A stretch of DNA of 64,000 nucleotides, from the NCBI GenBank assembly GCA_903896545.1, contig CAITYF010000025.1:23944-87943 (forward strand), given 5' to 3'. The notes below the pieces were generated by a model. It was not told the origin of the DNA. It did not search any database and saw nothing but the letters and a program-made list of their open reading frames with translations. Numbering within the stretch: the stretch's first letter is position 1; the number at the start of each line of letters is the position of its first letter. Shown in pieces: positions 1-64,000 of the stretch. The position numbers and the translations under genes were made by a program. Source of the DNA: an uncultured Myxococcales bacterium (lineage in GTDB: Bacteria > Myxococcota_A > UBA9042).

Positions 1-45
1 TGGGTCGCCGTGGCCGGACGCACTTCCTTGAAAGTGGAGATGAAG

Positions 46-252
46 ATGATTCGCCTGATTCTTGCCCTCTTGCTCACATCAGGCTTCGTCACCGGATGCA
101 CGCCGACGACCGCCAAGACCACCACCGATACCGTCGACAACGCCGACGCGATGAGTGGCACGGATGCCAGCGGTAGCGGCGACACCATGGACCCCAACGA
201 CATGGGCGACATGGATATGGGCAGCGCCCCGATGCCCGGCATGGACATGTAG
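46..252 (+). CDS. Small Met/Asp-rich lipoprotein
   Basis: A 68-residue protein with a hydrophobic N-terminus ending in the lipobox VTGC (Cys18), so it is probably lipidated after signal peptidase II cleavage. The mature part is only about 50 residues. It starts Thr-rich and ends in a Met/Asp/Gly-rich tail with repeated DM and GM pairs. Such Met-rich tails can bind copper or other soft metals, but this is inference from composition only. The ATG at 46 is preferred to the one at 40 because the GGAG at 36-39 lies 6 bases upstream. The next gene (ABC exporter) converges on it. No family recognised. Confidence 0.6.
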   Translation: MIRLILALLLTSGFVTGCTPTTAKTTTDTVDNADAMSGTDASGSGDTMDPNDMGDMDMGSAPMPGMDM

Positions 253-311
253 CAGCGGAGACGTGCGGTCACGTTCTGGTCGCGTCGGCCTTGGCGCGTG
301 CACCGGTCTCG

Positions 312-2156
312 CTACCGATACCCTTCCGCTTGCTGCTCAAACAGCCGTGCGTACGTGCCGTGCGCCGCCAGCAGCTCCGCGTGACTGCCCGCTTCAGTCA
401 CGCGACCGCCGTCCAGCACCGCGATGAAATCCGCGCGCCGCACTGTCGAGAACCGGTGCGAGATCAAGATGCTCATGCGTCCGCCCGCGTGATCCTGCAG
501 CCGGTCGAAGATCTCGACCTCCGCCGCCGCGTCCATCGCCGACGTCGGCTCGTCCAGCACCAGAATTTGCGCATCCTTGCGCATCAGCGCCCGCGCGAGC
601 GCCACGCGCTGCCACTGTCCGCCGGAAAGCTCGCGCCCGCCGTCAAACCACTTGCCCAGTTGCGTCTGGTAGCCCTGAGGCAGGCCCGCCAGCGTCTCGT
701 GCGCCGCTGCCTCTCCCGCCGCTTCTTTCCACCGCGCCTCGTCGTCAAAATGCCGGTCATCGCCCACGCCAACGTTCTCACCCGCGATGAACTGATACCG
801 CAGAAAATCCTGGAAGATGACACCGATCCGCAAGCGCAGCGCCGCTGGCTGCCACTCCTGCAAATCGCGACCATCCAGCAAGATGCGCCCGGAAGTCGGC
901 TGGTACAGGCGCGCCAAGAGCTTGATCAGCGTCGTCTTACCCGATCCGTTCGCGCCGACGAGCGCCAGCGTTTGGCCCGGTCTCAAATCCAGATCGATGT
1001 TCGTCAGCGCAGGTTCCGCAGCACCCGGGTACGTAAAGCTCACACGCTCAAACCGCAGACCAGCCTGCGGATCAAGACCCGACGTCGCGGTGCCCGGCTC
1101 CGGATCCGGCGGTAGATCCAGGAGCTCAAACAGCGTCGAAATGTACAAGTTGTCTTCGTACAGGCCGCCGATTGCCTGCAAAAGCGCGCCAAAAGCGGTT
1201 TGTCCCTGTTTGAACGCCAAAAGCCCCGCCGTCATCGCACCCAGCGTCAGCGCGCCCGCCGCAGTTTGCAGCGCCAGCCACGCAAACGCCGTGTAGAGCA
1301 CCAAGGTCGCCAGAATCGCCAGAATCAGACCCCAGCGGTGTCGCCGCCACGTCAGCGCGCGGTCTTCCTCGTAGACTTGCTGATAAATCTTCTGGTAGCG
1401 ATCGAGCAGCCGTGGGCCAAACTGGTAGACTTTGACTTCCTTGGCGGAATCCTCCCGCGCCATGAGCGTTTCCATGTAGAGCTGCATACGCGTTTCCGGC
1501 GCGCGGTAGCGGAACAGGCGGAACGCCTCGCCAGAAAAGCGTGCCTCTGCCAAAAACGCTGGTAGCCCGGCCACGACGAGCGCCAGCACCGCCCAAGGCG
1601 ACAGCGCCATGAGCAGCGCCGAGAAGCCGAGCAGCGACACTGTGTTTTGCAGCACGTTCAGGAGCTTGATGATGAGACCGAGCGGTCGAGTTGCCGCTTC
1701 GCGACGCGCGCGCGTGAGCAAATCGTAGGTGTTGCTGTCCTCGAACTTCGGGAGCGACAGCGTCAGCGCCTTCTCAAAGATCCGGACGTGCACCGCGTGG
1801 CCGAGCTGCGCGCGCAGCAGCGACTGACACAGGAGCTGCCAGCGCTGTGCCACAAGCAGCAGGAGCACCAGCGCGAACTCCAGCGCGACCCAGCGCACCG
1901 CTGACTGCGGATCGCCGCCGCGTTGCGCCGCGACGACCGCGTCGACCAGACCGCGTCCGACCCAGGCAATCGTCGACGGCAGCGCGCCCGCCAGCAGCGT
2001 CCAGACCAGCATGCCCGCCAACAAGCGCGGCGCGGTGTGCCACGCCAGCCGCATCGCGCGCGGGGCGTGCGTAAACGCCTGAAAGAAGTCTTTGGCGAGC
2101 GCCTTGGCCTCTGCGGGGGAACGCGGCAGCCGCGCTGGAGCTGGCTCGGTCGCCAT
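312..2156 (-). CDS. ABC transporter, fused permease and ATPase (exporter type)
   Basis: A 614-residue half-transporter of the type I exporter (MsbA/lipid-peptide export) architecture. An N-terminal membrane domain covers roughly residues 30-320, followed by a nucleotide-binding domain. The Walker A GANGSGKTT lies near residue 400, the signature LSGGQWQR near 508 and Walker B ILVLDEPTSAMD near 530. It would work as a homodimer in the inner membrane, hydrolysing ATP to move a substrate out; the substrate cannot be read from sequence. The chosen ATG begins 2 bp after the stop of the upstream gene. The open frame extends further upstream, but only across that gene. It is the last gene of the minus-strand run from 9.5 kb, so co-transcription with the ABC-2 pair upstream is likely. 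Confidence 0.9.
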   Translation of the reverse strand: MATEPAPARLPRSPAEAKALAKDFFQAFTHAPRAMRLAWHTAPRLLAGMLVWTLLAGALPSTIAWVGRGLVDAVVAAQRGGDPQSAVRWVALEFALVLLLLVAQRWQLLCQSLLRAQLGHAVHVRIFEKALTLSLPKFEDSNTYDLLTRARREAATRPLGLIIKLLNVLQNTVSLLGFSALLMALSPWAVLALVVAGLPAFLAEARFSGEAFRLFRYRAPETRMQLYMETLMAREDSAKEVKVYQFGPRLLDRYQKIYQQVYEEDRALTWRRHRWGLILAILATLVLYTAFAWLALQTAAGALTLGAMTAGLLAFKQGQTAFGALLQAIGGLYEDNLYISTLFELLDLPPDPEPGTATSGLDPQAGLRFERVSFTYPGAAEPALTNIDLDLRPGQTLALVGANGSGKTTLIKLLARLYQPTSGRILLDGRDLQEWQPAALRLRIGVIFQDFLRYQFIAGENVGVGDDRHFDDEARWKEAAGEAAAHETLAGLPQGYQTQLGKWFDGGRELSGGQWQRVALARALMRKDAQILVLDEPTSAMDAAAEVEIFDRLQDHAGGRMSILISHRFSTVRRADFIAVLDGGRVTEAGSHAELLAAHGTYARLFEQQAEGYR

Positions 2157-2158
2157 CT

Positions 2159-2806
2159 TCACCCCAGCCACATGCCCAGCGTCCAAACGACAAAGCCGCT
2201 GACGGCGACGGCAAGCCAGCGCCAGCCGATGCGGGTGATCCGCGCTTCCGTGTCCAAGCCGCGCCGCGCCATCATCAAGAGGCCAGTCAGCCAAGCCAAG
2301 AAGCCGAGCGAAACGGCCGCGGACGTCAGCGGCGACACGCCGACCGGCCGGGCGTAGTCACGCGTGAACTGCGCGAGGAGTTCTTTCTTGTCGCGTTTGT
2401 CGCCGATCTTTTCGGCCACGCGCACCATGACCGGCGGAATCGTCCCGTTCACCCACGCGACGAGGTCGGCACGCGGCTGCCACAGGTGCCGCCCGGCGAT
2501 CAGACCTGACCGCAGCGCGTCGAGCGCGCGCAGCGCACGCATCGGCTCTGGCTGATCGGCCGTGTTGGCGATACGCACAAGCGCGTCCGCGGCGTCCGTC
2601 CACTTGGGACCCCACGGCGTGTACCAGCGCAGCGTCCAGCGGTACTCGTCGATCGATTCGTCTATTTTGCCGACTTTCTCCAGACCGGCGGCGCGCTCGT
2701 ACGCCTGCATCTGCTCCCAAGTCGCGCGCGCGGCGAGCGACGCCAGCACGATGAGCGCCGCAAGAAGCGGAAGGCGCAGACGTTGCCAGAGGAGGCGGGT
2801 TTGCAT
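2159..2806 (-). CDS. Predicted membrane protein of the ABC-2 cluster
   Basis: A 215-residue protein with one N-terminal membrane segment (about residues 10-27), a soluble stretch of about 125 residues and two C-terminal segments (about 158-180 and 193-213). The soluble part contains an E-x-x-G-K-I-D-E-S-I-D-E-Y stretch resembling a single TPR helix pair, so a tetratricopeptide-like fold is possible. The gene starts directly after the stop of the ABC-2 permease with no gap, and 2 bp separate it from the ABC exporter downstream. An accessory role for one of these transporters is the natural guess. No family recognised. Confidence 0.7.
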   Translation of the reverse strand: MQTRLLWQRLRLPLLAALIVLASLAARATWEQMQAYERAAGLEKVGKIDESIDEYRWTLRWYTPWGPKWTDAADALVRIANTADQPEPMRALRALDALRSGLIAGRHLWQPRADLVAWVNGTIPPVMVRVAEKIGDKRDKKELLAQFTRDYARPVGVSPLTSAAVSLGFLAWLTGLLMMARRGLDTEARITRIGWRWLAVAVSGFVVWTLGMWLG

Positions 2807-3652
2807 CTACACCAAGTCCCGTCGTTCAAACACGATGAGCGACAGCGCGACGAAAAAGCCGACCCACGACAGGCCGTACAGCGTCGCGTGGACGAAATAG
2901 TCGGGCGGCAGGCTCACGCCGGCTTGCAGTTCGTCGGCGATGTTGAAGGTCGACAGATCCGGCACGATCGCAACCAGCACGCGGCCCAACGCGCGCATGG
3001 CCGGCACTTCGGCGAACGCGCCTTTGGTCGCCTGCATGAGGTCGTTGATCACGTAGGTGATGCGACCGACGAGGAACACGCCCAGCGTGAGAACGCCCGA
3101 CAGCACCGGTCGCGAGAGCGCGCTGAAAAAGAGCGCCGCGGAGGTGACGAGCAGGATCTCGATGTAGTTCAGCCCCAGCGCTTGGGCCAGCGCCATTGAG
3201 AACGTCCCACCGCGCAGGTGCAGCACGCCCGCCCAGCACACCGCCAACAGAATCAGCTGGCCAAAAAGCAGGAGGGAGAGCCCCAGGAACTTGCCCAACA
3301 AGAACTCGCTGCGGCGGATCGGCTTGGGCAGAATCGCGTAGAGCGTCTTGCGATCGATTTCTTTGTACAGCAGCACCGCGCCCAGAAGCACGGCCGTCGC
3401 GATGCAGACCAGCGGAATGACGGCGAGCCCGAAATCGGTCACCAGGCGGATCTTCTGGTCGGCCAACGCGAGATCGGAGAGCAGCACCGAGAAGATGAGC
3501 ATGAGGATCGTCACGCCCAGGAGGCCGAAGAAGAGCTTGTTGCGGCCCGCTTCGCGCAGTGTGTTGCCCGCGACCGTGAAGATGCGACTGAATGCAGCGA
3601 CCGGACCATCGATGCGGAGCGTCAGTTTGTCGTGCGTGGTTTGGACGCTCAT
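2807..3652 (-). CDS. ABC-2 type transporter permease
   Basis: A 281-residue polytopic membrane protein with about six hydrophobic segments. The layout is typical of ABC-2/Gld-type permeases: a segment near residues 38-60, the motif LYKEIDRKTLYAILPKP near 95-112, then further segments. The K-E-I-D-x-x-T-x-Y-x-I-L-x-K-P-I-x-R stretch is a hallmark of NosY/GldF-like permeases. Its ATG overlaps the stop of the upstream ATPase by 4 bp (ATGA), which indicates translational coupling and a shared complex. The exported substrate is not predictable. Confidence 0.88.
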   Translation of the reverse strand: MSVQTTHDKLTLRIDGPVAAFSRIFTVAGNTLREAGRNKLFFGLLGVTILMLIFSVLLSDLALADQKIRLVTDFGLAVIPLVCIATAVLLGAVLLYKEIDRKTLYAILPKPIRRSEFLLGKFLGLSLLLFGQLILLAVCWAGVLHLRGGTFSMALAQALGLNYIEILLVTSAALFFSALSRPVLSGVLTLGVFLVGRITYVINDLMQATKGAFAEVPAMRALGRVLVAIVPDLSTFNIADELQAGVSLPPDYFVHATLYGLSWVGFFVALSLIVFERRDLV

Positions 3653-4641
3653 TCTGGACTCCCGGCCTTGGGCGCGCGCTGACCGTCAGACGACACCATG
3701 TGCACCGCCTTTTGCACGAACAGCTCTTCCAGCGAATCGCGGTGCTGTGACAGTTCCCGCAGCGTTGCACGCGCGTCGACGACCGCCGCAGTCAAGCCCG
3801 GCACAACGTCGGTCGGCAGCCGCAGGCGCAGCACCGGACCCAGTTCCTCCGTCAGTTCCACGCCGGGCAGCGCCAACAGCCGTGCCTTGGCCGTTTCCAA
3901 GGTGTCCAACGGCAACTCGACAAGCGCCTCTGACTCCAGCTTGTCCATCCGCAGCAGGTCGCTCAGTCGACCCTGCGCCACGACTTCGCCGCGATCCAGA
4001 ATGCACACAGCGTCGCACAGCGTCTCGATGTCGGTCAGCACGTGCGAACTAAAAAACAGCGACTTGCCTTCGCGGCGCAGCTCCGCCATCAGCTCGCGCA
4101 CTTCCTTGCGCCCGATCGGGTCCAAGCCCGACAGCGGCTCGTCGTAAATCAGCAGATCCGGATCCGAAAGGAGACTTTGCGCGATGCCTACGCGCTGCAG
4201 CATCCCCTTGGAAAACCCGCGCAGCTCGCGGTCCATCGCGTGGGAAAGCCCCAAACGGTCCAACAGCATCGGGATGCGCTTTTTGCGCGTCGAGCCGTCC
4301 AAGCCGTAGAGCTTGCCCACGTAGTCCAGCACTTCGCGCGGCGTCAGGTAGTCGTAGAAGTACGGCGCTTCTGGCAAATAGCCGACGCGCGCACGAGCGG
4401 CAGCGTTGCTCGGATCCGCGCCAAAAAGCCGAATTTTGCCGACGGTTGGCTGGATGAGGCTCAGGATGCACTTGATCGACGTCGTCTTGCCGCTGCCGTT
4501 CGGGCCCAAATAGCCAAGCGACTCGCCGCGCTTGAGTACCAGCGACACATCGCGCACGGCCTGCACCTTCGTGCCCCAAAAGCCGACGCGAAACGTCTTG
4601 CCAAGGTGCTCCAGCGCCAAAATGTCGTCTTGCTCTGCCAC
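3649..4641 (-). CDS. ABC-2 type transporter ATP-binding protein
   Basis: A 330-residue cytoplasmic ATPase that energises the permease encoded immediately downstream. Walker A GPNGSGKTT is at about residues 46-54, a signature-like FSKGMLQRVGIAQSLL near 138 and Walker B LLIYDEPLSGLDP near 150. A C-terminal extension of about 110 residues follows, as in CcmA/NatA-like subunits. I chose the GTG at 4641 because GGAAGG (forward 4647-4652, complement) precedes it and the ABC domain begins soon after. An ATG at 4686 would add 15 basic residues without a clear ribosome site. A 75-bp gap separates it from the epimerase gene upstream. Confidence 0.88.
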   Translation of the reverse strand: MAEQDDILALEHLGKTFRVGFWGTKVQAVRDVSLVLKRGESLGYLGPNGSGKTTSIKCILSLIQPTVGKIRLFGADPSNAAARARVGYLPEAPYFYDYLTPREVLDYVGKLYGLDGSTRKKRIPMLLDRLGLSHAMDRELRGFSKGMLQRVGIAQSLLSDPDLLIYDEPLSGLDPIGRKEVRELMAELRREGKSLFFSSHVLTDIETLCDAVCILDRGEVVAQGRLSDLLRMDKLESEALVELPLDTLETAKARLLALPGVELTEELGPVLRLRLPTDVVPGLTAAVVDARATLRELSQHRDSLEELFVQKAVHMVSSDGQRAPKAGSPE

Positions 4642-4716
4642 GCGTCCCTTCCGTTTACCCGAGATTGGCCGTTTGGCCGTTCGCAACCCTAAACCAAGCC
4701 GTCGGTTGCGGCAACG

Positions 4717-5736
4717 TCACCCGTGCGTCTCGTTCACTGGTTTGCCCAGCGTCTGCGTCTTGTACCACGCGATCGTGCGCGCCAAGCCTTCTTCCAGATC
4801 AAACTGCGGCTCGTAGTGCAACAGCTGCCGCGCCTTGGAGATGTCCGGCACGCGCAGCTCCACGTCGGGGAAATTCCACGGCACGCAGTTCAGCGTTGAG
4901 GTCGAATTCGCCAGCCGCACGATGTCGCGTGCCAGCTGGTGGATCGTCACGGTCGAGCGCGGCGAACCGATGTTGAAGGACTGCCCCACGGCTTCTTCGC
5001 GGGTCAAGACCAGGAGCATGCCGTCGATGATGTCGTCGATGTAGCACCACGAGCGGATCTGCGAGCCGTCGTTGTGGATCGTCAGCGGCTCATTGCGCAG
5101 CGCGTGCCGGACAAAATGGTGGATCGCGCCGGTGCCGACTTGTCGCGGACCGTAGATGTTGAACGGACGAATCGCGACCGTCGGCAGTCCGTATTGCTTG
5201 TGGTAGTTCGCGCAGAGGTGCTCCGTCGCCAGCTTTGCCACCGCGTAGGTCCAGCGTGCTTCACCGACGGCGCCCAAGGACGTTGCGTCCGTCTCCGCCA
5301 CATTGAACGCGTACTTGCCGAACACTTCCGACGTCGAAAAATCGACGACGCGCCGCACATCTTCGCCGCGTTCGCGCATCGCCTGCGCCACTTCCAGCAC
5401 GTTCATCGTGCCTTGCAGACTGACCTGCATCGTGAGCACGGGCGCCTTCATCACCGTATCCACGCCCGCAATCGACGCCATGTGGATGATGTGGTTGGCG
5501 CCCGCAAGCGCTTGGGCCACTGCGAATTTGTCGCGCACGTCGCCGCGGAACAACTTGACGTTGGGCAGCTTCAAGAGCGGCGTGTCGGTCACCGCGTCGT
5601 GGTGCAGGTTGTCAAAAAGCACAATGCGAATCGTCGGTTCAGTTGCTAACCGCTCCGCAAGTGCGGAACCGATGAAGCCGGCACCGCCGGTGATGGCGAC
5701 CGTTTGGCCAGAAAGAGCCTGAAGAGAAAGCGGCAT
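4717..5736 (-). CDS. NAD-dependent epimerase/dehydratase (extended SDR, sugar-nucleotide type)
   Basis: A 339-residue extended short-chain dehydrogenase. The dinucleotide-binding TGGAGFIGSALAER lies at about residues 16-29. The catalytic Tyr-x3-Lys is in YAVAKLATEH, with the active-site Ser/Thr in DFSTSEVFG. The substrate-side RPFNIYGPRQ is typical of UDP-glucose 4-epimerases, UDP-glucuronate decarboxylases and dTDP-glucose dehydratases. It should act on a nucleotide sugar in envelope polysaccharide synthesis; which one is open. It sits between a TPR-like membrane protein and the ABC-2 ATPase with 9-bp and 75-bp gaps, so it is probably co-transcribed with them. The start has AGAGG upstream. 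Confidence 0.88.
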   Translation of the reverse strand: MPLSLQALSGQTVAITGGAGFIGSALAERLATEPTIRIVLFDNLHHDAVTDTPLLKLPNVKLFRGDVRDKFAVAQALAGANHIIHMASIAGVDTVMKAPVLTMQVSLQGTMNVLEVAQAMRERGEDVRRVVDFSTSEVFGKYAFNVAETDATSLGAVGEARWTYAVAKLATEHLCANYHKQYGLPTVAIRPFNIYGPRQVGTGAIHHFVRHALRNEPLTIHNDGSQIRSWCYIDDIIDGMLLVLTREEAVGQSFNIGSPRSTVTIHQLARDIVRLANSTSTLNCVPWNFPDVELRVPDISKARQLLHYEPQFDLEEGLARTIAWYKTQTLGKPVNETHG

Positions 5737-5745
5737 GCGGTACCT

Positions 5746-6837
5746 CTAGTGCGCGGAATCGGTTGCGGTCACAGATGGCGGGAGCTCCATCACCCATTCC
5801 GCTTCGTCCGGACGTTCGTTGGCTGTCGGCTGCCAGAAGCGAATCGTCAGGCGGGTGAGCAGATCGGGCGGGGTTGGCACTTCACGCAGCCAGCCGGTTG
5901 GATCCTGCGGTTGCAGCGGCGGTGCCAGCTGCCGTTTGGGGCCAATGAGCGTGGAAAGCACCGTTCCGACGTACACCCAATCGCGCTGATGCACGATGTC
6001 CAGCCAAGCCAACTCGCCAGCCTCTTCGCCGCGATTGCGCTCGGTCAGCATGTTGCGCAGTTCCCGCCGCTGGTCGTCGGTCGCGCCACCATAGTTGACC
6101 AGCGCGGACTTGATGCTCTCGTCCACTTGCCCGGCGCGCGCGTATTGCGACGCCAGATAGTTGGGATCGTAGCTGAAATTCGGGAAAGAATAGGCGATTT
6201 CCAAGTACTGAATGGCGAGCTGGCGAAGGCGGGTTTCTTCCTCGGCGTCCTTCGGTTCCATCGCATAGCGCAGGTTGTAGGCGATCTCGTGGTACAGCCA
6301 GGGATCGTCTGGCTGCGCTTCCAAGCCCAAACGCGCAAAGCGGTTGGCGCGAATGGACACCTCGCGGTCGATGCGCTGGCCAAACTTCACGACCTGGCTG
6401 CCCCACCGGTAGGACGACTTGCAGTGCGCGTCCAGCGCCCAGATCGCGTCCAAGTAGCGATCCAGCCACGGCAATTGGCTGTCCGTGATGAGGTGGCGTA
6501 CGAAATAGTGGGCCGCGCGCACGTAGATCAGGTCGGCGAGGAAGGACTGCTGGCCCAACGAGGCGATGCGAAGGACCGGACCGGGCGGCAAGTAAGACGT
6601 CTCGGCCGTGATGCCGAGCGCGCGCCGACCACCGGACACTTCCTTTTCAATACGGAACCACTGCGCCGAGAAGAAGAACAGCCACGCGGCGCACGTCAGC
6701 ACGACGAGCAACAAGCGCCGTGACGGATCCTGCCACCAAAACGCCGCGAATTCGGCCACCCCAAAGGGGCTGCGTCCGGAACTGGCGCGAGAGGTGAAAG
6801 AGGGCTTTGTGGCCACGAAATGTTCGCTTTGCGGCAC
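5746..6837 (-). CDS. Membrane-anchored TPR-like protein, unknown
   Basis: A 363-residue protein with a single membrane segment at about residues 41-60 and a long soluble region. That region is helical with repeat-like stretches, for example ANRFARLGLEAQPDDPWLYH and QLAIQYLEIAYSF, which read like degenerate tetratricopeptide repeats. It carries YLDAIWALDAHCKSSYRWG and a Pro-rich C-terminus. Likely topology is a short cytoplasmic N-terminus with the TPR part outside the inner membrane. It lies 9 bp upstream of the epimerase. The start codon is GTG with no strong ribosome site, so the exact N-terminus is uncertain. No named family recognised. Confidence 0.65.
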   Translation of the reverse strand: MPQSEHFVATKPSFTSRASSGRSPFGVAEFAAFWWQDPSRRLLLVVLTCAAWLFFFSAQWFRIEKEVSGGRRALGITAETSYLPPGPVLRIASLGQQSFLADLIYVRAAHYFVRHLITDSQLPWLDRYLDAIWALDAHCKSSYRWGSQVVKFGQRIDREVSIRANRFARLGLEAQPDDPWLYHEIAYNLRYAMEPKDAEEETRLRQLAIQYLEIAYSFPNFSYDPNYLASQYARAGQVDESIKSALVNYGGATDDQRRELRNMLTERNRGEEAGELAWLDIVHQRDWVYVGTVLSTLIGPKRQLAPPLQPQDPTGWLREVPTPPDLLTRLTIRFWQPTANERPDEAEWVMELPPSVTATDSAH

Positions 6838-6873
6838 CGCTCGCCGCAGCGCAACGTTAGACCGTCGCGGCGA

Positions 6874-7848
6874 TCAGGGCAACTGCGTCCGCGTCATTCT
6901 GCGCAAACGGCCCACCACGCGATCCGCCGCGAGCAACGTCCGCGCTGCCAGGCGCCCCGCGTGGGTGCGGGTCAAGGTCGGCGCGGGCACGAATTCCGGC
7001 CACGGCGCTTCGAGCAGCGCGGCGAGCCAGCCTTTCTTCACGCAACCTTCCAGAGAAAACACGTAGAGTCGCTCGGTGTGTCGCTTGGCCCGTGCCAGCT
7101 CCTGCAGCGTCAGTGGCAGGTCCAGTTCGCGCGCGGCGAAGGTCGCCTCCAGCACTTCCACGCCGCCGCCTGTGATGCCGACGGCGATCGCCTCTGCTTC
7201 CGGTCCGTACGCGTCAATCAGCGCGCTGCCCCACGGTTCCGGCAGCGTCGACCGGTACAACATCAGCACTTCGCGATCCACGCGCAGGTCGGCGATGCCC
7301 AGTACGCGCTGCAGGAGTGTGGATTGCGCCGCGCGTTCGTCCGCGATGAAAGGGAATTGGTAGGTCTCCACCTCGCCGACGTCCGCACGGATTTCCCGCA
7401 CCAGATCATGTAGATCATTCAGCGCATTCTGCCACACCTGTCGCGATCGCCGCAGCCACGTCAGCCGCGCGAGCGTCAAGAATGGCGTGTCCACGAGCCC
7501 GACGGCGTCTTCCTGAGGCGCTTCGATGTCCAAGCCGACGCACCTCCAGGTCAGTTGATGCGCGTCGGTCCAGTTCCGCACTTCCTGCCAGCGCTTCCGC
7601 GCGGTATCGACATTGTCCAAAGTCAGCCAATACCCGTCGCGCGGATCCAGCACGAGCCAAGCCGTCACCGGCACGCCCGCCGCGGTCAGCTGCTGCACGA
7701 TCTGAGCGCGTTCGGGCGTCAGATCGATGAGCGCCAGCGCCACGCCGCACCGATGCGTCGCGAGCAACGGGATCAGCGCTGGATCGGCGAAAAGCGCGGC
7801 CAAGCGTCGGCTTTCCAATTCGCAAAAGAAAGTCAGATCGCTCGGCAT
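6874..7848 (-). CDS. Hypothetical protein, possible TIM-barrel fold
   Basis: A 324-residue soluble protein with no signal peptide or membrane segment. It alternates hydrophobic strand-like stretches and helices: VALALIDL, VTAWLVLDP, WRCVGLDIEAP, ETYQFPFIADE, EVLMLYRS, EAIAVGITGGGVEV. The order and the conserved acidic pair in GLDIEAP look like a (beta/alpha)8 barrel, such as a glycoside-hydrolase-like or xylose-isomerase-like fold. That is fold-level inference only. Its ATG is 6 bp downstream of the stop of the mutase gene, so translation is probably coupled to it. I do not recognise the family and assign no activity. Confidence 0.6.
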   Translation of the reverse strand: MPSDLTFFCELESRRLAALFADPALIPLLATHRCGVALALIDLTPERAQIVQQLTAAGVPVTAWLVLDPRDGYWLTLDNVDTARKRWQEVRNWTDAHQLTWRCVGLDIEAPQEDAVGLVDTPFLTLARLTWLRRSRQVWQNALNDLHDLVREIRADVGEVETYQFPFIADERAAQSTLLQRVLGIADLRVDREVLMLYRSTLPEPWGSALIDAYGPEAEAIAVGITGGGVEVLEATFAARELDLPLTLQELARAKRHTERLYVFSLEGCVKKGWLAALLEAPWPEFVPAPTLTRTHAGRLAARTLLAADRVVGRLRRMTRTQLP

Positions 7849-7854
7849 CGCAGA

Positions 7855-9522
7855 TTACAGGAACGCCGGATCGCGGTAGACGCCAAATTCTTCGCGGAAC
7901 ACGTCGCAGATTTCACCCAGCGTCACTTCCACTTTCACCGCGGCCAAAATCGCTTCCACCAAGTTGGCATCGGTCTGGCACGCCGTTCGCACGCCTGCCA
8001 GAGCCTCGGCCGCGAGCGCCTGATTGCGGTTCGCCTTGACCGCTGCGCAACGCGCGATCTGCGCCGTCTCGACTTTTTGGTCGATATGCAGGAGCGGAAT
8101 CGGCGCATCCTGACCTTCGACCGCCGCATTGACGCCGACGATCTTGCGCTCGCCCGACTCCACGCGCTGCTGGAACCGGAACGCGCTCTCGGCGATTTCG
8201 CGCTGCGGGTAGCCGATCTCGATCGCCCGCACGATACCGCCGATGTCGTCGATCTTCTGGATGATCGCCGCGGCCTCCGCTTCGATGTCGTCCGTCAGCT
8301 TCTCGATGTACCACGAGCCGCCCAACGGATCGGCCACGTTCGTCACGCCCGATTCTTCGGCGATGATTTGCTGCGTCCGCAACGCCAACTTCGCCGCATC
8401 GGCTGTCGGCAGCGCGTACGTCTCGTCCAGGCTGTTGGTGTGCAGCGACTGCGTTCCACCCAGCACAGCGGCGAGCGCCTGCAGCGTCGTCCGCACCACG
8501 TTGTTCATCGGCTGCTGCGCCGTCAGGCTCACGCCGGCGGTCTGGCAGTGCGTCCGCAACATCCACGAGCGCGGATTCTTGGCACCGAAGCGGTCCTTCA
8601 TGATGCGTGCCCACAGCCGACGGGCCGCGCGCAACTTCGCGATTTCCTCAAAGAAGTCGTTGTGGACGTCAAAGAAGAAGCTCAACCGTGGCGCAAAAGC
8701 GTCGACGTCCAGTCCCGCCTCGATGCCCGCTTGCACGTAACCTACGCCGTCCGCCAGCGTGAACGCCAACTCCTGCGTTGCCGTCGCGCCAGCCTCCCGG
8801 ATGTGGTAGCCAGAAATGGAAATGGTGTTCCACTTCGGCAGCTTGTGCGTGCAGAACGCAAGCATATCGCGGATGATCCGCATCGCCGGACGCGGCGGGC
8901 AGATCCACTCCTTCTGGGCGATGAACTCCTTCAGGATGTCGTTTTGCAGCGTGCCGCCGATCTGGTCGTACGGCACGCCGCGCTTTTCCGCGACCGCGAC
9001 GTAGAGAGCCAGCAGCACGATCGCCGGTGCGTTGATCGTCATCGAGGTCGTGACCGCGCTCTGGTCGATGCCGTCAAAAAGCGCTTCCATGTCGTGAATG
9101 TGGCTAACGCTTGTCCCTTCGCGGCCGACTTCACCTTGCGCCAATTCGTGATCGGGGTCGTAGCCCATCAAAGTCGGCATGTCGAAGGCAGTCGAAAGGC
9201 CGGTCTGACCCGACGCCAGCAGGAACTTGAAGCGCTCGTTGGTATCTTCCGGTGTGCCAAACCCGGCGAACATGCGCATCGTCCAGCTTTTCCCGCGGTA
9301 CATGTTGGGATGCACGCCGCGGGTGAACGGGAACTTGCCTGGCACGCCGATCTGCTTCCAGTACGTTTCATCGGGCGCTTGCGGAAAATACGCAACGTCG
9401 ACCTTGCGTCCGTCCAGGGAAATGAACGGTCCAGGCCGTGAACTCGCCTTGGCCACGGTCGCCTGATACTCGGCAATGCGCGGATCAAGCTGGGGATTCG
9501 GTTGCGTCGTGTCGTGCGCCAT
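7855..9522 (-). CDS. Methylmalonyl-CoA mutase catalytic (large/alpha) subunit
   Basis: A 555-residue protein matching the catalytic TIM-barrel half of methylmalonyl-CoA mutase: SFPFTRG-like [51 protein letters not shown] and [15 protein letters not shown] [11 protein letters not shown]. It interconverts methylmalonyl-CoA and succinyl-CoA with adenosylcobalamin in propionate and branched-chain metabolism. The chain ends without the C-terminal cobalamin-binding domain (no DxHxxG), so a separate small B12-binding subunit must be supplied from elsewhere. It could also be a related acyl-CoA mutase such as isobutyryl- or ethylmalonyl-CoA mutase. The ATG at 9522 has GAGAGGA upstream and leaves 63 bp to the divergent tilS. 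It is the first gene of the minus-strand run. Confidence 0.9.
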
Positions 9523-9585
9523 GGTGTCCTCTCGGTGTTTCCCGGGGCAGCATGGTACGCTGGCCGCCCGAATGGGTGCAACGAC

Positions 9586-10584
9586 ATGACCGCGATTCCG
9601 ACCGAAATCCGCCGTGTGCTCGACCAAGTCCGCCGTGACGTCCGCCGTCATCGCTTGTGGCAGCCCGGCGCGCGCGTGCTGCTGGCCTGTAGCGGCGGTC
9701 GCGATTCGATGGCCGCGTTGGCGATTCTGGCGCAGCTGCAACCCTCACTTGGGCATGTTCTGCTGGTTGCGCACGTCGATCACGGGCTCCAGCCCAATCA
9801 TGCGGAAACAGCCGATCTCGTCGCCGAACAAGCCCAGCAGCGCCATTTGGCGTTTGCGGTGCGTGGCGTCCAGCTGCGTCCCGGTGCCGATCTGGAGGCG
9901 CGCGCGCGCTCGGCGCGGTATGCGGCGCTCCACGACATGGCAACGGAATTGGCGGCGGAGGTCATCGTTACCGCGCACCACGCCGACGACCAAGCAGAGA
10001 CGCTGCTTTTGCGCCTCGCCCGCGGCGCGGGTCCGGATGCGCTTGCCGGCGTTCGTCGGAAGCGTCCAGACGCGATCGTGCGACCGTTCTTGGCTGTCAC
10101 TCGCGCGCAGTTGGCGCTGTGCGCCGCGCATTTTGCCGTTCCGTGGCTGACCGATCCATCCAACGCCGACCTCAAGGTGACCCGTAACCACCTGCGGCAC
10201 CGCGTGCTGCCCGTGTTGGAAGCAGCGCTGCCTGGCGCCGCGGCTGGGCTGGCACGAACAGCGGAACTCGCCGCAGCGCAGGAGGGCGCACTCGCTGTGT
10301 GGATCGATCGCGCGCTGGGCGATCGCCTCTCGATCGATCGCGTCGCCGGCGTTGTCAGCGTCGCGGTTGCCGATGTGCCACACCAATCGGCTGCCAAATC
10401 TGCGCTGTTGCTCAGGGTATTTCAGCACCTCGATCTACCCGCGCCGTCCGTTCGCGCCGTGGATCAGTGGCTGGCGCTCGGTGACCGCGGCGAAGCGCGT
10501 CTGCACGGCCTGATCGTGGTTGGCGACGGGAATCGGTGGCAGTTTTTTGCAAACGACGTTGCGCGACCGGGTCCTGCGGACTAA
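9586..10584 (+). CDS. tilS: tRNA(Ile)-lysidine synthetase
   Basis: A 332-residue N-type ATP pyrophosphatase. The PP-loop SGGRDS lies at about residues 36-41, followed by [11 protein letters not shown] and [21 protein letters not shown], which are diagnostic of TilS. It attaches lysine to C34 of the AUA-decoding tRNA-Ile so that it reads AUA as isoleucine. Conserved stretches PFL and [13 protein letters not shown] follow in the expected order. The chain is shorter than the E. coli enzyme and lacks much of its C-terminal domain, as in many bacterial TilS. The ATG at 9586 was chosen because the PP-loop domain begins about 25 residues later. It precedes ftsH, a classical neighbour pair. Confidence 0.93.
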
Positions 10585-10634
10585 CCTGAGCAGGACGGGG
10601 GTTTGCCATTTGTGCGCCCCCCGCGCACTTCTTT
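10571..10634 (+). terminator. Terminator-like hairpins between tilS and ftsH
   Basis: Two inverted repeats overlap and follow the tilS stop. GTCCTG (10571-10576) pairs with CAGGAC (10591-10596). Then GTGCGC (10612-10617), a CCCCC loop and GCGCAC (10623-10628) are followed by TTCTTT (10629-10634). The second has the GC stem plus T-rich tail of an intrinsic terminator, although the stem is only 6 bp. It would let ftsH be transcribed separately from tilS. Confidence 0.45.
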
Positions 10635-10696
10635 GGCAGTTGTCGCGTCTAACCGATGCGGACTGCCGGGCGAACGCAGCCGATCAGGAGTCGACC

Positions 10697-12634
<1,938 letters not shown>

Positions 12635-12649
12635 CCGGTTGAGCCGCCC

Positions 12650-13510
12650 ATGTACTTGCGCGATCGCCACTTCGACCTGCGCAAGCCGCTGCTTGTCGGC
12701 ATTCTCAATCTCACGCCCGATAGCTTCTCCGACGGAGGGCAATTGCCCGCGCTGGACGACGTCCTCCGTCGCGCGGAACAGTTGGTGCGGGACGGCGCCG
12801 ATATTCTGGACCTCGGCGGCGAGTCGACGCGTCCGCATGCTACGCCGGTTTCAGAACAAGAAGAGTGCGACCGCGTGCTGCCTGCGGTGGAAGCCTTGGC
12901 GCGTCGCCTGGACGTGCCGCTGTCGATCGACACGCGTCGAGCGCACGTCGCGCGACTGACGCTCGAACGCGGAGCGGCGATGATCAACGACGTGAGCGGC
13001 TTTGGCGATCCGCTGATGGGCCAAGTCGTGGCCGAAAACGGGGCCGCATGGGTGCTCATGCACATGCCGCACGCGGTGGGGCAAATGGGCGCGACCCAAA
13101 AAGTCGCCGCACTGATCGAGAACCCGGTCGCCGCGCTTCAACAAATTGCCGACGATCTGGCGCTGGCGGTGCAACGTGCGCTCGACGCTGGCGTGGTCCG
13201 CGCTCAGCTGGCCATTGATCCCGGCATCGGTTTTGGCAAGTCGCTGCAGCAAAATTTGGCTTTGTTGCGCCCATCGGAGGCGCTTGCTAGGCTCGGACTG
13301 CCGCTTTACCTCGGCCCTTCGCGGAAGTCCTTCCTCGGTGCGATCACGGGCGCGCCGGTGGACGATCGTCTGGGCGGGACCGCGGCGGCGGTCACCGCGG
13401 CTGTGCTTGCCGGGGCGAGCTTTGTCCGCGTGCACGACGTGCGCGTGATGCGACAAGTGCTTGACGTGGCGGTCGCCATCCGTGAGGCTGCAAGCGATAC
13501 CACGGGCTGA
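12650..13510 (+). CDS. folP: Dihydropteroate synthase
   Basis: A 286-residue TIM-barrel enzyme that joins p-aminobenzoate to 6-hydroxymethyl-dihydropterin diphosphate in folate synthesis; it is the sulfonamide target. The first signature GILNLTPDSFSDGG is at about residues 17-30. Then follow DILDLGGESTRP near 55-66, SIDTRRAHVA, MINDVSGF, the DPGIGFGKSLQQNLALLR motif and the C-terminal GPSRKSFLG. It starts 15 bp after ftsH and leads into cdaA. The order ftsH-folP-cdaA-cdaR is common in bacteria and supports co-transcription. Confidence 0.96.
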   Translation: MYLRDRHFDLRKPLLVGILNLTPDSFSDGGQLPALDDVLRRAEQLVRDGADILDLGGESTRPHATPVSEQEECDRVLPAVEALARRLDVPLSIDTRRAHVARLTLERGAAMINDVSGFGDPLMGQVVAENGAAWVLMHMPHAVGQMGATQKVAALIENPVAALQQIADDLALAVQRALDAGVVRAQLAIDPGIGFGKSLQQNLALLRPSEALARLGLPLYLGPSRKSFLGAITGAPVDDRLGGTAAAVTAAVLAGASFVRVHDVRVMRQVLDVAVAIREAASDTTG

Positions 13511-13550
13511 CCAGTGAAGGCCTTTTGACCCACAGGAGAAAACCAGCGCG

Positions 13551-14501
13551 GTGGCCGAACTCGACTTCTCCAGCGCATTCTTCTCCAGCTTGGCGCCCGC
13601 CGAGTGGCGTGGATTATTGGACGTCGTGCTGGTCGCGGCGCTCATCTACCAGATGCTGACGCTGCTGCGTGGGTCGCGGTCGGGCGCGATGCTGACCGCG
13701 GTCGCCGGGCTCTTCTTGCTCTACTATGGCAGTCAGGAAGACGTCCTCGACCTGCCGACGATCCACTGGCTCCTCGGTCGTTTCGTCTCCTCGATCGTCG
13801 TGCTCTTTGTGATCCTCTTTCAGGAAGACATCAAGCGCGCGCTGACGACCATGGTGCGCTCGCCGCTGGTGTTTTCCTCCAAGGACGCGGCGAGCAATGA
13901 AGTGCTGGAGGAAGTGTTGCGCGCGTGCGCCGTGCTCAGCCAAAAGCATCTGGGCGCGCTGATCGTGATTGAACAGGAAGCCGCGCTGGACCGCTACGTC
14001 GCCGACGGCGTGCGTATGAATGCGGAAGTCTCGTGGCAACTTCTCGCCGCGCTCTTCAACCCCGAACACGCCAATGCCACGCATGACGGTGCGGTCATCC
14101 TCCAGAAGGGCAAAATCGCCGCCGCTGCGTGTTTTCTGCCGCTTGCAGGCGGCGCGGGTATTCCTGGCACGTTGGGCTCACGGCATCGTGCCGCGCTTGG
14201 ACTGGCCGATGAAACGGACGCGGTCGTCGTCGTGGTGTCTGAAGAAACGGGGACCTGTGGCATCGCGTACATGGGGCAGCTCGACCTGAACCTGCAGCCC
14301 GCCGATTTGCGCGAGCGTTTCCGCCTGCTATTTGGCGACCAGCCCGAAGCGATGGCGCCGTGGCGACGCGCGTGGAAGCGGCGGATTCACGTCCACGGCG
14401 CTACAGCCTCGCCGGTTCGCCCCGGCAGCACCATCATGACAGTCCACAGCCGCACGGCGACCGACTCCGAGGACATCGACGTCGGAGGCGACTTGCCATG
14501 A
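13551..14501 (+). CDS. cdaA: Diadenylate cyclase, membrane-bound CdaA type
   Basis: A 316-residue enzyme that makes cyclic di-AMP from two ATP. Three N-terminal membrane segments (about residues 22-36, 43-58 and 70-86) precede the DisA_N domain. Its signature THDGAVIL is near residues 177-184 and GSRHRAALG near 209-217, the two motifs that define diadenylate cyclases. The start is GTG at 13551 with AGGAGA about 12 bp upstream. The ORF overlaps cdaR by 4 bp (ATGA), so the cyclase and its regulator are translationally coupled. It has about 40 extra C-terminal residues that are Ser/Thr-rich and of unknown role. Confidence 0.95.
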   Translation: MAELDFSSAFFSSLAPAEWRGLLDVVLVAALIYQMLTLLRGSRSGAMLTAVAGLFLLYYGSQEDVLDLPTIHWLLGRFVSSIVVLFVILFQEDIKRALTTMVRSPLVFSSKDAASNEVLEEVLRACAVLSQKHLGALIVIEQEAALDRYVADGVRMNAEVSWQLLAALFNPEHANATHDGAVILQKGKIAAAACFLPLAGGAGIPGTLGSRHRAALGLADETDAVVVVVSEETGTCGIAYMGQLDLNLQPADLRERFRLLFGDQPEAMAPWRRAWKRRIHVHGATASPVRPGSTIMTVHSRTATDSEDIDVGGDLP

Positions 14502-15502
14502 CGCCGTTTCGCCTCCTCGCTGGAGTTTTCGCTCGGTTGCGCGCGCTTGTGACGGCCAATCTGGGCTTGAAGCTCATCTCGATCGCGCTTGCGACGCTCC
14601 TGCACATCGTTGTACAGCGTGACAGTGTCAAAGAAAGTGAACTTGCGGTGCCGCTCATCGTGACCAATGTCGCCAAGAACAAAGTCTTTGTCGGAGAAGC
14701 GCCGGAAGCCGTGAAAGTGCGGGTACGCGGGCGTCGCGGGGCGATTCAAGAACTGTTGCGGGACCACGCGGGGCGGCTGTCGATGGATCTGGCCGCCTAT
14801 CGCGATGGCGAGCGTTACGTTTTTGACCCGCGGACCGTCGAAGTTCAGTTGGGCAAGGGGCAGATCGAAGTCCTCGCGGTCGAGCCGCCCTCGCTGCTCG
14901 TGCGTCTGGATCAAGCGGCGGAAGTCACTGTGCCCGTTGAAGTGCCGGTGTCCGGGGAGCCCGCCGTCGGCTTTCGCCAGAGCCAAAAGGGCGTGGTTGT
15001 CGATCCGGTGCGGGTGAAGGTGTTTGGGCCCGCGAGTCAGGTGCGGCAGGTGCGTTCGGTACGGACCAATCCGCTGGACCTGCACGGCGCCGACCACGAT
15101 CTGCGGGTTCTGCTGCGCTTGGTGCCGCCGGGCGATCGCCGCGTGCAATTGTCGGTCGAGGAAGTTTCCGTCGAAGTCGCGCTCGAAGAACGCGAAATCT
15201 CCAAGAATTTCGAAAATCAGCCAATCGCGGTGCGCGGCTGCCCGCCGGGCTCGCGCTGCGTCTTGGCACCGACTGAAGTCACGATTCACGCCGAAGGACT
15301 CGCGCGCGCCGTTACCTCACTGGCCGAAAAACCGCCGTTGAACCTCGTTTTTGCCGACCTGACCGGTCTGCGCCCCGACGAGCCGGTGAAGCTCAGTGTT
15401 CACGAGGTGCCGGGTGTTAGCTTGACGCTCACGCCACCCGTTGCAAAGTGGACGTTGCTGCGCGAAAGTGCCGCGCCGCCAACGACACCCCCAGCGCACT
15501 GA
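14498..15502 (+). CDS. cdaR: CdaR / YbbR-domain protein, CdaA regulator
   Basis: A 334-residue protein with one N-terminal membrane anchor (about residues 15-36: NLGLKLISIALATLLHIVV) and an extracytoplasmic part built of repeated YbbR-like beta domains. The opening NLGLKLISIALATLLH is the usual YbbR start. The partner in other bacteria (CdaR) binds CdaA and modulates c-di-AMP synthesis. Direct coupling to cdaA through the ATGA overlap supports this. Repeats are visible as VPLIVTN...VKVRVRGRR, VPVEVPVSGEP...VRVKVFGPAS and QPIAVRG...VTIHAEGLA. The upstream-extended frame overlaps cdaA and is not used. Confidence 0.88.
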   Translation: MTPFRLLAGVFARLRALVTANLGLKLISIALATLLHIVVQRDSVKESELAVPLIVTNVAKNKVFVGEAPEAVKVRVRGRRGAIQELLRDHAGRLSMDLAAYRDGERYVFDPRTVEVQLGKGQIEVLAVEPPSLLVRLDQAAEVTVPVEVPVSGEPAVGFRQSQKGVVVDPVRVKVFGPASQVRQVRSVRTNPLDLHGADHDLRVLLRLVPPGDRRVQLSVEEVSVEVALEEREISKNFENQPIAVRGCPPGSRCVLAPTEVTIHAEGLARAVTSLAEKPPLNLVFADLTGLRPDEPVKLSVHEVPGVSLTLTPPVAKWTLLRESAAPPTTPPAH

Positions 15503-15541
15503 CGCGCTGCCGTCCGTCGGGCCATTAGAGTCACAGGAAAG

Positions 15542-16822
15542 ATGCCCGCTACGCTCCAGACCACGTCGCACGCCCGTACGCAGAAGCTGATCGTCCAGAA
15601 GTTTGGCGGCAGCTCGATGGGGACGATTGAACGCATCCAGAACGTCGCGCGACGCGCGGTGAAGACTGCGGCGGAAGGCCATCAGGTCGTCGTCGTCGTC
15701 TCCGCGATGCAAGGTGAGACCGATCGCCTGCTGAAGCTCGCCTCGGGCGTGTCGACCCGCCCGGCCGACCGCGAGATCGACGTGCTGCTGGCCACCGGCG
15801 AGCAGGTCTCCATCGCGCTCTTGGCGCTGGCGATCTGCGAACTTGGCTACAAGGCGCGTTCCTTTCTAGGTCATCAGGTTGAGATTCGCACGGATTCCAC
15901 GCACGGCAGCGCGCGCATCCGCTCGATCAAGGCCGATCCCGTGCACGAGTGCCTCCGAAAAGGCGAGATCGTCGTCATCGCCGGTTTCCAGGGCGTCGAC
16001 CAACACGGCAACATCACGACGCTGGGACGCGGCGGCAGCGACTTGTCCGCGGTCGCGATGGCGGCGGCGCTGAAAGCCGACTCGTGTGAAATCTACTCGG
16101 ACGTCGACGGCATCTACACGACCGATCCGAACGTCTACAACAAGGCGCGCAAGATCCCGCGCATCGGTTCGGAAGAAATGCTTGAGCTGGCGAGTCTGGG
16201 CGCGAAAGTGCTGCAGACGCGTTCGGTTGAATTTGCCTTGAAGTACAACGTCACGCTGCACTGTCGGTCGTCGTTCAGCGACGGTGAAGGCAGCTGGGTC
16301 GTGCCGGAGATGTCGGGTCTGGAGGATGCGGAAATGAAGGGCTTGGAAGGCGCGGTTGTGACCGCCGTCAGTTGCGACAAGAACACCGCGAAGTTGACCG
16401 TCGTGGGCATCCCGGACACGCCGGGTGCGGCTGCGCGACTGTTCGCGCCCATGGCGGACGCGGGCATCAACATCGACGTGATCATTCAGAATCCGCCGCA
16501 GGAAGGCCGCACGGACGTGACGTTCACCGTGCCGCGTAACGTCGCGGATCGTGCCGTCCAACTTCTGGAAAGTCTGCAGCCGGCGCTCGGCTTCCACAGT
16601 TTCTCCGTGGACAAGAGTCTGGCCAAGGTGTCGGTGGTGGGCGCGGGCATGGTTTCGCAGCCCGGCGTGGCGCAGCGGACCTTCGCCGCGCTCGGTGATG
16701 CCGGCATCAGCATCCTGCTCATCTCGACGAGCGAGATCAAGATCTCGTGCGTCGTCGAGGACCGCTTTGCGGACTTGGCCGTGCGCGTGTTGCACGACAA
16801 GTTTGAGCTGGAAAAGACCTGA
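15542..16822 (+). CDS. lysC: Aspartate kinase
   Basis: A 426-residue cytoplasmic kinase that phosphorylates aspartate, the first step to Lys, Thr, Met and diaminopimelate. The nucleotide site [11 protein letters not shown] lies at about residues 18-28, and [22 protein letters not shown] is near 150-171. [15 protein letters not shown] is near 185-199. Two C-terminal ACT domains start near residue 275 ([18 protein letters not shown] and [19 protein letters not shown]) and would mediate feedback inhibition. Length matches monofunctional enzymes. A clear CAGGAAAG precedes the ATG. A short gap of 39 bp after cdaR allows co-transcription. Confidence 0.96.
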
Positions 16823-17152
16823 ACTTGTTCTGACCGTGCGACACAAGCCGGCGCGGAGTCGCTGCCTCAGGACCGGACCGATACCAGGAATCGTCGGTAG
16901 GCGTTTCGTGCAGTCTTGCGTTGCACACCTGTTGGCCAGCGCCGCGGCGATCTTGCGCGTGACGCCGGGAATGACGCGCCAATCGTCCGGCGTCGCCGTG
17001 CGCGCATGAATGCAGCCTCGGGCAGCCCACGCGCCGCCCACCGCGGCGGCTTGCGACTCTGGATGCACGTGAACACACGCGAGGACCGCCGCAACCACTG
17101 CCGTTGCGGCAACACACGCGAGAAATGCAGCGATGGCGTCGGTTCGCTTCAC
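16823..17152 (-). CDS. ComEA-like helix-hairpin-helix protein, 3' end unresolved
   Basis: The start is GTG at 17152, overlapping the RadC-domain stop by 4 bp (GTGA). The protein has an N-terminal membrane segment (about residues 5-25), then two helix-hairpin-helix motifs, DWRVIPGVTRKIAAAL (about 56-71) and LPTIPGIGPVLRQRL (about 84-98). This layout is that of ComEA-type DNA-binding proteins, which hold incoming DNA at the membrane. The frame does not stop after the second motif. It runs on antisense through lysC until 15866. Coordinates here cover only the part with coding character. Either a real stop was lost through a sequence error or frameshift, or the protein has a long spurious extension. 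Confidence 0.55.
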
Positions 17153-17556
17153 GTCGGCTCCATCCAACCGGCGTGCCGCAAACTCAGCCAACCACCGGCC
17201 GTCACGATGACGTGGTCCAGCAGTTGCAGTCCACAGAGCGCGGCCGCCTGTTGAAAGCGCGCGGTAAAGGTGACGTCCGCCAGCGAGGGCGCCAGACGTC
17301 CGCTTGGATGGTTGTGCACCAGGATCGCTGCCACCGCGCCCGCACGCAGCACCGCCGGCAACAGGTCGCGCGGCGTCGCGGGAACGCCAAACGCGTGGCC
17401 GTTCAGCCGGTGCTCGCACACGAGATGCCCGCGGTGGTCCAACCCCGCAATCGCGAGTACCTCACGTTCAAGCAGCGCCAGATCGCGAAAGTGCGCGGCT
17501 ACAGCCACGGCATCACGCAGGCAAAGCGCCACGGGTTGTTCACGTTGCTCGGGCAT
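17149..17556 (-). CDS. RadC-domain (JAB/MPN+) protein
   Basis: A 135-residue protein consisting almost only of the RadC/UPF0758 metal-binding domain. The JAMM-type motif HNHPSG near residues 80-85 is followed by Ser and Asp in SLADV. LLEREVLAIAGLDHRGHLVCEH at the front and GLQLLDHVIV at the back are typical family strands. The family's biochemical role is unsettled; older literature linked RadC to DNA repair. The usual N-terminal helix-hairpin-helix part is missing, so this is a domain-only version. It is coupled by a 4-bp overlap to the ComEA-like gene downstream, which makes a DNA-uptake or repair setting plausible. Confidence 0.85.
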   Translation of the reverse strand: MPEQREQPVALCLRDAVAVAAHFRDLALLEREVLAIAGLDHRGHLVCEHRLNGHAFGVPATPRDLLPAVLRAGAVAAILVHNHPSGRLAPSLADVTFTARFQQAAALCGLQLLDHVIVTAGGWLSLRHAGWMEPT

Positions 17557-17956
17557 CGGCGGTCCTTCACACGGCGTCGTCCGTGCCGGCTTCCTCTTTG
17601 CAGGGCGCGTGCCAACCGTCGCCGTGGCGTAACGATTGGTTTGCGTTGTGGAAAGGGAATAGGTGCGGTGTGCCTGACCGGTCTCGTTCGTGGTCTCGAT
17701 ACGGGTACCGAGACTCCTACTGAGAGCCTGTGAAAACTTGTTTTCGCAGGCGCTCCCAGACCGCGGCTGCGGGCTGGCAGCGGCTGAAACCGCCTGAATT
17801 CACTTCAGGCGGTTCTTGGCCGCTGAATCAAACACCAAGCTCAGAGGTTGGGAATTCGAAGAATTCACGACCTCTGAGACTGCGCCTGACGTTGTGCAGA
17901 AGCGGGACGAAGCTTGACCTTGCGTCGGTGACTGGCACAATGATTTCGGGGGTTCC
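17557..17956. other. Non-coding 400-bp stretch with four inverted repeats
   Basis: This gap lies between the divergent RadC-domain gene and the FG-GAP lipoprotein and shows no convincing gene. It holds four successive dyads. GTCTCG (17694-17699) pairs with CGAGAC (17710-17715). A 12-bp arm at 17726-17737 pairs with 17740-17751 with one mismatch. AACCGCCTGAA (17788-17798) pairs with TTCAGGCGGTT (17804-17814), inside an outer CAGCGGC/GCCGCTG pair (17778-17784 and 17819-17825). CTCAGAGGT (17840-17848) pairs with ACCTCTGAG (17870-17878), with two GAATTC copies inside. Regulatory RNA structure, terminators or a palindromic repeat element are all possible. Confidence 0.7.
17788..17814. repeat. 11-bp perfect inverted repeat nested in a longer stem
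   Basis: AACCGCCTGAA and TTCAGGCGGTT are separated by 5 bases (TTCAC). A further 7-bp pair (17778-17784 with 17819-17825) extends the stem after a small internal loop. There is no T-run on the plus strand, so it is not a textbook terminator in that direction. Confidence 0.75.
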
Positions 17957-20900
17957 ATGCGCGTTTTTGTCCCTGTCGCCAACCATGCCAAACAGCCGCA
18001 GAAATCGCGGATTGTCCGCGCATGCTTGGGCGTGAGCCTGTGGGCGCTGAGCGCGTGCACGTCGACCCCGACCGCGGCGGTCGATGAAGGCACCGGCGTC
18101 ACTGGCGGCATCACCGTGAAGATCGCCAAGCCGACCGCGGATGACCTCAAAGTGCCCTACGCCGCATCGATCGCGCTCAGCGGCACGTTGGCATTGGACA
18201 AGGGCGTCACACTCAAGAAGACTGGCGCGATTACCGTTTCTTTGGGCGATCGCTTGACGGTGCCCTGCAGCGGGAGCGGCAACAAGTTCAATTGCACGCT
18301 CGATACGACGGGCAAGGACAAGCTGACGGGCCAACCGCTCATCGGCTGCAATGAAGTGTTGAGTATCACGGTGACGGCGAACGGAACGCTCGCCGGATCG
18401 GATGTTTCAGGCAGCGCAAGCGTGGACGCGGAGATCGACCAGTGCGAGCCCCAGCGCCAGCTGTTCGCGCTGCCGCACACGGAAAGTACGGCGCCGCCGG
18501 TGTTCGTGGGCAAGCAGAAGATCGGCGTCGTGGTTTCCGACACCCGATTGAAAGAAGCCTCGCTGGACGTCTTCGATCCTGACGGCAATTCCGTGCTTCC
18601 GAGTGGTCCGGTGGTGATGCCGGCTGGAACGACGAGCTGGAAATTTGAGTACACGTTGGACACGTCGACGCTGACCAAGACCGAAGCGCTGCAAGTCGTC
18701 CTGAAGGCCAAGGACCAGACAAACGACGAGGTGCAAACGACGTTGGACGTCTACAGCGTCAAGGCAGCGACGTTCCTGGGGCAGGTCAACGACGTGTTCT
18801 TGCATCCGACCAACGACGTGGTGATGGTGACGGCGGCAGAAGCGCCGGACGGTTTTGTTGCATTCACGAGCGACCCGACGCCGACATCCGGTCTGGATCG
18901 GCTCGCCGATGCGGTCGTGGGTGCGTCCGACGGTGTCTACATTCGTGCCGGCATGCCCAAGCGCAACAGCAACGGCGTGGCGATCAACAATCAAGGTGAA
19001 GCGCTTGGCGCCGACGCGGACACGCACGCGCACTCCCTGAAGTTCGAATTCGACGAGGCATTGCCGGTCATTCCGCTGGCCAAGTACCGGGCGATTCACT
19101 GGGGCACGCAGTCGGAAATCGACGCGAAGGCGGTGGCCAACGTTGTGCGCGTTTTTGTGCGCGATTTGGATGCCGATGGCGATCTGGACATCGTAGCGGT
19201 CGCAAACATCAGCGGCGATGGTCCCTCGCGCGGAGAGGCGTGGGCGATTCTGAATGTTCAGGCCAACGTCGTGCTGTCGAATGCAGAAACCCGGGTTGTG
19301 CGTGGGTTCAAGGTCGCGGACGTGATCCAGTTGCCGGCCCGCGCGCGGACGGCAGAACTTGGGGACCTCAATGGCGATGGTCAGGAAGATTTGCTGATCG
19401 GTGCAACCAAGGAAACCATCGGTACGCAGACCGTGGATCAGGGCTTGCTGACGCTGTTGCTGCGGCCCGACCCGATCTGCGGCACGCCGGGCGACACGGC
19501 CGCGCCGACCAAGCCGTGCGGCGACGCGGCGGTGGATTACGCCACGCTCAGGAACGCCGAAATCTTTGCCAAGGACGTCAAGGTCGCGCCGAACATGGGC
19601 GTCACCGGCGTCGCGTCGATCGCGACGGGCGATTTCTATCAGGGTGGCGGTGTGGACGTCTGCGTCGGTTCGGCGGATCGCCCGCTGGTTTCCTGCTACC
19701 GCAACGTCGACGGCGCCCTGAACCAAGCGCAGGACGCCTACCAGTTCAAGGACGGCGTGGACACGGGCTTGATTCGCGTCACTGACCTGACGCCCAAGAA
19801 CGACAAGGACGGCCCGGACTTGTTGGTCGCCAGTGCGTCGGGCAAGTACCTGCGCTGGCTGAAAGGCAACCACAACGGCATCTTCTCCTACATCGAAGAC
19901 ACGAGCATCACGCACCGTAGCATCACGGTCTCAGTGAAGGACATGGCGATCGCGCCAGTTGGACCGAAGGGCGAGCAGTACGTCCTCGCTTCGGTCGGTG
20001 ACGAAGTTTATCTGGTGCCTCTCGATCCGGCGGACGACGAGTACGTGCGCGCCTGCTTCCGCAGTTGGATCGTCGGCGGATCGGCGACGCGTGTGTCCGC
20101 GAACGACGTGGACGGTGACGGTGTTCTGGATCTCGTCAGCGCCAGCAACAAGGGCATCGCGATCGCACAGGGTGCCACCAAGGACGGCAAGTTCACAGGC
20201 GGCTTCGTCGCGCCCAACGTTCACCACATCTGCGCGAGCTACTGGCCACCCAGCACGCGCGGCGTCCAGGAGATCGCGGCGGCCAAGGTCGGCGATTTCA
20301 ACAAGGACAAGAAGCAAGAATTGCTCGTCATCGGCGTCGAGTCGAAGTCCGATCAACCCGGCAACGGCGGCACTTGCTACAACGCATCGGGTGAGCATCC
20401 GATGCCGGTTTGGCCGATGGCGGTGTTCATGAACGACACGGGGCTGCTCAACCCGGAACCTCGGCAGACGGAATTCTCACCGTACCACCCGACGGCGATT
20501 CAGAATGCTGGCGTTGTGCAGGATTGCAGCAAGGGCAGTCCGTCGTCATTCGGTCACGTCACCGCGGCGGCGCTGGCGGACTTGAACGCCGACGGCTATC
20601 CCGACCTCGTCACCGTGCGCTCAGATAGCAACTACGCGGTGGGCAAGGAATTGAGCCAGTCCAAGGTCTGCACGTGCCTCTTTGACGAGCAGAACGAAGT
20701 CGAAAACGTGTACGGCGAAGAGGAGCCTGCGGGCGACTCGCCGGACAAGTCCGTGTGCTGCCGCAACTTCAGCGCGGACGACCCCAACAAGACCAAGCCG
20801 CTCATCGGCTTTGGCGGCGGGGCGCCGATGTCGCGCGCGTCGACGCACATCTTCTTGTCGAGCGCCACCGGTCCGCTGGGCATGCCCGGGACCTGTAACG

Positions 20901-21910
20901 CCGTGCCGCCAGCGGCAACGGGTGCGGGCATCTGTCACATGGCGCCCATCTTCGCCTTCGCGGGCGGTCGCAGCCCGGTGGACGTGCACGTGGCCGATTT
21001 GGATGGCGACAAGAAGCCCGACATCATCACGGCGATGGACAACGACGGCGTGAATTGCTTCAAGGGGGTGATTGAACACGGCCCGTTTCTGCAGGCGCGC
21101 GTCCGCTTGTTCAAGAACGTCGGCGGTTCGGTTGGTGACTTCGTCCAGCCCACTTTCATCTCCGACTCGTCGTCCAGCAAGCGCGACCAAATCCAATTGC
21201 CCAATTGCGTCAACACGTTGTCGGTGTCCCAGAACCCAGTGAGCTACCGGATGCTGCCCGACGAGTTGCGGTCGATCACCACAGGTCCGTGGCCGAATCC
21301 GACTACGGGCAAACTGGATCCGGCGACGATCTTTGGCCTGGGTCACGCGTACGGGCAGATCGGCATTTTGCCGCACACGACCGTGTTCAACTATCTGACG
21401 CGGGTGCTCTCGCCGATGGGTGGTCCGCCGGACGCGTTCAACGCGACGGATATCAACGGCGACGGCCTGACGGACATGTTGGTGCTGTCCAACGTCGGCA
21501 CGCAGGTGGCCATTCTGACGGGTAAGCTGAACAACGGCGACACCAAAGACGCGGCTTTTGAAACGCAAATGGCGCTACCGCTGCTGAGCGCGACCTTCCC
21601 TGGTGCGGCAGCGGCGAGCATGGGTGACGTCAACAACGACGGCCACATCGACCTGGTGTTGATCGGAACGGACGCGTCGGTGCTCTTCCTTCTCGGCACC
21701 GGTACCGGTTCATTTGTGCGGTACGCCGGCGCGCCAGTCGCCGCAGACGCCAAAAGCGTGGAGATCGTCGACATGGACAACGACGGCTGCCAAGACCTCG
21801 TGGTGCGCTCTATCTACGGCGTGACGGTTGTGCACAACGAAGGTGCGTCGCTGGAAGATTGCCCCGGTGCCGTTCGCTGGGCGCACGACGCGGAGCTCTT
21901 CGGGCAGTAG
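17957..21910 (+). CDS. Large FG-GAP/VCBS-repeat lipoprotein
   Basis: A 1317-residue secreted lipoprotein. The signal peptide ends in lipobox LSAC (Cys34), with Thr at +2, compatible with outer-membrane sorting. Residues about 50-270 form beta-rich domains, including an Ig-like region. At least eight calcium-type Asp loops of FG-GAP/VCBS repeats follow, of the form D-x-(D/N)-x-D-G-x-x-D, near residues 404, 470, 717, 874, 1013, 1165, 1224 and 1272 (for example DLNGDGQEDLLIG and DVNNDGHIDLVLIG). These build integrin-like beta-propellers seen in surface adhesins and polymer-binding proteins. Many Cys (for example CCRNF) suggest disulfides. It faces a convergent NFACT-R gene 6 bp away. Confidence 0.88.
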   Translation: MRVFVPVANHAKQPQKSRIVRACLGVSLWALSACTSTPTAAVDEGTGVTGGITVKIAKPTADDLKVPYAASIALSGTLALDKGVTLKKTGAITVSLGDRLTVPCSGSGNKFNCTLDTTGKDKLTGQPLIGCNEVLSITVTANGTLAGSDVSGSASVDAEIDQCEPQRQLFALPHTESTAPPVFVGKQKIGVVVSDTRLKEASLDVFDPDGNSVLPSGPVVMPAGTTSWKFEYTLDTSTLTKTEALQVVLKAKDQTNDEVQTTLDVYSVKAATFLGQVNDVFLHPTNDVVMVTAAEAPDGFVAFTSDPTPTSGLDRLADAVVGASDGVYIRAGMPKRNSNGVAINNQGEALGADADTHAHSLKFEFDEALPVIPLAKYRAIHWGTQSEIDAKAVANVVRVFVRDLDADGDLDIVAVANISGDGPSRGEAWAILNVQANVVLSNAETRVVRGFKVADVIQLPARARTAELGDLNGDGQEDLLIGATKETIGTQTVDQGLLTLLLRPDPICGTPGDTAAPTKPCGDAAVDYATLRNAEIFAKDVKVAPNMGVTGVASIATGDFYQGGGVDVCVGSADRPLVSCYRNVDGALNQAQDAYQFKDGVDTGLIRVTDLTPKNDKDGPDLLVASASGKYLRWLKGNHNGIFSYIEDTSITHRSITVSVKDMAIAPVGPKGEQYVLASVGDEVYLVPLDPADDEYVRACFRSWIVGGSATRVSANDVDGDGVLDLVSASNKGIAIAQGATKDGKFTGGFVAPNVHHICASYWPPSTRGVQEIAAAKVGDFNKDKKQELLVIGVESKSDQPGNGGTCYNASGEHPMPVWPMAVFMNDTGLLNPEPRQTEFSPYHPTAIQNAGVVQDCSKGSPSSFGHVTAAALADLNADGYPDLVTVRSDSNYAVGKELSQSKVCTCLFDEQNEVENVYGEEEPAGDSPDKSVCCRNFSADDPNKTKPLIGFGGGAPMSRASTHIFLSSATGPLGMPGTCNAVPPAATGAGICHMAPIFAFAGGRSPVDVHVADLDGDKKPDIITAMDNDGVNCFKGVIEHGPFLQARVRLFKNVGGSVGDFVQPTFISDSSSSKRDQIQLPNCVNTLSVSQNPVSYRMLPDELRSITTGPWPNPTTGKLDPATIFGLGHAYGQIGILPHTTVFNYLTRVLSPMGGPPDAFNATDINGDGLTDMLVLSNVGTQVAILTGKLNNGDTKDAAFETQMALPLLSATFPGAAAASMGDVNNDGHIDLVLIGTDASVLFLLGTGTGSFVRYAGAPVAADAKSVEIVDMDNDGCQDLVVRSIYGVTVVHNEGASLEDCPGAVRWAHDAELFGQ

Positions 21911-21916
21911 GCGCTC

Positions 21917-22891
21917 CTACCGGTTGCGCGCGTAGAACCCGTCCACGACCGCGGCGTCGATGACCACGCGCACCACGCGCTCGCGGCTGACGTAGACGCT
22001 GCCCGCCGGCGCGCCCTTGACCTTGCGCACGTCTTTGCCCAGACACAGCGTGATGTCGCACGCCTCGCCTTTGCCCACGCCTGACAAGTGACCCGCCAGC
22101 ATCGCGCAGGCATCGATCTCACTTGGCTTGACGGCATTTGTTCCTTCTATCCGCAGCATCACGTGCGCGCCCGTCCGATCGCGCAGGTGAAACCACAGAT
22201 CGCGACCGCGCAGGAGCCGAGTCACCAGCGCATCATTGCCGTCCGCGGACTTGCCCGCCAGGACGACGGCGTTCTGCGGCGAACGAAACAGCCGCACGCC
22301 ATCGGGCAACTCCTTGCCGCGCGACACCTTGCGCACGTCGGACTCAACTTTGGGTGCGACCTGCAGGCGCACGCCCAACTGCCGCACCGTCAGCAGCCAC
22401 GCCGTCACTTGGCGCAGCAGGTCGCGCGGCCGTGGAGCGTCCGGCACTTGTGCGTCAAATGCCGAGGCACGCTCCAGCAGCAGTTCGAGCTCCGTCAGCC
22501 GCGCCACCACTTCATCAAGCCGCGCGTGGGTCTGCGCCTCGCGCTGACGCACGATCTTCAAGCCTTGGCTCAAGCCCTTCGCGCGGCGAAACAGCTTGTC
22601 GAGATTCTGTTGCGGCGACAAATCGCGCTGCAGCGGCACCTCGATCGTTTCATCTTCAAGCCACGGCACCGGAAGCGTCACGCGATCGGCGCCGCGTGGC
22701 ACCTGATCGAGCGACACCTTCAGCACTTCACCTGCCAAACGCAGCGTTTCACCACCGGCACATGCCGCCGCGTCCGCGGGCAGCTTCTCCAGCAACCGCA
22801 GCGCCTTCTTGCGTTCGGTCGTCAGCGCGCGTCGCGCATCCGCAGTCTCCGCCCGCACGCGTTCAGCCAGAGGCGGTAGCGCGTCCGTCAT
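21917..22891 (-). CDS. NFACT-R domain RNA-binding protein (RqcH-like C-terminal half)
   Basis: A 324-residue protein matching the C-terminal part of NFACT/RqcH proteins. Residues about 85-150 form a coiled-coil region ([20 protein letters not shown]...[12 protein letters not shown]), and residues about 195-310 carry the NFACT-R domain, with [28 protein letters not shown] and [17 protein letters not shown]. RqcH recruits tRNA-Ala to stalled 50S subunits and adds Ala tails. This protein lacks the N-terminal NFACT-N domain, so it may bind RNA or ribosomes without that activity. It overlaps moaC by 4 bp (ATGA), at the end of the fbp-moaC-NFACT run. Confidence 0.85.
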
Positions 22892-23358
22892 GGTCCGTGC
22901 GGTCGCAAATGGCCAGATTTGCCACCGATTTTTTCAAGCAGCCGCACATCCGCGATGATGGCGGCTTTGTCGACCGCCTTCACCATGTCATACAGCGTCA
23001 GCGCCGCGACCGTCACTGCCGTCAGCGCTTCCATCTCGACACCGGTGCGATCAAAAGCGGCGACTTTGCTCTTCAGCAGCACGCCGTCATCGAGAAACTC
23101 TGCCGTCACCGTGATCTGGGTGAGCCGCAGTGGATGACACAGCGGGATGAGCTCGTGGGTCCGTTTGGCCGCCTGAATGCCGGCGATCCGCGCCACTTGG
23201 AGCGCGTCGCCTTTCTTCGTGCCGACACGAACGGCTTGCAGCGCCTCGGGCGACATCGTCACGCGGGCTTGCGCCACCGCCGACCGCGCCGTCTCCGCTT
23301 TGTCGCCAACAGCCACCATGTGCGCGCGACCGTGCTCGTCCAGGTGCGTCAGGGGCAT
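22888..23358 (-). CDS. moaC: Cyclic pyranopterin monophosphate synthase
   Basis: A 156-residue enzyme of molybdenum cofactor synthesis that converts the MoaA product (3',8-cyclo-GTP) to cyclic pyranopterin monophosphate. Diagnostic stretches are [28 protein letters not shown] (about residues 49-76) and [29 protein letters not shown] (about 103-131), which carry the catalytic Lys and Asp region. Length fits the family. It lies directly behind fbp with no gap and overlaps the NFACT-R gene. The other moa genes are not in this window. Confidence 0.95.
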
Positions 23359-24360
23359 CTACCGGTCTTCCGCGATCAGCTTGCCGTACAGTTCGACTTC
23401 CTGCTTGTTGCCGATGATGAGCGGGACGCGCATGTGCAGGCCAGTCGGCACGATGTCGAGCATGCGTTGACGGCCATTGGTCGCCGCGCCGCCCGCTTGC
23501 TCAACGACGAACGCCAGCGGGTGGCACTCGTAGAGAATCCGCAGCTTGCCGTTGGGCGACTTGCGATCGTCGGGGTAGATGAACACGCCACCTTGCAGCA
23601 GGTTGCGGTGCACATCCGCGACAAGCGTACCGACGTAACGCAGCCCAGTCTTCTTGTAGCGCTCTTCCTTGCTGTTCGCGATGCCGTCCCAAAATTCCAA
23701 CGTGCCCGGCAGCCAGTTTTTGCGGTTCAGCACGTTGCCCGACAAGCAGCGCGGCGAATCTGGAATCTGGATGTCCGGGTGCGTGAGCACGAATTCGCCG
23801 ATGGACGGATCGAGCGTGAAGCCGTCGACGCCGTCGCCAGTCGTGTAGACGAACATCGTGGATGAGCCGTAGACGGCGTAGCCCGCGCAGACCTGTTCGC
23901 TGCCCGCTGCGAGGAAGTCCTCGACAACCGCTTCGCGGCCGGTTTCCTTGCGCACCCGAATGCTGAAGATCGTGCCGATCGTGACGTTGACGTCGATGTT
24001 GGACGAGCCATCCAGCGGGTCAAAGCACACGAGGTACTTGCCTTCCAGCCGTCCGCCTTCGGTCACCTGAATGAACTCTTCTTCCTCGGACGCGATCGCC
24101 GCGACCATCGGGAGGTCGTTCAGGAGCTCGATCAACAGATCATTGGCGATGACGTCGAGGCGCTGCACCTCTTCGCCTTGCACGTTGTCCTTGCCGGCTT
24201 TCCCCAGCACGTCGAGCAATCCGGCTTTGGCCACTTGGCGCGACACAACCTTGCACGCCAACGCGATGTGGTTGAGTAGCAAAGTGAAGTCGCCCGTCGC
24301 ACCTTCGTACGACTTCTTGCGCTGGAGGATGGTGCGGGAGAGGGTCATCAACTCGGACAT
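23359..24360 (-). CDS. fbp: Fructose-1,6-bisphosphatase, class I
   Basis: A 333-residue sugar phosphatase of gluconeogenesis that hydrolyses fructose 1,6-bisphosphate to fructose 6-phosphate. The metal site is in DPLDGSSNIDVNVTIGTIFSI (about residues 113-133), with the earlier acidic EEEEF near 90-95 and RYVGTLVADVHRNLLQGGVFIYP near 240-262. Length and motif order match class I enzymes. The ATG at 24360 follows a region with a tandem 19-bp repeat (24403-24440). It is the first gene of the fbp-moaC-NFACT-R run. Confidence 0.95.
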   Translation of the reverse strand: MSELMTLSRTILQRKKSYEGATGDFTLLLNHIALACKVVSRQVAKAGLLDVLGKAGKDNVQGEEVQRLDVIANDLLIELLNDLPMVAAIASEEEEFIQVTEGGRLEGKYLVCFDPLDGSSNIDVNVTIGTIFSIRVRKETGREAVVEDFLAAGSEQVCAGYAVYGSSTMFVYTTGDGVDGFTLDPSIGEFVLTHPDIQIPDSPRCLSGNVLNRKNWLPGTLEFWDGIANSKEERYKKTGLRYVGTLVADVHRNLLQGGVFIYPDDRKSPNGKLRILYECHPLAFVVEQAGGAATNGRQRMLDIVPTGLHMRVPLIIGNKQEVELYGKLIAEDR

Positions 24361-24402
24361 CGGGAGCCTCGCGAAAATGCCGCGCGAAGCGTGCTCGACA
24401 GT

Positions 24403-24440
24403 GTCCGAATCGTCAAGCTACGTCCGAATCGTCAAGCCAC
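24403..24440. repeat. Tandem 19-bp direct repeat upstream of fbp
   Basis: GTCCGAATCGTCAAGCTAC (24403-24421) is followed immediately by GTCCGAATCGTCAAGCCAC (24422-24440), with one mismatch. On the minus strand, the fbp sense strand, each copy carries TTGACG, a -35-like hexamer, about 45 and 65 bp before the fbp ATG. It may be a regulator site or a duplicated promoter element. Confidence 0.6.
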
Positions 24441-24573
24441 ACACGCTGACCGAAGGTTGAGATCAGCCGCTCTCGATCCGCGGTGTGCCACCGGAGGTGC
24501 CCGCTCGCGGTCAGAGTCCGAAGTGTGACAGGTCTACCCAATGAGCGGTGGTGTTCGATTCACGTCAGCAAGT

Positions 24574-26304
24574 TTAGCGGCGACGCGTGGGCGCGGGCGC
24601 GCTCGAAGTAGCCGGACGCGTGGCCGACGGCGCGGACGCGGGCGGCGGCGAGAAGCGCGGCGCTGAGGACGGCTGGTACGACGGCGGGCTATAGCTCGGC
24701 GCTGCACGCTGCGGCTGGTAGACCGGCGCGGGGTTGTACGTCGGCGTACCCGCCCGCGTCGGCGGCTGGTACGTTTGCGTGGGCTGGTAGGTCGGCGTCG
24801 CGGCACGGCTCGGCGCCTGATACGTCGGCGCCTGATACGTGGGCGCTTGGTAGGTGGGCGTCGCGGCGCGCGTCGGCGGCGTGTAGGTCGGCGGCGTGTA
24901 GCGGTTCGGCGCCGGCGCGTAGTTCCCGTTTTCGACGGGTGGTGGGGACGGACGCGGCACGGTCGTTTGCGCCCCCGGAATGTTCGGGCCTGCGCCCGTA
25001 TAGCCCGCACCGGGCCGAGTCGGCGGGTCCACGGTGTTCGTGCCGGGACGCGTGGGCGGATCGACTGTCGGTGTGCCGACGTCCGGGCGCGTCGGGTACG
25101 TCGGATTGACCGGCGTGCCCACGCCCGGCCGGGTCGGGACTGTCGGGTACGTCGGATTGACCGGCGTGCCGACGCCAGGACGCGTCGGGTAGGTCGGATC
25201 TGTCGGATTGACCGGCGTGCCGACGCCAGGACGGGTCGGGACTGTCGGGTACGTCGGATTGACCGGCGTACCCACGCCAGGACGGGTCGGGTACGTCGGA
25301 TTGGTCGGGTTGACCGGCGTACCGACGCCAGGACGCGTCGGGTTCGGAACGTACGGATCCGGCGTGGTCGGCGGATTCGTCACGCCCGGACGCGTCGGGT
25401 ACGTCGGATTCACCGGCGTCACAACCGGAGTCGTCACACCGGGGCGGGTCGCCGGCGGCTGCGTTGCCGTTCCATACGTACCGCCAGCCGGCGGCGTCGC
25501 GTTGTCTGGAATGCGCCGTGGTTGCACCGAAGGCACCTGAGCGATCGGCCGCGTGTCCACCGGACGTGCGGTCCACTGCTGCACCTGATCGCGTCCGGGA
25601 CCGGCGTTGTACGCGACGGCCTGACCGTTGTTGCCGCGAATGTTGGAGGAGTTGTCCACGATCACCGTCTGCTGGTGAATCCGCGGGACCTCCGAAGCGG
25701 ACACGACGACATGCTGCACTTTGCCGCCGCCGAACTGTGCCGTTGGCACGTAGGTCCAGTAGGTCGAGTGCCCGTGAATGTCGCCCCACGACGCGCCGCC
25801 AGGGCCCATCGGCGCCCAACCCACGCAACCGCCGCCGTGGCTCCAGCTGACCCACGCAGGGCCCCACGTGTAGTCCGGAATCCAGACCCAGTTGCGACCG
25901 TTCATCCAGGTCCAGCGGCCGTAGTGGTACGGGCCGGCGCCCCACGCTTCATCGCTCACCCAGCTCCAGCCGTAGTCGGTGTACTGCCATTGGCCGTAGA
26001 AGTACGGACGCCAGCCGGGCGTGCGGTTGGCGTAGGGCACCCAAATGCGGCCGTATTCGCCGGTCGTTTCCCACTGGCCATACGGGGTCAAATCGGCAAA
26101 GTGCGGGTCTGGCGCCACGCCCACGTCCACCGTTTGTGCCTGAACGGGCCGTTGCGGCTGCGCGTAGCCCGGCGCGCCACCCTGGCTGTAGTAGTCGCGC
26201 GCATACCAGCGATCCTCCGTGTAGATGGGGCCGCAGCCGACCATCAACGCGACGCTGCTCAGAATCGTGGCGCCCAAAAACTGCTTGTAAGTCGAGGTCT
26301 TCAT
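24574..26304 (-). CDS. YXWGXW-type repeat lipoprotein with Pro-rich tandem-repeat tail
   Basis: A 576-residue lipoprotein. The signal peptide ends in lipobox MVGC (Cys24), with Gly at +2. Residues about 60-170 form a Trp/Tyr/Gly-rich domain with GRIWVPY, YFYGQWQYTDYGWSWVSDE and WNGRNWVWIPDYTWGPAWVSW-like strands, matching YXWGXW (DUF6600-type) lipoproteins. Residues about 285-435 are tandem copies of a Pro/Thr unit such as TRPGVGTPVNPTYP. The last 110 residues are Pro/Tyr/Gln-rich with TYQAP units. It is probably an outer-membrane surface protein with an extended stalk. The ATG at 26304 has GGAGGAAG upstream; upstream in-frame codons lack such a site. Confidence 0.85.
   Translation of the reverse strand: MKTSTYKQFLGATILSSVALMVGCGPIYTEDRWYARDYYSQGGAPGYAQPQRPVQAQTVDVGVAPDPHFADLTPYGQWETTGEYGRIWVPYANRTPGWRPYFYGQWQYTDYGWSWVSDEAWGAGPYHYGRWTWMNGRNWVWIPDYTWGPAWVSWSHGGGCVGWAPMGPGGASWGDIHGHSTYWTYVPTAQFGGGKVQHVVVSASEVPRIHQQTVIVDNSSNIRGNNGQAVAYNAGPGRDQVQQWTARPVDTRPIAQVPSVQPRRIPDNATPPAGGTYGTATQPPATRPGVTTPVVTPVNPTYPTRPGVTNPPTTPDPYVPNPTRPGVGTPVNPTNPTYPTRPGVGTPVNPTYPTVPTRPGVGTPVNPTDPTYPTRPGVGTPVNPTYPTVPTRPGVGTPVNPTYPTRPDVGTPTVDPPTRPGTNTVDPPTRPGAGYTGAGPNIPGAQTTVPRPSPPPVENGNYAPAPNRYTPPTYTPPTRAATPTYQAPTYQAPTYQAPSRAATPTYQPTQTYQPPTRAGTPTYNPAPVYQPQRAAPSYSPPSYQPSSAPRFSPPPASAPSATRPATSSAPAPTRRR
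25060..25430. repeat. Tandem DNA repeat encoding the Pro-rich stalk
   Basis: The forward strand repeats blocks of about 40-60 bp containing CGTCGGGTACGTCGGATT and GACCGGCGTGCCGACGCC, with small variants. They encode TRPGVGTPVNP-type units on the minus strand. High identity between copies suggests recent slippage or recombination, so copy number may vary between strains. Confidence 0.75.
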
Positions 26305-26524
26305 CACTTCTTCCTCCAATGGGTGCCGCGCGAGACCGTTTGCCTGCATGCGGCGGTCAGGTTTTTGCGCCCGACACAATGGACAACGCACAACCAGAAC
26401 GCGTATTCAATGCAACGGGCGCACCATCTTTCGCCATGGACGGCATGCGGACGTCGGCGAACGAGTGTAGCATCTCCATGCGCGGAGGTGCAGCCGCGAC
26501 CAAGAAGTTTTCCAAGGAACCTGC

Positions 26525-26902
26525 ATGGCCTACGTGATTACCCGCCTCTGTGTTGACTGCCTGGACAAAGGCTGCGTCGAAGTATGTCCGGTTGAGTGCA
26601 TTTACGAGCCCAAAGAGGCCGCGCCGCCTGAACGCCCGAACATGCTGTATATCCATCCGATCGAATGCATCAACTGCGGTGCGTGCGAGCCGGAATGTCC
26701 GTGGCAGGCGATCTTCGAGGATCGCGAAGTGCCCGATGCGTTCGCTGCTGACCTCGAACTGAACGCACGCACGAAAGACGAGCCGAAGGCGTATCGGGTC
26801 GCGTTGCCGCATCGCGACGAGGAAGGGCGCCTTCAGCCCAAACACCGGCCATCTGCCGATCAAGTGCGGGCCAATCGCCTGCGTTGGGATGAAAAGCCTT
26901 GA
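26525..26902 (+). CDS. Ferredoxin, two 4Fe-4S type
   Basis: A 125-residue electron-transfer protein. The first cluster motif is [19 protein letters not shown] (about residues 9-27), in which the spacing suggests a 7Fe/8Fe FdxA-type site. The second motif [13 protein letters not shown] is near residues 48-60. A highly charged C-terminal tail of about 60 residues follows. It would carry low-potential electrons in the cytoplasm. It is the first gene of a plus-strand run, and its stop overlaps the TTG start of the TPR gene (TTGA). It is divergent from the YXWGXW lipoprotein across 220 bp. Confidence 0.92.
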
Positions 26903-28149
26903 ACGCTCGTCAATCCGCCGTGTGTCTCCTGGTGCTGACCTCGCTGGGTCTGATGCAATGCAGCGCGCCGCAGGTGACCAAGACGCTGACGCCGATGGAG
27001 CACGCGCTGCAGTTGCGCGACGACGGACGGCTCGCCGAGGCGGAGCAGGAGTTCAAGACGCTGGCGGATCGCGGCGAGCCGCGCGCGACCTTGGAACTGG
27101 CGGAGACGCAAATTCTCCGCGGGCATCACGCCGACGCGCTGGCACTCTTGAAGCCGCGTGCCACCGCGGACGTGAACGACGCCGAAGCGGTGGGACTGCT
27201 CGCGCGGGCTCTTGACGGGCTGGGGCGCATCGACGAGTCGATTGCAATGTTTGCACGACGGCTGACCCTGAAGCCAGACGACGTGGCGGCGGCGGTGCGG
27301 ATGGCGGAACTGCTTTTGGCGCGCGGCGACCCGGATCACGCCTCGCGGGTGGCCTATGCGGGGCTCAAGCTGCACGCGGACGAGCCGCGGCTGCTCGTGG
27401 TGGCCGCGCGCACGATGCTGGCGCGCGGGCGTCTGCCGACCGCGCTGGAGCTGGCCAAGCAGGTGACGGAGCTCGCGCCGCGCAACGCGGATGCGTGGCT
27501 GGTGCGGGGGCAGGTCCACGCGATGGCGGGCGATCTGGCGGACGCGGAGGCCGCGCTACGGACCGCGCTGCAGATCGCACCGGATGGCCGCGACGCGCAA
27601 AGCGAGCTGGCGAGCGTCTGGCTCGAGCAAGGCGCGACCGACAAGGCCGTGGCCATCTTGCAGAAGCTGGTGGGTGCGCTGCCGACGGACGCCTCGCTGT
27701 GGAATCAACTGGCGGCGGCCAAGCACAAGGCGGGCAATTCCGATGGCGCGATAGCGGCGTTGGACACGGCGATCAGCCTGCAGCCGCGACGTCCGGTTTT
27801 GTATCGCAACCTCGCCGAGGTCGCGCTGGACGCGGGCTGGCCGGATCGCGCGGTGCAGGCGGCAGCGCAAGCGCGGACGCTGGTGCAGGCGCGCGTTCAG
27901 GACGTCGTCGCCATGCCAGAATTGGATCGGCTGCACTTGCGGGCGATCGTCGCGCAAGTGATGACGCAGCGCGTGTGCAAGCATGACCGCAATGCCGCGG
28001 GGTTGGAGGCCGAGTTGCTGACCGCCGCGCAAAAAAGCGCGATCAAGACAACTTCTGCGGAATTGACCGCGGCTGCCAACACTGTGGAAGATGCCGTTCG
28101 CGCCGCCGTGGCGCGCTGCCGCGTTGCACCCACACCAGGAAAACCATGA
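26899..28149 (+). CDS. TPR-repeat protein, probable lipoprotein
   Basis: A 416-residue protein with an N-terminal hydrophobic segment and a possible lipobox LMQC (Cys21). Gln at -1 is unusual, so lipidation is uncertain. The rest is a series of about nine TPR-like helix pairs with recurring A-x-x-L-x-x-A-x-x-L-x-P spacing (for example [31 protein letters not shown]). TPR proteins scaffold protein complexes. The TTG at 26899 overlaps the ferredoxin stop; a GTG at 26920 is the alternative. Its stop overlaps the moxR start by 4 bp (ATGA). Confidence 0.8.
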
Positions 28150-29090
28150 GCGACGTCACATCGCCGGAAATTCTCTGCCGTCGCATCGTCGCGGGCGTTG
28201 AGCAGGCGTTCGTCGGCAAGACGGAGATCGTCGAGCTGGTGATGGTCGCGATCCTCGCCCGCGGTCACGTGCTGTTTGAGGACGTGCCCGGCGTTGGCAA
28301 GACTACGCTCGCGCGGACTTTTGCCCATGTGCTGGGGCTTTCCTGGCAGCGGATCCAGTTCGCGAGTGACCTGCTCCCGGCGGACATCGTCGGTATCTCG
28401 ATCTACGACCAGAAGACCGGCAAGTTCGAATTCAAGCCCGGTCCGGTTTTTGCGAACGTACTCCTGGCTGACGAAATCAACCGGACGACGCCGCGCACGC
28501 AGTCCGCACTTCTGGAATCGATGGCGGAAGGTCGTGTGACGGTCGATGGCGTGACGCACCCGCTACCGCAGCCGTTCATCGTGCTGGCCACGCAGAATCC
28601 GCGGGAATTTCACGGGACGTATCCGCTGCCGGAATCGCAGTTGGACCGCTTTCTGGTCCGGACTTCGGTGGGGTACTTGGAGAGCGCGCAGGAAATGGCG
28701 CTGATCCGCCAACATGGCGCGCCGCAGCAGCAGCCGGAAGCCGTGTGCGGTCCGGGCGAAGTTGCAGCGCTGTGTGAAGCAGCGGAACGCGTGCACGTGA
28801 GCGACGAGGTGCTGGCTTACCTGCACGCGCTGACGCAGGCGACGCGGTCGCACCGGTCGTTTGAGCTGGGGCTGTCGACGCGCGCGGCGATTGGCTTCTA
28901 TCGCGCCGTTCAAGCCCGCGCGCTGGTCTCAGGTCGCACGTTTGCTACGCCGGACGATGTGCGCCAGCTCTTTGTGCCGATCGCCGGTCACCGGGTCATT
29001 CCGACCGGCATGACCGGATCTGCCAGCGAACGCGAATCGATTGCTGCGCTTTTGCATCAAATCATCGAGTCCGTGGCGCCGCCGGTGTAG
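28146..29090 (+). CDS. MoxR-family AAA+ ATPase
   Basis: A 314-residue AAA+ ATPase of the MoxR class, which act as chaperones in assembly of metalloenzymes and envelope complexes. It has Walker A GVGKTTLAR near residues 48-56, GPVFANVLLADEINRTTPRTQSALLESM (Walker B and the MoxR signature) near 99-126, and the sensor TQNP near 147. The C-terminal lid has the SLGLSTRAA-like GLSTRAAIGF. MoxR genes usually precede VWA and DUF58 genes. Here a TPR gene precedes it and folE follows by 16 bp, so the usual partners are missing. Confidence 0.9.
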   Translation: MSDVTSPEILCRRIVAGVEQAFVGKTEIVELVMVAILARGHVLFEDVPGVGKTTLARTFAHVLGLSWQRIQFASDLLPADIVGISIYDQKTGKFEFKPGPVFANVLLADEINRTTPRTQSALLESMAEGRVTVDGVTHPLPQPFIVLATQNPREFHGTYPLPESQLDRFLVRTSVGYLESAQEMALIRQHGAPQQQPEAVCGPGEVAALCEAAERVHVSDEVLAYLHALTQATRSHRSFELGLSTRAAIGFYRAVQARALVSGRTFATPDDVRQLFVPIAGHRVIPTGMTGSASERESIAALLHQIIESVAPPV

Positions 29091-29105
29091 TTCAGGAGGC
29101 AGACG

Positions 29106-29678
29106 ATGGACCGTGAGGAAAATGTGGAAGACCTCATACGCAAGATTCTACTGGATTTGGGTGAAGATCCGACGCGCGAAGGCCTGATCAAGACGCCGCA
29201 ACGTGTGTCCAAGGCGCTGCGCGACCTGACGGCTGGCTATGCGGAGGATCCGCTGGCGATCCTGCGATCAGCGCTGTTCACCGTCGACAACGACGAGATG
29301 GTGCTGGTGCGCGATATCGACTTTTCGAGCCTGTGCGAGCACCACATGCTGCCGTTCATGGGCAAGGCGCACGTGGCGTACCTGCCGCGCGGGAAAGTCG
29401 TGGGGCTGTCCAAGCTGGCGCGGATTGTGGACACGTTCGCGCGGCGGCTGCAGGTGCAGGAACGCATGACGACGCAGATTGCGGAAGCGCTGCAGGAAGG
29501 TCTGGACCCGCTGGGCGTGGCCGTCGTGATCGAGGCCAAGCACATGTGCATGGTGATGCGCGGCGTGAAGAAGCCCAACGCGGTGACGATCACAAGCGCG
29601 ATGAAAGGGCAGTTCCGCGACAACTACGCGACGCGGTCAGAGCTGTTGAAGCTGCTGCGGAACGGCTCGAATATTTAG
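29106..29678 (+). CDS. folE: GTP cyclohydrolase I
   Basis: A 190-residue zinc enzyme that converts GTP to 7,8-dihydroneopterin triphosphate, the first step of folate and pterin synthesis. Motifs visible are [22 protein letters not shown] (about residues 75-96, with Cys and His zinc ligands), [13 protein letters not shown] near 98-110, [16 protein letters not shown] near 117-132 and the second Cys ligand in MCMVMRGV near 149. The length is typical of type I enzymes. AGGAGG lies directly upstream. It complements folP at 12.6 kb in folate synthesis. Confidence 0.96.
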
Positions 29679-29763
29679 CCGACGCTGCGGGAGTCTTGGC
29701 ATGTGGGCGAATCCGTCGGCAAGCGGTTGCGAGCCCTTCGCGGCGGTCGGCGTCTGAGCGACT

Positions 29764-31884
29764 TTACGGCTGGCGAATCGCAAAGAACCGCGCCGAGATC
29801 GCCTTCGGCGTGCCGCCGCCGATGCCCAGCGTCATGTCCCACTGGCATTGGTTCGTCGTGGACGTCGTGTCCGGCGAGCCCAAGTCGTCGACGATGTTGT
29901 CGCCGTTCGGGTCCAGAATCGGGCACTTGTCTGTGCCGAGCACCAAGCCCTGGCCGGTCGCCGGGTTGCCGCTGACGCCATCCAAGCTGTTCAAGTAGCC
30001 TTCCAGGAACGCCGAACCCAACGTCGTCGCAGCGTTGCACGCGCCTGTCAGCAAATTGCTCGCCAAGCCGGTCTGCGACGTGATGTTGCCGACAAAATCC
30101 GCGCAGCACGTGTCCTTGATGAGGCACTTCTTGTTGCCGCCCAAGAGCCACTTGATGAGCTTCTCGTAGCTGTCGATCGTCGGCGCCGTCGGATCCTTGG
30201 AATCGTAGGTGAGGAGCGGCAGCAACTGCTTCTCCAAAATGAAGTTCACCAGCGCGCCCCACTTCACGTTCAGCGCGTGCTTGCCAAACTTGATCGTACC
30301 GTCGGGCACCTGCGAGTTGGGCAGGAAGTTGCGCCACAAGTCGAAGGAGCCCGTGACCGCGTCCGCCTGAAATTGGTCAAAGTTGATCGTCTTCTTGCCG
30401 CAGTTCGGGTCTGTCGGCGGGCAGCTCTGACCCAGCGACCACTTGTAGGTAATCGCCGCCCACGTCTGCTTGGTGTAGTTCGAGGACAGGTAGCCCGTCG
30501 TGTCGGGCTCCGCGTTGATCTCGATCGTGCCCGTCACCGTGAAGTTCTCCAGAATGCCCTTCAGATCCTTCGCCGACGTAATCACCTGCAGCACTTGCGG
30601 CGGCAGAAGCGCGTCGATGACGCCCGTCAGAATGCTCACGATGATGCCGCCCACGCCCGACGTCAGGTTGCTCGGATCGGGGTTCGCCGGGTCGGTAAAG
30701 ATCGCCGCGCAGATGTCCTGCAGGCTGCCGTTGGTCAATTGGCAGATCGTCGCCAGCAGACCCGCAACCGGATCGGACACGATGTTCAGCACGATCTTGA
30801 CCAGCTTCTCCGCCGTTGGCGGCAGCAGTGTCAGCAGGTCGATGAACGTCGTCATGTCGTAGACGCCCTTCAACCGCAGCGGCAGGTCGCGCACGTTGAT
30901 GAGCACGGAATCGCCTTCCACGCCCTTGGTCGACTTGTTCAGGTGCACCGTGAAGCCGGTGTCCAAGCAGCCGCCGATCGACGGATTGCCGCTCATCGAG
31001 CCCGTGCCCAACTTCCAACCGAGCGCGACCACGGTGTACGAGACCACCGAGCCATCCGCGGGCAGCGTGCCCAGGTACGCTGCGGCGATCGACCACGGCT
31101 TGTCGAACTTCAGGTTCGGGCTGGTCGACACGGACGGCGGGAGGTTGTCCTTGTCAAAGATGTCCAGATTCTTGCACGCGGGCTCACCAGCCACCTGCTT
31201 GATCAAGCGGACGTTCAGATCGCCAAAGCCCGAGAGCGAGGTCGCGCCCTGGTAGTGCAATGTGATCGTCGGCGGACCTTTGACCTTGGACTGCACCGAC
31301 ATCGTGTATTCGATCGGCAGAATATCGGGCCGATCCACGACGCTGACCGTCACAAGGAAGAAGCCGGTCTGCATACCCGCTTTGATGATCGTCGACGCGC
31401 GGCCGTCCTGATCGGTGGGCACTGTTCCGCTCTGAATCGTCGCGTCCGTGGTGCTCGGATCCTTGATCGTGAACTGCACCATCGCGTTTTCAAGCGGGAA
31501 CTTCTTGTCGATCAGCACCAACGCGCCGATCGGCCGTGTCGAGTTCTGGGTCACGCCAACCTGGCACGTGTCGAGGCACGGGATGCCGTCGTCGCCCTTG
31601 GGTGGCTTGCCGGCCGCAACGCCGAGGTCGTAATAGAGGTAGCCGGGGCCGTCGGTGGAGGCGTCGTCGGTGCTGCCGCCGTCGTCGGTGGGCGTGGCGT
31701 CATCGCTGGCGTCGCTGGCAAGGCCGTCGCCTTTGCCGTCCTTGAGGTTGAAGTTGATGCCGTCGCCTTTGGCATCCGCGATGTAGATCGTGCCGCCGGT
31801 TGTGCCGTCACTGCAGCCCGCCAGACCCGCCAAAAGCAGCGCCGCGAGCAGCGTCGAGGACCACACTTGTTTGCCGTACTTCAT
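29764..31884 (-). CDS. Large secreted lipoprotein, unknown (last gene of lipoprotein operon)
   Basis: A 706-residue lipoprotein with lipobox LAGC (Cys24) and Ser at +2. Residues about 45-85 form an Asp/Gly-rich spacer of the form DGKGDGLASDASDDATPTDDGG. A beta-rich, Ig-like region follows (about 105-205, with P-T-D-Q-D-G-R-A-S-T as in Big_1-like inverse Ig folds). The long C-terminal part has amphipathic helices and Cys pairs (for example KDTCCADF). No enzyme motif is visible. The ATG at 31884 gives a textbook signal peptide. It lies 53 bp after the previous lipoprotein, at the end of a five-gene minus-strand cluster. It may be a surface or pore-associated protein, but this is unsupported. 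Confidence 0.75.
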   Translation of the reverse strand: MKYGKQVWSSTLLAALLLAGLAGCSDGTTGGTIYIADAKGDGINFNLKDGKGDGLASDASDDATPTDDGGSTDDASTDGPGYLYYDLGVAAGKPPKGDDGIPCLDTCQVGVTQNSTRPIGALVLIDKKFPLENAMVQFTIKDPSTTDATIQSGTVPTDQDGRASTIIKAGMQTGFFLVTVSVVDRPDILPIEYTMSVQSKVKGPPTITLHYQGATSLSGFGDLNVRLIKQVAGEPACKNLDIFDKDNLPPSVSTSPNLKFDKPWSIAAAYLGTLPADGSVVSYTVVALGWKLGTGSMSGNPSIGGCLDTGFTVHLNKSTKGVEGDSVLINVRDLPLRLKGVYDMTTFIDLLTLLPPTAEKLVKIVLNIVSDPVAGLLATICQLTNGSLQDICAAIFTDPANPDPSNLTSGVGGIIVSILTGVIDALLPPQVLQVITSAKDLKGILENFTVTGTIEINAEPDTTGYLSSNYTKQTWAAITYKWSLGQSCPPTDPNCGKKTINFDQFQADAVTGSFDLWRNFLPNSQVPDGTIKFGKHALNVKWGALVNFILEKQLLPLLTYDSKDPTAPTIDSYEKLIKWLLGGNKKCLIKDTCCADFVGNITSQTGLASNLLTGACNAATTLGSAFLEGYLNSLDGVSGNPATGQGLVLGTDKCPILDPNGDNIVDDLGSPDTTSTTNQCQWDMTLGIGGGTPKAISARFFAIRQP

Positions 31885-31937
31885 GCCCCACCCACCTGAA
31901 CGCGTTGGTTCTGCAACGTTTCTGGAACCTGGACTTG

Positions 31938-34613
31938 TCAATCCAAAGGTGTCCAGCGCAGTACTGTACCAATGTCTCCCACCAAAAGCGCGTCTTTGCC
32001 ATAACCAGTGATGCCAAAGAGGGTCGCGATCGTGCCGGGATGCAATTCTTGATACTTCCCCTTGCCGTCAAAACGCAGCACCATGCCTTGCGTTCCGGCC
32101 ATCAGGATCTTCTCCGGACCCCAGCCCCACATCGCGCGGACCGTGCGACTCTCGTCGGCGAAGCTCGGATCGTAAGCCCACGTGCTGCCGTCCCAGTGGA
32201 CCAACACGCCTTTGCCTTTGCTGTCCGGCTCGCCGACTGCCCAGACGTTGTCCCAGCTTGAACCCCAAATGGCCAGAAGCGTCGTCTTGATCTTGTACGG
32301 CTTGGCGGTCTCGTCGGCCTTGTAGTCGGGGATCGGCGTGGGAATCCAGCCGGTTCCGTCCGTGTGGTAGATGAGGCCCTGTTCGCCGACGGCCCAGACG
32401 TCGTCGGGCGTCAAGCCCCAAACCGCGCGCATGCTGCCGTCAATGTGCGTGCCGATTGCTTTCCACGTCCACTTGGTCGTGTCCTGGCCGTCCCAATGGG
32501 CGATTTGGCCGCCTTCGCCGATCGCGTAGACGTCGTCCGGGCCGTTGCCCCACACCGCGTACCAGTCCTTGACCGATGGGCTGAGCATCTTCTTCCACGC
32601 CTTGCCGTCCCAGCGCACGATGGCGCCTTGCAGGCCGACGGCGTAGACCGCGGTGGGGCTGGCCGCCCAAATGGAACGCAGGTTGGCGGGCGTGGGCGTC
32701 TGCAGCGCAGCCCAACCAGTGCCTTGGTAGTGGCCGACGATGCCGCCGTCGCCCGCTGCCCAGATGTCGTCATCCGCGAGTGCGCTCACGCCGTGCAGCG
32801 TCGCGGACGTCCAACTGCCCAGCGACAAGCTCCAACTCGTGCTGCCAGCCGGCCGCGTCGCGACGCCGCCGTACTCGCCGACCGCGATGACTTGTCCGGT
32901 CGTTGTGTGCGTGATCGCGTTCATGGCAAAGCCCCACGAATCGGCGACGGACCATGCGGTGGCGCCTTTCTTGCGTTCGTACACAGCGCCATTGGTGGGT
33001 GAACTGGCGAGCCAGCCGCCCTTGGTATCGGACGTCACGCCAGATAGATCCGTGCCAGCGCTCGGTCCGAGCTTCCATCCGGTCGCGCTGCTGCCGTCCA
33101 ACGTCACGCCGCCCGCGCCAACCGCACACGCCGTGAACGCCTTGCCATCGCTGGAATCGACACCAACGCCGTACAAGTGCGCCTGCGTTGGCACGGTCGT
33201 GGGCGCCACGCCGCCGGTCGAGAGGCTGCCGACCACGCCAAGATCGCCGACGGCAAAAAGGCCAATGCCGACAATGCCCGCGAGGCCATCGAGTTGTCCA
33301 GTCGTGGCGCCGGCCTGCAAGCCCCATGCGGTGCCGTCCCAGTGCGCGATGACGCCACCGTCGCCGACTGCATACGCGTCGTTGTCGGCAAAAGCCCACG
33401 CGCCAAAAAGCGTCTTCTGCGTCACGCCTTTGCCCGCCGTCGTCCCGCTGGCGCACGCCGTGCTGACCAAAAGGTCGTCGAGAAACGCGCCTTGACCGCC
33501 GTTGTCCGACGAGCTGTAGGTCTCAAAACGCACTTCCAAGCGGATTTTCTGCCCGACCCACGGCGTCAGATCCAACGTTTGCGGCGAGAATTTGCCGTTC
33601 GTCGTGCCGCTCGGCCAGATGTTCTGCTTGTCAGCGATAAGCGTCTTGCCGCCCGTGCTGGCGATGACGCTGACCTGCAGCGTGTCGTAGAAGCCCTGTT
33701 CCACGTCCAAGTACAGCTGGAACGTCAAGCTGGCGGACTTGGCCGGCGGAATCGTGAATTCCTGACTGGTCATCGTCGAGCCCACGGTCTTGCCGTTGTC
33801 GTACGTGGCGCAGGACTTGCTGGCGTCGTCGGCGCAGGGGACGTCGGTGCGGCCAAAGTACGCGGCGGCTGGCGGGCTGGAGGCGTGCAAAATGCCGTCG
33901 ATGCCGTAGACGCCGGCGGATTTCCACACGATGCCGCCGTACGCCGGGTTGCCGGCGTAGTTGTCGGTCACCGTCCACTTGCCCAAGCCGCCATCAAAAC
34001 TGTCGCCAAACGCGATGCCGCCGCAGCAGCCGGGAGCGCCGGAGCTGGCGTGTTGGCAGACGCCGGAGTCGCAGACGTCGGTGGTGCACGGATCCGCGTC
34101 GTCGCAGTCCGTCGGTGCCAAGCAGCCGCCGGGCGGGGCCCAGACTTTGCCCAAGTTACCGTCGCTGCCCGCGCTCTGCACGATCGTGCCGCCCATGCCT
34201 ACGGCGTAGGCGAGTCCCGCGCCCGGTGAACCGGCGACGGCGTTGAGCGTGGCGAACTTGCCGGACGTCGCGACTTTCCATCCGAGGCCGTCCCACGTGA
34301 CGATGGTGCCGTTGGTGCCCGCGGCGACGACGCGCGTACTGCCGTCGGACCACACGCTGTGCAGGCTGACGTTGCTGCTATCGGGCAGGGCGATCGGCGT
34401 CCACAGTCCAACCGATTGCGTCACGTCGTACGTCGGTGTGGCGTCAGCGCTGAGCGCGTCTTCGGTCGCATCGCCGGGGCCGTCGATGATCGCCGTGTCC
34501 TCGGTCGCCACGTCGGTTTCATCGACTGCTTTGGCTGTTTGTCCACACGCACCCAGCGCGACCAGGGCAACGGCCGCGGCAGTGGGGCGCCATTTGTCGT
34601 TCAGGCGCTTCAT
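31938..34613 (-). CDS. Propeller-type lipoprotein with MAM-like insertion
   Basis: An 891-residue lipoprotein with lipobox LGAC (Cys23), Gly at +2, and a short acidic spacer. It begins with propeller-like repeats (VVAAGTNGTIVTWDG). A Cys-rich segment with DCDDADPCTTDVCDSGVC follows near 165-190. Then comes a jelly-roll/MAM-like domain (about 200-375, with SFDGGLGKWTVTDN and FLDDLLVSTAC). A long run of blade repeats of the form A-V-G-(D/E)-x-G-x-I-x-H-W-D-G closes the protein, for example GEGGQIAHWDG and GDGGVIAHWDG. These resemble Ycf48/BNR-type beta-propellers. Its ATG overlaps the stop of the upstream gene by 4 bp. Binding of a surface ligand is the likely role. Confidence 0.85.
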   Translation of the reverse strand: MKRLNDKWRPTAAAVALVALGACGQTAKAVDETDVATEDTAIIDGPGDATEDALSADATPTYDVTQSVGLWTPIALPDSSNVSLHSVWSDGSTRVVAAGTNGTIVTWDGLGWKVATSGKFATLNAVAGSPGAGLAYAVGMGGTIVQSAGSDGNLGKVWAPPGGCLAPTDCDDADPCTTDVCDSGVCQHASSGAPGCCGGIAFGDSFDGGLGKWTVTDNYAGNPAYGGIVWKSAGVYGIDGILHASSPPAAAYFGRTDVPCADDASKSCATYDNGKTVGSTMTSQEFTIPPAKSASLTFQLYLDVEQGFYDTLQVSVIASTGGKTLIADKQNIWPSGTTNGKFSPQTLDLTPWVGQKIRLEVRFETYSSSDNGGQGAFLDDLLVSTACASGTTAGKGVTQKTLFGAWAFADNDAYAVGDGGVIAHWDGTAWGLQAGATTGQLDGLAGIVGIGLFAVGDLGVVGSLSTGGVAPTTVPTQAHLYGVGVDSSDGKAFTACAVGAGGVTLDGSSATGWKLGPSAGTDLSGVTSDTKGGWLASSPTNGAVYERKKGATAWSVADSWGFAMNAITHTTTGQVIAVGEYGGVATRPAGSTSWSLSLGSWTSATLHGVSALADDDIWAAGDGGIVGHYQGTGWAALQTPTPANLRSIWAASPTAVYAVGLQGAIVRWDGKAWKKMLSPSVKDWYAVWGNGPDDVYAIGEGGQIAHWDGQDTTKWTWKAIGTHIDGSMRAVWGLTPDDVWAVGEQGLIYHTDGTGWIPTPIPDYKADETAKPYKIKTTLLAIWGSSWDNVWAVGEPDSKGKGVLVHWDGSTWAYDPSFADESRTVRAMWGWGPEKILMAGTQGMVLRFDGKGKYQELHPGTIATLFGITGYGKDALLVGDIGTVLRWTPLD

Positions 34614-36556
34614 GGAATCGCCTCCGCGAGCTGGAAGATGCCGCCCTTTTGCCCCACAACGACGCAGCCGTTTGCCGTGCACGCGATGCCGCTGAGCAAG
34701 TTCGGTACGTTCTTGGGGTGATTGGTGAACGGTCCCGACGATTGCCCAGTGACGAGCGTTCCGGCGTAACCCACGGCGATCAGGACGCCGTCGGCGCGTT
34801 GCGCGATGCCGTACAGGAGTTGCCCTGGCGTTTCCGACATCTGCTTCCAGGTGCCAGTCGCGCCAGCGCTGCGGATCAAGAGCGCGCCTTCTTCCGTCAC
34901 CGCCGCTGCCTCGCCGTCGCCCCAAGCGGTTACACGGGCGAATTGTCCGAGATTACCGGTCGTCTCCTTGGTCCACGTGCCTGCAGCGTCGCGGCGAAGC
35001 ACGGTGCCCAGCTCACCGACGACATAAGCCACGTCGCCCGCGGTCGCTACGCTGCGCAGCTTGAATTGCACACCAGTCGACTCCGCCTGCCAGGCGCCGT
35101 CTGCCACTTTGTGCAGAACGATGCCGCCGTCGCCGACGACCAGCAGGTCTGCGCCCAGCGCGGCGATACCGCTCAGCTTCTTGGTGTTCGCCGGCTTGTC
35201 GATAGTCCACGTGCCGCCGCCGTTGTGCAGGATCGCGCCGCTGGGGCCGACCAGCCACGCCTCGCCGTTGCGCAGCGCGCAGTCCGCGATGTCCGCGCCG
35301 GTGACCGGCGCAGCGAGGTCGTAAAACGCGCTTTGGCTGTCTTTGGCCGTCAGGACGACGCCGCTGGTGCCGCACGTGATCAAGCTGCCATCGCTGCCGA
35401 CTTGGACCGACTTGAGGTCGGCGACTGTCTCTGCGCGGAAATCCAGCCAGCGGTCGTCCTGAAGCAGGGGATCGCTGTTGTCGGGCTGGCCGGCAGAAAA
35501 GACGAGGCCTGCGCCGCCCAAGCCGACCGCCAAGCCAAACGGTTGGCCGTTGCTGTCGTTGGCACCAAAAAGTCCGGTGAAGCTCGACGTCTTCATGTAC
35601 GTGCCGGCGATGCTGTCCACTTGCCACTTTTTGCCGATGAAGTGCAGGAGTGCGCCCGACGAGCCGATCGCCCAAGCGTCGGTGCTGCTGCGCGCCCACA
35701 GGCCGTGCAAGTCGCGCGGGTTGTCGCCGTCGTTGGCGAGCGTCTGTTCCCACGTCGCGGTCTCGTCCGTCGCGGCGAGGTAACCGCCATCACCGCAGGC
35801 GAACATGCGACCGTCCGTGCTGCCAACAACCGCGCGCAAGGTGCGGCTGGACGCGCCGGGCATGTCCGTTTCGGCCCACAAGCCGCCGGACAAGCGCAAC
35901 GCGCGGCCTTGATCGCCGACGGCCCACACTTGGCTGGCGTTGTTCGCCCAGATCGCCTGAATGTTGAGTTTGCTGGCGGTTTCCTCCGCTTTCCACTTGC
36001 CCGTGTCGTCGCGGCGCAGCACGGTGCCGCCGTCGCCCGCGGCGAGCACCGTGCTACCGTCGCTCGGAATGTGAATCGCCCGCAGGATGCCGGTGCCGTC
36101 GGGCGCTTCGTTGGTCCATGCGTTGCCGTCCCAGCGCAAGATCAGGCCGTCGCCGACGATATACGCCTCAGTGCGGCTCCTGCCCCACACGCCGAGCAGA
36201 TCCTGCTTGGTGCCCACGTCCCGCGGACTGAGCGTTTCGCCGTTCCAGTGCAGCACGCGGCCGCCCTTGCCGACGAACCACACGTCGTCGTCGTCGCTGC
36301 CCCACGCGGCGGAAAGGTCTTCGTCAAAGCGCAACGAGCGCGCGGTCAAAAGGCTCGGCGGGCCGACGTCGACGTCGCTGGTCTTGCCATCGCCGGTCGC
36401 ATCGCCGTTGCTGTCGCCGACCAAGGCGTCACCGCTGGCATCGCTGCTCACGGCGTCGTCGGTGTTGCTGCTGCTGGCGGGCGTGCCACACGCGGAAAGG
36501 AGCGCGACGAGCGCGCTGCACGTCCAGATCCGCCACTGAAAGTTCAAGTTCGTCAC
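34610..36556 (-). CDS. Propeller-type lipoprotein
   Basis: A 648-residue lipoprotein with lipobox LSAC (Cys23), Gly at +2, then an Asp/Ser-rich spacer (residues about 30-65). Most of the mature protein is blade repeats of the same style as the next gene: DVWFVGKGGRVLHWNG, AYIVGDGLILRWDG, VLAAGDGGTVLRRDD, VWAVGDQGRALRLSG and so on. This suggests one or two beta-propellers. It overlaps the 31938-34613 gene by 4 bp, so the two are translationally coupled and probably arose by duplication. Start chosen at the first ATG with a clean signal peptide. Confidence 0.83.
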   Translation of the reverse strand: MTNLNFQWRIWTCSALVALLSACGTPASSSNTDDAVSSDASGDALVGDSNGDATGDGKTSDVDVGPPSLLTARSLRFDEDLSAAWGSDDDDVWFVGKGGRVLHWNGETLSPRDVGTKQDLLGVWGRSRTEAYIVGDGLILRWDGNAWTNEAPDGTGILRAIHIPSDGSTVLAAGDGGTVLRRDDTGKWKAEETASKLNIQAIWANNASQVWAVGDQGRALRLSGGLWAETDMPGASSRTLRAVVGSTDGRMFACGDGGYLAATDETATWEQTLANDGDNPRDLHGLWARSSTDAWAIGSSGALLHFIGKKWQVDSIAGTYMKTSSFTGLFGANDSNGQPFGLAVGLGGAGLVFSAGQPDNSDPLLQDDRWLDFRAETVADLKSVQVGSDGSLITCGTSGVVLTAKDSQSAFYDLAAPVTGADIADCALRNGEAWLVGPSGAILHNGGGTWTIDKPANTKKLSGIAALGADLLVVGDGGIVLHKVADGAWQAESTGVQFKLRSVATAGDVAYVVGELGTVLRRDAAGTWTKETTGNLGQFARVTAWGDGEAAAVTEEGALLIRSAGATGTWKQMSETPGQLLYGIAQRADGVLIAVGYAGTLVTGQSSGPFTNHPKNVPNLLSGIACTANGCVVVGQKGGIFQLAEAIP

Positions 36557-36596
36557 GAGGATTCCACAGCGCAGCGTGCTGCCGCGCGCGCGTCAG

Positions 36597-39500
36597 TTAC
36601 TGCGCGGTAAAGAAGAACATGTGCTCGGCCCAAGCGTGCCAGTGGTACGCGTTCAGGTCCGTCTCCGTGTAGGCGTCGATGTCGAAGCCTTCCTTGTACC
36701 CGCGAATGATGGTCAGCCGCAGCTGCTTGCCCTTCGTGATACCAGGCGACCCTTGAATCGACGGGAAATCGGGCAATTCCACTTCACTGACGCTGCCTTT
36801 TTGTACGATGTTCCACACAGGCGTGTCCTTGCTCGGATCGCCCGGCGCCATCGGGTTGGGCTCGCCGATGGAGATCCAGTTGAAGTGCGGTTCAGGGTAG
36901 CTCGTGTCGACGTTCCACTTGAGCTTATTGCCCACCAGAATGCCATCCGGCGACGGCGTCACCGCCAGCGGCGGGTAGAGCAGCGGCGTGATCAGCAGTT
37001 CCTGCTCGCCCAGCGCGAAGAGATCGCCCTCCGGCGTTGTCCACACGGCGTCCAGCAGCTTATCCAGCGCTTGGCCCGGCACTTTCTGCCACGACTTGCC
37101 GTTGTAATGCAGCACCACGCCGCGCGCGCCGACCGCCCAGACGTCGTCTGCCCCGTTGCCCCACACGGACGACAGCGTCGATTGCACCCCGGAGTTCATC
37201 GGCTTCCACGTCTTGCCGTCGTATTTGAGGATGATGCCTTTCTCGCCGACCGCATAAACCAGGTTCGGACTCGCCGCCCACACGTCGCGAAGCGCGATGG
37301 AAGTGCCCGACGTTTGGTTCTGCCAGCTGTTGCCGTCCCAGAAGGCGAGCGCGCCGGTCATGCCGACCGCCCACATGTGCGTGGCATCCGCGCCGTGAAT
37401 CGCCAGATAGTTGCTGTAGAGGCCGTTTTTCTGCCAGCCGTTGGTCGCGTCGTACTGGTAGATGCCGGACTGGCTGGACGCGAACGCCACGACGCCTTTG
37501 GTGCCTTGCGCGGCAAAGACGCCCGTCAAGTTCTGGTTGCCCGCTACCGGAGCGACCTTCCAGCTCAAGCCGTCAAAGACCGCGGCGGTGCCGGCCAAGC
37601 CGACGGCGAAGATGGACTGCGCGCTGACGCCGAAGACGCCGCGCCAGTCGGCTTTGGCCACCGTCGCTTGCTGGGTCCAGCCGCCGCCGTCCCAGTGCCA
37701 CAGCGAGCCTTGCGCGCCGACGGCGTAGATGTTGCTCGTGCTGGTGCCCCAGAGGCCGTAGATGTTCTTCTTCACGCCGGTTTCGACCGATTCAAAATCG
37801 CCACCCACCAAGCGCCGGATCATCCGATCGTCCGCCAGCGCCCGCACGTTGTCCTTGATGTTGATGGAGCGCGGCAGCTGCGTCGGCTCGTTGATGTCAA
37901 AAAGGAACGTCTCGATCGTCAGCGACGCGTCGGCGAGATCGCCAGAGAAGCTCGACGGCAGGTTGGTCAGCGTCAAAAGATCCGCGTTGCTCTCAAAGTC
38001 GAACTTGTACGCCCGCGTAGGCCAGCGCAGCACGCCGTCTGAACCGAGCACCAGCTGCGGCTGCACGTAGTTCACGATGGTCGACGCCGGCGCGCCCCAG
38101 GTCGGCGGATTGTCCAGCCGCACGGACGCAGACGTCCCCAGCGGAATGTCGAGCTTCACGTCGACCCCGGTCACCTGCTCTTCAGGTTGCACCATGACGT
38201 GGCGCTTGATGCCCATGACCGTCGGCGTAAACGCCACCATCGCGTTGGGATCGTCGGCCTGCAACACGGCGCCAAAAGTCTTGTAGCCGCCAAAGCAGAT
38301 GACAGCCTGTTCACCGGGCGCGACGTCGATCTTGTAGGCGTAGGCCTTCTGCGGATCGGCGATGAAACCGGCGCCTTCGGGCGGGTTGTTGTCTTGAGAA
38401 AAGAGCCCGTCCTTGGTGTGCTCGCAGAACGCGACGACTTCGCCCGCGGCGGGAATACAGCGGAAGCCGGCCGTGCCGATGCCCGCGCACTTGAACTGTG
38501 CCGGGCAGCCTTGACCCTGGCTGCAATCCGCGACGCAGCGCTTGCCGTTGGTGTTACCGTCGCCGTCGGGGCCAATCTCGACACAGGCGAAGTTGGCGCC
38601 GCACTGGCTATCCGCTGAACAGGAGTTGCACGTCGCGCCGGGACCGCTGCCGCTGTACTGGTTGCAGTTGCCGTTGGGCACAAAGACGTACTTGTCGACG
38701 CCGATGACGTGGCCGGAAATGGTCGGCGGAATCTTGCCCGGCGGCGGATCGCCCGGAGACGGCGGCGAAGTCGGATGCAAGTGCACCGTCACGTTCTGCG
38801 CGTCAAACAGCACGACCGACGACGCGTCGTAGCCGGTCTTGGACGCGGAAACCATCTGCTTGCCGCTCAGGTCGTCGCCGGAGAACGTGATCTGGCCGTC
38901 GCTGTTGGTGTAGCCCTGATACGGCGTGGTCGGATCGGTCCAGAGCATCGCGAACGCGTCGGCGATCGGCGCGTTGTTGCTGGCGTCGAGCACCGTGATG
39001 TTGACCGCGCCGTCGACGCCACTGCCCCACGTGCCACCGTTGCCGGACATCGGGTTGAAGTAGGCGTAGCCGTTGTGCAGCGTCGCGCTGGCGTCCTTGA
39101 CGGTGACGCTGACGTCGACGCTGCCGACCTTGCCCGGCGGTGTCTTGACGGTGACGTGGCCCGGATCGATGAAGGTGAAGTGCGTCGCGGGGTTGCCAGC
39201 AAACGTCACGCCCGTGCTCGCGTCAAAGCCTTGTCCATAGACGTGGACCAGCGTGCCGCCGGCCTGCGCGCCCATTGGCGGGTAGACGACGTAGAGCGCG
39301 AGCTTGCCGCCCGTGTACGTGTAGCCCGCCGTCAGCGTGACCGCGGAAGTGTCGTTCAGCACGGTGACGTCGGCGTAGCCGGGCTGACCGGGCGGCGTGA
39401 TGGCCTGAATCTCGCTGTCACTGACGACGGCGACCGCGCTCGCGGCCAGCGCGCCGATCTTCACGTTCACGCTGCCCTTGGAGAAGCCGCTGCCCGTGAG

Positions 39501-40832
39501 CACGATCTTGGTGCCGCCTTCGCTCGGACCGGCGTTGGGCGTGATGCTCGTGACGGTCAGGAGGTCGCTGTAGGTGTAGCCGCCGGTGGCGAGGTCGGTG
39601 CCCTTGGACGTCATCAACGTCACGTCCGTGGCGCCGACGCTGCTGCCTGCGGGCGCAAGTACCAGCGCGGTGTGCGCGACGGCGTCGACGCTGAGGATTT
39701 CGGCGAGCTTTTGGCCGAACAGGACTGTCGTGTCGCCTTTGGACAAGAGCCCGGTGGCGATGATGGCGACCTTGTTGCCGCCCGCGAGCGGACCTGCAGG
39801 CGGTGCGATGGACAGGATCTTGGTCGCCGCTTGGCCTTTGTCGTCGCTGTAGACGTAGCCGCCGACAAGCGCATTGCTGCCGTACGCCGTGGTCGCAGTG
39901 ACATCAGCCTTTCCAGCGGCGCCCGGTGGCGTCGTGATGCGCGCTTGCGTGCTGCCTTTTACTTCCAGCACCGTGGCTTTGCCCGTGCCGATCTGCAGGT
40001 CCACGTCCTTGCTGAAGCCGGTGCCGTAGACGATCGCCGAGGTCCCGCCCGCTGTCGGTCCGGAAGCCGGCGCGACGGAGCTGACGGTGGGCGCGGCGGT
40101 GTAGAAGAAGCCCTTCTTCAACAACCCCGTGCCGCGCTCGTTGAGCACATGCACCGGAACTGAGCCAAAAGTGCCCGGCGGCGTGATCGCCGTCACCGTG
40201 TCGTCCGCCACCACTTGCACGTTCAGCGCCTGCTTGCCGCCGACCAGGACTTGGCAATTGCCCGTGAAGCCGGTGCCGTGAACCGTGATCGCCGTGCCGC
40301 CCGCAGTCGGACCTTCGGGCGGGTCGACCTTGGTGACCAGCACATCGTTGAAGTACAGAAACGCCTTAGCCAGCGTCGCTGATTGCGGTACGTCGCCCGG
40401 CAGCACCACCGTGATGTCGACAAGACCCGTCTCGTGCGGTGGCGTGATGATCTGGATCGTCGCGTCGTCAAAGACGTACACCGACGACGCTTCCAGCGGC
40501 GTGCTGCCAAAAAGGATCTGCGCGCCGTCCGTGAATCCGTGCCCGTAGAGGTAGATCGTTTCGCTGCCGCTGGCCTTGCCTTCCGCCGGCTCGACCGAAT
40601 CGATCGCGAAACCTTTGACCGTGGGCGTGCTTGCGTCGCTGGTGCTGACAGCGTCGGTGCCGACGATCGCGTCGATGGCGCTGACGTCCCCCGTGTTGGC
40701 GTCTTCTGTTGCTGTGGTGCTGTCACCGCTGGTCTTTTGCCCGCTGCACGCCGCACCGGCGAGTGCCAGAACTGCGAGCAAGGCCAGAACGTTGGATCTT
40801 TTCAAGCGAAACGAAAGGTGCTGCGGATTCAT
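36597..40832 (-). CDS. IPT/TIG-domain and propeller mosaic lipoprotein
   Basis: A 1411-residue lipoprotein with lipobox GAAC (Cys29), Ser at +2, and an acidic Asp/Thr spacer. Six tandem IPT/TIG immunoglobulin-like domains occupy roughly residues 65-600, each with the P-x-x-G-x-x-x-G-G-T...V-x-G-x-G-F signature and ending in T-P-P-G. A carboxypeptidase-regulatory-like domain follows (ITVLDASNNAPIADAFAML). Then there is a Cys-rich patch (CNSCSADSQCGANFACVEIG). The C-terminal 450 residues include propeller repeats such as IYAVGAQGSLWHWDGGGW. CAGGAG precedes the ATG at 40832. It looks like a large adhesin-like surface protein. Confidence 0.87.
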   Translation of the reverse strand: MNPQHLSFRLKRSNVLALLAVLALAGAACSGQKTSGDSTTATEDANTGDVSAIDAIVGTDAVSTSDASTPTVKGFAIDSVEPAEGKASGSETIYLYGHGFTDGAQILFGSTPLEASSVYVFDDATIQIITPPHETGLVDITVVLPGDVPQSATLAKAFLYFNDVLVTKVDPPEGPTAGGTAITVHGTGFTGNCQVLVGGKQALNVQVVADDTVTAITPPGTFGSVPVHVLNERGTGLLKKGFFYTAAPTVSSVAPASGPTAGGTSAIVYGTGFSKDVDLQIGTGKATVLEVKGSTQARITTPPGAAGKADVTATTAYGSNALVGGYVYSDDKGQAATKILSIAPPAGPLAGGNKVAIIATGLLSKGDTTVLFGQKLAEILSVDAVAHTALVLAPAGSSVGATDVTLMTSKGTDLATGGYTYSDLLTVTSITPNAGPSEGGTKIVLTGSGFSKGSVNVKIGALAASAVAVVSDSEIQAITPPGQPGYADVTVLNDTSAVTLTAGYTYTGGKLALYVVYPPMGAQAGGTLVHVYGQGFDASTGVTFAGNPATHFTFIDPGHVTVKTPPGKVGSVDVSVTVKDASATLHNGYAYFNPMSGNGGTWGSGVDGAVNITVLDASNNAPIADAFAMLWTDPTTPYQGYTNSDGQITFSGDDLSGKQMVSASKTGYDASSVVLFDAQNVTVHLHPTSPPSPGDPPPGKIPPTISGHVIGVDKYVFVPNGNCNQYSGSGPGATCNSCSADSQCGANFACVEIGPDGDGNTNGKRCVADCSQGQGCPAQFKCAGIGTAGFRCIPAAGEVVAFCEHTKDGLFSQDNNPPEGAGFIADPQKAYAYKIDVAPGEQAVICFGGYKTFGAVLQADDPNAMVAFTPTVMGIKRHVMVQPEEQVTGVDVKLDIPLGTSASVRLDNPPTWGAPASTIVNYVQPQLVLGSDGVLRWPTRAYKFDFESNADLLTLTNLPSSFSGDLADASLTIETFLFDINEPTQLPRSINIKDNVRALADDRMIRRLVGGDFESVETGVKKNIYGLWGTSTSNIYAVGAQGSLWHWDGGGWTQQATVAKADWRGVFGVSAQSIFAVGLAGTAAVFDGLSWKVAPVAGNQNLTGVFAAQGTKGVVAFASSQSGIYQYDATNGWQKNGLYSNYLAIHGADATHMWAVGMTGALAFWDGNSWQNQTSGTSIALRDVWAASPNLVYAVGEKGIILKYDGKTWKPMNSGVQSTLSSVWGNGADDVWAVGARGVVLHYNGKSWQKVPGQALDKLLDAVWTTPEGDLFALGEQELLITPLLYPPLAVTPSPDGILVGNKLKWNVDTSYPEPHFNWISIGEPNPMAPGDPSKDTPVWNIVQKGSVSEVELPDFPSIQGSPGITKGKQLRLTIIRGYKEGFDIDAYTETDLNAYHWHAWAEHMFFFTAQ

Positions 40833-40914
40833 CGCTACTCCTGGTGACCGCACGGCAACTGCTCAGGCAGCGGACGCGTTGTTCGGGACGGCAGACGGGG
40901 CGAACCTGAACGGC

Positions 40915-43104
40915 TCACTGCCCCGGCTGCTTGACGTACTTCAGATCCTTCAGGTCCAGACCGGCGGGGTAGCCATAGGACACGTACTGGTCAAAACCGT
41001 AGACGTCTACGGCGACGCGGGACTCGGTGAGCTTGCCATCGGTGCCCAGCACAGGCAGGCCCAGAATCGTGTGCGGACCAGCGTTGACCGCAAACCGCGC
41101 ACCCTTGTAGTTCTTGGAAACATTGAAGAACTGATCCGGAGGAATCGGCTGGCCGTCGAATGTGACGACCGTGTCATCCGCGCACGAATTCGCCGGCGCG
41201 CCTTCGCCGCACTCGCTGTCTGCCGTGCAGGTCTTGCCCTTGTTCGGCGTCGTGATGCCGCACACGCGGTGGATGGGCGCGGCCACAGAAACGTAGTTGA
41301 AGCTGTACTTGTCCGGCGTCAGGAACACGTACTCCGAGCGCCACTGCGCCGACGGAATCGCCAGCAAAAACGCGGGATCACCCGTGCCAGCGTCGTCCGG
41401 CTGCGCGCCTGGATCCGGCGCGTCCTGACTCGACATGAAGTGCCCCACGAGCACCGGCGCCGGCGTCTTGTCCTCGTGGCGCGAGCTGATCTCAAAACTG
41501 TCGACGGTTTCAAACTCGAACCACTCGCCCTTGTTCAGCACCGGCACGCTGATCGCCTTGCCTTTGGGATCCTTGGGCGGCGGTACCAAATTGACGATCG
41601 TGCCGTTGGTAGCGGCCAAGATCCGCCATGAATCTCGTTCCTTGCCGCGCGGGAAGAGCTTGACGGCCACATAGTGGTTGTCCCACACCGGCACGGGGAA
41701 CATCTGCATTTCCAGATGGTCCGCGCAGCAGATAATGAACCCGCTGCAGTCGTCGTTGCTCGCGCATTGCGTCTTGCCGTCCCACACGCAGTGGCCGCAC
41801 TTCTGCCCGGCGTCGAGATCGCCTGCTTTGCACTTGCTGACGTCGCAGTGGTTCGTGTTGGGCACGTTGGCGGCCTCGCTGCCGGCAAAAACCGCGATTT
41901 TCTTGTCAGCAAGCACCACGGTGCCGGTCAAATCGCTGCCGACCATGTTGGTCTCGATGTTCAGCGTGCCCCACTGCGTCAGCGTAAACGACGCCGATTC
42001 GCCGCTCTTGTACGACTTGATCGTGCCGTCCTGGCTGGCCAACGTCAGTAGGGGCCACGTGCTGCCGCTGGCGTCGTTGTCCGGCGAGGCGAACGTCACG
42101 GTCACGTTGGTCTGCCCGCCCTGAGTCGCGACGATCGTGATGAAGCTCCGCAGGATCGAAAACGTCTCTTCTCGCGTCATGGCGATGTAGTACGTGCCGA
42201 GGAGCTCTTCGGGCAGCAGGTTCGTCGCGTCGTTGGAGTACACGCCGACGTTTTCCAGCGGGTTGAACTGGTACGCTGCGATCGGCGCCGAGGACGTCAC
42301 GCGCCACGCTTGGAACGACGACGACGTCGCGTCGATGTTGCGCGGCGGCAAGAGGAACGTGCGCAGTTCGCCTGGGCCAAGCGGCGACAGATCCAAGGGA
42401 TTATTCTGCGAGTCCAGCGTCTGCTTCTGTTCCTGCCCGTCCTCAAAGTAGCCGATGCTGATGTCCGCGGTCAGCTTGTCGGACGGATTTGAAACGACGA
42501 TCGCGTACTGCGCGTTGGACGCGTCAAAGTAGCTGCGCGCGCCGCCGGGGACAAACGCGTTGTCGAGGTCGGTCGCCCAGAACGCGCAGCCCACGTAGCT
42601 GTTGGCCTTGACGTTGATGTCGCACGCCTTTTGGCACAGCCCGCCCGGCGCGCATTGCTTGCCGGCCGCGGCGTCGCACTGTTCGTCCGTGGTCCAGTGG
42701 CCGGTGTCATCGCAACGTTCGACAACGGTGGAGTCAGCGGGGGCGCAGCGCTTGGCCAAGCCCGGCACGCATTCGCTACAGCGGCCATTTTCAAAGCATT
42801 TCGTTGGGTCGCCGCCGGCGTTGGTGCACAGGACGGTCTCGATCGCCGTGCCGGCGTCATTGCAGCGCGTCACGTAGTCGTCGGTTGCACACGACGTCGC
42901 GGTACCGGGCAAGCAAATCTGCCCAGCGCCCAATTCCAGCCCCACGTCGCCCTCGGCTACGTCCGCCGCGACTGCGTCGTCGTCGGTCTTGGCGGCGGGT
43001 GAGCTGCAGGCACCGAGCGCCGTGAGGGCCAGCACGGCCAACGCCACGCGCTGCAACAGGCTGATCGATGGAGACAAAAACGAATTCACGGGCGGTATCC
43101 GCAT
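40915..43104 (-). CDS. IgGFc-binding-type lipoprotein
   Basis: A 729-residue lipoprotein with lipobox LGAC (Cys33), Ser at +2, and an acidic spacer. A Cys-rich N-terminal region (about residues 50-150, with CLPGTATSCATDDYVTRCND and SECVPGLAKRCAPAD) is of the kind common in myxobacterial surface proteins. The rest matches the IgGFc-binding N-terminal domain: SYVGCAFWATDLDN, QYAIVVSNPSDKLTADISI, AYQFNPLENVGVYSNDATNLLP and SEYVFLTPDKY. In animals this domain occurs in FcGBP. In bacteria it is a predicted cell-surface adhesion module. It is the first gene of the five-lipoprotein run, divergent from rpsP across 294 bp. Confidence 0.87.
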   Translation of the reverse strand: MRIPPVNSFLSPSISLLQRVALAVLALTALGACSSPAAKTDDDAVAADVAEGDVGLELGAGQICLPGTATSCATDDYVTRCNDAGTAIETVLCTNAGGDPTKCFENGRCSECVPGLAKRCAPADSTVVERCDDTGHWTTDEQCDAAAGKQCAPGGLCQKACDINVKANSYVGCAFWATDLDNAFVPGGARSYFDASNAQYAIVVSNPSDKLTADISIGYFEDGQEQKQTLDSQNNPLDLSPLGPGELRTFLLPPRNIDATSSSFQAWRVTSSAPIAAYQFNPLENVGVYSNDATNLLPEELLGTYYIAMTREETFSILRSFITIVATQGGQTNVTVTFASPDNDASGSTWPLLTLASQDGTIKSYKSGESASFTLTQWGTLNIETNMVGSDLTGTVVLADKKIAVFAGSEAANVPNTNHCDVSKCKAGDLDAGQKCGHCVWDGKTQCASNDDCSGFIICCADHLEMQMFPVPVWDNHYVAVKLFPRGKERDSWRILAATNGTIVNLVPPPKDPKGKAISVPVLNKGEWFEFETVDSFEISSRHEDKTPAPVLVGHFMSSQDAPDPGAQPDDAGTGDPAFLLAIPSAQWRSEYVFLTPDKYSFNYVSVAAPIHRVCGITTPNKGKTCTADSECGEGAPANSCADDTVVTFDGQPIPPDQFFNVSKNYKGARFAVNAGPHTILGLPVLGTDGKLTESRVAVDVYGFDQYVSYGYPAGLDLKDLKYVKQPGQ

Positions 43105-43321
43105 GGACAGTTTACCTCGCCGGTTGAGAACCATCGGCGCAATCGCTCAGCGTAGCGGATCGCGGGTACAAGCGGCAAGTGAACTCAGCGTGAACGGCGA
43201 CCGGAACTGTGGCAATTCTCACAGGACTTGCGGCGTTTCTGGACGATGGTCTAGCGCGTCTGTCGTCGGTCGAAAACGCGCGCTCATCCGAAGGCGCGCC
43301 GGCGTGGCGTGACAGATCAGA

Positions 43322-43350
43322 TTGACACGACTCGCGATCCCCATTAGACT
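43322..43350 (+). promoter_or_regulatory. Sigma-70-type promoter of rpsP
   Basis: TTGACA (43322-43327), a 17-bp spacer and TAGACT (43345-43350) lie about 50 bp before the rpsP ATG at 43399. This is a near-consensus housekeeping promoter and fits a ribosomal protein gene. The rest of the 43105-43398 gap shows no gene. Confidence 0.75.
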
Positions 43351-43398
43351 TTTCACCCCCGCGTCGTGTCCCGGCGCCGGTCAAATTGCTGAGGTCTC

Positions 43399-43650
43399 AT
43401 GTCCGTTCGCATTCGTCTGGCCCGCTTTGGCGGCAAAAAACACCCGTACTACCGCATTGTTGCCGCGCCGAACGAAGCGCGCCGCGATGGTCGCTTTTTG
43501 GAGCAGATCGGCACGTACGATCCCGCCGCCAAGGGTGCGTTCCACGGCCGCGTGACGCTTGAACGCGCCCGTTACGATCACTGGGTCGGCGTCGGCGCCA
43601 CCCCGTCGGACACGGTTGCCTCGCTAGTCCGTCAGCTCGATCGCGCGTAA
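43399..43650 (+). CDS. rpsP: 30S ribosomal protein bS16
   Basis: An 83-residue ribosomal protein of the small subunit. The opening VRIRLARFGGKKHPYYRIVAAP is the family signature, followed by RRDGRFLEQIGTYDP and the C-terminal YDHWVGVGATPSDTVASLV. It helps assemble the 16S central domain. It heads an operon with khpA, as in many bacteria, although rimM and trmD do not follow here. Confidence 0.97.
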   Translation: MSVRIRLARFGGKKHPYYRIVAAPNEARRDGRFLEQIGTYDPAAKGAFHGRVTLERARYDHWVGVGATPSDTVASLVRQLDRA

Positions 43651-43708
43651 TCTCGCCAACTTGCCCTGAGTGAATCGGGGTAGTCTGTTTTTGGCCTGGA
43701 GAGCAACG

Positions 43709-43942
43709 ATGCGCGAATTTCTGCATTATCTCGCCAGCGTTCTGGTCGATCACCCGGAAGACGTGCGTGTGGACGAAGAAACAGGCGACCAAGGTGTTGT
43801 CCTGCGTCTATTTGTACGTCGGGAAGATATCGGCAAGGTGATTGGCAAGCAGGGTCGCACGGCGCGTGCCATCCGCAACCTCGTCCACGCTGCAGCGGCG
43901 TTGCGCCAGCAGCGGGTGACGGTCCACTTCGTTGACTCGTGA
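43709..43942 (+). CDS. khpA: KH-domain RNA-binding protein KhpA
   Basis: A 77-residue single KH-domain protein. The GxxG loop is in GKVIGKQGRTARAIRNLV (about residues 41-58). KhpA partners KhpB/Jag in RNA binding and cell-wall related regulation in other bacteria. The ATG at 43709 has GGAG upstream and gives the usual short family length. It directly follows rpsP, and its stop overlaps the GTG start of the next gene by 4 bp. Confidence 0.92.
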   Translation: MREFLHYLASVLVDHPEDVRVDEETGDQGVVLRLFVRREDIGKVIGKQGRTARAIRNLVHAAAALRQQRVTVHFVDS

Positions 43943-44964
43943 CTGACGGCGTCCGACCGCGCGATTCTGCGGCCGTGATGGGCGCCGCTTCGCGACCGTT
44001 GGCGGACGTTCTCCTGACCATTTCTGCTTCGCCGCACACGCTGGTCTTCCTGACCGTGGCGTGGGCTGCAGTGTTTCTGCTGGCGACCCAGGTCCCGCAA
44101 CTCCACGCAGCGGGCATGATGACGGACGGCCTGCCGCGATCCGAAGTGTTGGCGCTCCACGCGCTGGGGCTGGATCGTCTGGCGTGGTCGCTCGGCGTCT
44201 GGCTGCTTGCGGGTTTGACGACGTTCGCTGCTCTGGCGCCGCTGGTTTCTGGCCGCGCGCGCTGGCAGCCGGCCGAGGTGCTGCGCGGGGTGGCGCTCGT
44301 GTCGCTTCTGGGTGTGTGGCTCTGGCAGACCGCAGGGTCGCCGCCGGTCACGCTGGATATTCAGGTGGGTGATCCGGTCGGGCAAGTGCAGTCGGCGATG
44401 CACGATGGCGGCGGTCCTGCGCCGGCCCCCGGGCGTTGGCAGGCGACGTGCCGCGCTCACGCCGGATCGGAAGTGCTCGATTGCGCCATCGCAGGTGCGG
44501 GTTTGCGGCACCAGATCGGTTTGGCGCCCGGTGTGCCCGCGGAGAGTCAAGGCGTGCAGTTTACTTGGCTGTCGAGTTCCGTCGCGCCATTGCCCAAACA
44601 GATGACGCTGAGTTGGCGGGCGACGCAGGACGCGCGCCAGGTCTTTGCGCTTGCACTGCGGGACGGCGAGTCGACCTCGGCACCGCTTCTGGCTGCGACC
44701 TTCCAGCCGCAGGTGATCAAAGAGGCCGGGCCATTGCTCCTCGTGCGGGGAACCGGATCCAAGCCGACGGTGCGCTTGCTGGCATCGCCTGACGTGTTGC
44801 CTCACGGCCGTCCGTCCGCGCAGGTGGTTGGTGAACCGCTGATTCAGGTTCAGGTAGCGCCAGCGCACCCACAATGGCCGCTTGCGCTCGTGTTTCTCGC
44901 CTTGGCAAGCACCTTTGTCCTCGCGTTGCGGCCGAAGCACGCCCCATCCGCGGAGGTCGGCTAG
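43939..44964 (+). CDS. Membrane protein with ResB-like topology
   Basis: A 341-residue membrane protein, start GTG at 43939 overlapping khpA. Three N-terminal membrane segments (about residues 34-51, 78-100 and 112-131) are followed by a soluble region of about 175 residues with two Cys, and one C-terminal segment near 311-330. This 3+1 topology, with FLTVAWAAVFLLATQVPQ and ALGLDRLAWSLGVWLLAGL, resembles ResB/Ccs1 of System II cytochrome c maturation, which handles haem and apocytochrome on the outer face of the membrane. The similarity is by layout and short stretches only. A role in maturing the multihaem protein at 48.5 kb would be attractive but is unproven. Confidence 0.5.
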   Translation: MTDGVRPRDSAAVMGAASRPLADVLLTISASPHTLVFLTVAWAAVFLLATQVPQLHAAGMMTDGLPRSEVLALHALGLDRLAWSLGVWLLAGLTTFAALAPLVSGRARWQPAEVLRGVALVSLLGVWLWQTAGSPPVTLDIQVGDPVGQVQSAMHDGGGPAPAPGRWQATCRAHAGSEVLDCAIAGAGLRHQIGLAPGVPAESQGVQFTWLSSSVAPLPKQMTLSWRATQDARQVFALALRDGESTSAPLLAATFQPQVIKEAGPLLLVRGTGSKPTVRLLASPDVLPHGRPSAQVVGEPLIQVQVAPAHPQWPLALVFLALASTFVLALRPKHAPSAEVG

Positions 44965-44966
44965 CC

Positions 44967-46073
44967 ATGCTGCTCCTTCCCTCGCTCCATCTCGGTCCCC
45001 TCTCGATCGCGCCGCTCGCGCTCCTGCCGATCGTTCCAGTCATCGTCTTGATTCTGAAGCCGAGTCGGATCGTGTCGCTACTCGCGCTGGTCACGTCGGT
45101 TCCGTTGTTGCTCGCACCTGCCGGTGCAGGGCTCGTCGGTGGCGTCGCCGTGTGTGCGCTCCTCCTGCGGGCGCTGTTGGCCATCGAGCAACAAACGCAG
45201 TTGGCGAAGCTCGCGCTCCTCTGGCTTCCGGTTGCGCTCCTGCAGGCGGGCGGGGTGGCGTTCGTGTGGCCCGTCGTCCTGATCGGTGCGCTGGCGGCGC
45301 TGACCGCGAGCGTTGCGACAGCTGCGGCGCTGGAGCACGATCTCCGATGGCCCCTTGCACTGCTGCTCGCGCTCCTACCGTTTGCGCCGTTTGGCGATGC
45401 GCTGCTTCAACCCGCGCAGGTTTCCGCCGCGCTGCCGTTTTCACAGGTGGCTGCCCGCTGGCAGTTCACGGGACCTGGCGAGATCGACGTCGCGGCTCTT
45501 TCAGGCATTTGGTTTCTCGCGGATCGGCTGGCGCGCGGTGCGCTTTTCCTCGCCCTTCTATTGGGTTGGGCGGCGGAGCGACGTCCAGTCTGGTTTTTGG
45601 ATCGCGCCGCGTTCCTGTTGCTTCTCTTCGCTGGCGGCCTACTGGCTGGTCAGACCCTTGCCGCCGCGAGCGCGCCGGTCCACGCGCCCGGTTTTCCGCT
45701 TGCCCCCGCAACTGCGCTGGATTGGAACGCCGCCGGCGTGGCGTTGGCGTTGGCGCGGATCGCGTCTTTGGCTGTCTTGTTGCGTGCCGGCCCCCGATCC
45801 GTCGCGACGTCGCTCGACGGATGGGCGGGACTTTCAGCGAGTTTGCTTCTGGCAGCTCTCACCTACTTCGCACCTGAGGTGGTCGGGCCAACTTGGCTGG
45901 TCGATCCGCTTGCGCTTGCACTTCTGGCCTTGGTGTTGGCCGCCACCGTTCGCGTCCGTGCGACTGCGGGCTGGCCACGCGTTGCTGCAGGTCTCGTTCA
46001 GCTCGCGGCGGCCGCTGCGCTTGCGGGCGGATCGTGGGCAGGCTGGGCGACGACCAGCCTGCTTCAGCCCTGA
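44967..46073 (+). CDS. Polytopic membrane protein, unknown
   Basis: A 368-residue, very hydrophobic protein with about eleven predicted membrane segments and few charged residues. ATG at 44967 with GGAGG at 44952-44956, 2 bp after the previous stop. No CcsA-type Trp-rich haem motif and no conserved transporter signature is visible. A leucine/alanine-rich composition makes homology reading by eye unsafe. It is co-oriented with the ResB-like gene, so the two probably form a membrane complex. Its last 10 bases overlap the convergent comF gene. Confidence 0.65.
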   Translation: MLLLPSLHLGPLSIAPLALLPIVPVIVLILKPSRIVSLLALVTSVPLLLAPAGAGLVGGVAVCALLLRALLAIEQQTQLAKLALLWLPVALLQAGGVAFVWPVVLIGALAALTASVATAAALEHDLRWPLALLLALLPFAPFGDALLQPAQVSAALPFSQVAARWQFTGPGEIDVAALSGIWFLADRLARGALFLALLLGWAAERRPVWFLDRAAFLLLLFAGGLLAGQTLAAASAPVHAPGFPLAPATALDWNAAGVALALARIASLAVLLRAGPRSVATSLDGWAGLSASLLLAALTYFAPEVVGPTWLVDPLALALLALVLAATVRVRATAGWPRVAAGLVQLAAAAALAGGSWAGWATTSLLQP

Positions 46074-46684
46074 CCCAGAATCTGCGCCAGCACTTGGGGG
46101 CGCGCATCCGCCAAGCAGATCGCCGCCCTCACGGGGTGTCCGACTTGCCGCAGCGCCTCGCTCGCGGCGGTCAGTGTCTGCCCGGTGGTCACGACGTCGT
46201 CAATCAGCACGACTGGCAGACCATCTCGCAACGCGCGGCCGCGTAGCACCGGCGGCGTCCGTACCCGTTCGCGACGCACCGGCGCGCGATCCAGACGATC
46301 CAGCAGCCACGCCCGCGGCGCGTTCCGGGACCGCAATTGATCGACCAGCAGATCAGGCAGATGCAAGCCGCGTTGGCGCAGGCGCGTGCGTTCAGGCGGG
46401 ATGGCCACCAACGCCACGGGTCCGTCGCTGGTCAACGGTTCCAGCAGCGCGCGCAACGGCGGAAGCAGAAACTGCGGATCGCTGAAGATCCCCTGTTTGC
46501 AGCGGCTGATCCACGCCTGCAGCGGACCTGTGTAGGCCCACCCAGCGGCAACAGGCAAGGACGCGACCGGTAGCCAGGTCGTCGCCTCTTCCAGCGCAGG
46601 GGCGCACCCCGGACAAAATCCGCCGGCGGTTCCCCACGGCAATCGCACGTTGCAGCCCGCACACGTTGTTCCAAACCACCACAT
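46064..46684 (-). CDS. ComF-family phosphoribosyltransferase-like protein
   Basis: A 206-residue protein with an N-terminal zinc-ribbon-like part (CAGCNVRLPWGTAGGFCPGC, about residues 9-28) and a C-terminal phosphoribosyltransferase domain, whose PRPP loop is VVLIDDVVTTGQTLTAA (about 165-181). ComF proteins act in DNA transformation in several bacteria. Together with the ComEA-like gene at 17 kb this hints at natural competence. AGGAGG precedes the ATG at 46684; the open frame upstream overlaps a lipoprotein gene and is not used. Confidence 0.9.
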   Translation of the reverse strand: MWWFGTTCAGCNVRLPWGTAGGFCPGCAPALEEATTWLPVASLPVAAGWAYTGPLQAWISRCKQGIFSDPQFLLPPLRALLEPLTSDGPVALVAIPPERTRLRQRGLHLPDLLVDQLRSRNAPRAWLLDRLDRAPVRRERVRTPPVLRGRALRDGLPVVLIDDVVTTGQTLTAASEALRQVGHPVRAAICLADARPQVLAQILGQG

Positions 46685-46767
46685 CGCGCCTCCTGGAAAC
46701 GGTGTCCAAGAGGTATTCGTCTGAAAATGGATTTTGCCGCGGCCGGGAGGAAAGAAAGTGCGGTCGG

Positions 46768-47370
46768 CTACTTGGTCGCCATGCCTTCCAGAAGCACGAT
46801 CGTCTTGCCTACGTTGGAATTGACCCACACTTGCGCGGTCTTGTTGCTGGCGCTGTAGTACTTGGGCGTGAAGTACACTTCCAGCGCCACACTGCTGCCT
46901 TTGGCCAAACAGCAGGGGTTGGTCACCGATGGACCTTTGGTCGCGTCGACGGTCGGACACAGCGTTTTCATGCCGCTCATGGCCAGATTGTACTCGCCCA
47001 AATAGGCGGTCTCGTTCTGCAAGTCGATGCCGGTGATGCACACACCCTGAAGGCCGCAATTTTGCAGCTCAAACTTGGCCATCGCTGCAGCACCAGACGC
47101 CGTCGGCGCAAAAACCACAGGGTTGGGCGAGGCTTGCAGGCAGAGCGCTTGGATATCCACCGGAGTTGCGTCGACTGCTGCGTCGACAGCATCCGTCGCA
47201 GTGACGGCATCACTTCCTGTTTCGGCCGCGTCGAGATCTGCGCCATCTTGGGCTGTCGCATCTGATCCGGCTGCGTCTTCCGTCGCGCTGGTTGTGCCGC
47301 AGGCAGCGATCCCGACCACCAGTCCAAGCATTCCCAGATTCGCCAGGATGAGGCGGATGACGTTGTGCAT
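46768..47370 (-). CDS. Small lipoprotein with ASH-like domain
   Basis: A 200-residue lipoprotein with lipobox IAAC (Cys24), Gly at +2, and an Asp/Ala/Thr-rich spacer (residues about 28-70). The remaining 125 residues read as one immunoglobulin-like ASH/DUF1573-type domain: SPNPVVFAPTASGAAAMAKFELQN, CITGIDL, LEVYFTPKYYSASNKTAQVWVNSN, with several Cys. Such domains mediate protein contacts. It lies 83 bp upstream of comF and 11 bp downstream of map, on the same strand. Confidence 0.78.
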   Translation of the reverse strand: MHNVIRLILANLGMLGLVVGIAACGTTSATEDAAGSDATAQDGADLDAAETGSDAVTATDAVDAAVDATPVDIQALCLQASPNPVVFAPTASGAAAMAKFELQNCGLQGVCITGIDLQNETAYLGEYNLAMSGMKTLCPTVDATKGPSVTNPCCLAKGSSVALEVYFTPKYYSASNKTAQVWVNSNVGKTIVLLEGMATK

Positions 47371-47381
47371 GGCCAGACCTA

Positions 47382-48146
47382 TTACGGCTGTTCACCGTCG
47401 GATGTCAGCGTCAGGATCTCGACGCCCGCGTCGGTAATCGCGATGGAGTGTTCCCAATGTGCGCTCTGCTTGCCGTCGTCCGTGACCACGGTCCAGCCGT
47501 CGCCGAGCGTGTGGACGTCGTCGCCGCCCAAATTGACCATCGGTTCGAGCGCGAGGCACCAACCGGATTGAATCCGAGGACCCGTGTCGGGCTTGCCGTA
47601 GTTGGGCACTTGCGGATCTTCGTGCAGCGCGCGACCGACGCCGTGACCGCAGTAGTCGCGCACGATGCCGTAGCCTTTCCTGTGGATGACGGACTCGATG
47701 GCCCAGCCGATGTCGCCCAAGCGCGCACCGACGCGGGCCGCGCCGATGCCGGCCATCAAGCTGAGGCGCGTTTGCTCGACAAGGTCGGCAACTTCCGGCG
47801 CGACATTGCCAACCATGATGGTCACCGCGGCGTCTCCGACCCAGTCGTCCTTGGTTGCGCCGCAGTCGATGGCCAAAATATCGCCGTTCTTCAATTTGCG
47901 GCCGTTGGGAATGCCGTGAACAACTTCATGGTTGAGCGAAAGGCACAAAGTCGCCGGAAAACCGTGATAGCCTTTGAAGGTTGGCTTGGCGCCGCGGCCG
48001 CGAATGAACGCTTCGGCCGCGCGATCGAGATCCTTGAGCGTCGCGCCTTCCACGCAAAGTCCCCGTAACATCCGCAGGGTATCGCCCACAATCGCACCTG
48101 AGGCGCGCAGTTTGCGGATTTGATCACTGGATTTGCGTTGAATCAC
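47382..48146 (-). CDS. map: Methionine aminopeptidase, type I
   Basis: A 254-residue cytosolic metalloenzyme that removes N-terminal Met. Metal ligands are visible in order: Asp in LAIDCGATKDDWVGDAAVTI, His in YCGHGVGRALHEDPQVPNYG, Glu in LALEPMVNLG and Glu in HWEHSIAIT. Length fits type I enzymes. Start GTG at 48146 with GAGG 6 bp upstream. The open frame further upstream enters the regulatory gap before the multihaem gene and is not used. Confidence 0.95.
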   Translation of the reverse strand: MIQRKSSDQIRKLRASGAIVGDTLRMLRGLCVEGATLKDLDRAAEAFIRGRGAKPTFKGYHGFPATLCLSLNHEVVHGIPNGRKLKNGDILAIDCGATKDDWVGDAAVTIMVGNVAPEVADLVEQTRLSLMAGIGAARVGARLGDIGWAIESVIHRKGYGIVRDYCGHGVGRALHEDPQVPNYGKPDTGPRIQSGWCLALEPMVNLGGDDVHTLGDGWTVVTDDGKQSAHWEHSIAITDAGVEILTLTSDGEQP

Positions 48147-48546
48147 GATAGCCTCAAGCCGCCAACGGCACTGGAGGTCGGAGCGTAAGGGCGAGGCGAC
48201 GTGGGCGCAAGGCCTTACCCAGCATCCCGGCAATACCACAGGTGGAATACTACGGCCGCCTTTGGGTGCGCTGCGGCGCATGCGGCGCTCCCGCTGGACG
48301 ATGGCCAGGGCCTGATCGCCGAATGCCGCACCTGAGACGGCCGAAAAGGCCGGAGGAATCGCAAGAAATCCCGGTCGACCCAGCAGACTTGATCGAGATC
48401 AAGTCGTGGCTTGATTCGTCCCAAATGGGACCAGTTCTTACCCTTGTTTGTGAAACGTCTTAGGTAGACAAGCATGTGTGCGCGGCCCATGGAATGGGCT
48501 GTGTAGATCTATGGCGCCCGCGACGGCTGCTCAACAGGGGGAAAGA
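48147..48546. other. 400-bp intergenic region upstream of the multihaem gene
   Basis: This divergent gap separates map (minus) from the multihaem lipoprotein (plus). It contains the FNR-type dyad at 48386-48405, a short TCCCA/TGGGA dyad near 48419-48430, and a GCCCAT/ATGGGC hairpin at 48485-48499. A start-to-stop frame at 48242-48463 lacks support as a gene. The ribosome site is GGGGGAAAG just before ATG 48547. I could not place a convincing -10 element. Confidence 0.7.
48386..48405 (+). promoter_or_regulatory. FNR/CRP-family operator, perfect consensus
   Basis: GACTTGATCGAGATCAAGTC is a 20-bp perfect palindrome. Its core TTGAT-CGAG-ATCAA (48389-48402) equals the E. coli FNR consensus TTGAT-N4-ATCAA. 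The centre is about 151 bp before the ATG of the multihaem gene, so a 5' leader of about 90-110 bases would put it near -41.5 or -61.5. FNR-family proteins activate genes at low oxygen. Confidence 0.65.
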
Positions 48547-51500
48547 ATGACGGACTTCAGCAAGCGAACGAGCACTTGGCTTGTATTCGTGCTTGGAACG
48601 GTCCTTTTGGCATCGTGCGGCGACGACAAGGCGGCAACGCCGGGAAGCGAAGCCGACGTTGTGGAAGACATCACGAATGTGCAGTTGGACGGTGATGGCA
48701 ATACGGATGCCTCTCCCGACAGCAAGATAGACGCGAAGAACGACATCGCGAACCCTGAAGACGTCAAGGACGTGGCGCAAGATGCCGACGTCGCAGCGGA
48801 TGCCGATGTGGACGACGCCGAAGATACTTCGGATGTCTCCTTGGACATCGATATTTTCGTGAATCCAGACGTTCAGCCCGATGTGGAACCGGACGTGCAG
48901 CCAGACGTTCAGCCGGACGTTCCGCCTGATGTCCCCGAAGACGTGCAAGTGGGCACCGATGCAGTCATTACCCCTGATGACATCGTCGATGCGACCGACT
49001 TGATCGACGTCACGTCGGACGTTCCCGTGGAACAAGACGTGCCGGTTGAACAGGATGTGGTTCTGCTGGACGCCCAAGACGACGTCGCTGTCGACGTGCA
49101 AGTGGAAGACATCCAGGGCACGGACATCGCAGTGCAGGACATCGGAACGGACGCGGTCGCGGACATTGAGCAGCCCGACACCGGGCCGGAAGACACCAAG
49201 ATCAGCCAGTGGTTGCCCGTTTGCTTCGGTTGCCACGGCGATGCGCTGCGTGACGATCCCGCGCCGCCGAAGGACCTGAAGGGCCACACCGACACGACGT
49301 ATGCCGGCGTCGGCGCGCACCAGTCGCACTTGAAGACGGCGGATTGGCGCCATGACATTACCTGCCAGGAATGCCACCCAGTGCCGGATCCGTATGCTTC
49401 CACGCACTTCAACGGCAAAGTCGACTTCCAGTGGGGCTCCATTGCCAAGCAGGGAACCTTCGATACGACGTCTCTGCAGTGTTCGGGCTCCTACTGCCAT
49501 GGCGGCACGTTGGCGGTTGGCGATGTGGCTGGCACGACGTCCAATAAAACGCCGACGTGGAACGTGGTCGACGGTTCGCAGGAAGCTTGCGGCACGTCGT
49601 GCCACACGGTCCCGCCGGGCGGCAAGCACCCGCTGGACACCAAGTGCGAGAATTGCCACGGCGAAGTGATCGCGGGCTATGACCCGACGACCAACAAGGC
49701 GACTTGGGCGAATCCGCAGTTGCACGTTGATGGCCTCCTGGAAGTGGGCAACCTGAACTGCACCTCGTGCCACGGTGACACGGCGACCAACAACCCGGCG
49801 CCGCCCAAGGGCACGAAGGGTGAGACGCTGACCAGCCAGGCGGCGGTCGGCGCGCACACGGCGCACTTGGTCGGCGGCGATTGGCACCGTCAGGTGGTGT
49901 GCACGGACTGCCACGCGCTGCCGGGTTCGACCGCGCACGCCAACGGCGTCTTCGACTTCGCGTTCAGCGCGGTGGCCTCGGCGAGCGGCGCGAACCCGAC
50001 GTTTGACGCCGGCACCGTGACTTGCTCGAACACGTACTGCCACGGCGTCACGACTGGCAACCCCAAGACGGGTGGCGTGGTCAAGCACGAGCCGATTTGG
50101 AATCAGGTTGACGGCACGTTTGATTCTTGCGGTTCGAGCTGCCACACGAATCCGCCGGCCGAGCCGCACCCGCAGTCGACCAACTGCACACAGTGCCACG
50201 GCGACGTGATCGCGTCGTTTGACGCGGTGAATAACACCGCGACGTGGGTCAACTCTGCGCTGCACGTAAACGGCAAGATCGAAGTGATTGGCTTGACGTG
50301 CACCAGCTGCCACGGCGATGCGCTGGCCAACCAGCCGGCTCCGCCGAAGGGTACGAAGGGCGAGACGCTGACGACGCAAGCGGCGGTCGGCGCGCACACG
50401 AAGCACCTCACGCAGAGCGATTGGCACCGTCAGGGCCAGTGCGAAGATTGCCACACGGTTCCGCAGTCGACCTCGCACACCAACGGCACGGTCGACTTCA
50501 ACTTTGGCACGGTTTCTTCGGCCGACGGCGCGCAGCCGACGTTCAGCGCGGAAAACCTGACGTGCGCTACGGCGTACTGCCATGGCACGACGCTGAAGGC
50601 GGGCGCGATCACGGGCGGTACGCTGAAGCAGACGCCGGTGTGGACGCAGTCCGACGGTACGTTCGAAGCATGCGGCGCGAGCTGCCACACCAACCCGCCG
50701 GGCGGCAAACACCCGAACAACACCAAGTGCGAGCAGTGCCACACGGAAGTGATCAGCGGCTACGACCCGAACACGATGGTCGCGACGTTCGCCAAGCCGG
50801 AACTGCACGTGAACGGCAACGTGGAAGTCGTCGGTCTGACCTGCACGACCTGCCACGGTGATGCCGCGACGAACAATCCGGCGCCGCCAAAGGGCACGAA
50901 GGGCGAGACCCTGACGAGCCAGGCCGCGGTCGGCGCGCACGCCCAGCACTTGGGCGCGAGCGACTGGCACCGCGAAGGCGCGTGCACGGACTGCCACACG
51001 ACGCCCGCTTCGGTTGGTCACTCGAACGGCACGATCGACTTCACCTGGGGCGATGTCGCGACGACGGGCAGCAGCACGCCGACGTTTGACGCCTCGACGG
51101 TGACTTGCAACGCGGTGTACTGCCACGGCAACACGCTGCCTGCGGCGAAGTCCGGCGGCACGACGAAGAAGTCGCCGGTCTGGACGACGGTCGACGGCAC
51201 GTTTGATTCCTGTGGCGCGAGCTGCCACACGAATCCGCCGGGCGGCAACCACCCGCAGAGCGACAAGTGCGCAATGTGCCACGCGCCAGTCATCTCGGCG
51301 TTTGACCCGGCGACGCAGAAGGCGACTTGGGCGAGCCCCGGTCTGCACATCGACGGTTCGGTGGAAATGTCCGCCTTGACCTGCACGAGCTGCCACGGTG
51401 ACGCGGCGACCAACAATCCGGCGCCGCCGAAGGGCGTGCTCGGCGAGACGCTGACGACGGAAGCGGCGGTTGGCGCGCACGCGCAGCACTTGGGCGCGAG

Positions 51501-54500
51501 CTCGTGGCACCGCGATGGTCAGTGCACGGACTGCCACGTTGTGCCGACCAGCACGACGCACACGAATGGCATTCTCGAAATCGCTTGGGGTACGGTCGCG
51601 ACGGCAGCCAACAGCACGCCGGCGTTTGACGTGGGCACGCTGACGTGCAACGCGGTGTACTGCCATGGCAATACGCTGCCGGCCGCGGTGCAGGGCGGTT
51701 CGACCAAGAAGTCCCCGGTGTGGACGACGGTCAACGGCACGTTCGACTCCTGCGGCGCGAGCTGCCACACGAACCCGCCTGGCGGCTCGCACCCGAGCAG
51801 CACGGCGTGCGAAATCTGCCACACGGAAGTCATCTCGAACTACAACCCGGCGACCAAGCAGGCCACGTGGGCCAGCCCGTCGCTGCACGTCGACGGCATT
51901 GTCGAAGTGAAGACGCTGACTTGCACGACCTGCCACGGTGATGCCGTCAAGAACGATCCGGCACCGCCCACGGGCACGCACGGTGAGAAGCTGACGACGT
52001 CCGCGGCTGTTGGCGCGCACCAGAACCACTTGGGCGCGAGCGACTGGCACCGTCAGGGTCAGTGCACGGACTGCCACACGGTTCCGGCGTCTGTGACGCA
52101 CAGCAATGGCACGACGGACCTGAACTTTGGTGGTCCGAGCACGGTGGGCGGCGCGACGCCGGCGTTTGACGTCGACACCGTGACCTGCAACAGCGTGTAC
52201 TGCCACGGCGTGACGCTCTTTGGCCCGAAGCCGGGTGCGACGCTGAAGCAGCAGCCGATTTGGACTCAGGTGGACGGTACCTACGACGCGTGCGGCGCGA
52301 GCTGCCACTCCACGCCGCCGGGCGCCCCGCACGTGCAAAACACCGCGTGCGAACAGTGCCACGGTGAAGTGATTCAGTCGTTCACGCCTGGCGTGGGTGG
52401 TGCGCCGCCGACGGTGGTGTGGAAGGATGCGAGCCGCCACGTGAACGGCATCATCGACGCGCCCGCGCTGACCTGCACGGCGTGCCACGGCGATGCCGCG
52501 ACGAACAACCCGGCGCCGCCGAAGGGCACGAAGGGCGAGACGCTGACGACGCAACCGGCCGTGGGCGCTCACACGTCGCACTTGACCGGCAGCAACTGGC
52601 ACCGTGACGTTCAGTGCGCGGATTGCCACAAGGTCCCGGCGGAGACCCTGCACTCCAACGGCGTCGATGACGTCGACTTTGGCGCCATCGCGTTGACGGG
52701 CGGCACGCTGCCGACGTTTGACCTGAGCACCGTGACCTGCAACGCGGTGTACTGCCACGGTGCGACGTTGCCGGCGGCGAACGCGGGCGGCACGACCAAG
52801 AAGTCGCCGGTGTGGAACACGGTCAACGGCACCTACAATGCGTGCGGCGCGAGCTGCCACACCAACCCGCCTGGCGGAACGCACCCGCAGAACAGCACCA
52901 AGTGCCAGATGTGCCACACGGACGTGATCCAGAGCTACGATGCCGCGGCCAAGACTGCGGTGTGGGTTGACCGCTCCAAGCACATCAACGGTGTTGTCGA
53001 AGTGAAGACGCTGACGTGCACGACTTGCCACGGTGACGCGGTCAAGAACGATCCGTCGCCGCCGCTGGGTACGCAGGGTGAAACGTTGACGAGCCAAGCG
53101 GCCGTCGGCGCGCACCAGCAGCACTTGGCGACGAGCGCGTGGCACCGCGACGGTCAGTGCGTGGACTGCCACACGGTTCCGGGTAACACGAACCACAGCA
53201 ACGGCATTCTGGACCTCGTTTGGGGTACGGTGGCCAAGGCGGCAGGCTCGAGCCCGACGTTTGACGCTGCGACAGTGACCTGCAACGCGGTGTACTGCCA
53301 CGGCACGACGCTGGCTGCGGCCAACGCCGGTGGTACGACGGCCAAGGTGCCGGTGTGGACGACGGTCAATGGCACGTTTGATTCTTGCGGCGCGAGCTGC
53401 CACACGAATCCGCCGGGCGGATCGCACCCGCAGAACACGACGTGCGCGACTTGCCACCCGGCGGTCATCCAGAGCTACGATCCGACGACGAAGACCGCTG
53501 TGTGGAAGGACAAGTCCTTGCACGTCAACGGCACGTTGGAAGTGAAGACGCTGACCTGCACGACGTGCCACGGCGATGCGGGCACGAACAACCCGGCGCC
53601 GCCGCTCGGCACGAAGGGTGAGACGCTGACGACGCAGGCCGCGGTCGGCGCGCACACGCAGCACCTGAACACCAGTAACTGGCACCGCCAGATGCAGTGC
53701 GACGATTGCCACGTGGTGCCGACGTCCACGAGCCACAGCAACGGCGTGTTCGACTTCGGTTGGGCTGGCCCGTCGGCAGTGAACGGCGCGACCCCGGCGT
53801 TTGACACCAACACGGTCACCTGCAACGGCGTGTACTGCCACGGCAACACGCTGCCGTTCGGTGCCAAGGCTGGCGCGACGCTGAAGATGTCGCCGGTGTG
53901 GACGACGGTCGACGGGACGTTTGACTCGTGCGGTCAGAGCTGCCACACGACGCCTCCTGGCGGCGCGCACCCGCAGAACAACGCCTGCGAAACGTGCCAC
54001 GGTGCGGTGATTTCGTCCTTCACGCCGGGCGTGGGCAATGCGGCTCCGACGGTTGTGTGGAACGACTTCACGCGGCACGTCGACGGCATCATCGATGCGC
54101 CGGCCCTGAGTTGCACGGGTTGCCACGGCACCGTTGCAACCAATGACCCGGCGCCGCCGCGCGGTACCAAGAATGAAACGCTGACCAGCCAGCCCGCGGT
54201 GGGCGCGCACCAGCAGCACTTGGCGAGCAGCAACTGGCACCGCGACGTGCAGTGCGCGGATTGCCACATCGTTCCGGCCTCGTCGCTTCACTCCAATGGT
54301 GTGGATGACGTCGACTTCGGCGCCATCGCGGCCACGGGCGGCACGACGCCGGCCTTTGACCTTGCGACGGTGACGTGCAACGCGGTGTACTGCCATGGCA
54401 CGACACTGCCGGCAGCCAACGCTGGCGGCACGACGAAGAAGACGCCGGTGTGGACGACGGTCGATGGCTCGTTCGATTCGTGCGGCGCCAGTTGCCACAC

Positions 54501-57225
54501 CAATCCGCCTGGTGGAACGCACCCGCAGAATACGGCGTGCGCGACTTGCCACAACGACGTGATTCAGAGCTACGACCCGGCGACCAAGACGGCCGTCTGG
54601 ACGGCTCGCGCCCTGCACATCAACGGTCAGGTCGAAGTGAAGACGCTGAGTTGCACGTCTTGTCACGGCAATGCGGCGACCAACGATCCGTCGCCGCCGC
54701 TGGGAACAAAGGGTGAGACGCTGACGAGTCAGGCTGCGGTCGGCGCGCACCAGAACCACTTGCAGGCCAGCAGCTGGCACCGCGATGGCCAGTGCACGGA
54801 CTGCCACACGGTTCCGGCGAGCACGTCGCACAGCAACGGCACGGTGGACTTCACGTTCGGCGCAGTGGCGACGGCAGGCGGTTCGACGCCGGCCTTCGAC
54901 ACCGGCACGGTGACGTGCAACGCGGTGTACTGCCACGGCAACACGCTGCCAGCCGCCAACGCGGGTGGCACGACGGCGAAGACGCCGATCTGGAACAAGG
55001 TCGACGGCACGTACGACTCGTGCGGCGCGAGCTGCCACACCAACCCGCCGGGCGGCGGCCACACGGTGGCAACCGACTGCGCGAACTGCCACGGCGACGT
55101 GATCGCCAGCTACGATCCTGCGACAAAGACGGCCGTGTGGGCGAACAAGGCGCTCCACGTGGACGGCACGCTGCAGGTGAAGACGCTGTCGTGCACCTCT
55201 TGCCACGGCGATGCGGGCACGAATAACCCGGCGCCGCCGAAGGGCACGAAGGGCGAGACGCTGACGAGTCAGGCCGCGGTGGGCGCGCACGCGCAGCACT
55301 TGGGCACGACAAATTGGCACCGTCAGGTGGAATGCGCGGATTGCCACGTGGTGCCGGCTTCGACGTCGCACAGCAATGGCGTGTTCGACTTTGCCTGGGG
55401 CGGCCCGGCCGCGGTCAACGGCGCGACGCCGAGCTTTGACACCAGCACGGTGACGTGCAACGCGGTGTACTGCCACGGCAACACGCTGCCGTTCGGTGCG
55501 GGCCCGACGGGTACGCTGAAGATGTCGCCGGTGTGGACCACGGTTGATGGCACCTACGACTCGTGCGGCCAGAGCTGCCACACGACGCCGCCGGGGGACC
55601 AGCACCCGCAGAACACCAACTGTCAGGATTGCCACGGTGCGGTGATCAGCTCGTTCACGCCTGGCGTGGGCAACGCGCCGCCGACGGTCGTGTGGAATGA
55701 CTTCACGCGGCACGTGGACGGCATCATCGACGCGCCGGCGCTGACCTGCACGGCTTGCCACGGTACGACTGCAACGAATGACCCTGCGCCGCCGAAGGGC
55801 ACGAAGGGTGAGACGTTGACGTCACAGGCCGCGGTGGGCGCGCACCAGCAGCACTTGGGCACGAGCACCTGGCACCGCGATGGTCAGTGCACGGACTGCC
55901 ACACGGTTCCGGCGGCGCCGCTGCATGCGAATGGCGTGGACGACATCAACTTTGGCACGGTGGCTTCGGCTGACGGCGCGACGCCGGCGTTCAACGCCAG
56001 CAACGTGACGTGCAACGCGGTTTACTGCCACGGTTCGACGCTCGTTGGCGCCAATGACAGCGGCACGATCAAGCAGACTCCGGTGTGGACGACCGTGAAC
56101 GGCTCGTTCGACACGTGCGGCGCGGCTTGCCACAGCATCCCGGTGGGTGGCTCGCACGTGGCGCACACGGACTGCAGCATCTGCCACAGCGCAGTGGTGA
56201 CGACGTTCGACGCGGCCACGAAGGCGACGACGTGGAAGGATCGCAGCTTGCACATCGACGGCGTGGTCGAGAGCAACAAGTACCACACCTTGGCCGGCTG
56301 GACGACGCCGAACTACGGTGCGAACCACCACGGTAGCAACTACTTCATCCGCAATCAGATGCGCGATGAACACAACGTCGCCTGCACGACCTGCCACGGC
56401 GCCGACTACAACGGCGGCACCGTGAACGTGAGCTGCAACAACGCGACGATCGCGTGCCACGGCCAGAATTCTCCGGCCAATGGCACGGGCGGCGACTGGA
56501 AGGCCTGCAACTTCTGCCACGGTAGCGCGACGGCGAACAACCCGCCGCACGGCGTGGCCAACGAGCAAGCGGCGGCGACGAACACGTTGGGCGTTGGCAA
56601 GCACGCGGTGCACATGGCCACGACGAGCACCACGCACGCGCCGTTTACCTGCAACCAGTGCCACGCGATTCCGGGTGCGGGCGACATCGCGCACATCGCG
56701 CAGTACGTGTACTCGGCGGATCTGGCGACTGCGGGTCACCACGGTGACGTGGCGGTGCCTGGCTTGGCGGTGGGTCCGGTGGGTACGCCGACAACCGCGA
56801 TGGTGTGGAACGTCGCGGCCACCAACGGCACGACGCCGTTCACGGGTCGCGGTACGTGCTTGGGCAACTGCCACTCGAACGGCCGCACCGCTACGGGCAC
56901 GACGCCGAATCCGGTGATCACGCCGTATTGGGCTGGTGTGGGTCCGACGGCGTGGACGGCCGGTCTCTGCACGATGTGCCACGCGGGTACGCCGGCGACG
57001 GGTCAGCACTCACGGCACATGAGCAGTGGCAACAACGTTGGCTGCGTGCCGTGCCACAACACCGCGACGGATCCGAAGCACATGAACGGTCTGCGCGATG
57101 TGAACGCGACCATCGTCGCGCCCAGCGGTTGGGGTACGGTCGTCACGACCCGCGCCGCCGGTACAGGTCGCGTGAGCTGCACGAATACGTGCCACGGTAC
57201 CGGCCACAATCCGCGTAGCTGGTAA
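48547..57225 (+). CDS. Giant multihaem c-type cytochrome lipoprotein
   Basis: A 2892-residue lipoprotein with lipobox LASC (Cys24), Gly at +2. Residues about 25-225 form an Asp/Val/Pro-rich spacer with DVQPDV units. From residue 226 there are 13 tandem repeats of 179-185 residues. Each has Cys motifs in the order CX2CH (CTSCHGD), CX2CH (CTDCHTVP), CX4CH (CNAVYCHG), CX3CH (CGASCHTNPP) and CX2CH (CEQCHGE). A C-terminal region of about 315 residues adds five CX2CH, two CX3CH and one CX6CH. The CX4CH-then-CXXCH style matches the domain described in large Geobacter cytochromes. Conserved His in GAHxxHL and SNG-flanking HxNG could be distal haem ligands. It likely conducts electrons at or outside the outer membrane; the partner is unknown. 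The ATG has GGGGGAAAG upstream. Confidence 0.93.
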   Translation: MTDFSKRTSTWLVFVLGTVLLASCGDDKAATPGSEADVVEDITNVQLDGDGNTDASPDSKIDAKNDIANPEDVKDVAQDADVAADADVDDAEDTSDVSLDIDIFVNPDVQPDVEPDVQPDVQPDVPPDVPEDVQVGTDAVITPDDIVDATDLIDVTSDVPVEQDVPVEQDVVLLDAQDDVAVDVQVEDIQGTDIAVQDIGTDAVADIEQPDTGPEDTKISQWLPVCFGCHGDALRDDPAPPKDLKGHTDTTYAGVGAHQSHLKTADWRHDITCQECHPVPDPYASTHFNGKVDFQWGSIAKQGTFDTTSLQCSGSYCHGGTLAVGDVAGTTSNKTPTWNVVDGSQEACGTSCHTVPPGGKHPLDTKCENCHGEVIAGYDPTTNKATWANPQLHVDGLLEVGNLNCTSCHGDTATNNPAPPKGTKGETLTSQAAVGAHTAHLVGGDWHRQVVCTDCHALPGSTAHANGVFDFAFSAVASASGANPTFDAGTVTCSNTYCHGVTTGNPKTGGVVKHEPIWNQVDGTFDSCGSSCHTNPPAEPHPQSTNCTQCHGDVIASFDAVNNTATWVNSALHVNGKIEVIGLTCTSCHGDALANQPAPPKGTKGETLTTQAAVGAHTKHLTQSDWHRQGQCEDCHTVPQSTSHTNGTVDFNFGTVSSADGAQPTFSAENLTCATAYCHGTTLKAGAITGGTLKQTPVWTQSDGTFEACGASCHTNPPGGKHPNNTKCEQCHTEVISGYDPNTMVATFAKPELHVNGNVEVVGLTCTTCHGDAATNNPAPPKGTKGETLTSQAAVGAHAQHLGASDWHREGACTDCHTTPASVGHSNGTIDFTWGDVATTGSSTPTFDASTVTCNAVYCHGNTLPAAKSGGTTKKSPVWTTVDGTFDSCGASCHTNPPGGNHPQSDKCAMCHAPVISAFDPATQKATWASPGLHIDGSVEMSALTCTSCHGDAATNNPAPPKGVLGETLTTEAAVGAHAQHLGASSWHRDGQCTDCHVVPTSTTHTNGILEIAWGTVATAANSTPAFDVGTLTCNAVYCHGNTLPAAVQGGSTKKSPVWTTVNGTFDSCGASCHTNPPGGSHPSSTACEICHTEVISNYNPATKQATWASPSLHVDGIVEVKTLTCTTCHGDAVKNDPAPPTGTHGEKLTTSAAVGAHQNHLGASDWHRQGQCTDCHTVPASVTHSNGTTDLNFGGPSTVGGATPAFDVDTVTCNSVYCHGVTLFGPKPGATLKQQPIWTQVDGTYDACGASCHSTPPGAPHVQNTACEQCHGEVIQSFTPGVGGAPPTVVWKDASRHVNGIIDAPALTCTACHGDAATNNPAPPKGTKGETLTTQPAVGAHTSHLTGSNWHRDVQCADCHKVPAETLHSNGVDDVDFGAIALTGGTLPTFDLSTVTCNAVYCHGATLPAANAGGTTKKSPVWNTVNGTYNACGASCHTNPPGGTHPQNSTKCQMCHTDVIQSYDAAAKTAVWVDRSKHINGVVEVKTLTCTTCHGDAVKNDPSPPLGTQGETLTSQAAVGAHQQHLATSAWHRDGQCVDCHTVPGNTNHSNGILDLVWGTVAKAAGSSPTFDAATVTCNAVYCHGTTLAAANAGGTTAKVPVWTTVNGTFDSCGASCHTNPPGGSHPQNTTCATCHPAVIQSYDPTTKTAVWKDKSLHVNGTLEVKTLTCTTCHGDAGTNNPAPPLGTKGETLTTQAAVGAHTQHLNTSNWHRQMQCDDCHVVPTSTSHSNGVFDFGWAGPSAVNGATPAFDTNTVTCNGVYCHGNTLPFGAKAGATLKMSPVWTTVDGTFDSCGQSCHTTPPGGAHPQNNACETCHGAVISSFTPGVGNAAPTVVWNDFTRHVDGIIDAPALSCTGCHGTVATNDPAPPRGTKNETLTSQPAVGAHQQHLASSNWHRDVQCADCHIVPASSLHSNGVDDVDFGAIAATGGTTPAFDLATVTCNAVYCHGTTLPAANAGGTTKKTPVWTTVDGSFDSCGASCHTNPPGGTHPQNTACATCHNDVIQSYDPATKTAVWTARALHINGQVEVKTLSCTSCHGNAATNDPSPPLGTKGETLTSQAAVGAHQNHLQASSWHRDGQCTDCHTVPASTSHSNGTVDFTFGAVATAGGSTPAFDTGTVTCNAVYCHGNTLPAANAGGTTAKTPIWNKVDGTYDSCGASCHTNPPGGGHTVATDCANCHGDVIASYDPATKTAVWANKALHVDGTLQVKTLSCTSCHGDAGTNNPAPPKGTKGETLTSQAAVGAHAQHLGTTNWHRQVECADCHVVPASTSHSNGVFDFAWGGPAAVNGATPSFDTSTVTCNAVYCHGNTLPFGAGPTGTLKMSPVWTTVDGTYDSCGQSCHTTPPGDQHPQNTNCQDCHGAVISSFTPGVGNAPPTVVWNDFTRHVDGIIDAPALTCTACHGTTATNDPAPPKGTKGETLTSQAAVGAHQQHLGTSTWHRDGQCTDCHTVPAAPLHANGVDDINFGTVASADGATPAFNASNVTCNAVYCHGSTLVGANDSGTIKQTPVWTTVNGSFDTCGAACHSIPVGGSHVAHTDCSICHSAVVTTFDAATKATTWKDRSLHIDGVVESNKYHTLAGWTTPNYGANHHGSNYFIRNQMRDEHNVACTTCHGADYNGGTVNVSCNNATIACHGQNSPANGTGGDWKACNFCHGSATANNPPHGVANEQAAATNTLGVGKHAVHMATTSTTHAPFTCNQCHAIPGAGDIAHIAQYVYSADLATAGHHGDVAVPGLAVGPVGTPTTAMVWNVAATNGTTPFTGRGTCLGNCHSNGRTATGTTPNPVITPYWAGVGPTAWTAGLCTMCHAGTPATGQHSRHMSSGNNVGCVPCHNTATDPKHMNGLRDVNATIVAPSGWGTVVTTRAAGTGRVSCTNTCHGTGHNPRSW
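49222..56271 (+). repeat. 13 tandem repeats of about 540 bp in the multihaem gene
   Basis: Repeat starts, taken at the first CXXCH Cys codon, are 49222, 49759, 50299, 50842, 51382, 51922, 52474, 53017, 53557, 54112, 54652, 55192 and 55747. Units 6, 9 and 12 are 12-15 bp longer because of a shared FTPGVGxAPPTVVW insertion. Units 7, 10 and 13 share a GVDD(V/I)xFG stretch. This gives a higher-order period of three units (1635-1638 bp). Confidence 0.9.
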
Positions 57226-57232
57226 TCGAAGC

Positions 57233-57271
57233 GCGCACGGGGCGGACAGACGTTGACTCCGCCCCGTGCGC
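57233..57271 (+). terminator. Strong hairpin after the multihaem gene
   Basis: A perfect 14-bp stem, GCGCACGGGGCGGA (57233-57246) with TCCGCCCCGTGCGC (57258-57271), and an 11-base loop, begins 8 bp after the stop codon. There is no T-run, so termination may need Rho or another factor, or the stem protects the mRNA end. Confidence 0.7.
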
Positions 57272-57306
57272 CTCCTACCCTGCATCCGGCTCAACCACTG
57301 GAGCGG

Positions 57307-58587
57307 ATGCCTGTGCCTCACCTGCCTGAAAGCCTGAGAATCGAGACCCGCGCGGTGTTGAAGCGCGCGCGTGAAGCCTCCTGGGCCATGGCGCAGGCGC
57401 CGGGCAACCTCAAGAACCGCTGGTTGCTGCTCCTGGCCGAGAAGCTGGTCGCCCAGCGCGAGGCGATCATCCAGGCGAACCAACTGGACCTGCAAAACGC
57501 CGTGCAAGCGGGACGTTCGGGCGCGATGGTGGACCGGCTGCGGCTGGACGATCGCGGCATCCAGAGTCTGGTGACGGCGCTGCACGAGATCGCGGCGATG
57601 GCGGATCCCGTGGGCCGACTGGTGTCGGGTGAAGTGCGGCCCCAAGGTTTTGAGGTCCGCAAGCAGCGTGTGCCGCTGGGCGTCATCGGCATGGTGTACG
57701 AATCGCGGCCGAATGTGACTGTTGACGCCGCGGCGCTGTGCCTGAAGGCGGGCAACGCGGTGGTGCTGCGCGGCGGTTCAGAAGCGCTACAGAGTAATAC
57801 GGTGCTGTTCGAGATCCTGCGCGACGCGCTGCGGGACGTCGGGCTGCCTGAAGATGCGGTGCAGCAGCCGGCGACCGCAGAGCGTGCGGCGATCGAGGCG
57901 CTGGTTTCCGAGCGTGACGGTCTGGACCTGTGTATTCCGCGTGGCGGTACGCAGCTGATCGACTTCATCATGCAAGTCGCGCGCGTACCCGTGATTCAGC
58001 ACTATCAGGGCGTTTGCCACCTGTACGTGCACAGCGCCGCGGACTTGGCGCAGGCGACGCGCGTCGTGGTGAATTCCAAAGCGCAGCGTCCGGGGACGTG
58101 CAACGCGACCGAAGCGGTGCTGGTGGATGCGGCGGTGGCCGATGAAGCCGTGCCGATGCTGACCCGCGCGCTGGTCCAAGCGGGCGTACAGGTGCGCGCG
58201 TGTGAACGGGCGATCGCGTACGCGGGTGGTCAGGCGGTCGCGGCGCAAGCCGATGACTATGGCCACGAATTCAACGATATGATCTGCCTCTTGCGCGTCG
58301 TGGACGACCTGGACGACGCGCTTGCGCACATCCGGAAGTTCGGTTCGCGGCACACCGAGGGCATTCTCACGCGCGACATGCACGCGGCGCAGCGGTTCAC
58401 GCAGGGCGTGGACGCGTCGTGCGTGGTCGTGAACGCATCGACGCGCTTGAACGACGGCAGTTGCCTCGGTTTGGGCGCAGAGATTGGTATTTCAACAACG
58501 AAGTTGCACGCGTACGGGCCAATGGGCTTGGATTCGCTGACGACGGAGCGCTGGCTTGTCGTCGGCGACGGGCACATTCGGCAGTAG
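57307..58587 (+). CDS. proA: Glutamate-5-semialdehyde dehydrogenase (gamma-glutamyl phosphate reductase)
   Basis: A 426-residue cytosolic enzyme of the aldehyde dehydrogenase superfamily that reduces glutamyl 5-phosphate to the semialdehyde for proline synthesis. Family markers are PLGVIGMVYESRPNVTVDAAALCLKAGNAVVLRGGSEA (about residues 118-155), with the catalytic Cys in VNSKAQRPGTCNATEAVLV (about 258-276), and GSRHTEGILT near 348. ATG at 57307 with GGAG close upstream. It follows the multihaem terminator and precedes rsfS; proB is not in the window. Confidence 0.95.
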   Translation: MPVPHLPESLRIETRAVLKRAREASWAMAQAPGNLKNRWLLLLAEKLVAQREAIIQANQLDLQNAVQAGRSGAMVDRLRLDDRGIQSLVTALHEIAAMADPVGRLVSGEVRPQGFEVRKQRVPLGVIGMVYESRPNVTVDAAALCLKAGNAVVLRGGSEALQSNTVLFEILRDALRDVGLPEDAVQQPATAERAAIEALVSERDGLDLCIPRGGTQLIDFIMQVARVPVIQHYQGVCHLYVHSAADLAQATRVVVNSKAQRPGTCNATEAVLVDAAVADEAVPMLTRALVQAGVQVRACERAIAYAGGQAVAAQADDYGHEFNDMICLLRVVDDLDDALAHIRKFGSRHTEGILTRDMHAAQRFTQGVDASCVVVNASTRLNDGSCLGLGAEIGISTTKLHAYGPMGLDSLTTERWLVVGDGHIRQ

Positions 58588-58599
58588 GTAGAAGAGGCA

Positions 58600-58618
58600 A
58601 GGGGGCGCGCCGCCCCCT
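58600..58618 (+). terminator. GC hairpin after proA
   Basis: AGGGGGCG (58600-58607), a 3-base CGC loop and CGCCCCCT (58611-58618) form a perfect 8-bp stem 12 bp after the proA stop. No T-run follows. It probably limits read-through into rsfS. Confidence 0.6.
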
Positions 58619-58722
58619 GCGACCCCGCGCCAGTCCGCATCCGCGGCCTGGAGTTGCCATGCGGCGGGAAAGTTTCTGAATGTGCGGTGGCGATGGCGCA
58701 TGGCAACTCAACGGGAGCGGAA

Positions 58723-59319
58723 ATGACAGACAGTGTAATGGTCGATAGCGCGGAATACTCCAAGAAGCTGGCGCTGACGGTGGTCGATGCGATCTGGGAG
58801 AAGAAGGGCTTTGACGTCGTGGCGCTGCGCGTCAAGGAGATCGTGCAGTACACGGACTTCATGGTGATCGCGTCGGCGCGCAACGAGCGCCAGGCGATGG
58901 CGATCGCGGACGCAGTGGAGGACGAAGTCCGCCAGAAGCTGGGGCAAAAGGCGATCGGCGAAGAAGGTCGGCGCACGGGACGTTGGGTGCTGATTGATTT
59001 TGGCGACATCGTCGTGCACATCTTCCACAAGCCGGTGCGCGCGTATTACGAGCTCGAACGGCTGTTCGCGGACGCGCCGCAGATCGCGCTGGTCGAGCCG
59101 ACGTGGGTCCACGAGATCGACGGTGAGCAGGACGAGAGCGATGCCTACAACGATCTGGTCTGGCAGGGCGTGAAGTGGCAGCCGGGCGATGCGGCAGCGC
59201 TGGTCGACGATGCGGAAGCGGCGCAAGAAGACGAGGAGGCGCTGGAAGACGAAGAAGCGCTGGAACTCGCCGCGTTGGCGGCAGATGATGAGCCGGAAGA
59301 GCTGACCGAGATCGAGTAG
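58723..59319 (+). CDS. rsfS: Ribosomal silencing factor RsfS
   Basis: A 198-residue protein of the RsfS/Iojap family, which binds uL14 and blocks subunit joining when nutrients are scarce. The core matches: VVDAIWEKKGFDVVALRVKEIVQYTDFMVIASARNERQ (about residues 18-55), GRWVLIDFGDIVVHIFHKPVRAYYELERLFADAP near 85-118. Family members are usually about 105-130 residues. Here about 65 extra residues follow, ending in a very acidic Glu/Asp/Ala tail. ATG at 58723 with GGGAG upstream. Confidence 0.93.
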   Translation: MTDSVMVDSAEYSKKLALTVVDAIWEKKGFDVVALRVKEIVQYTDFMVIASARNERQAMAIADAVEDEVRQKLGQKAIGEEGRRTGRWVLIDFGDIVVHIFHKPVRAYYELERLFADAPQIALVEPTWVHEIDGEQDESDAYNDLVWQGVKWQPGDAAALVDDAEAAQEDEEALEDEEALELAALAADDEPEELTEIE

Positions 59320-59322
59320 CGA

Positions 59323-61281
59323 CTACCAGTCGATCTTCAGGACGGCTTCGATGATTCCCTGAACGACAGCGGCTTTGGTCGCCAGTTGGTCGTCGGGGCT
59401 CTGTTGCAAATCGAGCACGAACTTCTTGAACGTGGCGCTCGCCGTGGCTTGATCGATTGGCTGCCGCGCGGGCGCTGCCGACATTTGCGCGTCCAGCGCC
59501 GTCGCGTCGCCCATCGTCACCGTGTACGGACCGCTGCCCGTCGGCGCGATCCACGCGAAGCGGTTGCCATCGGGCATCGTCACGACCTCGTCGATCACCG
59601 CTGCGCCGGAGACGGAAACCGTTTGCGTGACGTCCTGTGGCACCCAGACGAGCGTCTCGTGCGCCTTGTCGCCCACTTCCGCCGCTGTCGCTCCCGTGGC
59701 GTGCAGCGCGAACGCGTGCGTGTCGGGGTCAAACGCGTAGTCGATGAGTCTGCCCGCGACCGCGCGTGGGTACGCACGCACCATAAACTTGTCGCGGGAC
59801 GGCTGTGGCGGGCCATTTTGCGGCGTCGGACCAGGACCACTCGGCGCCGTGTTGAAATACGACCACGCGCCTTCACACGTCGCTTTTGGATCCAGCGAAC
59901 AGTTCGACTTCCACGACCACAGCGCGCTGCCGATGCCCCAGTGCTCTTGCGCGCGCAGTTCACCCTCCAGAATCAACGCGTCGTCCGCCGATCCACCGCC
60001 AAATTCAGTCACGAAGATGGCAGCTCCCATCGCGATCGCCTCGCTTGCGGCCGTTGCGTAGGCAAAATCGTAGTTTGGCGGGTACGTGCTTGTGTGGGCG
60101 TTGAAGCCGAGGAACGACGAATCCAGGGTGAAAATGTGCGTGTACGTATGGGGGGCGAAGACGACGTTCGGGTAGCTCGAAATCGGCTTGGAGTGCTGTG
60201 GCGAAAAGTCGATCAAGTTGCGGATCGCGATCGGCTCGACGAAGACGAGGTGGTTGGTGTCGTGAATGCCCAAGTCCGGGTACGCGCACGTCGCTTGCGA
60301 GGGTTGGCTTGCGGGACAGTCGGGCAGACCGTCGCGCACGCCGGTCAGTGCTTGAATCACGCGCGTGTAGAACGGGTAGAGGTAGTTGTCGCTGACGTCA
60401 TAGGCGGCAAAACTGCCTGGCTGCGGCTCATTGATGATCTCGTAGCCGATGACAGCGGGCTCGTCCTTGAACCGCCGCGCAAGCGCCGCCATCGCGCCGA
60501 TCCAGTGGTCCTGCAAGCCTTTGCCGGGCGCGTCACCTTGGGCAACGGGCACCTCCGTGTTCTTCCAGAAGTTATCAAAAGACGCCGACACCGCCGCGTT
60601 CAACACAGACTGGCCAAACGACTGGCACGACGGTCTGCCGTCATTCATCACCGCCCACGCCGGCGCGCCGTCAAAACCACCGCCTGGATCCGTGCCTTGT
60701 GCACAGGGCTTTGCAGGGTCAGCCTGAATCGATCGCCCGTATTGATCCTGGTGCATGTCCAGCAGCACGTACACGCCTTGTTCTTTGGCCCACGTGACGA
60801 CCTGCGTGACTTGCTCCAGGTACAGCGTCTTGTAGTTGCCCGGCGTCGGCTCCAGCTGACTCCAGCTCAGCGCCAAACGAACGATGTTGAAACCGCGCTG
60901 CCGCATCTGCGCGAAGTCATTCTGGGCGTCATAGGCAGACGACTGGGCGTACCGCCCCTTGCCCGCTTCCACTTCACACAGTGGCGGCGCCACTTCGTTG
61001 GAATTCGGCGGACACTTTCCGACGTACGCTGCCGGATCGACCGGGTTGATCATCGCCACGCCGCGCGGATCGCTGCGCCACGCCTCGTCCTCCAGCCCTT
61101 CACTGTTGGCGCCACGCAGCAAAACAGTGCGTCCGTAGGGATCGGCTATCCACGGGACCTGTCCGGCAACGCGCTCGACGTGCAAGAACGGCTGGTCATC
61201 GGGAGGCACAAACGCCTGAGGTGACGCCTGCGCGCACGCGACGGCCAGGATGAAAACGGGTAGCAGGCAATGGCGGGTCAT
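59323..61281 (-). CDS. Glycoside hydrolase family 5 (endoglycosylceramidase-like) lipoprotein
   Basis: A 652-residue secreted enzyme with a short signal peptide and lipobox AVAC (Cys16). The GH5 barrel is recognised by RGFNIVRLALSWSQLEPTPGNY, VLLDMHQDQYGR, the acid/base Glu in GYEIINEPQPGSF (about residue 284) and the nucleophile Glu in FVTEFGGGSADD (about 425). The DMHQDQYGR and GFNIVRL style is that of endoglycoceramidases and related GH5 members. These cleave glycolipid or beta-glucan substrates; the substrate here is open. A beta-sandwich C-terminal domain follows. GGAGG precedes the ATG. It lies between rsfS and rlmH in opposite orientation. Confidence 0.85.
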   Translation of the reverse strand: MTRHCLLPVFILAVACAQASPQAFVPPDDQPFLHVERVAGQVPWIADPYGRTVLLRGANSEGLEDEAWRSDPRGVAMINPVDPAAYVGKCPPNSNEVAPPLCEVEAGKGRYAQSSAYDAQNDFAQMRQRGFNIVRLALSWSQLEPTPGNYKTLYLEQVTQVVTWAKEQGVYVLLDMHQDQYGRSIQADPAKPCAQGTDPGGGFDGAPAWAVMNDGRPSCQSFGQSVLNAAVSASFDNFWKNTEVPVAQGDAPGKGLQDHWIGAMAALARRFKDEPAVIGYEIINEPQPGSFAAYDVSDNYLYPFYTRVIQALTGVRDGLPDCPASQPSQATCAYPDLGIHDTNHLVFVEPIAIRNLIDFSPQHSKPISSYPNVVFAPHTYTHIFTLDSSFLGFNAHTSTYPPNYDFAYATAASEAIAMGAAIFVTEFGGGSADDALILEGELRAQEHWGIGSALWSWKSNCSLDPKATCEGAWSYFNTAPSGPGPTPQNGPPQPSRDKFMVRAYPRAVAGRLIDYAFDPDTHAFALHATGATAAEVGDKAHETLVWVPQDVTQTVSVSGAAVIDEVVTMPDGNRFAWIAPTGSGPYTVTMGDATALDAQMSAAPARQPIDQATASATFKKFVLDLQQSPDDQLATKAAVVQGIIEAVLKIDW

Positions 61282-61432
61282 GGCACCTCCGGAAAACGCT
61301 GTGAGCATAGCGCCTTGACCGCCGCCGCATAGCAGGCAGGGTCACCTGACTGTCACGCGATCGCCAGTTGACGTCGGCACCGATCTGCCGCGCAATCAGC
61401 GCTTGCGCGTCCTTGTGGACGCTGGTCGTTCC

Positions 61433-61903
61433 ATGAAGGTCCACATCGTCACGCCGGGCAAACTGCATCATCCCGCGGCCATCGCGTGGTCGCAGGACCT
61501 CACTGCGCGAATCACCCGCGTGTTGCCACTTGCCCGATCGGGCGTACGCGAGGCCAAACGCCACAAGGGTGGCTTGGACCTGCCGGCGCGCAAGCAAGAA
61601 GCCGAGGCGATGCTCGCGGCGATTGCGCCTGGATCGCATCTCGTGGCGATGGACGCGGCGGGACAGAAGATGGACTCCGATGCGTTCTACGATTGGTTCA
61701 AGGGACTTGCGGAGACGGGCTGCAAAGAGCTGGTGTTTGCGATCGGTGGACCTGACGGCCACGATCCGGCACTGCTGCAAGTCGCGAAAACAAAGCTCTC
61801 GCTCTCGCCGATGACCCTGCCGCATGAGCTGGCCGAGGTTGTACTTGTGGAGCAGATCTACCGGGCGGTGGCGCGTTGGAAAGGCCTCCCGTATCACCGG
61901 TAG
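61433..61903 (+). CDS. rlmH: 23S rRNA (pseudouridine1915-N3)-methyltransferase
   Basis: A 156-residue SPOUT methyltransferase that modifies pseudouridine 1915 of helix 69. MKVHIVTPGKL opens the family, LVAMDAAGQKMDSDAFYDWF and LVFAIGGPDGHDPALLQ (SAM-binding knot) are near residues 73-115, and the C-terminal LSLSPMTLPHELAEVVLVEQIYRA completes it. ATG at 61433 is chosen on family alignment; the ribosome site is weak. It usually follows rsfS in other bacteria, but here a GH5 gene separates them. Confidence 0.94.
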   Translation: MKVHIVTPGKLHHPAAIAWSQDLTARITRVLPLARSGVREAKRHKGGLDLPARKQEAEAMLAAIAPGSHLVAMDAAGQKMDSDAFYDWFKGLAETGCKELVFAIGGPDGHDPALLQVAKTKLSLSPMTLPHELAEVVLVEQIYRAVARWKGLPYHR

Positions 61904-61912
61904 CGGCTGACT

Positions 61913-63478
61913 TTACGGCGCAATTGGCAGAACGGTCTCAGGCAGCAGCGCGTCAAAGGTCAGCTCGTTGGTGACCTCGTGCCACACGGTATCGCCCACC
62001 GTCAGCGTGTACAGCTCGGAATCCTTGAGCGACCGGCTATTGGGCGAGCCATCCAGTTTGGGCGCGATCGGCGCACCCGACTGATCCACCGTCGCCGTCG
62101 CTGAGATCACGAACACCTGCCGCAGCGGCGACATCGTGAAGGAGAAGATCTTCCGGTTATTCGTAGTGTTATCGCGCGGGTTCTTCGTCAGGTTCAGCCA
62201 ATCGCCCTCGCCGATCGTGTCGCCGATCTTCGCGACGGGCAGGGCCATGATGTCGGTAAAATCCTTGTCCGTCGGCGCATCCGAACAGTGGCTGTAGCCC
62301 AAATGGTAGACGTACTTGCCGTCAGCAGAGAAGTACGGCGTGCCAACGATCTGGACGTGTTGCCAGTTGTTCTTCTTGATGACGGAACAAGCCTGCTGCA
62401 GGTAGTTGCCCGCCGGCACTTCGACCAAATTGCTAAAGGTCGGCGCGACTTCGGACCCGATCACGTATTTGCGGGCGCGTAGAAAGCGGTCGACGATGGT
62501 GAAAAGCACGATGGTCTTGCCGTCCGGCCCGATCGCGACCTTGTCTGTATCGTGGTACTGCGAGCCCGTGCCACTGCACTCCGACCCATTGGGGTGCTCG
62601 CAAATATAGTCCAATTTCGACAGGTTGCCGTCGCGCCAAGCGTAAACCTTCACCGAACGGATGGTCGGCGTGAGGATGACGATCGTCGTCCCGTCTTCGC
62701 TGACCTGAAAATGACCGCCGTAGGTCGTATCCTTCACGACGTCAGCGTCCTCGTCGGGCGCCATCTTCGGAATCAGCACCACATCGGCGACGCCGGTCGG
62801 CGACGGACTCGCCAAAAAGACTTTGTGAATGCTGTATTGGCAGACTGTGTTGCCGTTCTGACACGTGTCCCGCGTCGAATAGAACAGGTCGCCGCCGCCG
62901 AAGTGGATGTCGACGACGTTCTTGAGCTTGCCGAACTTATCGCCGACGAAGACCGCCAACTGCTTGTTCATCGCGCCGAGTTGGTACTCGTACCCGTCCC
63001 CGGTCGCCGGACCGGTCGCAATGGCGACGTGGCTCAGATCGCGGCTGACCAAGCAGCCGTAGGCGCAGCTCAAACCGGTTGCCTGAAAAGAGGATTTCGT
63101 GAACTCGAAGGCCGCCTTGTTGCCGTCGAGTGGGCTCAGGCCGATGCCAAAGGTCGAGATGCCGCTCGGGTCGGCGAGCTTGACGTTTTGCCAGGCTGAA
63201 AGCACCAAATCGCTGTACGCATCAACACCTGGGGTCGCAACGCGCTCGTGGCGCTGGTAGGTGATCCAGAAGTCCTCGGTCACCTTCACCGGGCCGCCGA
63301 TGTCCGCGCCGGCGGTCGAATCGGCCCCGCCATCCGCGCCAACGACGTCATTGCCGCCCGTAACGTCGTCGCCCGCCGCGGAAACGTCGTTGTCAGTCGC
63401 AGCCTTGGAGCTGCACCCCCCAAGGAGGGCGGCGATCACGATCGTGCGCTTCAGCCGCGCGGAAAAGAAAATCTGCAT
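61913..63478 (-). CDS. Secreted lipoprotein, possible propeller
   Basis: A 521-residue lipoprotein with lipobox LGGC (Cys22), Ser at +2, and an Asp/Gly-rich spacer (residues about 28-65, e.g. GADGGADSTAGADIGG). The mature region has recurrent strands such as HFQVSEDGTTIVILTPT, VAIGPDGKTIVLFTI and YFSADGKYVYHLGYSH, which read like PD40/WD40-type beta-propeller blades. Several Cys pairs are present. Downstream converges with rlmH across 9 bp. GAGGA precedes the ATG. No enzymatic motif seen. Confidence 0.75.
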   Translation of the reverse strand: MQIFFSARLKRTIVIAALLGGCSSKAATDNDVSAAGDDVTGGNDVVGADGGADSTAGADIGGPVKVTEDFWITYQRHERVATPGVDAYSDLVLSAWQNVKLADPSGISTFGIGLSPLDGNKAAFEFTKSSFQATGLSCAYGCLVSRDLSHVAIATGPATGDGYEYQLGAMNKQLAVFVGDKFGKLKNVVDIHFGGGDLFYSTRDTCQNGNTVCQYSIHKVFLASPSPTGVADVVLIPKMAPDEDADVVKDTTYGGHFQVSEDGTTIVILTPTIRSVKVYAWRDGNLSKLDYICEHPNGSECSGTGSQYHDTDKVAIGPDGKTIVLFTIVDRFLRARKYVIGSEVAPTFSNLVEVPAGNYLQQACSVIKKNNWQHVQIVGTPYFSADGKYVYHLGYSHCSDAPTDKDFTDIMALPVAKIGDTIGEGDWLNLTKNPRDNTTNNRKIFSFTMSPLRQVFVISATATVDQSGAPIAPKLDGSPNSRSLKDSELYTLTVGDTVWHEVTNELTFDALLPETVLPIAP

Positions 63479-63763
63479 GGGGTCCTCATCTGCGCAAACG
63501 GCGCCGGGCCAGGCGGCAAAGCGCCGCCGGCCACAGCGAGAACGCTAAGGAAACTGCGGCCCAGCGTCAACTGCCGAACGCGTTTGCGGGGCAGGCTGCG
63601 GCAGAAACAAGTCTGGCGGCCCCCCAAGCAGAGACGGCCCGTGCCGAAGCTACTGTAAGTACGCCAGAACCAGCCTGCGGTGTGCGGCCATCACCGTCAC
63701 GTAGTCGCCCGGATGCGCCGGGAATCGCCGCTGTCGCCGGATCGGACCGTTTGCGTCACAGGC

Positions 63764-63792
63764 TTGACACGAACTGCAAAGCGCCTTACACT
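63764..63792 (+). promoter_or_regulatory. rrn promoter
   Basis: TTGACA (63764-63769), a 17-bp spacer and TACACT (63787-63792) form a near-consensus sigma-70 promoter about 165 bp before 16S position 1. The distance suits an rRNA leader. Confidence 0.8.
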
Positions 63793-63875
63793 GCTCATCC
63801 GCCGCGAACGACAGGCCAAGCGCCTGACGCCAGCGGAAAACCGAAAGAGCTGCAAAGTTCTCCGGTTACAGACTC

Positions 63876-63890
63876 GCTCTTTGAAAACTG
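63876..63890 (+). promoter_or_regulatory. boxA-like antitermination element
   Basis: GCTCTTTGAAAACTG resembles the boxA found in bacterial rrn leaders, where NusB/S10 bind to allow antitermination. It lies about 70 bp before the 16S start. Confidence 0.65.
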
Positions 63891-63960
63891 GATAGCAAAC
63901 CAATATATGTTACGGGCCACGACAATTACGTGCCTCGGCCACGGCTGGGGTACGGTACTA

Positions 63961-64000
63961 TTATCAGAGAGTTTGATCCTGGCTCAGAACGAACGCTAGC
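63961..64000 (+). rRNA. rrs: 16S ribosomal RNA, 5' end only
   Basis: AGAGTTTGATCCTGGCTCAG at 63968-63987 is the universal bacterial 16S start (E. coli positions 8-27), followed by AACGAACGCTAGC. By that alignment position 1 is about 63961. The gene continues past the window edge; only 40 bases are seen. Confidence 0.97.

What the first reader, a model, noticed from the sequence alone, without database searches (positions are those of the whole stretch)
48547..57225. A 2892-residue lipoprotein with about 72 haem-binding-type Cys motifs
Direct reading gives 44 CXXCH, 13 CX4CH and 15 CX3CH motifs in one chain, plus one CX6CH. It is anchored by a lipobox and a long Asp/Val/Pro spacer. The density and number of motifs make it one of the most haem-rich chains one could expect, with a design suited to a surface or extracellular electron conduit. 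No partner porin or other cytochrome gene is in the window, so it may act alone or with distant partners.
Basis: partly seen in the sequence, partly recalled or inferred. Interest (0 to 1): 0.93.

Follow-up and report, generated by a model that had tools for sequence, protein, structure and literature searches.

The report
73-haem modular surface electron wire
One bacterial gene encodes a chain with 73 haem-attachment motifs, laid out as 13 repeats of a five-motif cassette plus an eight-motif end piece; it is predicted to be a surface lipoprotein and likely works as a tethered electron wire, with relatives that are longer or shorter by whole cassettes.

Summary
It belongs to a known family, TIGR01904 (313 bits, cut-off 27), and is not the most haem-rich: 27 of 117 homologues found have 73 or more motifs, up to 116.

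The new part is its architecture: 13 copies of one five-motif cassette (CX2, CX2, CX4, CX3, CX2; about 180 aa) plus an eight-motif C-terminal cap. In this subfamily 24 of 25 rows taken as complete have exactly 5n+8 motifs, n = 3 to 19. Each cassette keeps five near-invariant non-motif His for its five sites (124-126 of 126 rows), so all five likely hold bis-His haems. A two-cassette model is confident (pLDDT 89) yet no solved relative was found by sequence or fold. The genome bin has chains of 73, 73, 68 and 33 motifs and, elsewhere, a porin-cytochrome-like cluster.

Best reading: a membrane-tethered covalent haem wire whose length is set by cassette number. Wire function is inferred; no call shows electron flow.

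The parts
48536..48542 (+). likely ribosome-binding site AGGGGGA
   Evidence: sequence read; inference
48547..57225 (+). gene for the 73-motif cytochrome, 2892 aa, stop included
   Evidence: TIGR01904 313 bits
48547..48615 (+). predicted lipoprotein signal peptide, residues 1-23, ending in LLAS before Cys24
   Evidence: read from the sequence; lipobox rule is recalled knowledge, no predictor run
48616..48618 (+). lipobox Cys24, the only Cys outside a haem motif
48619..49203 (+). acidic Asp/Val/Pro spacer, residues 25-219, 30-55% identical between distinct 73-motif relatives (cytochrome part 69-86%)
49204..49740 (+). pentahaem cassette 1
49741..50280 (+). pentahaem cassette 2
50281..50823 (+). 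pentahaem cassette 3
50824..51363 (+). pentahaem cassette 4
51364..51903 (+). pentahaem cassette 5
51904..52455 (+). pentahaem cassette 6 (carries the PTVVW insert)
52456..52998 (+). pentahaem cassette 7 (first of super-repeat 7-8-9)
52999..53538 (+). pentahaem cassette 8
53539..54093 (+). pentahaem cassette 9 (PTVVW insert)
54094..54633 (+). pentahaem cassette 10 (super-repeat 10-11-12, 73-84% identical to 7-8-9)
54634..55173 (+). pentahaem cassette 11
55174..55728 (+). pentahaem cassette 12 (PTVVW insert)
55729..56262 (+). pentahaem cassette 13 (its end towards the cap is set arbitrarily, 40 residues before the first cap motif)
56263..57222 (+). octahaem C-terminal cap with its linker, motif order CX2, CX6, CX2, CX2, CX3, CX2, CX2, CX3 (first motif at residue 2613)

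Best explanation
The gene encodes 13 tandem five-motif cytochrome c cassettes and an eight-motif C-terminal cap behind a lipobox and an acidic spacer; it is predicted to bind 73 bis-histidine haems and would likely work as a membrane-tethered haem wire, of length set by cassette number, that carries electrons between the cell surface and acceptors or partners outside. Steps shown: motif layout, cassette periodicity, cap, one near-invariant non-motif His for each cassette haem site, conservation between species, paralogues of other lengths in the same genome bin. Steps predicted: lipid anchoring, haem at every site including the CX3CH and CX4CH sites, each cassette one compact domain. Steps inferred and untested: that neighbouring cassettes place their haems within hopping distance so that the whole chain conducts; that electrons enter from a porin-cytochrome conduit such as the C202 cluster; that the octahaem cap is the outer, acceptor-facing end. 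If haems are spaced as in OmcZ (rise 58.1 A per eight-haem subunit, PMC9473688, passages), 73 haems would span about 50 nm.
For: Exact motif layout 13 x (2-2-4-3-2) + 2-6-2-2-3-2-2-3. Cassette start-to-start period 179-185 residues here, and 177 for all 11 cassette-to-cassette steps in paralogue L032, as expected of a rigid repeat. Five non-motif His per cassette kept in 124-126 of 126 rows, for five haem sites; a sixth in 88 and 95 of 126. Among eight aligned 73-motif rows (six distinct proteins) 146 of 146 motif Cys, 73 of 73 motif His and 93 of 97 other His of the cytochrome part are invariant, against 1156 of 2357 other residues. 5n+8 in 24 of 25 subfamily rows taken as complete. Sister proteins differ by whole cassettes (P0003 103 v P0009 63; P0004 73 v P0006 63). 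Two-cassette AlphaFold2 model pLDDT 89.1, pTM 0.76. Lipobox and spacer. Haem-handling family PF01578 at three places, though this family is common and also rings in 9 of 14 control genomes. Porin-cytochrome-like cluster in the same bin.
Against: No direct evidence of electron flow, haem loading, expression or surface export. The four-cassette-plus-cap model failed (pLDDT 41.3, pTM 0.22), so the arrangement over many cassettes is not predicted. No atomic coordinates were available, so haem-haem distances across the junction were not measured. No partner gene was recognised beside this one: of ten neighbouring frames tested seven have Pfam matches, none a porin or cytochrome, and three have none. 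The 5n+8 rule fails in the wider family (12 of 106 rows of the 2-2-4-2-2 type), so it is a subfamily trait. Whether cytochrome wires are used in physiology is itself disputed (titles and starts of abstracts of PMC11077965 and PMC11021709, listing).
Confidence: 0.5

Rival explanations
1. Electron store. The chain is a surface or periplasmic capacitor: 73 haems hold many electrons for times when no acceptor is at hand, and contact between cassettes matters little.
For: Very high haem number; several paralogues in one bin; such a role is speculated for proteins of up to 112 motifs in PMC11495043 (passages). The number of cassettes varies widely between relatives (3 to 19), as a store would allow.
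Against: A store does not need a near-fixed cassette length, a conserved terminal cap in 24 of 25 subfamily rows, or a count of 13 kept in six distinct proteins.
Confidence: 0.25
2. Filament subunit. The protein polymerises end to end like OmcS, OmcE or OmcZ and each chain is only a very large subunit.
For: Known cytochrome nanowires are polymers (PMC12954529, passages); the cap could dock on the first cassette of the next chain (inference).
Against: Lipid anchor predicted at one end; an N-terminal acidic spacer of about 195 residues would separate subunits; no solved nanowire is found by sequence or fold.
Confidence: 0.1
3. General-purpose surface reductase. Exposed haems along the chain reduce metals, humics or shuttles directly wherever they touch, without a defined current path.
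For: Members of the family are found in Anaeromyxobacter (names, titles), a genus known for metal reduction (recalled); loose, haem-rich outer cytochromes are known (recalled).
Against: A near-invariant His for each cassette site would leave no open coordination place for catalysis there.
Confidence: 0.12

Closest known systems
TIGR01904 / PF09698, CxxxxCH/CxxCH domain c-type cytochromes (Geobacter, Anaeromyxobacter)
   Same: Family match 313 bits over 13 stretches, cut-off 27; PF09698 above cut-off; giant members named from Anaeromyxobacter
   Different: CX3CH at the fourth motif of every cassette, an octahaem cap, and a motif count of exactly 5n+8; 94 of 106 rows of the 2-2-4-2-2 type do not fit this rule
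Giant multihaem cytochromes of Methanoperedenaceae (113 haems), Acidobacteriota (112 motifs) and Saprospiraceae
   Different: Other phyla; no sequence comparison made here; no cassette rule in the passages seen
OmcS, OmcE, OmcZ cytochrome nanowires
   Same: Proposed function, long haem chains with two His per haem (PMC9473688, PMC12954529, passages)
   Different: Those are polymers of 4 to 8-haem subunits; no sequence or fold match here; this one carries its length within one polypeptide
MtrC/OmcA and porin-cytochrome conduits
   Same: Outer-surface multihaem lipoprotein design (recalled); a porin-cytochrome-like cluster is present elsewhere in the bin
   Different: No TIGR03507 match to the window protein at E up to 1 and no porin recognised among ten neighbouring frames

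Membership tests
TIGR01904 CxxxxCH/CxxCH domain c-type cytochrome | score above the curated cut-off of 27 bits | tested here: met
   313 bits, 13 stretches
TIGR01904 CxxxxCH/CxxCH domain c-type cytochrome | CX4CH motif followed by a second haem motif, repeated | tested here: met
   13 CX4CH, each followed by CX3CH; the second motif is CX3CH, not CX2CH, in this subfamily
c-type multihaem cytochrome | covalent haem at each motif with axial His | not testable with these tools
   indirect: five near-invariant non-motif His for five cassette sites
bacterial lipoprotein | signal peptide with lipobox Cys near the N-terminus | tested here: met
   LLAS-C24 read from the sequence; similar starts in relatives; no predictor was run, location not shown
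5n+8 cassette subfamily (defined here) | whole 2-2-4-3-2 cassettes and an eight-motif cap | tested here: met
   n = 13; 24 of 25 rows taken as complete
OmcS/OmcE/OmcZ-type nanowire | sequence or fold relation to a solved nanowire | tested here: not met
   no nanowire among PDB matches by profile or Foldseek; Foldseek is weak on such folds
OmcS/OmcE/OmcZ-type nanowire | polymerisation into filaments | not testable with these tools
   needs microscopy
porin-cytochrome conduit | outer-membrane porin and periplasmic cytochrome encoded next to it | tested here: not met
   no other multihaem frame in the window; ten neighbouring frames: seven with Pfam matches, none a porin; three without a match

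The most novel reading that the evidence does not exclude
A covalent, genetically measured nanowire: one polypeptide of repeated five-haem cassettes of an unsolved fold, ended by a dedicated octahaem terminal, whose length evolves in steps of exactly five haems, with a single cell keeping a set of such wires of different lengths (73, 73, 68, 33) on its surface.
Probability: 0.3. Interest if true: 0.85.

Novelty: new variant of a known kind. Interest (0 to 1): 0.6.

Why it matters
Known cytochrome nanowires are polymers of small subunits (passages), and whether they are the physiological wires is disputed (abstracts). A wire whose length and haem number are written in one gene, and that nature has cut and lengthened by whole cassettes, would let length, haem number and conduction be tested separately: 1, 2, 3 or more cassettes can be made, and natural members from 23 to 103 motifs already exist. 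It also gives a confident cassette model with no solved relative found, so one structure would bear on a cassette detected in 85 of 282 genomes sampled in the phylum.

Tried and rejected

Choices that affect counts: I passed 126 of the 133 two-cassette rows listed (138 before its redundancy filter); the seven left out were the last on the list, all distant (L084, L086, L091, L092, L093, L100, L105). In one search four partial subfamily rows and three partial rows of the other type were set aside; two of the 25 subfamily rows are near-duplicates (P0001 of L041, 2 differences; P0008 of L032, 13 differences), so about 22 of 23 distinct proteins obey. Completeness of database-only (P) rows was not checked, and the search behind them admits only lengths of 0.55 to 1.75 times the query. 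The paralogue set rests on binning: L031 (contig C133, 15.8 kb) is no closer to the window protein than another species' copy is (80% v 82%) and could be a binning stray.

Full report
OBSERVATION. The frame at 48547-57225 (+) is 2892 residues with no stop inside. Shuffled chains give 1.4 CX2-4CH motifs on average, at most 6 in 500 shuffles, against 72.

FAMILY. NCBIfam TIGR01904 (CxxxxCH/CxxCH domain c-type cytochrome) scores 313 bits against a cut-off of 27 with 13 stretches; Pfam gives Cytochrome_C7, Cytochrom_c3_2 and PF09698 above their cut-offs (an NTF2 match of 25.3 bits over its cut-off of 21 is taken as chance). A database search found 117 proteins, all within 0.55 to 1.75 times its length by design of the tool; 27 of these 117 have 73 or more motifs, the largest 116 (P0012) and 103 (P0003). 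So the protein is neither unique nor the record. The titles of the 68 related loci name Myxococcales, Myxococcota, Sandaracinus-type and 'Deltaproteobacteria' metagenome bins, Anaeromyxobacter strains, one Geobacter and two Desulfuromonadales-type bins, and one bin each titled Bacteroidetes and Chlorobi.

ARCHITECTURE (shown). Read as a string of spacings, the chain is thirteen copies of 2-2-4-3-2 followed by 2-6-2-2-3-2-2-3. Cassettes are 179-185 residues apart and 41-84% identical to one another. Cassettes 7-8-9 and 10-11-12 form a three-cassette super-repeat (78, 73 and 84% identity), and a short insert (PTVVW) marks cassettes 6, 9 and 12 in the window protein and in L031, L040, L041 and L042; in P0004 it is found in 9 and 12 only, in P0006 in 6, 8 and 10, in L047 in 14, in P0013 in 5, and not at all in the other six proteins looked at. 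In proteins with at least two consecutive 2-2-4-3-2 cassettes, 24 of 25 rows taken as complete have whole cassettes plus an eight-motif cap, hence 5n+8 motifs, with n = 3, 4, 5, 6, 9, 11, 12, 13, 15 and 19. One row breaks the rule (L062, 16 motifs, no cap). Two rows are near-duplicates, so about 22 of 23 distinct. L050 has one cassette with CX3CH in place of CX4CH and L049 one changed spacing in its cap. In the wider 2-2-4-2-2 type only 12 of 106 rows fit, and members from Geobacter and Desulfuromonadales bins show a three-motif period instead. On a tree of the last cassette and cap (24 rows), sisters differ by whole cassettes (P0003 103 v P0009 63; P0004 73 v P0006 63), while the clade of the window protein, L031, L040, L041 and L042 all have 73.

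LIGANDS (shown in sequence; haem binding predicted). In 126 two-cassette rows from both types, each cassette keeps five His outside the motifs: positions 39, 42, 66, 143, 176 in 126, 126, 125, 126, 126 of 126 rows, and in the second cassette 126, 126, 126, 126, 124 of 126; a sixth is kept in 88 and 95 of 126. The rows were chosen by motif pattern and seven distant ones were left out (see Tried and rejected). Five haem sites and five such His make bis-His ligation of all five, CX3CH and CX4CH sites included, the simplest reading. Among eight rows of 73-motif proteins (six distinct), 146 of 146 motif Cys, 73 of 73 motif His and 93 of 97 other His of the cytochrome part are invariant, against 1156 of 2357 other residues. 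dN/dS by NG86 is 0.15-0.19 against four relatives.

STRUCTURE (predicted). AlphaFold2 on cassettes 7-8 with 126 rows gave mean pLDDT 89.1 and pTM 0.76. A run on cassettes 10-13 plus cap with 24 rows failed (41.3 and 0.22). No credible solved relative was found by cassette profile, by the longer profile or by Foldseek on the good model. Foldseek is weak on such proteins, so a new fold is possible, not shown.

CONTEXT. The neighbourhood (M24 peptidase, cytochrome, proA-type, rsfS, glycosidase; further out an IgGFc-binding-type and a TIG-repeat protein) is shared with L040 and L041. L042 and L031 hold no match to the tested neighbours. No partner was recognised next to the gene: of ten neighbouring frames seven have Pfam matches, none a porin or cytochrome, and three have none. 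In the same genome bin (6.76 Mb, 94.75% complete) TIGR01904 is found at five loci: window 73, C133 73, C14 68, C163 33, C202 37 CH (36 of them in CX2-6CH motifs). C202 also encodes a 490-aa protein with a signal-peptide-like start, of no known family, that looks barrel-like by eye and has 23 relatives that are unnamed or named hypothetical, a 12-motif cytochrome, a 4-motif cytochrome and an NrfD-type membrane protein: together a plausible path from quinol to the outside (inference). Family PF01578, to which haem-attachment proteins belong (recalled), occurs at three places, and further multihaem frames elsewhere. In the order sample TIGR01904 matches 17 of 22 genomes, 15 over the cut-off, and none of 14 control genomes; the cassette profile matches 85 of 282 genomes of the phylum sample. 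In a same-genus genome (G006) the listed cassette matches lie only on short frames (348 and 458 aa, one at a contig end; the lists are capped), so the giant gene may be broken by assembly or absent there.

MECHANISM. I favour a tethered wire: a lipid anchor, a flexible acidic spacer, 13 cassettes and a terminal cap. The near-fixed cassette length, one ligand per site, the cap in 24 of 25 subfamily rows and change by whole cassettes all fit a structural repeat whose length is the thing that varies. A capacitor explains the haem number but not the fixed period and cap; a polymer subunit is not excluded. Electron flow, haem loading and location are not shown by any search.

LITERATURE. PMC7082337 (one passage) calls a 113-haem protein the highest recorded in 2020; PMC11495043 (passages) reports 112 motifs and suggests capacitor-like storage; PMC7399161 (passages) describes dense cytochromes of 24 and 49 motifs; PMC9473688 and PMC12954529 (passages) give nanowire geometry and ligation; PMC5539420, PMC2825233 and PMC12133095 (passages) were looked at and add nothing decisive; the doubts about wires come from titles and starts of abstracts in the listing. 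None of the ten searches (named in Tried and rejected) surfaced the cassette-plus-cap rule.

VERDICT. A real, intact, conserved giant cytochrome of a known family; a new variant because of its strict cassette architecture, not because of its haem count.

Noticed in passing
L034 (G000 contig C202:20001-40000), 5226-14435: A 37-CH giant cytochrome, a 490-aa barrel-like protein of no known family, a 12-motif cytochrome, and divergently a 4-motif cytochrome and an NrfD-type membrane protein: a possible complete electron export path.
   Followed up: partly
window 1-31 (+), continuing from L035 17076: Last bases of an eight-motif cytochrome frame (632 aa, Cytochrom_C and CBB3-type domains) that lies just outside the window on the same contig.
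   Followed up: yes
window 48460-55761 (-): A 2433-aa open frame antisense to the cytochrome; probably a by-product of codon use in the repeats.
   Followed up: no
window 43939-46073: Very strong AT skew (-0.376 in 44001-46000) over two hydrophobic, membrane-type frames on + without any credible family match.
   Followed up: partly
window 36597-43134 (-): TIG-repeat protein and IgGFc-binding-type protein, conserved in the same order in L040 and L041; possible adhesins.
   Followed up: partly
window 61913-63478 (-): 521-aa lipoprotein-like frame conserved in L040 and L041 (76-79%), no family match beyond sub-threshold hits such as a WD40-like repeat.
   Followed up: partly
L090, L103, L107 (Geobacter and Desulfuromonadales bins): Several large cytochromes side by side, many with a three-motif period (2-2-4)n, a different cassette size in the same wider family.
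   Followed up: no
P0012 and P0003: Database proteins with 116 and 103 haem motifs, at or near the 113 haems called the record in 2020.
   Followed up: no
L054 (79-11878): Four multihaem frames in a row (38, 15, 38 and 16 motifs), an array of related cytochromes.
   Followed up: no
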